Of a DNA stretch of 36,154 bases, positions 1 to 36,154 are shown one piece after another. How positions within the stretch are numbered: the first letter of the stretch is position 1; the number at the start of each line of letters is the position of its first letter. This DNA comes from Acidimicrobiales bacterium (GTDB taxonomy: Bacteria > Actinomycetota > Acidimicrobiia > Acidimicrobiales > UBA8592). Below the pieces are notes generated by a model. The model was not told where the DNA came from. It was given only the letters and a program-made list of their open reading frames with translations, and did not search any database. The translations under genes were made by a program, and so were the position numbers. The stretch lies in assembly GCA_029244605.1 (NCBI GenBank), contig JAQWQL010000016.1, positions 1 to 36,154 of the forward strand, in the 5' to 3' direction.

Positions 1-57
1 TGGTAGAGCGCAACCTTGCCAAGGTTGAGGTCGCCGGTTCGAGGCCGGTCATCCGCT
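1..57 (+). tRNA. tRNA-Gly(GCC), 5' end cut by window edge
   Basis: The window starts inside the D-loop (TGGTAGAGCG). A 5-bp anticodon stem CAACC/GGTTG encloses loop TTGCCAA with anticodon GCC. The T-arm GCCGG-TTCGAGG-CCGGT and the 3' acceptor strand CATCCGC plus discriminator T follow. No CCA is encoded. It is the first of three tRNA genes on this strand (Gly, Cys, Val), an order I recall from other actinobacteria. Confidence 0.93.
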
Positions 58-119
58 CAGGAAAACTCATACTGTGTAGCCGATCGTTAGGTGACCGCAG
101 TAGGGTGATACTTTATGTA

Positions 120-133
120 GGCACTTTGGTGCC
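120..133 (+). other. Short hairpin before tRNA-Cys
   Basis: GGCAC-TTTG-GTGCC forms a perfect 5-bp stem with a 4-nt loop, seven bases before the tRNA-Cys gene. A TACTTT hexamer at 109-114 could be a -10 element for the tRNA, with a weak TTAGGT-like -35. The hairpin would then lie in the short 5' leader removed by RNase P. Function is inferred only. Confidence 0.3.
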
Positions 134-139
134 GGACAT

Positions 140-214
140 GCGTCGGTGCCCGAGTGGCCTAAGGGAGCGGCCTGCAAAGCCGTACAATCGCGGGTTCAAA
201 TCCCGCCCGGCGCT
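140..214 (+). tRNA. tRNA-Cys(GCA)
   Basis: The acceptor stem GCGTCGG pairs with CCGGCGC (one T-G wobble). The anticodon stem GCGGC/GCCGT holds loop CTGCAAA with anticodon GCA. The T-arm is GCGGG-TTCAAAT-CCCGC, discriminator T, no encoded CCA. The D-arm (CCGAGTGGCCTAAGG) resembles other actinobacterial tRNA-Cys genes. Confidence 0.95.
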
Positions 215-255
215 CAAACACATTTTAGATTCATGCGATGCGCCCTGACTCGAAC

Positions 256-261
256 TATTGT
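256..261 (+). promoter_or_regulatory. -10 element of a probable leaderless mRNA
   Basis: TATTGT sits exactly 6 nt before the ATG at 268, and there is no Shine-Dalgarno sequence. TANNNT at this distance is the usual signature of actinobacterial leaderless transcripts starting on the A of ATG. It favours the start at 268 over the in-frame ATG at 238. No convincing -35 is visible. Confidence 0.45.
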
Positions 262-267
262 TCAAGT

Positions 268-1029
268 ATGAGTGATGTTCCTCGCGGGCCAGACTGGTGG
301 CAAGACAAAGACGGACGATGGTATCCAAACCATGCAACACCCAGTGAAGAAGCTTCGGAGAGTTCGAAACTATCTCTAGATCCTGCACGCAATGATGGAG
401 ATGAAGAAAATCTTCCAGACTACTTTGCCCGAACGTACGGATGGGGAGAAGGGACAGGCCAGAACGAGCCCGTTCTAGTTATAGATGGCGGCAATGCCGG
501 TGATGACACAGATCCGAAATATACGACTCTCACGGAGAGAGCCCCAACTGCCGTGCATAATTCTGTCAGATCTATTTTCCCTCCAGACCTATTTTCAGGA
601 ATTCTCGGAGTTATCGGAGCAGCTTTTCTTGTCATCGGATCATTCCTGAATTGGGCTACAGCAGGTGGAAGCCTAACAACTGGCTCCATAGAGGGGATAG
701 CTGATTCGAATGGAATCGGCACACTAATCACTGGAGGAATATGCGCCTTTGTTGCAGGCTTGTTCCTTTCTGGGCAAAGGAAACGCTGGGTAGGCCTGTT
801 AATGGTAATTAGTGCTGGAGTTGCTGTGGCACTCTCGATCTACAGTATTGCTGACATAACAAACACCTCAAATAATATTCCAGAGAACCTCTTGGAACGC
901 TTCCCAACTATTGACACTGCTTTTGCGAGTAATGCAAAGTTAGATTTCGATATAGGCCTTTGGGCGGTTCTAGGAGGCTCGGGTATTTCCTTCTTGGCGG
1001 GGTTAACGGGCTTCAAACGCCACACATAG
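268..1029 (+). CDS. Four-helix membrane protein with Acidimicrobiia-type WWQ..GRWYP N-terminus
   Basis: This is a predicted integral membrane protein of 253 residues with unknown function. The N-terminus (GPDWWQDKDGRWYP) is a short tryptophan-rich motif found at the start of many Acidimicrobiia membrane proteins. It is followed by about 90 acidic, polar residues. Four hydrophobic helices then lie at about residues 107-131, 149-165, 172-192 and 230-248. I start at ATG 268 because the motif begins there and a TANNNT hexamer lies 6 nt upstream. The ATG at 238 would add ten unremarkable residues. The gene is inserted between tRNA-Cys and tRNA-Val, which are usually adjacent in relatives as I recall. 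No enzyme motif is visible; a stress- or envelope-related role would be a guess. Confidence 0.8.
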   Translation: MSDVPRGPDWWQDKDGRWYPNHATPSEEASESSKLSLDPARNDGDEENLPDYFARTYGWGEGTGQNEPVLVIDGGNAGDDTDPKYTTLTERAPTAVHNSVRSIFPPDLFSGILGVIGAAFLVIGSFLNWATAGGSLTTGSIEGIADSNGIGTLITGGICAFVAGLFLSGQRKRWVGLLMVISAGVAVALSIYSIADITNTSNNIPENLLERFPTIDTAFASNAKLDFDIGLWAVLGGSGISFLAGLTGFKRHT

Positions 1030-1077
1030 TCTATGGAATGAGCAATAAGGATTTTTGCTGCTAGCATCATCGATCTA

Positions 1078-1154
1078 GGGCCGTTAGCTCAGTTGGCTAG
1101 AGCACCTGCATGACATGCAGGGGGTCGTGGGTTCAAGTCCCTCACGGCCCACCA
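1078..1154 (+). tRNA. tRNA-Val(GAC) with encoded CCA
   Basis: The acceptor GGGCCGT pairs with ACGGCCC. The anticodon stem CCTGC/GCAGG has loop ATGACAT, anticodon GAC, reading GUC/GUU. T-arm GTGGG-TTCAAGT-CCCTC is partly wobbled or mismatched. Discriminator A is followed directly by CCA (1152-1154), unlike the Gly and Cys genes beside it. Confidence 0.95.
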
Positions 1155-1155
1155 T

Positions 1156-1239
1156 ATGAAAAAGTCAACTATGCGTCTTGTAGCAGGGATCACCGCCTTT
1201 ATGATGATCGCCGCATTGCTTATTCCGCTATTTATCTAG
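1156..1239 (+). CDS. Putative 27-residue membrane micropeptide
   Basis: An ATG one base after the tRNA-Val CCA opens a 27-codon frame: a basic start (MKKSTMR), one hydrophobic helix of about 18 residues, and a PLFI end. There is no Shine-Dalgarno sequence, since the upstream bases are the tRNA acceptor, so translation would need the tRNA precursor or an unseen signal. Its 3' end overlaps the converging gene at 1228 by 12 bases. Support comes from a second peptide of the same design at 28911-29000 (Lys/Arg-Thr start, Arg, helix with 'MIAA', then Pro-Leu near the C-terminus). It may instead be a chance frame. Confidence 0.4.
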   Translation: MKKSTMRLVAGITAFMMIAALLIPLFI

Positions 1240-1728
1240 AACTTCAAGGCCCTTGGCAGAGTCTAATAAAGCGATGATTGCTGGCCTGGCTTCATCAGGA
1301 GATGATAATAGGGAAGCGAAGCCTATTCTTGCCATCCTCGGTCCATCCTGAGTCAATGCACGCAAGGTCACTCCATAACGATCGACGCCAAGCATCGAAG
1401 CGTCCTCACAGTTTTGGAGATTCGCAAGATTCTGAACGTATAAGAGATTGGCATCGTTGTGGTCAGTGTTCATATGGGCGATGATTCCCGCTGCTGCTTC
1501 GAACAGGGGATCTACTTCTGCACTTTTGTATTCTTCGCTAGTGACCCAACTCATGTGGCCGAAACCTCCGACAAAGCGAACTTCTTCGACGGATAATTTC
1601 CAAAAATTAAAGTCATCAAAATCAACATAGAACGATGCGTGTCGGTGTTTCTGCAAGTACGATTCTCGGGCTTCTGCGGAGTCTTCGATAATCGAAAGCC
1701 GGCCAAATACATCACGGTATTGAGCCAA
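1228..1728 (-). CDS. HugZ/pyridoxamine-oxidase-like protein with DUF2470 domain, N-terminally short
   Basis: The sequence matches the second half of HugZ-type haem utilisation proteins: the last strands of the split-barrel flavin-binding fold (about residues 25-65, 'VRFVGGFGHMSWV'), then a DUF2470 domain (about 75-160) with the 'AHMNTDHNDANLLY' and 'GVDRYG' motifs. Known HugZ proteins are about 240-250 residues; this one is 166. The missing part is the first roughly 80 residues of the barrel, which carry much of the flavin and dimer interface. It starts at TTG, an in-frame TGA lies about 30 bases upstream, and the next gene begins 42 bases away on the other strand, so the missing part is not nearby. 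It is either a decayed remnant or a minimal haem-binding form; haem iron release should not be assumed. Confidence 0.65.
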   Translation of the reverse strand: MAQYRDVFGRLSIIEDSAEARESYLQKHRHASFYVDFDDFNFWKLSVEEVRFVGGFGHMSWVTSEEYKSAEVDPLFEAAAGIIAHMNTDHNDANLLYVQNLANLQNCEDASMLGVDRYGVTLRALTQDGPRMARIGFASLLSSPDEARPAIIALLDSAKGLEVLDK

Positions 1729-1769
1729 AAGTACCGAACTATGGAATACTCAGGTTAGAAAGACTTACT

Positions 1770-2630
1770 ATGCATATCAGAGACCTTACCTATGCCGAGT
1801 TCGGCAGTGTAATTACCGAAATCGATTTGGGAAACCTTTCTCTAGAAGAATGGGAACGAATCTATTCGCTATGGAATGACCGGGCTCTTCTTATTTTCCC
1901 TAAGGCATTTCTTACAAAAGATAACCAAGATACCTTTGCGAAACGTTTTGGAGCCCTTGAGTTTCCGAGAACGGCGATCAGTAACGTCGGAAAGGGTGGG
2001 AAGATCCACCATGAATCCGGTGACGATGTTGTGAAAGTTATACGAGGTAATGAAGGGTGGCATCATGACAGCACCTATATGCCTGTTCAAGCGAAAGGAG
2101 CGGTATTTACTGCTGAAATCATTCCCGCCGAAGGCGGTCTCACCGGATGGGCTGATATGCGAGCAGCCTATGATGCACTCGACAATGACTTGCGCGACAC
2201 ACTCTCAGAACTATCCGCATACCATTCCTACTATTACAGTCAGGGACGCGACGGGTATCTACCGAGCAGCCAAAATGATGATGGGACCTATAATGCCTAC
2301 GGCTTTCATGATGGAGAAGCCTCCCTGCGACCATTAGTGAAAGTGCATCCTGGGACCAACCGGCCGAACTTGCTTATTGGAAGGCACGCCCACGACATTA
2401 TCGGAATGGAAGCTCAAGAATCTGAAGATTTTCTTGATGAACTGAACGATTTTGCCTGTTTCGAATCTCGAACTTATTTCCATGACTGGGAAGAAGGAGA
2501 TGCAGTTGTGTGGGACAACAGACGACTCATGCATCGCGTGACCCCGTATGACATGACACAACCGAGAAGAATGTGGCACACAAGAATTGCCGGTAGCCCC
2601 GACAGCGAGCTAGCAGATAACTACCGGTGA
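1770..2630 (+). CDS. TauD/TfdA-family 2-oxoglutarate- and Fe(II)-dependent dioxygenase
   Basis: The enzyme hydroxylates an organic substrate using O2 and 2-oxoglutarate, releasing succinate and CO2. At 286 residues it is normal length for TauD/TfdA. The iron triad is visible: H98-x-D100 in 'WHHDSTY' and the distal H255 in 'RRLMHRVTPY'. Arg residues near 266-272 ('RRMWHTR') would hold the 2-oxoglutarate carboxylate. The strand after the first His-x-Asp ('PAEGGLTGWADMRAAYDAL') is typical of the family. Substrates of relatives include taurine, alkyl sulfates, phenoxyacetates and quaternary amines; nothing here selects one. A purine-rich AGAAAG lies 10 bases before the ATG. The neighbours, HugZ-like on the other strand and a J-domain gene 27 bases downstream, give no pathway. 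Confidence 0.9.
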   Translation: MHIRDLTYAEFGSVITEIDLGNLSLEEWERIYSLWNDRALLIFPKAFLTKDNQDTFAKRFGALEFPRTAISNVGKGGKIHHESGDDVVKVIRGNEGWHHDSTYMPVQAKGAVFTAEIIPAEGGLTGWADMRAAYDALDNDLRDTLSELSAYHSYYYSQGRDGYLPSSQNDDGTYNAYGFHDGEASLRPLVKVHPGTNRPNLLIGRHAHDIIGMEAQESEDFLDELNDFACFESRTYFHDWEEGDAVVWDNRRLMHRVTPYDMTQPRRMWHTRIAGSPDSELADNYR

Positions 2631-2657
2631 TATGACAGTGCGGCAGGAAAGAAGAGA

Positions 2658-3182
2658 ATGACTAAGGTATCTGTTGACGATGCGCTTCGCCTTCTTGATG
2701 TCGAACGGGACACACCCTGGGAAGAAATACGATCCCTATACAGGCAGCGGATCCGATCAGCACACCCTGATCTCGGAAACGACGAGAATGAAAACGACCT
2801 AGTCATTTCTCTGAACGCGGCGTACGCTACGCTTGCGGAAGCAACAAAGAACGGCAAAGAACCACTTCCGACAAAGATTCCAACGGTAGAGGCAGAACCT
2901 GAGACCAATAGTGTTGTCCGTTTCTCTGATCAGTTAGACCCATTTGATCTACTTTTGGACGTAAGCGACGACGTTGGCGATGTGATTTATGCCAGTGAAG
3001 ATGACGGTTTGATACAGGTGCTGATTGACGGCGGAAAACGAAGTGAGTCAATCCTGCTGATTCAAATCAATGAAAGCAAGCAGCCAGTTCAAGTCCTCTT
3101 CACGCTAGACCTGCAGTCAGGCGACCACCCCATCAATCTTGCTGATTTGGTGAAAAGATTCGGGGAGTTCGAACCGGTATAA
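2658..3182 (+). CDS. J-domain (DnaJ-like) protein
   Basis: Residues 5-65 form a J-domain with the diagnostic HPD at 36-38 ('RSAHPDLG'), which would stimulate the ATPase of an Hsp70 (DnaK) partner. The glycine/phenylalanine region, zinc finger and C-terminal client domains of true DnaJ are absent, so it is a class III (J-only) co-chaperone. The remaining 105 residues are acidic with a predicted alpha/beta pattern and are unrecognised. A good GGAAAGAAGAG ribosome site precedes the ATG. It follows the TauD gene by 27 bases and may be co-transcribed, with no obvious functional link. Confidence 0.85.
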   Translation: MTKVSVDDALRLLDVERDTPWEEIRSLYRQRIRSAHPDLGNDENENDLVISLNAAYATLAEATKNGKEPLPTKIPTVEAEPETNSVVRFSDQLDPFDLLLDVSDDVGDVIYASEDDGLIQVLIDGGKRSESILLIQINESKQPVQVLFTLDLQSGDHPINLADLVKRFGEFEPV

Positions 3183-3207
3183 GCGTTAGATAAGAACCCT
3201 TTCCAGG

Positions 3208-3260
3208 ACACCCAGGGCTTGGAGTCGACGCTCTCTGGGTTGGGTGTGGGGGACCTCCCC
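3208..3260. other. GC-rich intergenic dyads between convergent genes
   Basis: ACACCCA (3208-3214) pairs perfectly with TGGGTGT (3241-3247) around a GGAG/CTCT-containing loop. A second hairpin, GGGGG-acct-CCCC (3248-3260), follows directly. The element sits between a plus-strand gene ending at 3182 and a minus-strand gene ending at 3275, so transcript-end protection or bidirectional termination is likely. There is no T-run on either strand, so a standard intrinsic terminator is not proven. Confidence 0.35.
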
Positions 3261-3274
3261 GTAGATACGTGCTG

Positions 3275-3565
3275 TTACTGGTTCTCCGCTACTTCCTTAG
3301 AGCGTTCTTGCAAATCAGCAACAGGTTTGATCACTGCGGTACCTCTGGCGATTATTGGATGCAGCCCGTTATGGATATCGTCAGGTGAGTCGGCATCGAT
3401 CACGTAAAAGGACTGGTGGCCTGGGCCGTCAATCCACGCTCCGATAACAGTGACATTGTTCGCTTCGAGAGAGTCAACGACTGCTCCGAATGAGTTGAGA
3501 AATAAAGAGGCGTCGTTAATCGGGCATGTCAGCTCGTTATGAGAATGAGTTATATGAAATAGCAT
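3275..3565 (-). CDS. Small dimeric alpha/beta-barrel-type protein (DUF3303-like)
   Basis: This 96-residue protein has the strand-helix-strand-strand-helix-strand pattern of ferredoxin-like dimeric alpha/beta-barrel proteins ('VIGAWIDGPGHQSFYVIDADSPDDI'). The layout parallels that of the divergent gene at 3702 ('VIGRWHDLASGTGVAIIESDSAEAV'), so the two are probably distant paralogues. A perfect AGGAGG (3571-3576) sits 5 bases before the ATG, the strongest ribosome site in this part of the window, suggesting high expression. Members of this fold include YciI-like, muconolactone-isomerase-like and monooxygenase-like proteins. No catalytic residue can be assigned. Confidence 0.7.
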   Translation of the reverse strand: MLFHITHSHNELTCPINDASLFLNSFGAVVDSLEANNVTVIGAWIDGPGHQSFYVIDADSPDDIHNGLHPIIARGTAVIKPVADLQERSKEVAENQ

Positions 3566-3701
3566 GAAATCCTCCTATAAGGGAAAGAATAGCGGCATTT
3601 AGTTCTTGCTTAAGGTTTTGGGGCTATTAACTTTGCTGTAAAGAAATAGAAACATAAGTTGATTCCCGTCACATATGAATTAACGACGAAAGGAAACCTG
3701 T

Positions 3702-3995
3702 ATGTTACTCATGGTCAACTGGGAACTTTACCCAGAGAAGAAATTGGACGCGTTCGCTGCATTCAGTCAGATGACGGCTGAAGACGATGCTGCAGATGTC
3801 GGACCAGACATTACCGTAATAGGGCGTTGGCATGACCTTGCCAGCGGTACCGGAGTTGCCATCATCGAGAGCGATTCTGCTGAAGCAGTTTCCGGATGGA
3901 TGTACAACTGGGCAGAAGTTATCTCATCGACTGTTACACCAGTCCTCGATGACGAAGCCGCACGTGCCGTGGTCAAGGCCAAGCTCGCCGGTTAA
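3702..3995 (+). CDS. DUF3303 family protein (dimeric alpha/beta barrel)
   Basis: The 97 residues fit DUF3303 closely. There is a hydrophobic first strand (MLLMVNWEL), a central 'VIGRWHDLASGTGVAIIES' hairpin, the Trp-containing helix 'WMYNWAEVI' and the 'TPVLDDEAA' tail. Function of the family is unknown; the fold is that of small dimeric barrels which often act as isomerases, oxygenases or carrier-like proteins. The ribosome site GAAAGGAAA lies 5 bases before ATG. The 136 bases between it and the divergent gene at 3565 must hold both promoters; no hexamer pair there is convincing. A strong hairpin follows the stop codon. Confidence 0.8.
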   Translation: MLLMVNWELYPEKKLDAFAAFSQMTAEDDAADVGPDITVIGRWHDLASGTGVAIIESDSAEAVSGWMYNWAEVISSTVTPVLDDEAARAVVKAKLAG

Positions 3996-4017
3996 GTCCA
4001 ATTAGCTGGTAGAAGGC

Positions 4018-4048
4018 AAGCGGGAGGCCCTAATAGGATCTCCCGCTT
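4018..4048 (+). terminator. Probable terminator after the DUF3303 gene
   Basis: A 9-bp perfect stem AAGCGGGAG/CTCCCGCTT (4018-4026 and 4040-4048) encloses a 13-nt loop that can itself form CCT-AAT-AGG. Downstream bases are TTTA then CCGTTTTATT, a modest T-rich tract. It begins 22 bases after the stop at 3995. Confidence 0.7.
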
Positions 4049-4152
4049 TACCGTTTTATTGGCCGGGTGACCGGTGCGGGTCATGATTTCCTGAGCGGAA
4101 CACACGATGTTATTTGAATAATCTCAGAGCACGCAGTGTTCAACACTCAACT

Positions 4153-4175
4153 GATAGCTGGAGCTTTCAGCTATC
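4153..4175 (-). other. Hairpin over the stop codon of the small acidic gene
   Basis: GATAGCTG-(7 nt)-CAGCTATC is a perfect 8-bp stem that includes the TGA stop of the minus-strand gene ending at 4167. No T-run follows on the minus strand. It could stabilise the 3' end or be a weak terminator. An AGTGTT/AACACT dyad lies just beyond (4135-4147). Confidence 0.4.
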
Positions 4176-4454
4176 TTCATCCTCGTCGTCATCTCTGAAA
4201 TACCATATGGACCCGAACAACCCGAAACTTTCGGCTTCGCCACGGTCGTGTTTCTCCAGATATTCTTCGACCGGTTTCAGGACTTTACCGTGAAGGAACT
4301 CTGACCGTAGTGTAGAGAACCTTTTATTATTCCGGTCGAACGGGTGCCCATCAAAGCTCGAGAATCGCTCTCCACTATCATCGGCTTTCGTGAAGGCAGA
4401 TTTGAACTTCGCGAACTTCCCGGTTTTTTTCTCGGCTGGTTCAGGTTCTGGCAT
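4167..4454 (-). CDS. Small charged protein of unknown function
   Basis: I do not recognise this 95-residue protein. It has a Pro/Glu/Lys start (MPEPEPAEKKTG), a basic Lys/Phe stretch (KFAKFKSAFTK), a central 'FSSFDGHPFDRNNKRFSTLRSEF' type region and a strongly acidic end (DDDEDEDS). There is no signal peptide or membrane segment. I start at ATG 4454 because GGAGG lies 5 bases before it. A TTG at 4466 would overlap that ribosome site and is rejected. It lies 58 bases downstream of the FAH gene on the same strand and could be the last gene of that unit. Confidence 0.7.
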   Translation of the reverse strand: MPEPEPAEKKTGKFAKFKSAFTKADDSGERFSSFDGHPFDRNNKRFSTLRSEFLHGKVLKPVEEYLEKHDRGEAESFGLFGSIWYFRDDDEDEDS

Positions 4455-4512
4455 GTCGTCCTCCAAAACGCAGCCTAGTAGAAGGCGCCTGCTCTCTGCT
4501 TCGATAGTTTCC

Positions 4513-5361
4513 TTAATCTGGAACGCTGATGCAACGGTTCTCTAGTGTTCCGATACCTTCAATGGACGTGCGGACTACATCCCCATCAATGAGGAAAACA
4601 CCGTTACGAAAACCGACGCCTTCTGGAGTGCCAGTAAAGATCAAATCCCCAGTGGATAAGGTCACATGCCGTGAGATAAAAGAAATGAGTTCCGGGATAC
4701 TAAAAATCATGCTTGAAGTCCGGTCATGCTGGCGCAGTTCTTCATTTACCCAGGTTCGTAGCTCTAGATCAGCCGGGTCGGTGAAACTGTCAGTTGAAAC
4801 GAGGACGGGCCCAGTGGGGCCGAACGAATCCATAGATTTTCCTAGAGTAAATTGTGCTGGGGTGCTCATGAATTGGGCACCACGGTCAGAAAAGTCCTCC
4901 CCGACTGTGAGTCCGACCACATGTTCCCAAGCTCGGTCTTCACGGATATCTTTCCCGCCGGAACCGATAACGACCACGAGCTCACCTTCGTAGTCGCATT
5001 CGCCGCTGCGCATCTGCACGTCCGACGTAGGTCCAGTTATACAGGACGGGAGTTTCGCGAAGACCATGGGAACTTCGGGAGTATCCATGGCGGCTTCATC
5101 AACATGGGTCTGATAGTTCAGCCCTATTCCGAACGAATTCGCTGGTCGAGGTACCGGAGCGCCAAGCACAACATCGTCAACCATTCCCGACGCAGCAAAG
5201 CTTTCCAAATCCGAAGAAAGCGTATGGAGGGTTTCGGGTTCTGCGAGGGCTTCCATCGGGTCCGCACTCACCGCACCATCAGAGATCACTTCAAGATCGA
5301 AGAAACTTCCATCGCTGATAAGGGCGCTCTTCCCGTTGACATTTGCGAATGTAAAAGTCAT
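4513..5361 (-). CDS. Fumarylacetoacetate hydrolase (FAH) family protein
   Basis: A 282-residue cytosolic enzyme of the FAH superfamily, whose members cleave or decarboxylate beta-keto-type acids using Mg2+ or Ca2+, usually late in aromatic ring-cleavage pathways. Visible motifs: 'GIGLNYQTHVDEA' (about 80-92), substrate loop 'FAKLPSCITGP', metal ligands in 'DYEGELVVVIG', 'GEDFSDRGAQ', 'GKSMDSFGPTGP' and 'GDLIFTGTPEGVG' near 250. The start is ATG 5361, with AAAGGAA 8 bases upstream; a GTG at 5379 would overlap this site. The upstream neighbour on the same strand is a secreted hydrolase 50 bases away. A perfect hairpin lies between them, so the two may be unequally expressed. The substrate is not predictable. 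Confidence 0.9.
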   Translation of the reverse strand: MTFTFANVNGKSALISDGSFFDLEVISDGAVSADPMEALAEPETLHTLSSDLESFAASGMVDDVVLGAPVPRPANSFGIGLNYQTHVDEAAMDTPEVPMVFAKLPSCITGPTSDVQMRSGECDYEGELVVVIGSGGKDIREDRAWEHVVGLTVGEDFSDRGAQFMSTPAQFTLGKSMDSFGPTGPVLVSTDSFTDPADLELRTWVNEELRQHDRTSSMIFSIPELISFISRHVTLSTGDLIFTGTPEGVGFRNGVFLIDGDVVRTSIEGIGTLENRCISVPD

Positions 5362-5381
5362 CAGAAGGTTCCTTTCCACAT

Positions 5382-5399
5382 AGCGAATAAAGATTCGCT
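5382..5399 (-). other. Intercistronic hairpin
   Basis: AGCGAAT-AAAG-ATTCGCT is a perfect 7-bp stem with a 4-nt loop between the lipoprotein hydrolase (ends 5412) and the FAH gene on the minus strand. There is no T-run, so it probably sets mRNA stability or is a leaky terminator rather than a full stop. Confidence 0.5.
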
Positions 5400-5411
5400 T
5401 AGATACTTGCC

Positions 5412-7007
5412 TTATTCGAGCCCTGCTTTTTCTGCCCGCCGAGTTTCTTCCTCAACCATAATCTCTGCATCTTCTGGAAGGAGCCACCCATTGGCGACAC
5501 TCTCATCGGCTGCTGCTGTTAACGCTTCGATGTAGGTAGCTAACGACGAGTACATGCCTTGCAGCGTCCCTAAATCAATGTCGAACGTTTGACCAAAGAG
5601 AAAACAGAACCCTTCCGATGAGCCCGGATCTCCAATGAGAATCCGAAGCGGCGCTTCCACCGGTGGTGTCCGTACACCACCGATTGCTATTCCCATTTCA
5701 TCACGGACAATGACGGGCTCTTCTCCCATTGATACTTCGATGCGTAGCGCCGCCGGTGGTATAACTCCATTTTGGACCCACGCTACGAAATGATGCAATG
5801 CTGCTTGTAGCGTTTCATGTTGGGGGCCATCATTAATCAACCCATCACAGCCCAAAGCTGCACCTATACTCGCCTGCCGTGGGAATCCACGAGGGTAGGT
5901 AATTGAATAGGTATCTGCGTGTGCAGCCCCAGCGACTTCCCATGTCCGAATATTACCTGCGTCATCCTGCCGGGCATTCACGTACTGAAGCACTGTTAAA
6001 TCAGTTTCAGTTTCATAAATTAACACCGGAACATTTACATCGGTGCGGATCAGTACGTTCTCCAGAGAATCATCAACCGATGGGTTTGGCGCTCCATCAC
6101 CTCGCCCATGGATCAGGAACCCATCGAAAATATCGACGAGCGGATGTACTGCGTTGACGTAGGCAGTAAGAAATCCCGCTGATTGTGATTGACCTGCAGC
6201 AACAACGCTTGTTGCCGGAAGTCCGTACTCGGGGGATGCAAGAATCGCCAAGCCTGCAACTGTTGCTTGCGAGAAAATATCGAACGAATACGCGTCACCC
6301 GGGTGAATAAGATCTCCATAACGGTCAGGGTCCCGTACCGGCAATCCGCGAGTGTCGATGAGCCCTTGAGGTATCCGCCCGGTATCTCTTCCCATCACTC
6401 CGACATATTGCGCGGAGACCCCGACATATGCGTGTCCAGACCTGCCGATTTCTTCCGACAGGTACGACCAGTCGATACTGTTGTCTACTCCAGCGGTGAC
6501 ATTAAACCACTCAACGACCACGACGCCACTGAATTGTTCCGCCGGAGGATGCCTGAGAATCATCCGTGTCTTGTATGCAGCTGCACTGTTTTCAGTCACC
6601 GTCCAAAAACCATCACTGGCTACTGGGCCCTCGGGAACGTATGAAACAGCTTCACCAGCGACGAGGTATTCTTCTTCACTGAACCCTTCAGGTAAGGCAG
6701 AGTCACCCAGTGGCTGGAGGATACCTTCGCCCAACCCATCAGCGGGAACCCATTCGTTTGGAAACCGGAACGCCACTTCGTATTTTTCGTCGTGGCCTGC
6801 CATGGGTTCTTCTTCATTCATTTCCTGCGGTTCACTTTCTTCCACTGCTGCGGGTTCTGGCTCAGGAGAAGCTTCTTCCTTTTCGGACTCAGTTGTAGGC
6901 ACACTATTTATATTGCTTTCTTCATTGTTCGTAGAACTGCACGCACTAAAAACTGTGATAATGCACAGTGCATACGCAGGCAGGAACGCTGCCCAATTTT
7001 TCCCCAT
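5412..7007 (-). CDS. Exported lipoprotein alpha/beta hydrolase (Abhydrolase_10-like)
   Basis: The protein has 531 residues. A lipoprotein signal peptide (MGKNWAAF...VFSAC) ends in a lipobox with Cys at about residue 25. A Glu/Pro-rich linker of about 60 residues follows, then a large catalytic domain of the 'alpha/beta hydrolase domain' family. The nucleophile elbow is 'GQSQSAGF' and a candidate catalytic His is in 'GAAHAD'; 'VVVEWFNVTAG' is typical of the family's front half. It should act outside the membrane on esters, but no substrate is known for close relatives. I start at ATG 7007 because the signal peptide begins there and TATCCT lies 6 nt upstream. The upstream TTG at 7058 would add 17 residues ahead of the signal. 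It diverges from the SnoaL gene at 7098. Confidence 0.85.
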   Translation of the reverse strand: MGKNWAAFLPAYALCIITVFSACSSTNNEESNINSVPTTESEKEEASPEPEPAAVEESEPQEMNEEEPMAGHDEKYEVAFRFPNEWVPADGLGEGILQPLGDSALPEGFSEEEYLVAGEAVSYVPEGPVASDGFWTVTENSAAAYKTRMILRHPPAEQFSGVVVVEWFNVTAGVDNSIDWSYLSEEIGRSGHAYVGVSAQYVGVMGRDTGRIPQGLIDTRGLPVRDPDRYGDLIHPGDAYSFDIFSQATVAGLAILASPEYGLPATSVVAAGQSQSAGFLTAYVNAVHPLVDIFDGFLIHGRGDGAPNPSVDDSLENVLIRTDVNVPVLIYETETDLTVLQYVNARQDDAGNIRTWEVAGAAHADTYSITYPRGFPRQASIGAALGCDGLINDGPQHETLQAALHHFVAWVQNGVIPPAALRIEVSMGEEPVIVRDEMGIAIGGVRTPPVEAPLRILIGDPGSSEGFCFLFGQTFDIDLGTLQGMYSSLATYIEALTAAADESVANGWLLPEDAEIMVEEETRRAEKAGLE

Positions 7008-7013
7008 GTCCTT

Positions 7014-7019
7014 AGGATA
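7014..7019 (-). promoter_or_regulatory. -10 element of a probable leaderless mRNA
   Basis: TATCCT on the minus strand lies 6 nt before the ATG at 7007. An AAGGA is present but too close to the ATG to serve as a normal ribosome site. The spacing matches the other leaderless candidates in this window. Confidence 0.4.
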
Positions 7020-7097
7020 ACCACAATTAAAATTTCCGTGTTTGCTTTTGAACTGCAATTATAGAAATACCACTTGAAGAAGACCTTTGGAGGAACG

Positions 7098-7598
7098 GTG
7101 CCCTACACCCCAGAACAGTTATCAGATCGCGAAGATATACGTGATGCAGCTATGCGTTATTGCCGCGGCGTTGACCGCCTCGACCCTGAATGCATGAAAT
7201 CAGCCTATTGGCCTGACGCAACAGACGACCATGGAAATTTCAGCGGAAATGCTCATGAATTCGTCGACTACTGTATGAAAGCGCACCTCCGGTGGAAATG
7301 GACCATGCATTCCATCTATAACCATCAAATCGAACTCGACGATGATGGCGTCCATGCACGCGGAGAAATTTACAACATCTCGCACCTATGTAGGAAAGAC
7401 ACTGGAGAGGTTGACACATGGTACGGGCGGTATCTGGATCGTTATGAGAAGCGTGATGGAGAATGGAAAATCCTAGAACGTGTATGCGTTCACCATGGCA
7501 CGCAAGTAATAGATGCTTCACCTATGCCGATGCAAACGAGTCGATACCGTGGCGGGTCATTTGACCGGCCGGCAAATGGTCGTCCAGTAGGTCCTTAA
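7098..7598 (+). CDS. SnoaL-like/NTF2-fold protein
   Basis: This 166-residue protein has the cone-shaped NTF2-like fold: 'LSDREDIRDAAMRYCRGVDRLDPECM' type first helices, 'YWPDATDDHG' and the C-terminal 'GRYLDRYEKRDGEWKILERVC' strands. SnoaL_4 members act as small isomerases, hydratases or ring-hydroxylating dioxygenase beta-like proteins. The start is GTG 7098, because GGAGG at 7089-7093 sits 4 bases before it; the upstream TTG at 7074 would put the ribosome site inside the gene. A related protein lies at 16169 (shared 'RG(V/I)DRLDE/P' motif). It precedes the enoyl-CoA hydratase by 49 bases. Confidence 0.85.
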   Translation: MPYTPEQLSDREDIRDAAMRYCRGVDRLDPECMKSAYWPDATDDHGNFSGNAHEFVDYCMKAHLRWKWTMHSIYNHQIELDDDGVHARGEIYNISHLCRKDTGEVDTWYGRYLDRYEKRDGEWKILERVCVHHGTQVIDASPMPMQTSRYRGGSFDRPANGRPVGP

Positions 7599-7647
7599 GT
7601 TCGCAGTCCACTAGGTGTATGGGCATTCTCTGTGACAACATGGTCCA

Positions 7648-8412
7648 ATGGTATTTGAAACACTCACAGTCGTCATAGAAGAGGACATTGGGAAATTAAC
7701 CCTCAACCAGCCAGATAAGTTAAATCCATTGGGAACGAACACGCTTCAGGAAATCATCGACGCGACAGCATGGTTCGATGAACAAAAAGTCCCTGTCGTG
7801 ATCATCAGCAGTCGAGGACGTGCGTTTTCTGCAGGGTTTGATCTGCGTGAATTCACTAATCCCAATCAAGGTGGGAAAAATGGTGCAGCACTTGGGAAAC
7901 AAATGGCTGACGCTATAGAGAACATGAACGCAGTAGCCATCGCAGCCGTGCATGGCCATTGCATCGGTGGGGGAGTTGTCCTCGTCGGTGCATGTGACCT
8001 ACGGATCGCGGCAACGAATACAAGTTTCTCTATTCCAGAAATCGACCTTGGCATTCCTCTGGCTTGGGGAGGGATCCCTCGCCTCGTTCGTGAGATCGGC
8101 CCCGCCATGACGAGAGAACTTGTTATGACCTGTAGGCCGTTCACTGCTGAGGAAGCGAAATCTATAGGGTTCATAAATCGGATCGTTGACATAGCTGAAC
8201 TGGAGCAAGAAGCACTCGACATGGCTGCATCCATCAGCCAGCGACCCCAATCAGTCATCCAAACAACGAAACGACAAGTGCAAAGCGCAGCCGAGGACCT
8301 CGCATCAACCCAAAACGAATGGATTGGCGAAATATTGATCGATGCTGCCGGCCAGAATAAAGAAGCGAGACTATCAGCGCAAAAATACCTTGAAGGAAGG
8401 AAGAGCAGCTAA
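7648..8412 (+). CDS. Enoyl-CoA hydratase/isomerase (crotonase family)
   Basis: At 254 residues it is normal crotonase length. The oxyanion-hole segments are 'GRAFSAGFDL' (about 57-65) and 'HGHCIGGGV' (about 102-110), followed by 'DLRIA' and 'PEIDLGIPLAWGG'. Of the two glutamates that hydrate enoyl-CoA in rat crotonase, the second is kept (E131, in 'PEIDLG') but the first position is Val (V111). A simple hydratase activity is therefore uncertain, and isomerase or other CoA-thioester chemistry is possible. No Shine-Dalgarno sequence precedes ATG 7648. It is followed 62 bases later by the transporter operon, so co-transcription is possible. Acts in the cytosol on acyl-CoA. Confidence 0.88.
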   Translation: MVFETLTVVIEEDIGKLTLNQPDKLNPLGTNTLQEIIDATAWFDEQKVPVVIISSRGRAFSAGFDLREFTNPNQGGKNGAALGKQMADAIENMNAVAIAAVHGHCIGGGVVLVGACDLRIAATNTSFSIPEIDLGIPLAWGGIPRLVREIGPAMTRELVMTCRPFTAEEAKSIGFINRIVDIAELEQEALDMAASISQRPQSVIQTTKRQVQSAAEDLASTQNEWIGEILIDAAGQNKEARLSAQKYLEGRKSS

Positions 8413-8474
8413 GAAAAGATTGGCGCACCCACACACATGTGAAGCGAAATGTCGTCAGAAGAGAAGGGGGGAGA

Positions 8475-10553
8475 ATGAAAAACGAACAAGCCATAAGCGC
8501 CCATACGACAGATACTTTTTCGTGGATGATTCCCCCAGCGATTCTCCTCATTATTCAACAAATTTTTTGGAGAACTCCGTATGGCGCTGTCCTACAGGGA
8601 ATAATTCTTGGTCTGCTCACAAGCCTCGTCGCTATCGGCATCGTCCTTATCTACCGCTCAAACCGGGTTCTAAACTTCGCTCAGGCAGAAGTCGGTCTTT
8701 TGCCAACTGTTCTTAGCGTAATGCTCATCGTGGAATCCGGATTCCCGTATCTCGCGGCTTTCGCTATAGGCCTTGTTGGGGCAGCCCTTCTCGGTGTCAG
8801 TTCGGAATTTCTCGTCGTTCGAAGATTCTCAAGAAGCCCTCGACTGGTCTTGACGGTCGCAACCCTAGGCCTAGCCCAGACACTAGTTTTTTGGGCGATC
8901 CTTATGCCAGACTGGTGGGGAAGTGGAGTGACCTCACAACGCATCGACTCACCACTAAATATCCAATTCGATTTTGACAAATTCCGCTTCAACGATAACC
9001 ACATCATCGTTATCGTCGTTGTCCCGCTTATCCTTCTTGCAGTAGGCGCAATACTCCACCGCACCCGCCTGGGTACCGGAATCAGAGCGGTAGCAGAAGA
9101 CTTCGACCGATCAGGCATGCTTGGTATACCCGTATACCGGTTACAAAGCTTCGTGTGGGGGCTTGCCGCCGTGCTGGCCTTCCTAGCTCTATTTCTACGC
9201 TCCAGCATCTTCGGTCTTCCAGTAGGCGGTCAACTCGGTGTTCTATTTTTTCTCCGTGCATTGACTGCTGCGGTAGTGGGAAAACTAACTGACCTAAAAA
9301 CAGTCTTATTGACATCCGTGGTCCTTGGGATTCTCCAACAAGGAATCATATGGAACACAGACAGCCCAATGCGCGGGAATGCTCTCATGGCAGCGGTATG
9401 CGCTGCGGTTATCCTTCTTGCTCTCGTCGTCCGACCTCAGATATATTCCCGATTCGCGAACCTCAGTGAAGCTATCTCCATGGGGGAAACACGGCCTATC
9501 CCTCCTGAGCTTAGAAACAGAATAGAGATTCAAACGACAAAGTTCTTTCTGGGGGTGATCAGTCTCGTTCTCCTTGCAGCTATCCCATACTGGTTCGGGA
9601 CAGTTAATACTCTCCGATTCTCTGCCTTATTCATCTTCACCATCCTCTTATTGTCGCTCGTAGTACTTACTGGATGGGCAGGACAGATATCCCTTGGCCA
9701 AATGGCGTTCTTCGCTGTTGGGTCAGTAACCGCCGGTAAAATGATCATCGAGTGGAATATGGATCTTATCCCAGCGATCCTCCTATCGGGAATTGTCGGT
9801 ATGGGCCTCGCACTCGTTGTTGGCCTGCCGGCGCTTCGGATTCGAGGACTGTATTTGGCGGTGACGACCTTAGCTTTCGAACTCGCAATGATCAGCTACT
9901 TCCTAAATCGAAGATTCTTTGACTGGGTCCCATCATCCTCAGATCGTGTATTGCGGTTACCCATCTTCGGCCAAATTGAGTATTCCTCAAGCAGAGGAGT
10001 GTACTTTGTTAGCGTCGTAGCTCTCATTATCGCATTTGCAGCGATCAGAGGCTTACGAAACAGCCGAACAGGTAGGGTCCTGCTCGCCCTACGCGACAAT
10101 GAACAAGGTGTATCCGCATACGGAGTAAGTGTTATGAGGGCAAAATTGATGGCATTTGGAATCGCTGGATTTCTTGCCGGTTGCAGCGGAGCTCTCTTTG
10201 TCGTCCATCAACAATCTTTCTCAGGTACTGGGCAAGGCTTATCCATCAGAATTTTCATCTCAGCGATAATAGGAGGAATAGGGTCAGCGTTGGGCGCTTT
10301 CCTCGGCTCGTTATTCCTTTGGGGAACCATATGGTGGCTCCGCGGCAGCTGGTTTTTTCTCGCAACAGGATTCGGAATTCTCGTCGTGTTATTGATCGCC
10401 CCCGGTGGTTTAAGTTCTTTCCTCTTCCGTTTCCGAGATTGGCTTCTAACGCTGTTCGCCAACAGGAAACAAATCAAAGTCCCGAGCCTAATCGCCGATG
10501 ACCAAATACCTGATGCATCCACACCAACAGTAGGGGCGGACAATGAAAGCTAG
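8475..10553 (+). CDS. Fused LivH-LivM permease of a branched-chain-amino-acid-type ABC transporter
   Basis: Both membrane subunits of a HAAT-family importer are in one chain of 692 residues. Residues about 15-320 are LivH-like (segments 'LVAIGIVLIYRSNRVLNFAQAE' and 'RAVAEDFDRSGMLGI'). After a polar linker ('ETRPIPPELRNRIEIQ'), about 350-650 are LivM-like ('LTGWAGQISLGQMAFFAVG', 'RIRGLYLAVTTLAFELAM', 'RVLLALRDNEQGVSAYGV'). Each half carries its own EAA-like coupling loop. The start is ATG 8475, with a GGGGGGAG ribosome site just upstream; an in-frame ATG at 8439 lacks one. The gene overlaps the next by 11 bases, so the two are translationally coupled. Such permeases import amino acids, amides, urea or aromatic/short organic acids; the cargo is unknown. 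Confidence 0.92.
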   Translation: MKNEQAISAHTTDTFSWMIPPAILLIIQQIFWRTPYGAVLQGIILGLLTSLVAIGIVLIYRSNRVLNFAQAEVGLLPTVLSVMLIVESGFPYLAAFAIGLVGAALLGVSSEFLVVRRFSRSPRLVLTVATLGLAQTLVFWAILMPDWWGSGVTSQRIDSPLNIQFDFDKFRFNDNHIIVIVVVPLILLAVGAILHRTRLGTGIRAVAEDFDRSGMLGIPVYRLQSFVWGLAAVLAFLALFLRSSIFGLPVGGQLGVLFFLRALTAAVVGKLTDLKTVLLTSVVLGILQQGIIWNTDSPMRGNALMAAVCAAVILLALVVRPQIYSRFANLSEAISMGETRPIPPELRNRIEIQTTKFFLGVISLVLLAAIPYWFGTVNTLRFSALFIFTILLLSLVVLTGWAGQISLGQMAFFAVGSVTAGKMIIEWNMDLIPAILLSGIVGMGLALVVGLPALRIRGLYLAVTTLAFELAMISYFLNRRFFDWVPSSSDRVLRLPIFGQIEYSSSRGVYFVSVVALIIAFAAIRGLRNSRTGRVLLALRDNEQGVSAYGVSVMRAKLMAFGIAGFLAGCSGALFVVHQQSFSGTGQGLSIRIFISAIIGGIGSALGAFLGSLFLWGTIWWLRGSWFFLATGFGILVVLLIAPGGLSSFLFRFRDWLLTLFANRKQIKVPSLIADDQIPDASTPTVGADNES

Positions 10554-13413
10554 ATTTGAACGTGTCGTTGGTTCAGGCCCGGTGTATCCGATGCTTATCT
10601 TATTCGGCCTTAACGCGGTCGATGAGCTAGACCGAACCGCTTTCGCAATACTCGCCCCAGAAATCCGAGATGAATTCGGACTAGGTTTTCAGGGGTTGTT
10701 GACTCTCGCTGGTGTTGTCATCGCTTTTGCTCTCGCCCTACAAGTCCCTATCGCAGGGTTAGCGGACAAGATGAATAGGGTACACCTCGCAATAATTGGC
10801 GCCTTAGTGTGGGCAATTTTTTCTTTCATGACTGGCCTAGCCACGTCGATAATCTTTCTCGGATTCATGCGCTCAGGTTCGGCTATAGGGAAAGGCGTTA
10901 TTGACCCGACACATAACTCGTTATTAGCTGACTGGTACGAACCTAGCCAGCGACCCGCCGCTTACTCCTTTCATCGAGCTGGAAACTCTGTAGGAATTAT
11001 CTTTGGAGCGCTCTTTGCCGGACTTTTAGGATATTACTTTAGCTGGCGAGTCCCATTCTTTATCTTTGCTATACCTACCGTTGTTCTGGCTTTCTTAGCC
11101 TTACGGTTGAAAGAACCAGTTCGTGGCCGATTCGAACGAGAAGCCGCAGGCGCCGATGAAGAAGCAGCAATGCTCGCCGAAGAACCACCATCGATGACCG
11201 AAGCTTGGCGTTTATGTTGGAAAGTAGAAACACTTCGCCGAATTTTTATGGCTATGCCCTTCCTAGCCATATCAATTGTAGGTTTCGGAGTTCTTGCTTC
11301 GCTATTTTACGAAGATGTTTTTGGCCTTGATGAACGCGCGCGCGGATTCATCGCAGCCGGTGTAGAACCAGCACAACTCCTCGGCCTGATGGTCGGCGCC
11401 GGCCTAGGGGTAAAGCTCGTGTCTCGCGACCCGTCACTCATTTTACGCCTTCTTGCAGTTGCAGCATTCGTAGGTTCGGTTTTCGTCGTCGGCTTCGCAT
11501 TGTCACCAACGGCATGGATGGCCGTAGGTTTCAGCGCCCTCATTTATTTCTCTTTCGCTATTCTTGGACCAGGCCTTATCGCTGCCCTCTCCCTAGCTAT
11601 TCCGCCTCGCGCCCGAGCAATGGGCTTCAGCATGGGGGCACTTTGGGCTCTCCCGGGGCTCTTCGCTCTCCCACTTGTAGGTTGGGTGGGCGACAAATGG
11701 GGAATCCGAGCAGGAATGCTAATCATGACTCCGATTCTTCTAGTCGGGATGTTCATCATTAGTTCTGCTGCATCAGGTATCACCAGAGATATCGAGCAAG
11801 TTCGGTCTTCCGCTAGAGCACGCAGTGAAGCTGCACTCGCACGCAAAAAAGGAGAAGCAATGCTTCTCCTCACGAGAGATGTGCAAGTCAGTTATGACAA
11901 AGTACAGGTTCTTTTCGGTATAGATATCGACATTGGGGAGGGAGAAATCGTCGCCCTCCTCGGTACTAACGGGGCTGGAAAATCAACACTTCTGAAAGCT
12001 ATCTCAGGAGTAACCGAAGCTGAACGAGGAGCTATTGTTCTTGACGGACGCGATATCACCCACGCTCCCCCTAATGAAATAGCTGCTTTAGGAATAGCGC
12101 AACTCCCAGGTGGACACGCAATCTTTCCAAGCCTCACCGTTAAGGAAAACATTGAGGCTTCTCAGTGGCTTTCAAATACAGAAAAGAAATCAGACCTAAG
12201 CGAAGTAGAAGAATCTTTGCAGCTCTTCCCAGAAATTATGGAACGGTGGAACGACCCCGCAGCGAACCTCTCGGGAGGGCAACAGCAAATGCTCGGGTTA
12301 GCAATGGCTCTCCATAGCTCACCAAAGGTATTGATGATAGATGAACTCTCCCTCGGGTTAGCTCCTGCTGTTGTAGAGAGGATCCTTCCAGTCGTGAAAC
12401 AAATAGCGGCAAACGGAACAGCCGTCATTATTGTCGAGCAATCAGTCAACCTTGCCTTAACGATCGCCGAACGTGCCTACTTCATGGAAAAAGGGACAAT
12501 CCGATTTAGCGGTTCAACAAAAGATCTCCTAGATCGACCAGACTTACTTCGTTCCGTCTTCCTCAGCAAAATAGAAGCGACACCTATTCGGACACCGGAG
12601 ATACCAGAATCAACCGGGGAGCTCGCCCTCCAAGCAGATGAACTCTCACGACGGTTCGGAGGTATACAGGCAGTAGCTTCGATTTCGTTCGCTGTCCAAG
12701 AGCGAGAGATTATCGGAATTATGGGGCCAAATGGAGCTGGGAAAACAACATTATTTGATCTCTTAAGCGGATTCGTCCCAGTTGACAGCGGAACAGTGCA
12801 CCTCGCTAATCGTGATATAACAGGTTCCAGCCCTTCGGAACGAGCCCGCTACGGCCTCGGCCGGTCCTTTCAAAATGCGAAGCTCTTCCCTTCGCTTACA
12901 GTTGCAGAAACTATCGCTGTCGCCCTTGAACGTTTCACGACAGCCCGCGACCCTGTCTCCGCGGCCCTCTACCTTCCTCGATCATACGAAAGTGAGAAAC
13001 GCGTCAACAGTCAGGTATCAGAACTTATTGAAGTGATGGGATTAAGTGCATACGAGAACAAATTCATTGGGGAACTCTCCACCGGAACCCGAAGAATGGT
13101 AGATCTCGCATGCGTTATCGCTCATCGTCCACTCGTTGTTCTCCTTGATGAACCTTCTAGCGGTATAGCACAAAAAGAAGCAGAAGCACTTATCCCTGTC
13201 CTCCGAAGAATCCGAGAAGAAATGGGATCTTCACTCGTGGTCATAGAACACGATATTGGCCTCCTCTCAGAGATATCAGACCGATTCATAGCTTTAGACC
13301 AAGGATCGGTGATAGCTCGGGGCGCGCCCGATGAAGTCCTCAATAACTCCCTCGTCATCTCTTCATACCTCGGGACCTCAAAGGCAACAATTCAGCGAAG
13401 TGGAGAGATCTAG
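10543..13413 (+). CDS. Three-domain fusion: MFS carrier + LivF-like ATPase + LivG-like ATPase
   Basis: One uninterrupted 956-residue frame. Residues about 10-410 are a 12-helix MFS carrier ('GLADKMNRVHLAIIGALVW', 'SLLADWYEPSQR', 'SWRVPFFIF'), closest in feel to spinster/sugar-phosphate-type carriers. Residues about 440-670 are a LivF-like ATPase: Walker A 474-482 (GTNGAGKST), signature LSGGQ 576-580, Walker B ending at E601. Residues about 695-945 are a LivG-like ATPase: Walker A 728-736 (GPNGAGKTT), divergent signature LSTGT 845-849, Walker B LLDE 867-870. The ATPases should energise the LivHM fusion upstream. The role of the MFS part is unknown. Inside the gene GGAG at 11851-11854 precedes an in-frame ATG at 11860 (residue 440), exactly where the first ATPase begins, so a shorter ATPase-only product is plausible. 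Confidence 0.92.
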   Translation: MKARFERVVGSGPVYPMLILFGLNAVDELDRTAFAILAPEIRDEFGLGFQGLLTLAGVVIAFALALQVPIAGLADKMNRVHLAIIGALVWAIFSFMTGLATSIIFLGFMRSGSAIGKGVIDPTHNSLLADWYEPSQRPAAYSFHRAGNSVGIIFGALFAGLLGYYFSWRVPFFIFAIPTVVLAFLALRLKEPVRGRFEREAAGADEEAAMLAEEPPSMTEAWRLCWKVETLRRIFMAMPFLAISIVGFGVLASLFYEDVFGLDERARGFIAAGVEPAQLLGLMVGAGLGVKLVSRDPSLILRLLAVAAFVGSVFVVGFALSPTAWMAVGFSALIYFSFAILGPGLIAALSLAIPPRARAMGFSMGALWALPGLFALPLVGWVGDKWGIRAGMLIMTPILLVGMFIISSAASGITRDIEQVRSSARARSEAALARKKGEAMLLLTRDVQVSYDKVQVLFGIDIDIGEGEIVALLGTNGAGKSTLLKAISGVTEAERGAIVLDGRDITHAPPNEIAALGIAQLPGGHAIFPSLTVKENIEASQWLSNTEKKSDLSEVEESLQLFPEIMERWNDPAANLSGGQQQMLGLAMALHSSPKVLMIDELSLGLAPAVVERILPVVKQIAANGTAVIIVEQSVNLALTIAERAYFMEKGTIRFSGSTKDLLDRPDLLRSVFLSKIEATPIRTPEIPESTGELALQADELSRRFGGIQAVASISFAVQEREIIGIMGPNGAGKTTLFDLLSGFVPVDSGTVHLANRDITGSSPSERARYGLGRSFQNAKLFPSLTVAETIAVALERFTTARDPVSAALYLPRSYESEKRVNSQVSELIEVMGLSAYENKFIGELSTGTRRMVDLACVIAHRPLVVLLDEPSSGIAQKEAEALIPVLRRIREEMGSSLVVIEHDIGLLSEISDRFIALDQGSVIARGAPDEVLNNSLVISSYLGTSKATIQRSGEI
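11851..11862 (+). promoter_or_regulatory. Internal ribosome site and ATG at the MFS/ATPase boundary
   Basis: AAAAAAGGAG followed after 5 bases (AAGCA) by ATG, in frame, at residue 440 of the fusion. It could let the two ATPase domains be made without the MFS carrier, giving the usual two-ATPase-per-permease stoichiometry. It might also be the fossil start codon of a once separate livF gene. Confidence 0.5.
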
Positions 13414-13470
13414 TTTGCTTGGAACAAAATTCGTACTAACGTCCACTGGAAGAGCTATCGGGGGGTAAGC

Positions 13471-15342
13471 ATGGAATCTGCACAAGGTGAAGTAGAAACT
13501 TCGGGGGTATCAGCGCTAAAGAAATGGGGCCCTCTAGGCCTTCTTGTCGTAGCCGCTGTTGTAGTGATTATTGTTGTCGTATCCGGCGGTGGAGGTAGCG
13601 ACGATACTGCGAACGAAACCGGTTCGACAGCATCGTCCGAATCTTCCCAAGCCGAATCCACAGAAGAGAGTTCAGCCGATGCGCAAGAGGAAACCTCAGA
13701 AGCTACTGAAGTTGAAGAAACTCAAACAGCTGAAGAGGAAACTCCCGTTTCGGAAGACTGTCCTACTGCTGGTGATGCAAGAGATGACTTGCTGGATGGA
13801 GTGATGTTTTACGAAGAGGCAGTGACTCGTTGCATCGCTGATGGCATCGAGTGGGGAGAGCGCTGCGACGAAGAAACTGGCCTGCTCAAACTACCGACAT
13901 CAAACCCCCCGGCATGTTTCGCTCCTTTTGAAGGAGACAACGGAGGAGCAACAGCACGTGGGGTAACGGAAGATTCCATCAATATTGTCTACTGGCGCTG
14001 GCAGGAGAATGACTTCATCCTCAAGTACATTACCGGCCCAATAGCGAACGATGACACCAACGCTGACGCCGAAGCAAGCTTGCGCGGCATGTTAGAATAC
14101 TATGAAACGTATTACGAGACTTACGGTAGGTCCGTCAATCTTATCTTCTATGAAGGTACAGGGCTTATAAGCGACGAAGTCTCAGCACGAGCTGACGCTG
14201 TAAAGATCGCCGAAGAGTACGACCCCTTTATGGTGTGGAATGGTCCGACTTTGACTAATGCATTCGAAGATGAACTTGTTTCGCGCGGTATAGCTTGCCT
14301 TAGTTGCGGACCATCACAGGACATAGAGTATTACCGTGAAAATGATCCACTTGCGTGGGCTTTTGGTATGAGCGCTGTCCAAGCGAACCTAATAGCTTCA
14401 GAATATGTTGGGAAGCAACTAGCAGGAAGGAACGCCGTCTATGCCGGCGATCTCGACTACCAAAATCAGCCCCGAGTCTTTGGGAGGCTGTGGATCGAGA
14501 GCGGAGAAGCATCTGTCCAAAACGAAGGAGATTTTGAAGATAATCTCGCAGAATATGGAGTTGAAGTAGTTGAATCCGTTGCCTTTACGCTTGATCCCGC
14601 CAGCTTGCAAGAACAAGCATCGTCGGCAATTGCTAAGTTCAAGGCAGCTGGAGTAACAACCGTAATGTTCTCTGGTGACCCGATATCGCCTCGAGATTTC
14701 ACTCGTGAAGCAACAGCACAAGGGTATTACCCTGAATGGGTACATATTGGTAGCGTTCTTGCCGATACAAATATTTTTGCCCGAACGTATGATCAAGATC
14801 AATGGGCAAATGCCTTTGGCATCACCACTCTTTCAGCAAGGGTCGACCCAGCTATAAGTGGAGCACCCTTCCGCTACAAGTGGTTCTTCGGAGAAGCTGC
14901 CCCAGCAGATGACTCTCTGGGAGTCATCGATCCGTGGCCAGCTACGTTCTACCCGATCATCCAGGGTATTGGACCTGACTTGACATATGAGAATTGGAAA
15001 ACAGCCCTAGATAGTGCAGACCCAACCCGCCAAGGATTAACATCCGGCTCATTCTCCTGGGGTGAAACTGGAAGATGGCCAGCGGAATTGGAATATGACT
15101 TCTTCGGAGGCGATGACGTGACCGTCTTCTGGTGGGATGCAACCAAGGAAGGTTTTGATGAAGCTGACACTCTCGGACCTGGTATGTATTTCTTCGCAGA
15201 TGGTGGTCAACGTTACCTATTCGGCGAGATTCCTGAGGAGGACATTGTTCTCTTCGATCGGGAAACGGCTTCCGATATCTATATGGAATGGCCTGAAGGT
15301 GAAGCACCCAATGAGTATGATCCTCTACCATCTGGTGGATGA
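13471..15342 (+). CDS. Membrane-anchored LivJ-type substrate-binding protein
   Basis: A 623-residue extracytoplasmic binding protein for the HAAT transporter. The N-terminus has one hydrophobic helix (about residues 20-38, 'LGLLVVAAVVVIIVVV') preceded by KK and followed by GGGGS, with no lipobox Cys. It is therefore probably a membrane-tethered form rather than a lipoprotein. About 50 residues of Ser/Glu/Thr linker follow, then a Cys-containing segment (DCPTAGD...CDEETG...PPACFAPF) that probably makes disulfides. The periplasmic-binding domain starts at about residue 160 ('GVTEDSINIVYW'). It is longer than E. coli LivJ (about 370). The ribosome site is GGGGGG, 5 bases before ATG. Its stop overlaps the next start (ATGA). 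Confidence 0.9.
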   Translation: MESAQGEVETSGVSALKKWGPLGLLVVAAVVVIIVVVSGGGGSDDTANETGSTASSESSQAESTEESSADAQEETSEATEVEETQTAEEETPVSEDCPTAGDARDDLLDGVMFYEEAVTRCIADGIEWGERCDEETGLLKLPTSNPPACFAPFEGDNGGATARGVTEDSINIVYWRWQENDFILKYITGPIANDDTNADAEASLRGMLEYYETYYETYGRSVNLIFYEGTGLISDEVSARADAVKIAEEYDPFMVWNGPTLTNAFEDELVSRGIACLSCGPSQDIEYYRENDPLAWAFGMSAVQANLIASEYVGKQLAGRNAVYAGDLDYQNQPRVFGRLWIESGEASVQNEGDFEDNLAEYGVEVVESVAFTLDPASLQEQASSAIAKFKAAGVTTVMFSGDPISPRDFTREATAQGYYPEWVHIGSVLADTNIFARTYDQDQWANAFGITTLSARVDPAISGAPFRYKWFFGEAAPADDSLGVIDPWPATFYPIIQGIGPDLTYENWKTALDSADPTRQGLTSGSFSWGETGRWPAELEYDFFGGDDVTVFWWDATKEGFDEADTLGPGMYFFADGGQRYLFGEIPEEDIVLFDRETASDIYMEWPEGEAPNEYDPLPSGG

Positions 15343-16172
15343 CCGACTTTAGCCTTCATCCCTGGAATGAAACATTCGAATGGAGTGATGCTTCAGCGCG
15401 CACGGGCTATTTGAGTCAGGAACAGGTCAACAAATATAATGAAGAGGGTTTCTTGCTTTTGGAAGAGGCTCTAGACATGGAGCAACTTCGAGTTGTCATC
15501 GAGTCGTTGGATCAATTAGCGCAAGAAACTGACACTTTTCTCCAAACCCTTGAAGATGAACGGCTTTCCATAGCAGAATCTGGAGCGATCCTCTTTGGGA
15601 TTCACCCTTGTCTCAGGTCGGAGTCGGTAAAGAAATTTATTTCCCAGCAGCCCTTTGTTGATATCTGTTATGACCTTATTGGCCCAAATGTCCGACTGTA
15701 CTGGGATCAACTCGTGTACAAACAGGTAGAGAAACCTCGTAGATTCCCATGGCATCAAGATAACGGGTATGGGTTTGTCGAACCTCAACAGTACCTCACA
15801 TGCTGGATTCCTCTAGTGGATGTCCATATCGAAAATGGATGTCCTTGGATAGTTCCTAAAGTCCATCGAAAGGGAACGCTTTCCCATGAGTATGTAGACC
15901 CTTTAGGGTATGAATGTTTCGCCGATCATCCAGATGCTGTCCCAGTCGAAGCTAAGGCAGGAAGTATCGTCATCTTCTCATCGCTGACTCCCCATAAAAC
16001 CGGGCCAAATATCAGCGGAGAAACGAGAAAAGCGTATATTGTCCAATACGCGCCAGACCATGCAAAGTTATTGCATGGGGAACCCCAAGCAGGGCCGCCA
16101 GAAAACAAGGTCCCAGCAGACGAATCTGAGCGCCAATTTCCGATTTTAGTAGATGGTGTTATAGCGATCTAG
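15339..16172 (+). CDS. Phytanoyl-CoA dioxygenase (PhyH) family protein
   Basis: A 277-residue Fe(II)/2-oxoglutarate oxygenase. The iron triad is H139-x-D141 ('WHQDNGY') and H219 ('TPHKTGPN'), with R230 placed to bind 2-oxoglutarate ('RKAYIVQYAP'). PhyH relatives hydroxylate acyl-CoAs, phosphonates, ectoine precursors and many secondary metabolites. Its ATG overlaps the stop of the binding-protein gene (ATGA), so it is translated with the transporter. The natural inference is that it hydroxylates the imported compound or its first product. The 3' end overlaps the convergent gene at 16169 by 4 bases, leaving no room for a terminator. Confidence 0.9.
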   Translation: MTDFSLHPWNETFEWSDASARTGYLSQEQVNKYNEEGFLLLEEALDMEQLRVVIESLDQLAQETDTFLQTLEDERLSIAESGAILFGIHPCLRSESVKKFISQQPFVDICYDLIGPNVRLYWDQLVYKQVEKPRRFPWHQDNGYGFVEPQQYLTCWIPLVDVHIENGCPWIVPKVHRKGTLSHEYVDPLGYECFADHPDAVPVEAKAGSIVIFSSLTPHKTGPNISGETRKAYIVQYAPDHAKLLHGEPQAGPPENKVPADESERQFPILVDGVIAI

Positions 16173-16663
16173 CCAACTGTGTATATTGGATCTGTCCTGT
16201 CGCGGGCGCTCATGGGCCAACTTCCTGCCATTTTCGCTTCGATATTCTCTACTTTTGACCAGTCTTTCCGAAGCGTACGCTGGTGAATTCTCCACTCGCC
16301 ATCTCGTAACGAATATTCATCGATGTACCTCCCATTAAAAGTATGAAGAATATTTACATCACCTGAAGCTTCTACATGATATGCAAGAACGTAAGACTCA
16401 ACGACAGCTAAATCACCATCGATTTCTATTCGAATATTTGAAACACGATGCTGAGTGGCAACAAAGCGCTTACGGAGGCTTGGGATAGCATGAGAGACAA
16501 AATCCTCTATAGGCATAGGTTCTGCTCCGTAATCAACCATTATCGCCTGCGGATGAAATGCAGAAAGAAGCGACGTCTCATCAAGGCGGTCGATTCCCCG
16601 CGTATATGCCAAAAGCCTATCGAGGATTTCCTCGCGTGCGCTTAGACCCTCATGGTCCGCCAT
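16169..16663 (-). CDS. SnoaL-like/NTF2-fold protein
   Basis: 164 residues with the SnoaL_4 pattern: 'EEILDRLLAYTRGIDRLDETSL', 'FHPQAIMVDYG', and the paired strands 'HTFNGRYIDEYSLRDGEWRIHQRTLRKDW'. It resembles the protein at 7098-7598 and is probably a distant paralogue. It lies 7 bases downstream of the molybdenum hydroxylase gene on the same strand, so the two are very likely one transcript. Catalysis (isomerase, hydratase, dehydratase) cannot be told from sequence; the fold often serves small hydrophobic ligands. Confidence 0.85.
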   Translation of the reverse strand: MADHEGLSAREEILDRLLAYTRGIDRLDETSLLSAFHPQAIMVDYGAEPMPIEDFVSHAIPSLRKRFVATQHRVSNIRIEIDGDLAVVESYVLAYHVEASGDVNILHTFNGRYIDEYSLRDGEWRIHQRTLRKDWSKVENIEAKMAGSWPMSARDRTDPIYTVG

Positions 16664-16670
16664 GTCTGAT

Positions 16671-18968
16671 CTATCCCTCTGCGGATTGTATGGCTAGCCA
16701 CACTCGTTCGGGAGTTAATGGCATATCGATATGTTTCACGCCGAGATGCGAAACTGCATTAATTACCGCATTATGAATCGATGGAGTTGAACCTATGGTT
16801 CCTGACTCTCCGATGCCTTTCGCACCAAGAGGGTTTCGAGGAGTAGGTGTTTCTGTGTTGAAGGTCTCAAAAGATGGGAGTTCGGCAGAAGACGGGATTG
16901 CGTAATCCATCAGATTTCCAGTAAGGGGGTTCCCCTCCTCATCGTAGAACACTCCCTCGTATAAGGCTTGGGCTGCGCCTTGAGCGATGCCTCCATGCTG
17001 CTGGCCTGTCACAATTAATGGGTTTAGGATTTTTCCGCAGTCATCTACAGCAATATGGCGGAGAAGTTCAACGCCGCCAGTTTCCACATCAACTTCGACT
17101 ACGGCAACGTGAGCACCGAATGGGAAGGTGGCATCGGTCCCATCAAAATCTAGTTCATGGGTTAACCCAGGTTCCATTCCCTCAGGCCTCTTCTCATCAT
17201 CATTCGAGGCTTTTGCTAAATCTGCCCAACTCACGACATTCGCAGGTACTCCTGCCACATGGAGCCCGCCTCCTCCGATAGTGATATCATCTGCGCTTGC
17301 TTCAAGAAGGTGAGCAGCGAGCGTTTTCGCTTTTTCAAGCACCGTTTCACTGGCAATATGGATAGCTGACCCTGCTGTTTGTAGTGACCGTGAGCCCATC
17401 GTTCCAGCTCCACGCGGGACTTGTTCAGTATCGGACTGGATAAGGCGTACTTTTTCCATGTCGATTCCAAGAATTTCTGAAATGATCATAGAGAAAGCAG
17501 TAAGGTGGCCTTGCCCATGTGCGCTCGTTCCAACAGTGGCGCTCGCAGTTCCATCTTCGTGAATTTCTACGGCTCCGTATTCAACGTGAAGCCCGGTGGG
17601 GGCAGTGCACTCTACGTACGTAGCCACACCAATGCCTAGCTGCTTGCTACTACCATCACCGCGGCGTTCTTGCTGCTGAGCGAGGAGGTCTTCATAGCCT
17701 GATTCTTCTAAAGCCCTATCCAACGCAAGAGCATATTCACCCGAGTCGTAATTCATTCCGCCTAAGGTGGTTAGAGGAAACGCATCTGCTTCTAGTAGAT
17801 TTTTCCTGCGGATTTCAACTGGGTCTATATTGAGTTCATCTGCTGCTACATCCATGAGTCGTTCAAGTAATTGAGTCGCTTCAGGACGACCCGCACCACG
17901 ATAGGCGACAGTGGTAGTGGTATTCGTCGCGACGGACAGGGCATGGAAACGTAGTTTTGGAATTTCGTAGACTCCTTGGATCATAAGTTGTGTGTAGAAA
18001 GCAAGGAAACCTCCTATGCCTGGGTATGCGCCAGCATCAAATATTGCCTGAGCGTCGAAGCTAGTAATTTTTCCTTCATTATCAAAGCCCATTTTTCCTG
18101 TAAGTACGCTAGCTCTACCATGACCGTTAGCGACCATATTTTCGCTTCGAAGCTCCGTCCATTTGAGAGGCCTCTGAAGCTGCATGGCAAGGATGGAAGT
18201 AGCAATGTATTCAGCGGGCATAGCGGCTTTTGGCCCAAACCCACCTCCAACAGCTGGAGCGATAATGTGCAGATTTTCTTCTTCTAACCCAAGCAGGGGA
18301 GCAAGCCCCTCCCGAAAAGCATGAGGGCTCTGGGTTGGCATCCAAGTAGTTAATTTCCCATCCTCGGGAATAGCAACAATCCCATTAGCTTCTATTGGAA
18401 CACCAGCGATGCGTTGACTAACCATTTTGACCTCTGCAATATGATCTGACCCTTCTGTTGGATCATCGCCTTCATGCTCTATTCCCGTTTCAAAACAAAC
18501 ATTGGACCCATGCTCTTCGAATAAGATCGGTGCATTTTCTGCTAGCGCCTCTTCAGGGTCAGTGATAACAGGTAACGGTTCAAAATCCATCCAGATTTCC
18601 GCTGCTGCATCAGCAGCGATGCTTGCAGTCTCAGCAACAACCACCGCAATAATATCGCCAACGAAACGAACTTTGTCAGTGGCGAGAAGCGGTCGGGAAA
18701 AAACTGGGGGGTACATAGCAAAACCCAGTTGAGGAGGCATATCAATATCGTTTGCCGTCCAGACGCCTATCACTCCATCAATCTCTTTCGCGCTGGATGT
18801 CTCGATAGAGGTTATGGTTGCGTGGGCGACAGAGGAACGAACAAAATACACGTATCCAAGACCTGAAACCTAAATGTCATCAAAGTACTTTTCCGCTCCA
18901 ATCAAAAGATCTGGATCTTCCCTACGGAGCACAGCATTACCGAGGAGAGAACCTTGGACGTCAGACAT
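16671..18968 (-). pseudogene. CoxL-like (form II) molybdenum hydroxylase large subunit interrupted by an in-frame TAG
   Basis: Read through, the frame gives about 764 residues, full length for the xanthine dehydrogenase/CO dehydrogenase large-subunit family. Residues 1-32 (MSDVQGSLLG...EKYFDDI) are the normal N-terminus with an AAGGGGA ribosome site. Codon 33 (18872-18870) is TAG; the same frame then continues as VSGLGYVYFVRSSVAHA, the expected next strand, where relatives usually have Lys or another residue. No frame change is involved. The molybdopterin domain is otherwise intact: 'GGGFGPKA', 'AYRGAGR' at about 355-361 (the form II signature, not the AYRCSFR of true CO dehydrogenase), and 'KGIGESG' with the catalytic Glu. 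A GTG at 18851 could restart translation but would lose a conserved strand. The partner FAD and 2Fe-2S subunits are not in this window. Confidence 0.85.
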
Positions 18969-19085
18969 ATTTTCCCCTTTCATAGTCTTCCTACAGAGTC
19001 TTACATTTTTCTTGAGAATGTTCGAGTCAAAGTCAATCTTATTTTCTCTAGAAATAAAGAAACTCTCCAAAATAGCTGTTTGAGA

Positions 19086-19108
19086 AAATCAGTTTCAGAA
19101 ACTGGTTT
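19086..19108. promoter_or_regulatory. Operator candidate: CAGTTTC-A-GAAACTG dyad
   Basis: CAGTTTC (19090-19096) and GAAACTG (19098-19104) are perfect inverted repeats around one base, and the symmetry extends to 19087-19107 with a single T-G wobble. It lies 49 bases before the Rieske oxygenase start, in the divergent region shared with the molybdenum hydroxylase. A TetR-, GntR- or MarR-type regulator is a natural guess. None is encoded nearby. Confidence 0.5.
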
Positions 19109-19115
19109 CTTCAAT

Positions 19116-19127
19116 TACTTGCAAGTA
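19116..19127. promoter_or_regulatory. Operator candidate: 12-bp palindrome overlapping a possible -10
   Basis: TACTTGCAAGTA is a perfect 12-bp palindrome. It runs into TATCGT (19126-19131), a plausible -10 that would start transcription about 19 bases before the Rieske ATG. A protein bound here would block RNA polymerase. The -35 region is not clear. Confidence 0.45.
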
Positions 19128-19156
19128 TCGTAGCTAGATGGTTGTCAGGAGGAAAT

Positions 19157-20515
19157 ATGGCCGTATTAAGAGATGTAGAAAGTAGATCCCCAGGGATAAC
19201 GTACCAGGAACTTTTAGACTCTGATACGCATCCAGTTCCTGAGGTTCTTCGGCTGGAATCAACACAAAGCCTCGGACCTGACGAATTTCCAGTCAGCCGA
19301 TACACCACGCGAGAATGGCACGAAGCAGAGAAAGAAAAATTATGGTCTCGGGTATGGCAATATACTTGCCGAGCAGATGAGATACCTGAAGTCGGCGACC
19401 ACTATGTCTATGAGATCGTGGGCCAGAGTTACATCGTTATGCGCAGTAGTGAAGAAGAAATAAAAGCCTATCCCAATGCTTGCCTGCACCGAGGTCGGCG
19501 ATTGAAGGATTATGACGGTCGATGTTCAGAAATCCGCTGCCCATTCCATGGCTTCGCATGGGAGCTTGATGGAGAACTCAAAGATGTTCCTGCCAAATGG
19601 GATTTCCCTCACGTCGAAGCAGAGGAATTCAAACTTCCCGAAGTTCAGGTAGGGGTCTGGGCAGGGTTTATTTTCATAAACCCTGATCCCGATGCAGAAT
19701 CTCTCGAAGACTTTATGGGAGATCTAGATGATCATTTCCAAGTCTGGGACCTCGAACGACGCTACAAACAAGCGCACGTAGCCAAAGTCATTCACGCCAA
19801 TTGGAAAATAGCGCAGGAGGCTTTTTGTGAAGCATTGCACGTAAATGCTACGCATCCTCAGATCATGGCATATCTCGGCGATACCAATTCTCAGGTAGAT
19901 GTTTGGGACAACTTCGCTCGGGTTATTAGCCCCGGCGGAACACCTAGCCCACTACTTGAATATGATGTATCCGAAGATGATCAACTCCGAGCGATGCTGG
20001 ACACTAGCTATGACAAAGAATCGCCTGTCGAAATCCCTGAAGGGACGACGATGCGAGCTCACGCTGCCGCTATGTCCCGAGATCGATGGAGGCCAATGGC
20101 AGGTGACGGGGTTGACTCCATGTCTGACGCCGAGATGATGGACAGCATCGACTACACCTTGTTCCCTAATTTCCATCCTTGGGGCGCGTTCAACCGTATC
20201 GTGTACCGATTCCGCCCCAATGGTGATGACCATAGAAGTTCGATCATGGAATGTATTTTCCTTGCCCCCTATCCTGAAGGAAATAAGCCAGATCCCGCCC
20301 CGGTCCATTGGTTAAGCGATGATGAGAACTTCAGCGATGCCCCGGAACTCGATACTTTGGGGAAAGTCTTTGATCAAGATGTTTTCAACATGGGCAAAGT
20401 CCAGCTAGGCCTCGAGACAACGCAGAAAACCGGTGTTGTGCTTAGTAATTATCAGGAATCGAAGGTCAGATGGATGCACCAAAAGCTCAGCGAATGGTGC
20501 GGGGAGGACCAGTAA
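19157..20515 (+). CDS. Rieske non-haem iron oxygenase, alpha subunit
   Basis: A 452-residue ring-hydroxylating oxygenase large subunit. The Rieske 2Fe-2S site is C109-x-H111 ('CLHRGR') and C128-x2-H131 ('CPFHGF'). The mononuclear iron site is H228 and H233 ('EALHVNATH') with the third ligand, an Asp, in 'FDQDVFN' near residue 400. I start at ATG 19157 because AGGAGG lies 4 bases upstream; a TTG at 19142 would include the ribosome site. It heads a four-gene run with a 70-residue protein, an amidohydrolase and a luciferase-like oxidoreductase. No reductase, ferredoxin or canonical beta subunit is adjacent, so electrons must come from elsewhere or from an unusual partner. The substrate, aromatic or otherwise, is not predictable. 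Confidence 0.92.
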   Translation: MAVLRDVESRSPGITYQELLDSDTHPVPEVLRLESTQSLGPDEFPVSRYTTREWHEAEKEKLWSRVWQYTCRADEIPEVGDHYVYEIVGQSYIVMRSSEEEIKAYPNACLHRGRRLKDYDGRCSEIRCPFHGFAWELDGELKDVPAKWDFPHVEAEEFKLPEVQVGVWAGFIFINPDPDAESLEDFMGDLDDHFQVWDLERRYKQAHVAKVIHANWKIAQEAFCEALHVNATHPQIMAYLGDTNSQVDVWDNFARVISPGGTPSPLLEYDVSEDDQLRAMLDTSYDKESPVEIPEGTTMRAHAAAMSRDRWRPMAGDGVDSMSDAEMMDSIDYTLFPNFHPWGAFNRIVYRFRPNGDDHRSSIMECIFLAPYPEGNKPDPAPVHWLSDDENFSDAPELDTLGKVFDQDVFNMGKVQLGLETTQKTGVVLSNYQESKVRWMHQKLSEWCGEDQ

Positions 20516-20727
20516 TGTCGCATGGTTTGATTCACCCGTTCTCAAAAGCTCTGTATGTAAAAACAGATGAAGGGAACATTCAAGTAACAGATGGCGACCT
20601 CCAGGGGCTCTTCCGAATTGATGGCTCTTGGATAGAAGGCGATTTACGAGAATGTGATCCTCAATTGTGTAACTGGGTTGGGGGGCCACAGATAGAGAAC
20701 CACCGGGTTGGGAAAGTAGAGAAATGA
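20515..20727 (+). CDS. Small protein translationally coupled to the Rieske oxygenase
   Basis: 70 residues starting MSHGLIHPFSKALY, with alternating strand-like segments ('VKTDEGNIQVTD', 'GLFRIDGSWIEGD') and two Cys residues near 'CDPQLCNW'. I do not recognise a characterised family. The A of its ATG is the last base of the upstream TAA (TAATG), and GGGGAGG precedes it, so it should be made with the oxygenase. It could be an accessory or regulatory subunit of that enzyme. It is much too short for the usual beta subunit. The stop codon is followed at once by a strong hairpin. Confidence 0.75.
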   Translation: MSHGLIHPFSKALYVKTDEGNIQVTDGDLQGLFRIDGSWIEGDLRECDPQLCNWVGGPQIENHRVGKVEK

Positions 20728-20754
20728 TCTATCCGGTTACCCACCGGACAGATC
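20726..20754 (+). other. Intercistronic hairpin
   Basis: GATC-TA-TCCGGT-TACCC-ACCGGA-CA-GATC: a 6-bp perfect inner stem and a 4-bp outer stem separated by a symmetric two-base internal loop. It is followed by TACTTT, too short for a clear T-run. It sits between the 70-residue gene and the amidohydrolase, 17 bases before the latter's GTG. It could attenuate or stabilise the transcript. Confidence 0.5.
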
Positions 20755-20771
20755 TACTTTAAGAGGCACGC

Positions 20772-21674
20772 GTGGGATTCCCTAAAAATGTTCGAGTGGT
20801 AGAAACCATGATCGGCACCCGCGCAGGGCAACTAGCGAAACTGAACTACGCGAACCTGACAGGGATGAAAGACAAAGAAACCCAAAAGTTTAACTTCCCC
20901 GCTCAATACATGTTTAAAGACGTTCCATGGAGCGACCAGGCAAGAAATTTCGAAGAGGAACCAGAACCACCTCAAGGGGCTGACCTTCTCCTGCCTTACA
21001 TGGAGAAACATAATATCGAGATCTCAATGATAGGTATTGGTCTCGGAGAAGAGCGATCAGCAGCGCGAGACGCTATCGATAAGCATCCTGACCGGTTCAT
21101 CGGCTGCCATGAACCTGACCCAAATGACGTTATGGGTTCTATCCAGACCATCCGAAAATTATTTCACGATGGGTACATTCGAGCCATATCTGCGTTCCCA
21201 GCAGGGAGAGTTCCTCAAGTTCCTATTAACGACCCCAAAATGTACGCCCTCTACGCGACATGCGTTGAGTTGGACATTCCAATATTTTGCTGCGCCGGAA
21301 TACCAGGACCGCGCGTCCCATATCAAGCACAACACGTCAAACTCATCGATGACGTCATGTACGATTTCCCTGACTTGCGTTTTGTAACTCGACATGGATG
21401 TGAACCATGGGAAGATCTCGCAGTGAAACTTATGTTGAAATGGCCAAACCTTCATTACTCAACGTCAGCTTTCGCACCCAAATACTATCCGAAGGCGATT
21501 ATTGAATACGCCAATACCAGAGGCGCTGACAAAATCATCTACGCCGGCTACTTCCCAATGGGACTCCATATCGATACAATCTTCGAGCAACTCCCAAACG
21601 TCCCATTTAGAGATCATGTTTGGCCAAGATTCTTACGAGAGAACGCCGCAAGAGTCCTCAAACTCGAGCCATAA
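20772..21674 (+). CDS. Amidohydrolase_2 family protein (TIM-barrel metal-dependent hydrolase)
   Basis: A 300-residue protein of the ACMSD/gamma-resorcylate-decarboxylase-like amidohydrolase group. Typical segments: 'DRFIGCHEPDPND', 'AISAFPAGRVPQVPINDPKMYALYATCVELDIPIF', 'RHGCEPWEDLAVKLMLKWPNLH' and the C-terminal 'ADKIIYAGYFPMG'. The usual N-terminal His-x-His metal pair (DxHxH) is absent, so the metal site is incomplete or different; decarboxylase or C-C hydrolase activity is unproven. It starts at GTG, with AAGAGG 5 bases upstream. The next gene begins 8 bases after its stop. In context it may process the product of the Rieske enzyme. Confidence 0.85.
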   Translation: MGFPKNVRVVETMIGTRAGQLAKLNYANLTGMKDKETQKFNFPAQYMFKDVPWSDQARNFEEEPEPPQGADLLLPYMEKHNIEISMIGIGLGEERSAARDAIDKHPDRFIGCHEPDPNDVMGSIQTIRKLFHDGYIRAISAFPAGRVPQVPINDPKMYALYATCVELDIPIFCCAGIPGPRVPYQAQHVKLIDDVMYDFPDLRFVTRHGCEPWEDLAVKLMLKWPNLHYSTSAFAPKYYPKAIIEYANTRGADKIIYAGYFPMGLHIDTIFEQLPNVPFRDHVWPRFLRENAARVLKLEP

Positions 21675-21681
21675 GGTTCCC

Positions 21682-22659
21682 ATGCTTACCCTCCGTTTCG
21701 ATTTCCGCCTCAAACCCGATAGTCCAACAACGATGCACGAGCTCTACAACACTGCATTAGATATGTGTCAATGGGGCGAACGAAACAACGCGGCAACTGC
21801 CATGTTCTCAGAACATCACAGTTCACCAGATGGATACCTCCCATCCCCGGTCATCATGGCCGCAGCCGCAGCCACACGGACAGAAACCCTGACATTCAAC
21901 GTAGGTGCTCTCCTGCTTCTTATGTACGACCCGATCAAACTCGCAGAGGATATCGCCGTACTAGACCACCTCAGCGGCGGGAGGATTGGGTACACAATTG
22001 GGCTTGGGTACAGAGAAGAAGAATACGCAATGTTTGGCATAGATTCGAAACAGCGAGGAAAAGAAATCGAAGACCGGATCCACGCCCTCCTTAACGCCCT
22101 AAGTGGTGAACCTTTTGAATGGCGTGGGAGAAAAATCCATGTACAGCCAAAACCAGCGACTCCAGGAGGCCCTATTATCGCCTACGGTGGCGGCAGTCGA
22201 GCAGCCGCTGAACGCGCAGCCAGACTCGGGATGATGTTTTTCCCACAAACAACCGACCCTGCAATGGCAACCTTTTACGATACCGAAGCAAAAAAAGTAG
22301 GCAATCCGACTGGAATGACTATGGGTCCAGAAGAAGGAGCCCCCACAACTGTCTTCGTCGCAGAAAGCCTTGACCAAGGATGGGAGCAATATGGACCTTA
22401 TATGCTTCACGACGCAACTTCATATAGAGAATGGATGGGCGAAGACAATAATTCTGCGAGTCTTAGCCGAGCATCCACGATCTCTGAACTGCGAGATGAA
22501 AACGGGCCATATAGGGTCGTCACCCCCGAAGAAGCAGTTGCACTCATCAGTCAGTACCACCGACTGTCACTCCAACCCCTATGCGGTGGGATACCTCTAG
22601 ATTTAGCATGGCCTTCACTGGAATTAATTGAAAAACAAGTACTTCCGAATATTGCTTAA
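21682..22659 (+). CDS. Luciferase-like (LLM) flavin-dependent oxidoreductase
   Basis: A 325-residue bacterial-luciferase-like TIM barrel that would use FMNH2 or F420. Motifs: 'MFSEHHSSPDGYLPSP', 'YDPIKLAEDIAVLDHLSGGRIGYTIGLGYREEEY' and 'IIAYGGGSRAAAERAARLG'. I start at ATG 21682, 8 bases after the amidohydrolase stop with AAGG just upstream. The frame is open much further upstream but that part lies inside the amidohydrolase and is not conserved-looking. It is the last gene of the Rieske run, and could be a monooxygenase in the same pathway. Confidence 0.88.
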   Translation: MLTLRFDFRLKPDSPTTMHELYNTALDMCQWGERNNAATAMFSEHHSSPDGYLPSPVIMAAAAATRTETLTFNVGALLLLMYDPIKLAEDIAVLDHLSGGRIGYTIGLGYREEEYAMFGIDSKQRGKEIEDRIHALLNALSGEPFEWRGRKIHVQPKPATPGGPIIAYGGGSRAAAERAARLGMMFFPQTTDPAMATFYDTEAKKVGNPTGMTMGPEEGAPTTVFVAESLDQGWEQYGPYMLHDATSYREWMGEDNNSASLSRASTISELRDENGPYRVVTPEEAVALISQYHRLSLQPLCGGIPLDLAWPSLELIEKQVLPNIA

Positions 22660-22739
22660 TCAACTCTTATGGTCCTACCCCTTCGAAGCGGGAATATCTT
22701 GTATTATGAATAGGTATCCAGTTTCCATGAAAGGAAGCA

Positions 22740-23444
22740 ATGAAAAAAATACTCATACCTCTATTGGCATCCCTATTCCTTCTACCCGCGTGCGGCGGTG
22801 GTGACTCTGGTGATGGCCTCGAAGCCTTAGCTGACGCTATTGAATCATCTATCGATGATGCTGATGATGACGAAGAAGGTGTTGATTTCATCCGAGGTAA
22901 AGGTGCGTGCGTTGCTGAGAACGCTATTGCTTATGGAGCTGAAGAACTCGAAAAGAATGGAATAACTCTTGAAACAGTTAATGACCCAGACTTCGGTCCG
23001 GAGAACCTCTCAGAAGGAGGTCAAGACATAGTGTTCAACTCCTTACTTGACTGCCTAACACCTTCCGATATGGCAGAAGCAATAATGCAAGGAGCAGCGG
23101 AAGAAGGCGAACCGATCTCCATGGATGCCGCTCTCTGCTACGCCGAAAACATGTCCAGAGAAGACTGGCGAGTGATTATTAGTGGTGAGGAAGATTCAGA
23201 TGAAGCAGGTGCAATATTCCTCGGATTATTAGGGGACTGTCCACAAGTATTTGTCGAAATAATTATGGCTGACTTGGGAGTAGATCGAAGCGCTGCAGAA
23301 TGCGTTGTAGAAGCACTATCTGGACCGCTCTTAACAGCACTAGCGTCGTTGGGAGAGAGTGATGAAGAACCCGACATGGAGGTCATTACAGAACTGTTCG
23401 AGGCGTTCGTAGGGTGTGGTGTTGACCCAGAAATGATGGGGTAA
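22740..23444 (+). CDS. Lipoprotein with three cysteine-pair repeats
   Basis: A 234-residue exported lipoprotein. Signal MKKILIPLLASLFLLPAC has a clear lipobox (LPAC, lipid on C18), then a GGG and acidic linker to about residue 48. The mature part contains three related helical units, each opening with an Ala-rich 'aaCvaEn' helix and closing near 'LLdC': Cys pairs C57/C105, C133/C167 and C188/C226. The regular pairing suggests one disulfide per repeat. Very acidic overall. The ribosome site GAAAGGAAG precedes ATG by 4 bases. Similar Cys-paired acidic lipoproteins occur in Acidimicrobiia as I recall; function unknown. Confidence 0.85.
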   Translation: MKKILIPLLASLFLLPACGGGDSGDGLEALADAIESSIDDADDDEEGVDFIRGKGACVAENAIAYGAEELEKNGITLETVNDPDFGPENLSEGGQDIVFNSLLDCLTPSDMAEAIMQGAAEEGEPISMDAALCYAENMSREDWRVIISGEEDSDEAGAIFLGLLGDCPQVFVEIIMADLGVDRSAAECVVEALSGPLLTALASLGESDEEPDMEVITELFEAFVGCGVDPEMMG

Positions 23445-23476
23445 TACAACTTAGCTGGCTTTGTAGATCATTGAGG

Positions 23477-24358
23477 CTATAGAAGGAATGGGGCTAGCCG
23501 GTCCAAACTAGAGTCGTCGAAAGGGCTAAGCTGAGCCCGAGATACGCCCTGTTCGGCAAGCCATCCCAGCCCATCAGCGACCTTCTCTGGGCTGCCAAAA
23601 AATCGGCTGTAAAGTCCATCGCCCATTTTTGTTTCGATACCTTTGGTGAAATCGTCAGTTCCGGCGTTGCAGAGAACAAACATTCCTAATTCAACATCCG
23701 GACGAACATTTCGCACTTTTTCGATCATCGATAAGAGATGGCTCTCTGGAACTTCTGCCAAAATACCCATATCCAGTCTTCCTCCACGGGTAGAAGCGCT
23801 CGAAGCCTTAATCTCTACCCTGTCTAGGAAAGGCGTAACCTCTCGGACGGTTCTCGGACCACCAACTGACCCGATCAACACTGGAGCGTCATCACCAAGA
23901 GGCCCTAAATTCTTTGTATCCACTTGGTAGTACTTGCCGCTAAAAGAACAGGTGCCTTCTGTCAACAAGGAACGAACAATTTGGATTGCCTCTATGTACA
24001 TTCCAGCCCGATCGCGAGGAACTGGATATTCCATACCAGCGTCAATAATTTCTCCTTCAGCCCAACCGGCACCCAAACCAAGTTCAAATCGGCCATCAGA
24101 GACCTTATGCAAAAGCAGCGCAGCTTGAGCCACCTCTATAGGGGACCGCAACAGGTTATTAACAAATGACGTAGTAATCTTCACACGGCTCGTCGCTGAT
24201 GTTATCGCAGTCGTTGCAACCCATACATGCGGGAAAGGCCGATGATCCGTATAGAAATGATCAGCAACCGAAAGCACATGCCAACCTTCGTCCTCACGCT
24301 GGCGAGCCCATTCACCGGGTTTCACAGTGACATCCATAAGATTCACTACATATTCCAT
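23477..24358 (-). CDS. Luciferase-like, probably F420-dependent, oxidoreductase
   Basis: A 293-residue LLM-class protein. 'VADHFYTDHRPFPHVWVATTAI' and 'TTSFVNNLLRSPIEVAQAALLLHKVSDGRFELGLGAGW' mark the family, with 'GDDAPVLIGSVGGPRTVREVTPFLDRVEI' as the cofactor-side strand. The 'SDGRFELGLGAGW' form is common in F420-dependent members from actinobacteria. The GGA in ATAGGAATTAT lies 6 bases before ATG. It converges on the lipoprotein gene 32 bases away. Substrate and reaction unknown. Confidence 0.87.
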   Translation of the reverse strand: MEYVVNLMDVTVKPGEWARQREDEGWHVLSVADHFYTDHRPFPHVWVATTAITSATSRVKITTSFVNNLLRSPIEVAQAALLLHKVSDGRFELGLGAGWAEGEIIDAGMEYPVPRDRAGMYIEAIQIVRSLLTEGTCSFSGKYYQVDTKNLGPLGDDAPVLIGSVGGPRTVREVTPFLDRVEIKASSASTRGGRLDMGILAEVPESHLLSMIEKVRNVRPDVELGMFVLCNAGTDDFTKGIETKMGDGLYSRFFGSPEKVADGLGWLAEQGVSRAQLSPFDDSSLDRLAPFLL

Positions 24359-24408
24359 ATAATTCCTATCCTAGCTATAAGAGTTGCGCTAGGCGAAGCC
24401 GCCACATT

Positions 24409-24735
24409 CTAATCCTGCTTCTCCTTACCTCTCGCTTTCTCCCACGCCTCACATATTCGGCTCTCAGCTTCGATTTGCCGAAGAGAAATCTCCTCATGCA
24501 GTGCATTGAGAACAGGTTGCTTCTGCTCCGCCTTGAATAACTTGTTAAGCAACTGATCTATTTTTGGGTCAATCACTTTTGCTCCATTTCCGCTGCGAAC
24601 CCGATTCCATACAAACAATGAAGACATCCATAGGGGCAGATCCAGTGCGTCCGGCGATCTCGACAATAGTTGCGTACTGGTCATCTGAGAGAGCAAGAAG
24701 GATTAAAGAGCGTCTACTAGCTTCCATCCCATTAC
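24409..24735 (-). pseudogene. Small gene, possibly frameshifted
   Basis: Two overlapping minus-strand frames look like pieces of one protein. Frame A, from ATG 24735, reads MEASRRSLILLALSDDQYATIVEIAGRTG... and stops at 24569. Frame B reads ...KVIDPKIDQLLNKLFKAEQKQP... to a Glu/Lys-rich end (EAWEKARGKEKQD) stopping at 24409. Frame A looks protein-like before about 24600 and frame B after it, as expected from a single-base shift near 24590-24610. Neither part matches a family I know, and no strong ribosome site is seen. It could instead be one short real gene in frame B. Confidence 0.35.
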
Positions 24736-24865
24736 TATGGCAGCGGCCTGTGACACTAGGTGCGGAAACTATTCCAAAGTAGAAGTCATCTGTAAATTCC
24801 AAAAGCAATTCGGTAAATTGGAGACTGTTGTTGGAACAGCTTCGTGAGTGTGGTTGAATCAGATC

Positions 24866-25351
24866 ATGAGGAAACGATCCACGAAACAGGGCCTGTTGGG
24901 ACTTGCTCTCTGCTTTCTACTGTTGGGGTTAGGCGCTGAAAAAATTTATGCGCATACACAACTAGCGGAATCTTCTCCAGACAGAAAGGAAAGAGTCTCA
25001 AATCTTACAGAAATTGTATTAACTTTTTCCAGCGAAGTACTTGATGACGGGAAAGCAAAAATTTCCCTCACGACGCTGCATGATGGGAAAGAGGTCCCTA
25101 TAGGTGACACAATGTTTGTCTCGGAATATACCATTCGTGCTGACGTCTATACACAACCCGCGCCAGGACAGTATGTGGTCCGTTATAGGGTCACCGCCCT
25201 CGACGGCGACCTTAACGATAGCGGCTACGCTTTTGAGGTTCTAGCTTCAAAAGGTAATGATGCTACGTGGATAGTCCTTGGAGTCGGGATCGCTGTCATC
25301 GCTGCTGTTGTAGCAGTACTAAGGAAAAACCCTAAGAAGGAGAAAGAATGA
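24866..25351 (+). CDS. CopC-domain copper-binding protein with C-terminal membrane anchor
   Basis: About 161 residues. An N-terminal signal peptide ('LLGLALCFLLLGLGAEKIYA') is cut before His in 'AHTQLAESSPDRKERV', so the mature N-terminal His could bind Cu(II) as in CopC. The beta-sandwich follows ('IVLTFSSEVLDDGKAKISL', 'GQYVVRYRVTALDGDLNDSGYAFEV'). Many CopC proteins have 'DGH' where this one has 'DGD', so one copper ligand may be missing. A C-terminal helix ('TWIVLGVGIAVIAAVVAVL') and a basic tail anchor it outside the membrane. The in-frame GTG at 24848 is an alternative start. Its stop overlaps the next ATG (ATGA). No CopD-like gene is adjacent. Confidence 0.85.
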   Translation: MRKRSTKQGLLGLALCFLLLGLGAEKIYAHTQLAESSPDRKERVSNLTEIVLTFSSEVLDDGKAKISLTTLHDGKEVPIGDTMFVSEYTIRADVYTQPAPGQYVVRYRVTALDGDLNDSGYAFEVLASKGNDATWIVLGVGIAVIAAVVAVLRKNPKKEKE

Positions 25352-25896
25352 ACACCCCAAGAATCCCGCCGCTTGATGTTTCATCGCTTAACGATGAAGC
25401 CCAACAAGTCCTTCAACCTATCTTAGAAGCGGGGCGACCTTGGAATATATTTCTTACCTTGGCACATCACCCTGACCTTGCAAAGCGATGGCTAGTTTTT
25501 TCAAATCATGTCTTATTCAAATCCTCCATCCCTGCTCGTGAACGGGAGATCGCTATTCTCCGAACTGGGTGGCTATGCCAGTCAGAGTATGAATGGGCGC
25601 AACATGAGCTGATCGGAACTGAAGCTGGATTAACGAAAGAAGAAATCGGCCGCATTAAAGATGGTGCTAGCGCCGGATGGGGTACGTTAGACGCGCTTAT
25701 TATCAACGCAGCTGACGAGCTATTCGATGATAAAAAAATAAGCGATGACACTTGGAACTCTCTTAAGGCCTACTGGGATGATCAACAAATGATGGATCTT
25801 GTTTTTGCTGTAGGCCAGTACACCCTAGTCTCCATGGCGCTACGAACTTTTGAAGTTCCCTTAGACGATTTTCTCACTGGTTGGGATAGAACATGA
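25348..25896 (+). CDS. Carboxymuconolactone decarboxylase (CMD/AhpD-like) family protein
   Basis: A 182-residue all-helical protein with the CMD core 'IPAREREIAILRTGWLCQSEYEWAQHELIGTEAGLTKEEI' (about residues 60-100). In place of the AhpD CxxC there is a single Cys, in 'CQSEYEWAQH', so peroxidase activity of the AhpD kind is unlikely. The Glu/His arrangement fits the decarboxylase-like members common beside catabolic genes. ATGA overlap with the CopC gene and an AAGGAG site inside that gene's end indicate coupled translation, an unusual pairing. Confidence 0.87.
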   Translation: MNTPRIPPLDVSSLNDEAQQVLQPILEAGRPWNIFLTLAHHPDLAKRWLVFSNHVLFKSSIPAREREIAILRTGWLCQSEYEWAQHELIGTEAGLTKEEIGRIKDGASAGWGTLDALIINAADELFDDKKISDDTWNSLKAYWDDQQMMDLVFAVGQYTLVSMALRTFEVPLDDFLTGWDRT

Positions 25897-25972
25897 TGGA
25901 AGGTAGGTTCTGGCCTTAATATGGATTCAGAAACACACATCAGAATCTACCCATGATGTCGCTGAGGTTGAG

Positions 25973-26911
25973 ATGAAATACATTCTAGGGTTACCAACGG
26001 ACCAAGTTCAGTTGATTCAAGAATTCGGCACGGCGAAAGCGATTGCTGACATGGCTTCAACGGCGGAGAATTTGGGATATTACGGAGTTTTCGTTACCGA
26101 CCACCCCATTCCTCCAGCTTCGTTCATATCAGCTGGAGGGCACCATACTCTTGACCCGATGGTAACCCTTGCATCAGCAGCAACAGCTACCACACGGCTG
26201 AAGATATTGACTAATTTGCTGATCGTCGCCTACCGCAATCCTTTTCTCGCTGCAAAGTCCGTCGCGACGCTCGATAATCTTTCCCAAGGTCGCCTCATAC
26301 TCGGTGTTGGCGCTGGGTATCTTAGAGAGGAATTCGAAGCAGCTGGTGTGTCTTTCAAAACTCGAGGAAAAACTCTAAATAAGCACCTCCAAGTAATGCG
26401 GAAGGTATGGGCTGGTGAGCCAGCAACCATCACCGATGAGAAGTATCAAGCCAACGAAGTCGTAGCTCTCCCTACGCCAACGAAACAGGCCGGTGGCCTT
26501 TCACCTCCAATATGGGTTGGCGGAAATTCAACTAATGCTATTGACCGAGTTGTTCGTTTTGGCGACGGCTGGATCCCGATGCCGACACCGGGAGGTGTAG
26601 ACAAGTTTGTGCGAACTAGTCCCATCAACGATCTTGCTTCACTCGGAGAAAGAATTAACACCCTTAGAGAAAAATGGAATGATGCAGGGAGAGAAGGGGA
26701 CCCAAGCATAACGATCGGACCTTGGGATGCTGGGCATTTCGGAACCAAGAACTGGGATGCCGATACTTACTTGGCTCGGATTGACCAGTTATCCGAATTT
26801 GGCGTCACCCATATTCCGATAATGCTCAGCAATTTAGGTGGCGCCTCCGAAGCTTCCAGGTCAGAATTCCTTGAACGAGTCGAAGGGTTTGCTCAATTCG
26901 TTGGGCTATAG
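25973..26911 (+). CDS. Luciferase-like, probably F420-dependent, oxidoreductase
   Basis: A 312-residue LLM-class protein, third in this window. 'GVFVTDHPIPPASF', 'LTNLLIVAYRNPFLAAKSVATLDNLSQGRLILGVGAGYLREEFEAAGV' and 'PPIWVGGNSTNAIDRVVRFGDGWIPMP' are diagnostic. The architecture follows F420-dependent TIGR03619-like members. It lies 76 bases after the CMD gene and may share its transcript. Convergent with the decarboxylase gene 22 bases further on. Substrate unknown. Confidence 0.9.
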   Translation: MKYILGLPTDQVQLIQEFGTAKAIADMASTAENLGYYGVFVTDHPIPPASFISAGGHHTLDPMVTLASAATATTRLKILTNLLIVAYRNPFLAAKSVATLDNLSQGRLILGVGAGYLREEFEAAGVSFKTRGKTLNKHLQVMRKVWAGEPATITDEKYQANEVVALPTPTKQAGGLSPPIWVGGNSTNAIDRVVRFGDGWIPMPTPGGVDKFVRTSPINDLASLGERINTLREKWNDAGREGDPSITIGPWDAGHFGTKNWDADTYLARIDQLSEFGVTHIPIMLSNLGGASEASRSEFLERVEGFAQFVGL

Positions 26912-26933
26912 AGCCGGTAATCTCTTAGATACC

Positions 26934-28355
26934 TTAGATAGGGAACCCATTCAGATCAATTAATTCCCACAATGCATCGACATGTCGTTGTTCTGTCCAA
27001 GTTGATCCGATTGAAACCCGAATAAAGTCAGTATCGTCGATAACTGAAGGCGTCAAGTAAGCCGTCCCACTTGCGTTTATTGCATTGGCTAATGATTTTG
27101 TCGCTTCGTTTCCTCCTAGATGACGGAAACAAACCAAAGCAAGCGTGCGCGGTGCAACAATTTCAAATCGGTTATCTTCGACTAGCTGTTTTTCCAATTC
27201 TTTTGCCCAGTCGACATGGGACCTCACGAAATCACGTAATTTCTCTGCACCATATGACCGGAGGACAAACCAGAGTTTCAAAGCTCGAAAGCGTCGCCCA
27301 AGAGGAACATGCCAATCTCGGTAATCTATAGCATCCGGATTTCCCGATGATTCATTTTTCAAATATGCGGGGAGGATGCTCATAGCATCGATTAATTTCT
27401 CTCGATTGCCCACCCAGAAGACAGAACAGTCGAAGTTTGTAAGAAGCCATTTGTGAGGATTGAACGTGTAACTATCGACGAGTTCAACCCCATCTTGAAG
27501 GTGTCGGAACTCAGGACATATCATGGCGCTTCCTGCATATGCTGCGTCAGCGTGGTGCCACATGTCATGAGCCTTAGCGACAGCGGCTATTGATCGAATC
27601 GGATCCATCGCTGTAGTGCTAGTAGTGCCCACTGCTGAACATATCCAAGTGGGGACAAGGCCAGAAGCTAAATCCTCTTCGATCTGGTTACTTAGAGCAT
27701 CAACGTCCATGGCGAAAGACGCATCAGTCTCAATTGAACGGATATGTCGGAAGCCGGCGATGCGGGCCCCCTTCTCAATCGAAGAATGCGCCTGCTCGGA
27801 GCCATACGCTACCAAGGAATCAGTGGCGTGTCCTGCCTGCACTGCATGGTGTCTCGCTATAGCTAACGAAAGATGAGTTGAATCTGAAGCACTCATCTGA
27901 AGGACACCACCTCCTGGGCCGGTATCTATCCGCCAAGCTGGTGGTAGGCCAAGAAGGTCTACCAGCCAATCGAGGACCGTGTTCTCTATCTCTGTTGGGG
28001 ATGGAGCAGTCGACCACATCATTCCTTGAGTTGCCAGGCCAGCCGCCACAAATTCCCCCAGAACAGAGACAGGCGATACTCCCGATGGAAAAAAAGCGAA
28101 CCATCCCGGGTGTTGCCAGTGGGCCATTCCCGGCATCACAACTCGGTCAAGATCGGAAAGAATATCGTCCATACTTTCTGGTTGCTCTGGTGCTCCTTCA
28201 GGAAGCATGGAGCGGATATCGCCCGGAGTAATGTCAGGTAATATCCGTTGGTCACCAATGTTTGAGAAGTAATCTGCAAGCCAGTCAACCAGCTGATAGC
28301 CGTATTTTCTAAAATCTTCTATTGGAAGGTGCGGAGAGTTCTCTGCATTACTCAT
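26934..28355 (-). CDS. PLP-dependent aromatic-L-amino-acid decarboxylase (group II)
   Basis: A 473-residue cytosolic enzyme of the DDC/tyrosine/tryptophan decarboxylase family, which removes CO2 from L-amino acids to give amines such as tryptamine or phenylethylamine. PLP Schiff-base Lys is K302 in 'NPHKWLL'; D270 in 'HHADAAYAG' would pair with the pyridine nitrogen; H190 in 'EQAHSS' stacks on the ring. 'MAHWQHPGWFAFFP' and 'GMMWSTAPSPTEIE' near residues 76-123 form the substrate side. The ATG overlaps the stop of ybaK by 8 bases, with GGAGG inside that gene, so the two are coupled. Exact substrate is not decidable; aromatic L-amino acids are most likely. Confidence 0.92.
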   Translation of the reverse strand: MSNAENSPHLPIEDFRKYGYQLVDWLADYFSNIGDQRILPDITPGDIRSMLPEGAPEQPESMDDILSDLDRVVMPGMAHWQHPGWFAFFPSGVSPVSVLGEFVAAGLATQGMMWSTAPSPTEIENTVLDWLVDLLGLPPAWRIDTGPGGGVLQMSASDSTHLSLAIARHHAVQAGHATDSLVAYGSEQAHSSIEKGARIAGFRHIRSIETDASFAMDVDALSNQIEEDLASGLVPTWICSAVGTTSTTAMDPIRSIAAVAKAHDMWHHADAAYAGSAMICPEFRHLQDGVELVDSYTFNPHKWLLTNFDCSVFWVGNREKLIDAMSILPAYLKNESSGNPDAIDYRDWHVPLGRRFRALKLWFVLRSYGAEKLRDFVRSHVDWAKELEKQLVEDNRFEIVAPRTLALVCFRHLGGNEATKSLANAINASGTAYLTPSVIDDTDFIRVSIGSTWTEQRHVDALWELIDLNGFPI

Positions 28356-28827
28356 TTTGTCCTCCTGTTAAAGGAGCGTAGGTTGCTCCGAGCACAACTT
28401 CAAAGCTGCTAGGGGAAATAGCTACTTCCAGACCCCGTTTGCCACCGCTAACAAATATTTCATCGTAAAGAAGCGCTGACTCATCAACAAACGTCCTATG
28501 TTCACGGACTTGCCCGAACGGAGAAATTCCCCCTGCTACGTATCCAGTTCTTCGTTCAGCTACTGCAACTTCAGCCATTTTCGCCTTCTTGGACTTAGTA
28601 ATTTTCGAAAGCGCCTTGAGGTTCAGTAGGGAAGTCACCGGTACGATAGCGACAACAACTTCACCATTGTGCAACTCGGCTAGAAGCGTCTTGAACACAT
28701 GTAAGGAGTTGAGACCTAGTTGCTCAATGACTTCATCGCCATAATTCTGTATAGATGGGTTATGCGTATACTCGAGGACTCTGAATTTCTGTTGAGCTTT
28801 AGATAAGGCAACGACGGCTGGAGTCAC
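28348..28827 (-). CDS. ybaK: YbaK/EbsC-type aminoacyl-tRNA deacylase
   Basis: 159 residues matching Cys-tRNA(Pro) deacylase YbaK, which hydrolyses Cys wrongly attached to tRNA-Pro. Motifs: 'VFKTLLAELHNGEVVVAIVPVTSLLNLKALSKI' with the helix carrying the functional Lys, 'AERRTGYVAGGISPFGQ' and 'SGGKRGLEVAISPSSF'. The start is GTG 28827 with no Shine-Dalgarno site; TAGAAT lies exactly 6 nt upstream, so a leaderless mRNA is likely. It overlaps the decarboxylase gene by 8 bases. Confidence 0.92.
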   Translation of the reverse strand: MTPAVVALSKAQQKFRVLEYTHNPSIQNYGDEVIEQLGLNSLHVFKTLLAELHNGEVVVAIVPVTSLLNLKALSKITKSKKAKMAEVAVAERRTGYVAGGISPFGQVREHRTFVDESALLYDEIFVSGGKRGLEVAISPSSFEVVLGATYAPLTGGQNE

Positions 28828-28833
28828 ATGAAG

Positions 28834-28839
28834 ATTCTA
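28834..28839 (-). promoter_or_regulatory. -10 element of leaderless ybaK mRNA
   Basis: TAGAAT (5 of 6 to TATAAT) on the minus strand, 6 nt before GTG 28827. It is the best -10 in the window. The -35 position (TCAGTC at 17-nt spacing) is poor, as is common for such promoters. Confidence 0.55.
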
Positions 28840-28862
28840 ACTTGAAACTATCTAGAGACTGA

Positions 28863-28884
28863 ATTGTTAGACCCGCTCAACAAT
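28863..28884. other. Hairpin between ybaK promoter and micropeptide gene
   Basis: ATTGTT...AACAAT with an inner GA/TC pair after a bulge. On the minus strand it lies 27 bases after the stop of the micropeptide gene at 28911 and before the ybaK promoter, so it could end that short transcript. No T-run follows. Confidence 0.3.
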
Positions 28885-28910
28885 CTTTAGGAGCAAGAAC
28901 CGAGCAATGC

Positions 28911-29000
28911 TTACATCAACAGTGGAACTACAACTGAAGCAACCACCATGCAAATAACGATTGCGGCGATCATTCGTATCCCTATAGTTCGCTTCGCCAT
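28911..29000 (-). CDS. Putative 29-residue membrane micropeptide
   Basis: ATG 29000 opens a 29-codon frame: basic start (MAKRTIGIR), one helix (MIAAIVICMVVASVVV) and end PLLM, then TAA. It has the same plan as the peptide at 1156-1239. TACACT sits exactly 6 nt before the ATG, matching the leaderless pattern of other genes here, and the frame fills an otherwise empty 271-base gap. It would be a single-pass inner-membrane peptide; function unknown. Confidence 0.5.
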   Translation of the reverse strand: MAKRTIGIRMIAAIVICMVVASVVVPLLM

Positions 29001-29006
29001 ATTGTC

Positions 29007-29012
29007 AGTGTA
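29007..29012 (-). promoter_or_regulatory. -10 element of micropeptide gene
   Basis: TACACT on the minus strand, 6 nt before ATG 29000, with no Shine-Dalgarno sequence between. The rest of 29013-29098 holds a weak TATAGC (29083-29088) facing the SDR gene and nothing else I can support. Confidence 0.4.
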
Positions 29013-29098
29013 GATGGCCTGCAACTAAAGGACGAAGCTGGGAAACAACGGCATTCAAGTGCTGTATCAATACAAAACGTTCTATAGCTAGGTACGCT

Positions 29099-29854
29099 TT
29101 GAATGTGGACTTAGGTATTTCAGGCCGGAAGGTTCTTGTAGCCGCTTCATCAGCTGGATTAGGATACGCAACTGCTGCTGCCCTAGGTCAGGCTGGATGC
29201 ACGGTAGTGATTTCAGGAAGAAATGAAGAGCGTTTACAAGAAGCGGCAGCTTCACTACCTGGAAGTATCCCAATTATTAGCGATGTATCTACCGCCGATG
29301 GTGCAGCCACCCTCGTCGCCGAGGCAGAGGAAGCTCTCGGGTCAGGCATCGACATCCTCATTACAAATGCTGGCGGCCCCCCACCTGGAGATTTTTCCAG
29401 CACCGACGTTAGTGCGTACGCTTCAGCTCTTGATCTCAACCTGATCTCGGTTGTTGCAATGTGTAAAGCTGCCGTCCCGGGGATGCAGAAACGAGGATGG
29501 GGTCGGGTATTGGCAATTACTTCTATTTCTGTTCGTCAGCCAATCCCCAACATCATGCTGTCAAATACTGCTCGAGCAGGAGCCACGGGATTTTTGAAGA
29601 CATTAGCTCTAGAAGTCGCAAAAGACGGTGTCACCGTGAACTCGATCCAACCAGGTTTCCATGCAACCGATCGCGTAACAAGTATCTATGGAGATGCAGA
29701 TCTTAATGATCTAGCGAAAACAGTTCCTGCCGGGAAGATAGGAAAAGCCGAAGATTTTGGTCAAATAGCTGCCTTTCTCTGCTCAGAGCAGGCCGGATAT
29801 ATAACTGGAGCGGCGATACCCGTTGCAGGAGGAACATATAAAGGCTTGCAGTAA
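29099..29854 (+). CDS. Short-chain dehydrogenase/reductase (SDR) with atypical active site
   Basis: A 251-residue Rossmann protein. The nucleotide loop is 'ASSAGLGYATA' (TGxxxGxG equivalent), then 'NAGG' and the catalytic-Ser strand 'VLAITSISVRQP'. The canonical YxxxK is replaced: the aligned segment is 'LSNTARAGATGF', with Ser and Arg where Tyr and Lys should be. This occurs in an SDR subfamily annotated as FabG-like, so it is divergent rather than broken. C-terminal 'GYITGAAIPVAGG' is normal. The start is TTG 29099 (weak AGG 6 bases upstream) or GTG 29105. It precedes a FadD3-like ligase by 57 bases, suggesting work on acyl-CoA or sterol-derived intermediates. Confidence 0.87.
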   Translation: MNVDLGISGRKVLVAASSAGLGYATAAALGQAGCTVVISGRNEERLQEAAASLPGSIPIISDVSTADGAATLVAEAEEALGSGIDILITNAGGPPPGDFSSTDVSAYASALDLNLISVVAMCKAAVPGMQKRGWGRVLAITSISVRQPIPNIMLSNTARAGATGFLKTLALEVAKDGVTVNSIQPGFHATDRVTSIYGDADLNDLAKTVPAGKIGKAEDFGQIAAFLCSEQAGYITGAAIPVAGGTYKGLQ

Positions 29855-29898
29855 TTGCAAAACCATGTGCTCCCTTAGCTTCTTTCTAGAAGCAGATC

Positions 29899-29904
29899 TA
29901 AGCT
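29899..29904 (+). promoter_or_regulatory. -10 element before the acyl-CoA ligase
   Basis: TAAGCT lies 7 nt before ATG 29912, at leaderless spacing. The ligase could thus have its own promoter in addition to read-through from the SDR gene. A short AGG is also present, so the case is weaker than for the other sites. Confidence 0.3.
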
Positions 29905-29911
29905 AGGCCCC

Positions 29912-31501
29912 ATGGGCGAACTAGAAGACCAAACCATCCCAGACGTAGTAGAGCAGGCTGCAGCTCGATTCGGATCCGCACAAGCACTAGTAGATGCAGA
30001 CATAAACTGGAGTTTCAATGATCTTCATTCCCATGTCCAAAAAATGGCTCGTGCACTTATCGCAAATGGTGTCGAACATGGAGAACGAGTAGGAATCTGG
30101 GCTCCTAATACTTGGGAATGGGTTGTAGCCGCCCTCGGGGTTCATGAAATAGGCGGCGTATTGGTTCCTATCAATACTCGATTTAAAGGCAAGGAAGCCA
30201 GCTATGTTCTCAAGCGTGCAAAGGTAAAACGTCTATTCACCGTGACTGACTTCCTTGATATCAACTATGTGGACTTACTTGAAGATGTAGGGTTTCTAGG
30301 AGATCTAAACCAAATCATTGTTCTTCGAGGCCAAACCCCCGAAGGAACGATTAGCTTCACAGAATTTCTCGAAAGTGCTGATCTCACTGGTCAAGCTTCC
30401 TATCAACAACGAAGAAGTCGTGTCTCCGGAAACGATCTATGCCACATCATGTTTACCTCGGGAACGACAGGACTCCCGAAAGGAGCGATGCTGACACATG
30501 CAGCAGTTACTCGGGGATATAACGATTGGGCTGACATAGTTGGGCTGCAAGCCGGAGATAGATACTTAATAGTGAACCCATTTTTCCACTCCTTCGGATT
30601 AAATGCTGGAATTCTGGCATGTCTTATGAAGGGTGCTTGTATCCTTCCGCACCCCGTTTTCGATGTTGCTGAGGTAATGGACAGAGTACCCGCCGACCGA
30701 ATTTCAATGCTTCCAGGACCACCTGCGATCTACCAGACAATACTTAACCACCCTGACTTAGAAAGTTACGATATGTCGACTTTGCGTCTAGCGGTTACAG
30801 GTGCTGCTGTTATCCCAGTCGAAATGATAGTGCAGATGAGAGAGAAGCTAGGATTTGAAAAAGTTGTCACAGGCTACGGATTGACTGAAGGATCAGGGCT
30901 AGCAACCATGTGCCGCCATGATGATGACCCTGCAACGATAGCTCAAACTTCTGGTCGGGCAATGCCAGGAATGGAAGTAAAGATTGTCGACGATGAAAAT
31001 ATGGAAGTTCCAAGAGGGGAACCAGGAGAAATCATAGTGCGCGGCTACAACATTATGAAAGGGTATTTAGATGACCCTGAACAGACAGCGGAAACAATCG
31101 ACACCTCAGGCTGGTTACACACAGGTGACATTGGTGTGATGGACTCCCAAGGAAATATCTCGATAACCGATAGGAAAAAGGATATGTATATCAATGGGGG
31201 TTTTAACGTCTACCCTGCGGAAGTCGAATCCCTTATGCTCGCTCATCAAGATATCGGGCAGGTTTCTGTCGTGGGCGTACAAGATCAAAGAATGGGTGAA
31301 GTAGGATACGCGTTCGTTGTTCCGGCGACAGGAAGACAACCCGACCCTAAAGAAATTACAGAATGGTGTCGAAATGAGATGGCCAACTATAAATGCCCAA
31401 GGCATTTCGAATTTATTGATACCTTGCCGTTGAATGCCTCCGGAAAAGTATTGAAATATGAACTACGCGAAATAGCCCAAAAACTAAAAGGACAATCGTG
31501 A
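29912..31501 (+). CDS. FadD3-like acyl-CoA ligase (AMP-forming)
   Basis: A 529-residue adenylating enzyme: ATP + carboxylic acid + CoA to acyl-CoA. Core motifs: P-loop 'FTSGTTGLPKGAML' (about 180-193), 'NPFFHSFGLNAGILACL', 'LPGPPAIYQTILNHPDL', 'YGLTEGSG', 'WLHTGDIG', hinge 'DRKKDMYINGGFNVYPAEVE' and C-terminal catalytic Lys in 'LNASGKVLK'. The 'NPFFHxFGxxAGILACL' and 'LPGPPxIYQ' wording is close to what I recall of mycobacterial FadD3, which activates the C/D-ring propanoate from cholesterol. A sterol-derived or similar alicyclic acid is possible but not proven. The stop overlaps the next start (TGATG). Confidence 0.9.
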   Translation: MGELEDQTIPDVVEQAAARFGSAQALVDADINWSFNDLHSHVQKMARALIANGVEHGERVGIWAPNTWEWVVAALGVHEIGGVLVPINTRFKGKEASYVLKRAKVKRLFTVTDFLDINYVDLLEDVGFLGDLNQIIVLRGQTPEGTISFTEFLESADLTGQASYQQRRSRVSGNDLCHIMFTSGTTGLPKGAMLTHAAVTRGYNDWADIVGLQAGDRYLIVNPFFHSFGLNAGILACLMKGACILPHPVFDVAEVMDRVPADRISMLPGPPAIYQTILNHPDLESYDMSTLRLAVTGAAVIPVEMIVQMREKLGFEKVVTGYGLTEGSGLATMCRHDDDPATIAQTSGRAMPGMEVKIVDDENMEVPRGEPGEIIVRGYNIMKGYLDDPEQTAETIDTSGWLHTGDIGVMDSQGNISITDRKKDMYINGGFNVYPAEVESLMLAHQDIGQVSVVGVQDQRMGEVGYAFVVPATGRQPDPKEITEWCRNEMANYKCPRHFEFIDTLPLNASGKVLKYELREIAQKLKGQS

Positions 31502-32484
31502 TGGAAGCCGTAGTTCTTGACAAATACGGAGACGTTGATGTTCTTCAGATCAAACAGGTGCCCGTACCCAAGCCAGGCCCAACAGAGGTCCTTGTGAAAG
31601 TAGCTGCTACTGCATTAAATCGCGCAGACCTTCTCCAAAGAAGAGGGCTATACCCAGGGCCAGAAGCAGAATATGAAATCCCCGGGATTGAGTTCTCAGG
31701 CACTATCGAATCTTCGGGAGAAGCTGCGAAGATGCACCCTCATGGAACTCAGGTAATGGGCATTGTAGGAGGGGGAGGTTATGCAGAGTACCTTGTCACT
31801 GACCAACAGCAAATTATGCCAATTCCATCAGGAATATCTCTTGTTGATGCAGTAGCAATTCCAGAGGTTTGGATTACCGCATTTGATGCACTGATCGACA
31901 AGGGAAAATTACTACCGAACCAGAAATGCTTAATCCATGCAGGTGGTTCGGGCGTTGGAACAGCCGCAATTCAGATAGCGAAAGAACTCGGATCAGAAGT
32001 AGCGGTAACAGCTTCTTCTCCAAAGTTGGAGATCTGCGCACAATTAGGAGCTGACCTAACAATCGACTACAACCAGGAAGATTTTGTCGACAAGGTGAAA
32101 AAGTGGACAAACTCCATAGGAGTTGATGTGATTCTTGACGTAGTCGGAGGTGACTACTTAGAAAAAAACCTTCGCTGTGCAACTACGCAAGGACGGATTG
32201 TTCAAGTCGGAGCAATGGGGGGTGGAAAAAGTGAGATCAACCTCGGTGCCGTACTGCAAAAACGCTTAACGCTAATCGGTACGGTTCTTAGGAGCAGATC
32301 GATAGAAGAAAAAATCGTTATAGCAGAAGCATTTAAATCTCGTATCACACCAAAGTTCGAAGATAGATCGTACAGGCCTGTCATTGACCGTTACTATTCT
32401 TTTCATGAGATAGCCGAAGCACATACCTACATGGAGAGTAATAAAAACATCGGAAAAATTATCATAGAGATGCCACCAAATTGA
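31501..32484 (+). CDS. NAD(P)H:quinone oxidoreductase-like medium-chain reductase
   Basis: A 327-residue zinc-free MDR protein of the PIG3/zeta-crystallin type. 'ALNRADLLQRRGLYP' and 'PGIEFSGTI' mark the catalytic domain; 'IHAGGSGVGTAAIQIAKELGSEVAVTASS' is the NADPH-binding loop; 'GRIVQVGAMGGGKSEINLG' and 'RSRSIEEK' are also typical. The start is ATG 31501, overlapping the ligase stop by one base (TGATG), with AAAGGA upstream; the GTG three bases earlier is an alternative. It may reduce an enoyl or quinone product in the same pathway as the ligase. Confidence 0.9.
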   Translation: MEAVVLDKYGDVDVLQIKQVPVPKPGPTEVLVKVAATALNRADLLQRRGLYPGPEAEYEIPGIEFSGTIESSGEAAKMHPHGTQVMGIVGGGGYAEYLVTDQQQIMPIPSGISLVDAVAIPEVWITAFDALIDKGKLLPNQKCLIHAGGSGVGTAAIQIAKELGSEVAVTASSPKLEICAQLGADLTIDYNQEDFVDKVKKWTNSIGVDVILDVVGGDYLEKNLRCATTQGRIVQVGAMGGGKSEINLGAVLQKRLTLIGTVLRSRSIEEKIVIAEAFKSRITPKFEDRSYRPVIDRYYSFHEIAEAHTYMESNKNIGKIIIEMPPN

Positions 32485-32487
32485 GAA

Positions 32488-32540
32488 GGAAAGAAATCAG
32501 CTAGCATGATCACGCTCCCTTTTTGGTTTCTGAGCTTTCC
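32488..32540 (+). other. Imperfect long-range dyad after the reductase gene
   Basis: GGAAAG-aaa-TCAG (32488-32500) pairs with CTGA-g-CTTTCC (32530-32540) around a 29-nt loop that contains CCCTTTTTGG. It separates the catabolic operon from the phoH operon. A terminator role is possible but the T-run lies in the loop. Confidence 0.25.
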
Positions 32541-32551
32541 TGATCTACCCT
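32523..32551 (+). promoter_or_regulatory. Candidate promoter of the phoH-ybeY-corC-era operon
   Basis: TTGGTT (32523-32528), a 17-nt spacer and TACCCT (32546-32551). Transcription would begin only about 3 bases before the phoH ATG. No Shine-Dalgarno sequence is present, which fits a nearly leaderless mRNA. Confidence 0.35.
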
Positions 32552-32561
32552 TGATACAGCG

Positions 32562-33518
32562 ATGAGTAAACCGGTAGTGAAAATCAGTATTCCCGACAAT
32601 CAGCTTATGACCGGCTTATTCGGGGAACGAGATTTACATCTAAAATCTATTGAAGCAGCTTTCCCAGAAGTCGATATTCACGCTCGGGGAAATCAGATAT
32701 CAATTACCGGAGCCGACGCGCCTAGGGTCGGCTCACTGTTTGAAGAAATGGTAGTGCTTCTTGAAGATGGTCACGTGATCGATTCCACCAGCCTAGGGAA
32801 ATCTATCGACCTAGTCCTTGCCGACGAACGCCCGTCAGATGTTCTTGGTACAGATATCCTTCGCGCTAAGGGAAGAACAATAAGGCCGAAATCGCTCGGA
32901 CAGAAACGATATGTCGAAGCAATATCAAAAAATATTGTGACATTCGGAATTGGGCCTGCTGGCACAGGAAAGAGCTGGTTAGCTGTAGCCATGGCAGTTA
33001 AGGCTCTCCAAGCAAAAGAAGTTAGCCGCATCATACTTACACGCCCTGCTGTTGAAGCCGGAGAAAGGTTGGGGTTTCTTCCAGGTGACCTGATGGCAAA
33101 AGTCGACCCGTATCTCCGCCCGCTATATGACGCTCTGCACGACTTAATGGATACAGATAGTGTGGAGCAACTCATTGAAGACGGACCGGTTGAAGTTGCG
33201 CCGCTAGCGTTCATGCGTGGCAGAACATTAAATAATGCTTTTGTTATTCTTGACGAGGCCCAAAACACCACTCGAGAACAAATGAAAATGTTCCTGACCC
33301 GAATAGGGTTTGGATCGCGAGTCGTAGTTACTGGTGACTCAACTCAGGTAGATGTCCACAACGGGCGTCAAGCATTACACGAACTTGAGGACTTACTTGG
33401 AGGTATTGAAGGGATATCCTTTGTCCACCTCACAAGTAAAGACGTTGTCCGGCATCGTATCGTCCAAGACATAGTCGAGGCGTATAACAATAAACCCCCA
33501 AAAGTGGAATCCAGTTGA
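32562..33518 (+). CDS. ybeZ: PhoH-family ATPase (PhoH/YbeZ)
   Basis: 318 residues: an N-terminal KH-like segment (about 15-75, 'NQISITGADAPRVGSL'), then a P-loop NTPase with Walker A 'GIGPAGTGKSW' (about 129-139) and Walker B 'FVILDEAQNTT' (about 227-237), followed by 'TGDSTQVD'. PhoH/YbeZ acts with the RNase YbeY in rRNA processing and ribosome quality control. It heads the conserved ybeZ-ybeY-corC-era set, and its stop overlaps the ybeY TTG (TTGA). Confidence 0.95.
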   Translation: MSKPVVKISIPDNQLMTGLFGERDLHLKSIEAAFPEVDIHARGNQISITGADAPRVGSLFEEMVVLLEDGHVIDSTSLGKSIDLVLADERPSDVLGTDILRAKGRTIRPKSLGQKRYVEAISKNIVTFGIGPAGTGKSWLAVAMAVKALQAKEVSRIILTRPAVEAGERLGFLPGDLMAKVDPYLRPLYDALHDLMDTDSVEQLIEDGPVEVAPLAFMRGRTLNNAFVILDEAQNTTREQMKMFLTRIGFGSRVVVTGDSTQVDVHNGRQALHELEDLLGGIEGISFVHLTSKDVVRHRIVQDIVEAYNNKPPKVESS

Positions 33519-33988
33519 AAGTTATCGCCCAATCTGACTTATCGCATCAGGACGCGGAAGCAAGCATAGAGACTGAACGGTGGCGCGCTCTGGCAGAGCA
33601 AGCACTCGTAACTGAGAATGTCACCGAAGGAGAATTGACCCTATTCTTTGTAGATGAGCAAATAATGGCTGGTCTTAATGCCGAACACATGGGTAAAACC
33701 GGCCCAACGGATGTACTCGCTTTCCCTATAGATGGCCCAGCGGAAGCAGAGAGCAGAACCTCTTTCGAAGGTGATCAACTTCCGCGCCTCCTCGGCGATA
33801 TTTTCGTCTGCCCCTCTATCGCGCGAAAGAATGCGGCCCTTTACGGGAAATCATTTGAAGATGAAATCGCTCTCCTAGTTGTTCATGGAGTCCTTCACAT
33901 CCTTGGACATGATCACGCCGAGGACGAAGAAAAACGTACAATGCAAGAGCGCGAAAAAGCACTTCTATCGGACCATTATCAACGATGA
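33515..33988 (+). CDS. ybeY: Endoribonuclease YbeY (rRNA maturation factor)
   Basis: 157 residues with the zinc-binding signature HGVLHILGHDH (three His; about 128-138), which defines the family. It is a single-strand endoribonuclease for 16S rRNA 3' processing and 70S quality control. 'GPTDVLAFPID' and 'LLGDIFVCPSIA' are the family's other conserved strands. It starts at TTG, overlapping the phoH stop by 4 bases, and ends overlapping the next ATG (ATGA). Confidence 0.95.
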   Translation: MKVIAQSDLSHQDAEASIETERWRALAEQALVTENVTEGELTLFFVDEQIMAGLNAEHMGKTGPTDVLAFPIDGPAEAESRTSFEGDQLPRLLGDIFVCPSIARKNAALYGKSFEDEIALLVVHGVLHILGHDHAEDEEKRTMQEREKALLSDHYQR

Positions 33989-35241
33989 ACGAATCAGAAG
34001 TAGTTGGAGTCATAGCATTTGTCGTCACCATCGCGGCCGCAGCTTTTCTAGCTGCAGCTGAAACGGCCATTACCCGTGTCAGCACCGCTCGTGCCGAGGC
34101 ACTTGTTGAAGAAGGGCGGCGAGGAGCTAGAACCCTACGAGATTTAATTGATCGACGTGAACATGTCCTTCCACCAATCTTATTTATGGTCCTTGCATGC
34201 CAGATAGGCGCTGCGACTGTCATGACAGTAATTGTTCTAGAACATTGGGGGACATGGCAGTTAATCTGCGCATTTATAGCAGAGCTATTGCTGCTCTATG
34301 CTATCGCTGAAGCGCTTCCTAAAAGCTGGGCGCTTGCTCACCCAGACCGAAGCGCAACTATGGCCGCACCTCTTGTGAAAGTTCTTTCTTCCATTGCACC
34401 GCTGCGTTGGGTGGCAAATGGGATCGTCACTCGGATGGGAGCAAATATCCCTAATGGGATTTCAGAAGGCGAAGTATCTGAAGAAGAACTATTGGCACTA
34501 GCCGAAGAAGCTGCGGCAAGCGCAGCTATAGATGAAGAAGAACGTGTACTCATAGAGCAAGTCATAGAGTTTGGAGACACTGTGGCTCATGAAGTGATGG
34601 TCCCTCGTCCAGACATAACGGCAGTAAGTGACAGCATTACCATTGATGAAGCCGCGAGCATTGTTATCGAACATGGTTTCAGCAGGGTTCCAGTTTATGG
34701 AAAAAACATTGACGACATCCGAGGCATTATCTATTCGAAAGACATTATGCGATCGCTTCGAGATGGTTCGAGCCACAACAAGGTAGCAGATGTCATGCGT
34801 GAGCCCTTCTATGTCCCAGAAGCAAAAAAGATATCTCAGCTACTACGCGAAATGCAATCAGAAACATTCCATATGGCCATTGTCATCGATGAGTATGGCG
34901 GAACTGCCGGACTGGTAACACTCGAAGATTTGATAGAAGAAGTTGTCGGTGAAATCGTTGATGAATTTGACGTCGAACCTCCTATGGTCGAGCGGCTATC
35001 GAATGGAAACTTTAGAGTAAATGGCCGCGCTGACTTGGACGACTTAGAAGCGATGCTCCTTATTGACCTACCCGCAGGTGACTGGAATACAGTCGGCGGG
35101 CTAATTTTTAATTCCTTAGGACATGTTCCGGCAGTAGGGGAAACAATTGAAATAAATCACCACCGGTTCTACGTTGAACGGGTGCAGGGCAGAAGAATTG
35201 CACGCGTCCTAATCTCACCAAGTGCCGATACTCAACGGTAA
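33985..35241 (+). CDS. CorC/HlyC-type (CNNM) membrane protein with CBS domains
   Basis: 418 residues: a DUF21 membrane domain with about three to four helices (residues 5-140, '[24 protein letters not shown]'), a CBS pair (about 195-320, '[12 protein letters not shown]', '[23 protein letters not shown]', '[28 protein letters not shown]'), and a C-terminal CorC_HlyC domain ('[15 protein letters not shown]', '[13 protein letters not shown]'). Relatives are Mg2+ export/homeostasis proteins. It is part of the ybeZ-ybeY-era operon, coupled by an ATGA overlap upstream and 5 bases from era. Confidence 0.93.
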
Positions 35242-35246
35242 GCATA

Positions 35247-36154
35247 ATGGAACACTCCGAAAACGATATTAAAGCAACTCATGAACAGGACCAAGTGATA
35301 GATGCTGCAGCGATAGCTCAGCCTGAAGTTCACCGGTCAGGTTTTGTTGCAGTGGTTGGAAGACCAAACGTCGGGAAATCATCACTTATCAATACATTCT
35401 GCGGGGAAAAAATCGCTATTACATCCAACAAGCCACAGACAACACGGCATCAGATCAGAGGCGTGTTGACTCTTCCCAACTCCCAGCTTGTCTTCGTGGA
35501 CACACCGGGCATACATAAGCCCAGAACTCCTCTCGGTGAACGCCTCAATCAAAGGGCGGTAGATGGTATTCCTGGTGTTGACATTGTGTGCATGGTCATT
35601 GATGCCACTAGCCCCTTTGGGAAAGGAGATAAATTCATAGCGTCAAAGTTGCCTTCAACATCAGTTGTCGTAGTAAACAAATGCGACAAGGCAAAAAAGT
35701 CTCAAATACTTCAACAGCTCGCAGAAGCCTCTTCGCTTTCTTTCGCAGAGTATTTTCCGGTTTCCGCAAGGACCGGTGAAGGTGTTGATGCTCTCCTTGA
35801 TTACTTGCTTGCGAAAGCTCCTGAAGGGCCAAGGTATTATCCTGACGGTCAAATCACTGACATGTCAGATCAGGATTTTGTAGCTGAGCTTGTCCGAGAG
35901 CAATTACTGCGAATGACGCGAGAAGAACTTCCGCATTCAATAGCGACACGGGTAACTGAATGGGAATGGCCACGCATTCGCGTAGAGATTCTTGTTGAGC
36001 GAGAAAGCCAGAAAGGCATTGTAATTGGACACAAAGGAGAAGTTCTCAAAAAAGTAGGTATCGCTGTTCGCGAACAGCTTCTCGAAGGGGCCTATATCGA
36101 ATTACAAGTTAAAGTGGACAAAAACTGGCAACACCGTCCTGAACGGATTGCACG
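35247..36154 (+). CDS. era: GTPase Era, 3' end cut by window edge
   Basis: 302 codons are present without a stop. GTPase motifs: G1 'GRPNVGKSS' (38-46), G2 'PQTTR', G3 'DTPGIH', G4 'NKCD', G5 'SART'. A KH RNA-binding domain follows ('QKGIVIGHKGEVLKKVG'). Era binds the 3' end of 16S rRNA during 30S assembly. The N-terminus carries about 30 extra polar residues before the G-domain. ATG 35247 is 5 bases after the CorC stop. By comparison with other Era proteins only a few C-terminal residues should be missing. Confidence 0.96.
   Translation, partial: MEHSENDIKATHEQDQVIDAAAIAQPEVHRSGFVAVVGRPNVGKSSLINTFCGEKIAITSNKPQTTRHQIRGVLTLPNSQLVFVDTPGIHKPRTPLGERLNQRAVDGIPGVDIVCMVIDATSPFGKGDKFIASKLPSTSVVVVNKCDKAKKSQILQQLAEASSLSFAEYFPVSARTGEGVDALLDYLLAKAPEGPRYYPDGQITDMSDQDFVAELVREQLLRMTREELPHSIATRVTEWEWPRIRVEILVERESQKGIVIGHKGEVLKKVGIAVREQLLEGAYIELQVKVDKNWQHRPERIA

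Follow-up and report, generated by a model that had tools for sequence, protein, structure and literature searches.

The window analysed here, a stretch of 36,154 nucleotides from an Acidimicrobiales bacterium, encodes a protein in which a complete MFS carrier is joined to the two ATPases, LivF and LivG, of an ABC importer of the HAAT type. Its gene lies in an operon with a fused LivH-LivM (LivHM) permease and a binding protein (SBP). This fusion architecture is real, old, and conserved. Literature searches for MFS-ABC fusions returned nothing relevant, and the architecture is undescribed as far as the searchable literature goes. Judging from the sequences, there is about an even chance that these parts form a composite transporter, in which a working carrier and an importer are paired 1:1 and have identical or linked substrates. 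LivHM, the fused ATPases, and the SBP would then constitute an ordinary HAAT-type importer, predicted to carry out ATP-dependent uptake, and the Spinster-like MFS half would be a working secondary carrier, probably proton coupled. The features of the region are as follows.

7648 to 8412, plus strand: crotonase/enoyl-CoA hydratase, an upstream neighbour conserved in the genus
8439 to 10553, plus strand: LivH-LivM fused permease, 704 residues, two BPD_transp_2 units (Pfam)
10543 to 13413, plus strand: MFS-LivF-LivG fusion protein, 956 residues (ORF, Pfam, NCBIfam, AlphaFold2)
10564 to 11802, plus strand: putative Spinster-like MFS carrier half, residues 8 to 420, 12 TM helices (profiles, AlphaFold2)
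11770 to 11847, plus strand: predicted helical joint from MFS to LivF, residues 410 to 435 (AlphaFold2, profile gaps)
11845 to 12567, plus strand: LivF-type ATPase, residues 435 to 675 (Walker A, 474 to 482; signature, 576; Walker B, 596 to 601)
12628 to 13371, plus strand: LivG-type ATPase, residues 696 to 943 (Walker A, 728; signature LSTG, 845; Walker B, 865; H-loop, 898)
13471 to 15342, plus strand: SBP, with an N-terminal helix resembling a membrane anchor, a low-confidence linker, and a LivJ-type (type I) fold
15339 to 16172, plus strand: PhyH-type oxygenase overlapping the SBP stop, a neighbour in the genus and at locus L099
16169 to 22659, no strand given: SnoaL-like protein, molybdenum hydroxylase large subunit, Rieske oxygenase, amidohydrolase, and luciferase-like monooxygenase

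The fusion frame opens with ATG and has no internal stops, in agreement with the unbroken 956-codon frame of the initial annotation. In Pfam, MFS_1 was matched at residues 21 to 363 (133.9 bits; cut-off, 33.4), ABC_tran was matched in two stretches (199.3 bits), and the C-terminal end corresponded to BCA_ABC_TP_C. The best NCBIfam matches of the two ATPases were UrtE (LivF type) at residues 444 to 662 and UrtD/LivG at residues 695 to 945. An AlphaFold2 model built from 55 window and locus sequences (mean pLDDT of 85) placed twelve TM helices within residues 14 to 407, followed by a helix (410 to 435) and two ABC ATPase folds; the low-confidence parts were the joint between LivF and LivG (670 to 691), a short loop (547 to 549), and the C-terminal end. 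The TM helices form two six-helix halves with motif A between TM2 and TM3, and the model recovered the complete 12-helix carrier proposed for about residues 10 to 410. The proposed ATPases were recovered as well: LivF and LivG both carry Walker A and B, the signature, and the H/Q-loop, and these motifs are intact and almost invariant across 49 MFS-F-G homologues. Fold searches with the whole fusion were dominated by ABC ATPase matches, and the MFS half was placed by sequence profiles instead. Primary transport (driven by ATP) and secondary transport (driven by gradients) are textbook opposites, MFS proteins being normally driven by ion gradients, and the initial judgement that a chain with one carrier and ABC ATPases is mechanistically odd still stands.

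In 51 of 55 homologues, the MFS and LivF profiles were separated by 14 to 16 residues; the gap between LivF and LivG ranged from 17 to 86 residues. The MFS-LivF joint (residues 410 to 435) is modelled as one continuous helix. The near-constant first gap, set against the variable second one, suggests a fixed geometry rather than a loose tether.

A fusion seen once could have come from an assembly join or a lost stop codon, and both this and an absence from all other genomes had been named as grounds for dismissing it. Neither was found. The same unbroken frame was read in assemblies made independently of one another, among them a single-cell genome (L064), a complete genome (CP011489.1, L075), and numerous MAGs; with nothing found in its favour, an assembly or annotation artefact is vanishingly improbable. 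Within the genus, the full-length fusion was present in 12 of 18 genomes, and pieces ended by contig ends were present in 2 more. The MFS-LivF junction was contained in one open frame, as MFS-F or MFS-F-G, in at least 54 of the 148 sampled genomes of the order. In the phylum sample, the fusion also occurred in the complete genome IMCC26256, which belongs to another order of the class, and in six genomes from other classes. In Embleya sp. NBC_00888 (Streptomycetaceae), a complete replicon encodes MFS-F followed by LivHM-G. One Chloroflexota MAG (L087) holds three fusion copies, which were absent from the 200 other Chloroflexota genomes, and spread into this phylum is not claimed from one genome among 201. 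A record titled "Euryarchaeota archaeon" (L066, PBUX01000009.1) contains a copy with 86% identity to the protein of the window and is probably mislabelled or from a mixed bin. Several MFS-F-G modules with SBPs occur on one 97-kb contig (G032 contig 104, loci L096 and L097), from a genome in which the family is expanded. Apparent LivHM-MFS-F-G mega-fusions, open frames of 1,700 or more residues in GC-rich genomes, were rejected, the LivHM unit being encoded in a different frame.

The LivHM permease of the window matches BPD_transp_2 twice (171.4 bits), and the last 11 bases of its gene are shared with the beginning of the fusion gene, suggesting that the two genes are translationally coupled. 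A LivH-LivM partner was found within 3 kb at all 49 MFS-F-G loci and an SBP at 45 of them, which makes the fused ATPases the evident motor of LivHM. The commonest layout among the loci inspected was SBP / LivH-LivM / MFS-F-G; in the second, MFS-F adjoins LivH-LivM-G, and in the third, MFS-F is accompanied by a separate LivG. The MFS was joined to LivF, never to LivG, in each MFS-containing layout inspected. The window's genome (G000) has both of the first two layouts. Contig 105 corresponds to the window, and contig 100 carries a second HAAT system (L009, 2261 to 7293, minus strand) with an MFS-LivF protein of 735 residues followed by a LivH-LivM-LivG protein of 940 residues. The two systems are 38% identical over MFS-F and have the same parts with different cut points. 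Many genomes of the genus, as well as Embleya sp. NBC_00888, share the contig 100 type of layout.

Relatives that lack the MFS encode LivHM together with F-G, or all four parts as a single chain, as at L082 (7838 to 11608) and L142 (13361 to 17095), where H-M-F-G form one protein of about 1,250 residues. The existence of LivHM/LivFG systems without the carrier indicates that the MFS is dispensable for import as such. Conversely, a tree of 76 rows placed stand-alone MFS genes at several points inside the fused clade (L141/L149; L142/L144/L145; L143; L146; L148), requiring at least 7 changes of the fused/unfused label on well-supported branches. The stand-alone genes each end in a stop codon of their own and retain most of the signature residues, and their nesting suggests loss of the fusion rather than repeated gain. 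The stand-alone MFS of L085 was not counted as an unfused copy, since the tree places it in a distant family. At L142 (8962 to 17095), a stand-alone MFS of the fused clade adjoins an SBP and the single-chain LivHMFG without MFS, forming an unfused counterpart of the system. Unfused genes at several tree positions might suggest an accident of gene order, in which two adjacent transport genes fused and stayed together with no functional link. This would have to be reconciled with conservation across the whole order and beyond, with the near-constant joint length, and with two operon layouts that both have the MFS on LivF, and it is highly improbable.

The solved structure nearest to the MFS half is HnSpns (6e8j), matched at an E-value of 5.7e-17 by the single sequence and of 2.9e-34 by the family profile; Spns1, DgoT, EfpA, and SPNS2 come next. 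Residue conservation was counted in the 49 MFS-F-G sequences that remained after dereplication at 92% identity. The motif A residues D75 and R79 were invariant in these 49 and in 6 further sequences. Other charges of the MFS half were also largely kept: D27 in 43 of the 49, E28 in 41, D30 in 45, R31 in 38, R110 in 46, H124 in 44, D130 in 48, and H144 in 42. The carrier has the TM1 Asp-Arg pair (D30, R31) and the TM4 Arg (R110) of Spinster proteins. In the alignment, D30, R31, R110, and D130 are equivalent to D41, R42, R122, and D142 of HnSpns, which together with the TM4 proton-switch glutamate E129 make up its proton and charge-relay network (PMC9440201). This glutamate (E129 in HnSpns, E126 in MsSpns) has no counterpart here. 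Its position is taken by K117 (10891 to 10893), a charge inversion, and by K or R in 36 of the 49 sequences. Consequently, the proton mechanism of Spns does not simply transfer, and the MFS half is termed Spinster-like and not filed as a Spinster member. A search for conserved proton and substrate residues, which the initial annotation had proposed, thus found most of the charge network kept and the TM4 Glu replaced. The extracellular salt bridge between a TM2 Asp and a TM7 Arg was not found at the HnSpns-aligned positions, where the alignment is locally weak. The MFS half appears, from its sequence, to be a Spinster-like carrier with an altered charge arrangement, and a basic side of the cavity would suit an anionic substrate. 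Relative to the closest relative (dS of about 1), dN was 0.034 for the MFS, 0.043 for F, and 0.048 for G; in further close pairs, the MFS had the lowest dN (L064-L066, L072) or one of similar order to the ATPases. The MFS half is as constrained as the ATPases and no fossil.

The evolution of the carrier was compared with that of its partners by rank correlation of the distance matrices of 45 loci. The MFS correlated best with the SBP (0.81), followed by H and M (0.67 each), F (0.58), and G (0.44). The partial MFS-SBP correlation given F, G, H, and M was 0.61, and 0.33 in 21 dereplicated rows; none of 500 permutations reached the observed partial values, full or dereplicated. The divergence of the MFS therefore tracks the ligand-determining SBP more closely than its own ATPases, suggesting a shared or linked substrate. 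This covariation could be partly inflated if the MFS and the SBP both evolve fast, or by gene conversion among the ATPases.

These results bear on what the MFS half does. Ligand sensing would likewise produce covariation with the SBP, and other MFS proteins have turned into receptors. The MFS fold may then be a nontransporting accessory, a sensing or scaffolding subunit with a role in regulating or positioning the importer, in keeping with the near-constant joint to the ATPase and the basic residue in place of the proton-switch glutamate. This is quite unlikely given that the MFS half keeps motif A and most residues of the Spns-type network and that stand-alone relatives are found away from any ABC genes. 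The initial annotation had also considered that the MFS half merely anchors the ATPases, which would otherwise be soluble, to the membrane. MFS-less LivHMFG systems exist as a class, as this would allow, but the low dN, the conserved cavity charges, the stand-alone relatives, and the MFS-SBP covariation all speak against it. Such an anchor would be superfluous too, since LivHM holds LivF and LivG in HAAT systems, and we consider it very unlikely. Among the three readings first offered, mere anchoring is thus disfavoured, and a carrier paired with an importer, as relay or exchange, fits best.

The remaining reading gives the ATPases a part in the carrier's own cycle. Besides serving LivHM, they would act on the MFS half, and ATP hydrolysis would drive or gate the carrier. 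The predicted continuous helix of fixed length is the main reason why such coupling stays in play, and the MFS-F plus LivHM-G layout likewise keeps the MFS on LivF. However, stand-alone MFS relatives persist without ATPases, so the carrier can probably work alone; the MFS covaries more with the SBP than with F and G; and the ATPases already have LivHM to serve. Hybrid energisation of this kind is unlikely, if far from negligible. A true hybrid, in which the Spinster-like MFS cycle is mechanically coupled through the helix to the ATPases of the neighbouring importer and uses both ATP and an ion gradient, is a tentative possibility that we hold to be improbable from the sequences at hand. It would take the form of an ATP-gated carrier or of ABC import obligatorily coupled to MFS exchange.

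In the preferred reading, that of a paired carrier and importer, the MFS would handle the importer's substrate or a close metabolite. The helix into LivF would hold the carrier 1:1 in a fixed position beside the importer, probably as a single complex, and the carrier's candidate directions are low-affinity uptake, relief efflux, and product exchange. Its cargo is probably an organic compound that is anionic, aromatic, or hydrophobic in some other way. In the genus, a conserved catabolic cluster surrounds the transporter (4513 to 22659 in the window), including the genes at 16169 to 22659 that are conserved beside the module. It encodes a crotonase, a PhyH-type oxygenase, a molybdenum hydroxylase, a Rieske oxygenase, an amidohydrolase, a luciferase-like monooxygenase, two SnoaL-like proteins, an alpha/beta hydrolase, and an FAA hydrolase, which fits the degradation of an organic compound of aromatic, heterocyclic, or terpenoid-like nature. 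No common pathway was found among the neighbours outside the genus, where the genes are mixed, suggesting that the paralogues serve different substrates. The SBP fell under the cut-off of the sequence profile Peripla_BP_6, and by fold it matched LivJ and its relatives (E-value of about 1e-13), including binders of p-coumarate, 4-hydroxybenzoate, fatty acid, and branched-chain amino acids. These matches are compatible with an aromatic or other organic substrate, without specificity.

The system shares with HAAT importers (LivFGHMK, UrtABCDE, and aromatic-acid systems; TC 3.A.1.4) the LivH/LivM permeases, LivF and LivG with full motifs, a LivJ-fold binding protein, and the grouping of the parts in one operon. 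It differs from them in the pairwise fusion of LivH with LivM and of LivF with LivG, and in the 12-helix MFS at the N terminus of LivF. With the Spinster carrier HnSpns (6e8j; TC 2.A.1.49), it shares the equivalents of D41, R42, R122, and D142 and motif A; unlike HnSpns, it has K/R for E129, additional conserved residues (D27, E28, H124, and H144), and covalently attached ATPases. In the ArsB-ArsA arsenite pump, the ATPase ArsA drives or gates the secondary carrier ArsB. This pump likewise shows that a secondary carrier can pair with an ATPase, although its carrier and ATPase folds are unrelated to those described here and ArsAB is not fused to a complete ABC importer. Other MFS fusions include the sensor-kinase-MFS family TC 2.A.1.34 (PMC3924187), in which an MFS carrier also bears an extra functional domain, the partner being a kinase and not a transport ATPase.

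An annotation of such a protein as either "MFS transporter" or "ABC ATPase" would be half wrong. The complete parts of a primary and a secondary transporter share one chain, with a conserved joint, across an order of environmental bacteria, and the Embleya copy provides a second, sequence-complete example. If the two are merely paired for one substrate, the fusion would be a standing solution to the combination of high-affinity transport with a second route. Coupling between the two engines would represent a new way of energising or regulating transport.

Follow-up and report, generated by a model that had tools for sequence, protein, structure and literature searches.

An importer that normally takes five genes is packed into three proteins in the marine bacterium described here, and one of the three is joined to a transporter of a second kind. 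This architecture is real, conserved and under-described; no paper on an MFS-LivF-LivG fusion was found by word matching in an open-access library. The importer genes are followed by a gene for a PhyH-type dioxygenase, and comparison of related loci indicates that the link between the two is real but limited, PhyH being a recurrent, optional partner. We consider it somewhat probable that the locus encodes a working HAAT-type importer, made of two membrane polypeptides and a tethered receptor, which would be co-translated with a PhyH enzyme that hydroxylates the cargo or an early product. The whole stretch of DNA analyzed, hereafter the window, is 36,154 nucleotides long and constitutes contig C105 of a 1.69-Mb metagenome-assembled genome (MAG) that is 76% complete. 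The features discussed are as follows:

7074..7598, + strand: SnoaL_4-domain protein (Pfam 9.6e-22); partner kept in the organism's own genus only
7648..8412, + strand: enoyl-CoA hydratase/isomerase family protein (crotonase; Pfam ECH_1 5e-48); genus-level partner
8475..10553, + strand: LivH-LivM permease fusion (LivHM, P0001); two PF02653 (BPD_transp_2) stretches, 171 bits
10543..13413, + strand: MFS-LivF-LivG fusion (MFS-LivFG, P0002); assigned from Pfam, NCBIfam, motifs, MFS alignment and a residue survey of 103 rows
13471..15342, + strand: substrate-binding protein (SBP, P0003) of predicted LivJ/LivK fold with N-terminal membrane anchor; AlphaFold model and PDB fold matches
15339..16172, + strand: PhyH-type Fe(II)/2-oxoglutarate (2OG) dioxygenase (P0004); PF05721 3e-25

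Architecture of the locus and its proteins

The original prediction, which was made from the window alone, had the anatomy right gene for gene: both fusions, the SBP and PhyH lie where it placed them, and its gene spacing is correct to the base. The LivHM and MFS-LivFG genes overlap by 11 bases, a 57-base gap leads to the SBP gene, and the SBP and PhyH genes, on the same strand, share an ATGA overlap. The LivHM reading frame spans 8439-10553; a GTG at 8439 is a possible start, and the ATG at 8475, which has the purine-rich AGAAGGGGGGAGA before it, is preferred. Consensus scans were uninformative for both promoter-like sites (3 against 10.2 in shuffles) and terminator-like sites (22 against 9.0).

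P0002 consists of an MFS domain (approximately residues 15-415), a LivF-type nucleotide-binding domain (NBD; approximately 441-674) and a LivG-type NBD (approximately 696-945). Pfam assigned MFS_1 (21-363), two ABC_tran domains and BCA_ABC_TP_C. The MFS_1 profile scored 133.9 bits against a cut-off of 33.4, which places the domain in the Major facilitator superfamily. Both NBDs contain Walker A, Walker B and a signature motif, LSGG in the first and LSTG in the second. Together with the two LivH/LivM-type permease domains and a receptor of predicted LivJ/LivK fold, the LivF- and LivG-type NBDs place the system in the HAAT family. NCBIfam scores for individual members stayed below the cut-off for LivH (53 against 379 bits), LivM (69 against 366), LivG (281 against 362) and LivF (250 against 441), as well as for the urea-importer models UrtB (73 against 250), UrtC (79 against 296) and UrtD (296 against 304). 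UrtE passed (314 against 286), as did LptB, and both assignments were discounted because the whole-protein score adds two NBD stretches. NCBIfam gave no specific substrate for either the transporter or PhyH.

The MFS domain itself could lack transport activity and serve for anchoring or docking, tethering the LivF-LivG ATPases to the membrane near LivHM, a reading which we regard as unlikely. LivHM already supplies the full set of permease helices, and a simple hydropathy scan of the MFS part counted 11 peaks, not the 12 helices of the superfamily. However, the survey of 103 rows shows that charged and polar residues within or close to the membrane have been retained: D75 and R79 in 103/103, R267 in 102, E28 in 96, D27 and H144 in 95, and R31 in 92. 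Moreover, the motif-A-like residues are intact and MFS identity parallels that of the NBDs, being only slightly lower (68% against 76 and 72% in L091, the closest relative outside the genus), whereas drift is what one would expect of a domain that only tethers. The domain most likely still works as a transporter, attached to the ATPases, and is no relic.

The receptor has a single hydrophobic stretch (residues 22-40) and no lipobox, with a long acidic and Ser-rich linker before the folded part. Peripla_BP_6 scored below threshold in Pfam (21 bits, cut-off 31.7), and a PDB sequence search with P0003 returned nothing useful (best E 0.38). The best PDB matches of its AlphaFold model (pLDDT 72.8, with residues 1-109 disordered) are LivJ/LivK and aromatic-acid binders, at Z 18-19.5 over about 330 residues at about 4 Å, and the modeled fold is of the LivJ/LivK type. 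The structure search did not give the ligand, aromatic-acid, leucine and other binders being tied.

The membrane anchor, which had been singled out as a departure from the usual lipoprotein, is real in the window and is not special to it: in 6 of 14 loci of the organism's own genus, the same SBP begins with a lipobox-type sequence where the protein of the window has its transmembrane anchor. These are six of the 13 genus rows in the importer tree (the starred clade, in which L055 stands for G012). Since relatives outside the genus, such as L091 and L110, carry the anchor, the lipobox form appears to be the derived one. Either form should tether the receptor outside the membrane in a Gram-positive lineage.

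Distribution of the fused importer

Relatives of P0002 were found in 40 of 60 near genomes (E <= 1e-60), in 72 of 397 genomes of the order (E <= 1e-240) and in 18 of 296 genomes of the phylum (E <= 1e-100); the last count includes the organism's own genome and other classes, and some of its matches are partial with respect to the query. At 20 order-level loci, codon-based gene calling recovered the MFS-LivF-LivG gene every time (20/20) and an adjoining LivHM fusion in 19/20, the one locus without a full LivHM (L066) being on a contig that begins inside LivM. As the fused architecture is spread over the order and reaches other classes of its phylum (Actinomycetota), it is old. The expectation that the fusion would be unusual among the organism's kin was therefore not borne out; by sequence comparison the two-fusion importer is no local oddity, and its MFS domain is conserved.

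Other layouts exist in the same MAG, which encodes two importers with separate genes (C39, C74) and three further LivHM fusions (C21, C63, C100). On C100 the split is a different one, with MFS-LivF and LivH-LivM-LivG as the two chains. Apparent single-chain importers of 1,700-1,870 aa were rejected as out-of-frame extensions in high-GC DNA, codon-based calls giving the usual two genes instead.

PhyH beside and away from the importer

PF05721 scored 90 bits on P0004 against a cut-off of 22, which makes it a member of the PhyH superfamily. The iron triad (H139, D141, H219) and the 2OG-binding arginine (R230) are invariant in 15 aligned rows, and the model (pLDDT 84.1) matches 2OG hydroxylases in the PDB with Z up to 23.8. 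Omega was 0.040-0.075 in 3 of 12 pairs, dS being saturated in the remaining 9, and these values point to purifying selection on PhyH. The fold search did not single out a substrate class, since several hydroxylase classes were tied. Proline hydroxylase H11, GriE (which acts on leucine) and EctD are among the structural neighbors, and HAAT receptors often bind leucine. The cargo might accordingly be an amino acid or betaine-like osmolyte whose hydroxylated product is kept, as with ectoine and proline hydroxylases, and not degraded. This is highly unlikely in our judgment: polyketide, mycosporine and phytanoyl-CoA enzymes are tied with these matches (Z within about 1 to 3), P0004 scores 37.7 on the NCBIfam EctD model, whose cut-off is 336.5, and several relatives have catabolic neighbors, including acyl-CoA dehydrogenases, a CoA ligase and a P450.

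Within the genus, 18 genomes were examined and PhyH directly follows the SBP gene in all 15 that have sequence there (G000-G008, G010, G012-G015 and G017, the last with PhyH split across two frames). In G011 the contig stops within the SBP gene, and G009 and G016 have no orthologue of SBP or PhyH. The SBP-PhyH order persists past synonymous saturation in most pairs. The SnoaL and crotonase (ECH) genes precede LivHM in all 10 genus loci whose sequence extends to that point, and the block extends on both sides with genes for hydrolases, SnoaL, molybdopterin oxidoreductase, Rieske, amidohydrolase and luciferase-like proteins. Because this wider catabolic block is also largely syntenic, the adjacency of PhyH within the genus says little by itself. 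Crotonase and SnoaL, proposed earlier as possible conserved partners, are restricted to the genus and missing even in L091.

Outside the genus, 80 loci were scanned with a PhyH profile that recovered all 20 test regions, which were also its training set. The importer-linked orthologues share 45-56% identity with P0004, other PhyHs of those genomes mostly 20-30%. Three arrangements were found, with PhyH adjoining the importer or one gene off. PhyH comes after the SBP gene in L091 (4-base overlap), L190 (the same as L099; 1-base overlap) and L200 (13-base gap), and also in L107, L201 and L202, where a second PhyH lies in between on the opposite strand. In six loci (L095, L102, L106, L110, L112 and L126) it overlaps the start of LivHM by 4 bases. 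In the third arrangement it is divergent: in L143, and at a distance of one gene in L142 and L152. All importer-linked PhyHs fall into one clade of the PhyH tree (100/100). Within it, monophyly holds for the upstream set (100/95) as well as for the divergent set (100/99), and a further clade (96/94) unites the genus with L091/L217, the f54 rows and L203, which is unlinked.

The importer tree contains 103 rows, of which 13 belong to the genus, 37 are undecidable owing to contig ends and 53 are decidable. It is a quick version that skips L046, whose MFS part is missing, omits L080-L090, L092 and L099 as genus or G-handle copies, and includes distant paralogous importers among L060-L079. PhyH is linked in 13 of the 53 decidable non-genus loci, near in one (L185) and lacking in 39. 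This count is biased by L200 and L185, which entered through a PhyH-based search, and 12/51 is therefore fairer. In the 30-row clade around the window, 7 decidable non-genus rows have PhyH and 2 do not. At a generous chance of 1% per locus, the p-value would be 6e-15 for 13/53 and 2e-4 for five independent origins, both being rough values that ignore descent. Likewise, of 381 genomes from the order but outside the genus, 23 contain both genes, where chance would predict 6.9 (Fisher p = 9e-10, uncorrected for descent).

On these counts the pairing appears to recur only in closer relatives, while the distant importers lack PhyH and have housekeeping or other neighbors (DnaG, RF3, GlpX, TetR, MoxR-DUF58-transglutaminase). 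Ilumatobacter, a cultured relative, also has the importer (L094), with no PhyH orthologue found beside it. The coupling to an oxygenase put forward by the original prediction thus holds in part. The association is non-random, with 15/15 in the genus and three arrangements beyond it, but the importer does not need PhyH, since 39 of the 53 loci are without it. A neighborhood survey had been named as the check, to be decided against the coupling if PhyH proved absent or replaced in homologous operons, and for the more distant relatives that is what was seen.

PhyH is likewise found without the importer: outside the genus, 43 genomes have a PhyH orthologue, and 20 of these have no P0002 match at 1e-240. 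Among the 23 with both, the genes lie within 3 kb on one contig in 4 and at 6 kb in 1; in two more (G171, G341) a contig opens with SBP followed by PhyH, and the distance between PhyH and importer is 2.8 Mb in G156 and 0.8 Mb in G223. Forty loci around PhyH orthologues were collected, and Pfam searches on neighbors covered 10 proteins from 9 loci. Neighbors include GH3 (L185, L191), an arabinofuranosidase C-terminal-domain gene (L180, L183), AceK (L203) and RPE65 (L207). In L180 the next gene along encodes another Peripla_BP_6 receptor. The organism's MAG also has a Bmp-type nucleoside importer that is followed by another PhyH and then adenosine deaminase, so that the order of importer then PhyH occurs there twice.

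Further comparison of L106/L110 with L102/L112 revealed flanks that are 82-87% identical (S-methyltransferase, CoA ligase and, where present, a luciferase-like gene). Identity is 67-73% for PhyH and 63-65% for the amidohydrolase beside the SBP gene, against 40-42% for LivHM, 57-60% for MFS-LivFG and 49% for SBP; the flank and SBP values come from fewer pairs, L106 being short. The simplest reading, from one quick tree and these pairwise identities, is that one three-gene importer took the place of another as a whole, with PhyH and the flanking genes left in place. PhyH can then outlast a given importer.

Such an exchange beside a retained PhyH would also fit an enzyme that belongs to the surrounding catabolic island, is co-regulated with the importer on a shared transcript and acts on another metabolite. 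The catabolic genes on both sides of the genus block and the many other neighbors of PhyH orthologues agree with this view, which we nevertheless find rather doubtful. An island member would not readily explain why PhyH is linked to the importer in three arrangements, six loci having the same 4-base overlap on the importer's other side, or why it stays in L091 where the genus-type neighbors are gone.

A putative uptake route and related systems

Under the favored reading, in which PhyH acts on what the importer brings in, the membrane-tethered LivJ-type receptor would catch an organic solute outside the cell, and LivHM with the fused LivF/LivG ATPases would pump it in. PhyH would then hydroxylate the solute or an early product, and catabolic enzymes encoded nearby may continue from there. 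The MFS part may let a product out, or it may provide another route for the same ligand or a related one. The direction of import is presumed from the family. The action of PhyH on the cargo or an early product is suggested by recurrent linkage and the gene overlap, with TauABC-TauD as precedent. The neighbors differ between lineages and do not point to any one cargo.

A bolder form of this scheme, which we think distinctly unlikely, is a hybrid chain with two modes. Here the ABC part would import a scarce solute for hydroxylation by PhyH, and the MFS part would exchange or export the product or take up the same ligand at times of plenty; ATP-driven and gradient-driven transport would then be coupled in one protein. 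Retention of the MFS-ATPase fusion across Actinomycetota classes, together with its membrane charges, raises the question of whether a single protein can make primary and secondary transport work together. The PhyH partner offers a handle on the cargo, as the ligand of the receptor should be, or become, a PhyH substrate. It likewise offers a handle on what abundant uncultured marine Acidimicrobiia draw from dissolved organic matter.

HAAT systems such as LivFGHMJ and UrtABCDE have the same LivH/LivM permease domains, LivF/LivG ATPases and LivJ-fold receptor. In the window, by contrast, the permeases are fused, the two ATPases share one chain with an MFS domain, and no specific equivalog properly applies. 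Members of the PhyH superfamily (PHYHD1, SnoK, MysH, the H11 proline hydroxylase and EctD) share the fold, triad and 2OG arginine of P0004 at about 13-25% identity in fold searches, all equivalog scores lying below cut-off.

In Rhodococcus jostii RHA1, the ABC system CamABCD and the MFS transporter CamM are both described as taking up cholate metabolites (PMC8399759). An ABC importer and an MFS transporter there serve one pathway; in the available part of that source they are separate proteins for different metabolites and PhyH is unmentioned. The tauABCD operon of E. coli combines an ABC importer with a 2OG dioxygenase, import being followed by oxidation (PMC6906117). Importer and 2OG dioxygenase genes are likewise together in the window, where the pairing is known from gene order (ATGA overlap, one strand). 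TauA is a class II binding protein, whereas the receptor of the window has a predicted LivJ fold. To our knowledge, TauD is not a PhyH-family enzyme and TauABC-TauD has neither fusions nor an MFS domain. Import coupled to 2OG-dependent oxidation is nonetheless already known from TauABC-TauD.

An apparent importer exchange beside a kept dioxygenase gene

At four loci outside the genus (L102, L106, L110 and L112), the gene for PhyH, a putative Fe(II)/2-oxoglutarate dioxygenase, overlaps the start of the LivH-LivM fusion gene by 4 bases. The flanks are conserved and the overlapping PhyH is kept, and the three-gene importer between them appears to have been exchanged as one unit. A homocysteine S-methyltransferase-family gene adjoins the upstream PhyH (4913-5905 in L110, with equivalents in the other three loci) and is 83-87% identical among the four.

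Receptor starts and sequence records

In the receptor (SBP) genes of L046-L059, the encoded N-terminus changes over from an anchor in the membrane to a lipobox-type start inside one genus. Near a contig end of genome G017, two reading frames share the PhyH gene (L058, 14468-15314), a split that reflects either a frameshift or an assembly error. Four further loci (L083, L124, L129 and L157) are titled Euryarchaeota, Acidobacteria or Bifidobacterium breve; their sequences group with Acidimicrobiia-like MAGs and these are probably mislabelled bins.

Other settings of PhyH and of fused importers

At L185 (9737-12963), L191 (6883-9896) and L180 (7404-9691), the genes of PhyH orthologues either overlap with those of glycoside hydrolases or lie directly against them. 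The types found there are GH3 and an arabinofuranosidase C-terminal domain, and such neighbours offer a hint as to substrates. Distant fused importers are adjoined by MoxR-type AAA genes (L066, 4050-8705; L076; L077), accompanied in L066 by DUF58 and transglutaminase-core genes.

The genome that holds the window (G000) contains two further arrangements. On contig C109, a PhyH other than the window's comes after a Bmp/PnrA-type importer and before adenosine deaminase, HAD hydrolase and Indigoidine_A (PsuG-like) genes (L045, 6241-14968). This cluster may be an operon for modified-nucleoside uptake and oxidation. On contig C100 (L040, 2261-7293), the same importer parts as in the window are divided otherwise, into a LivH-LivM-LivG gene and then an MFS-LivF gene.
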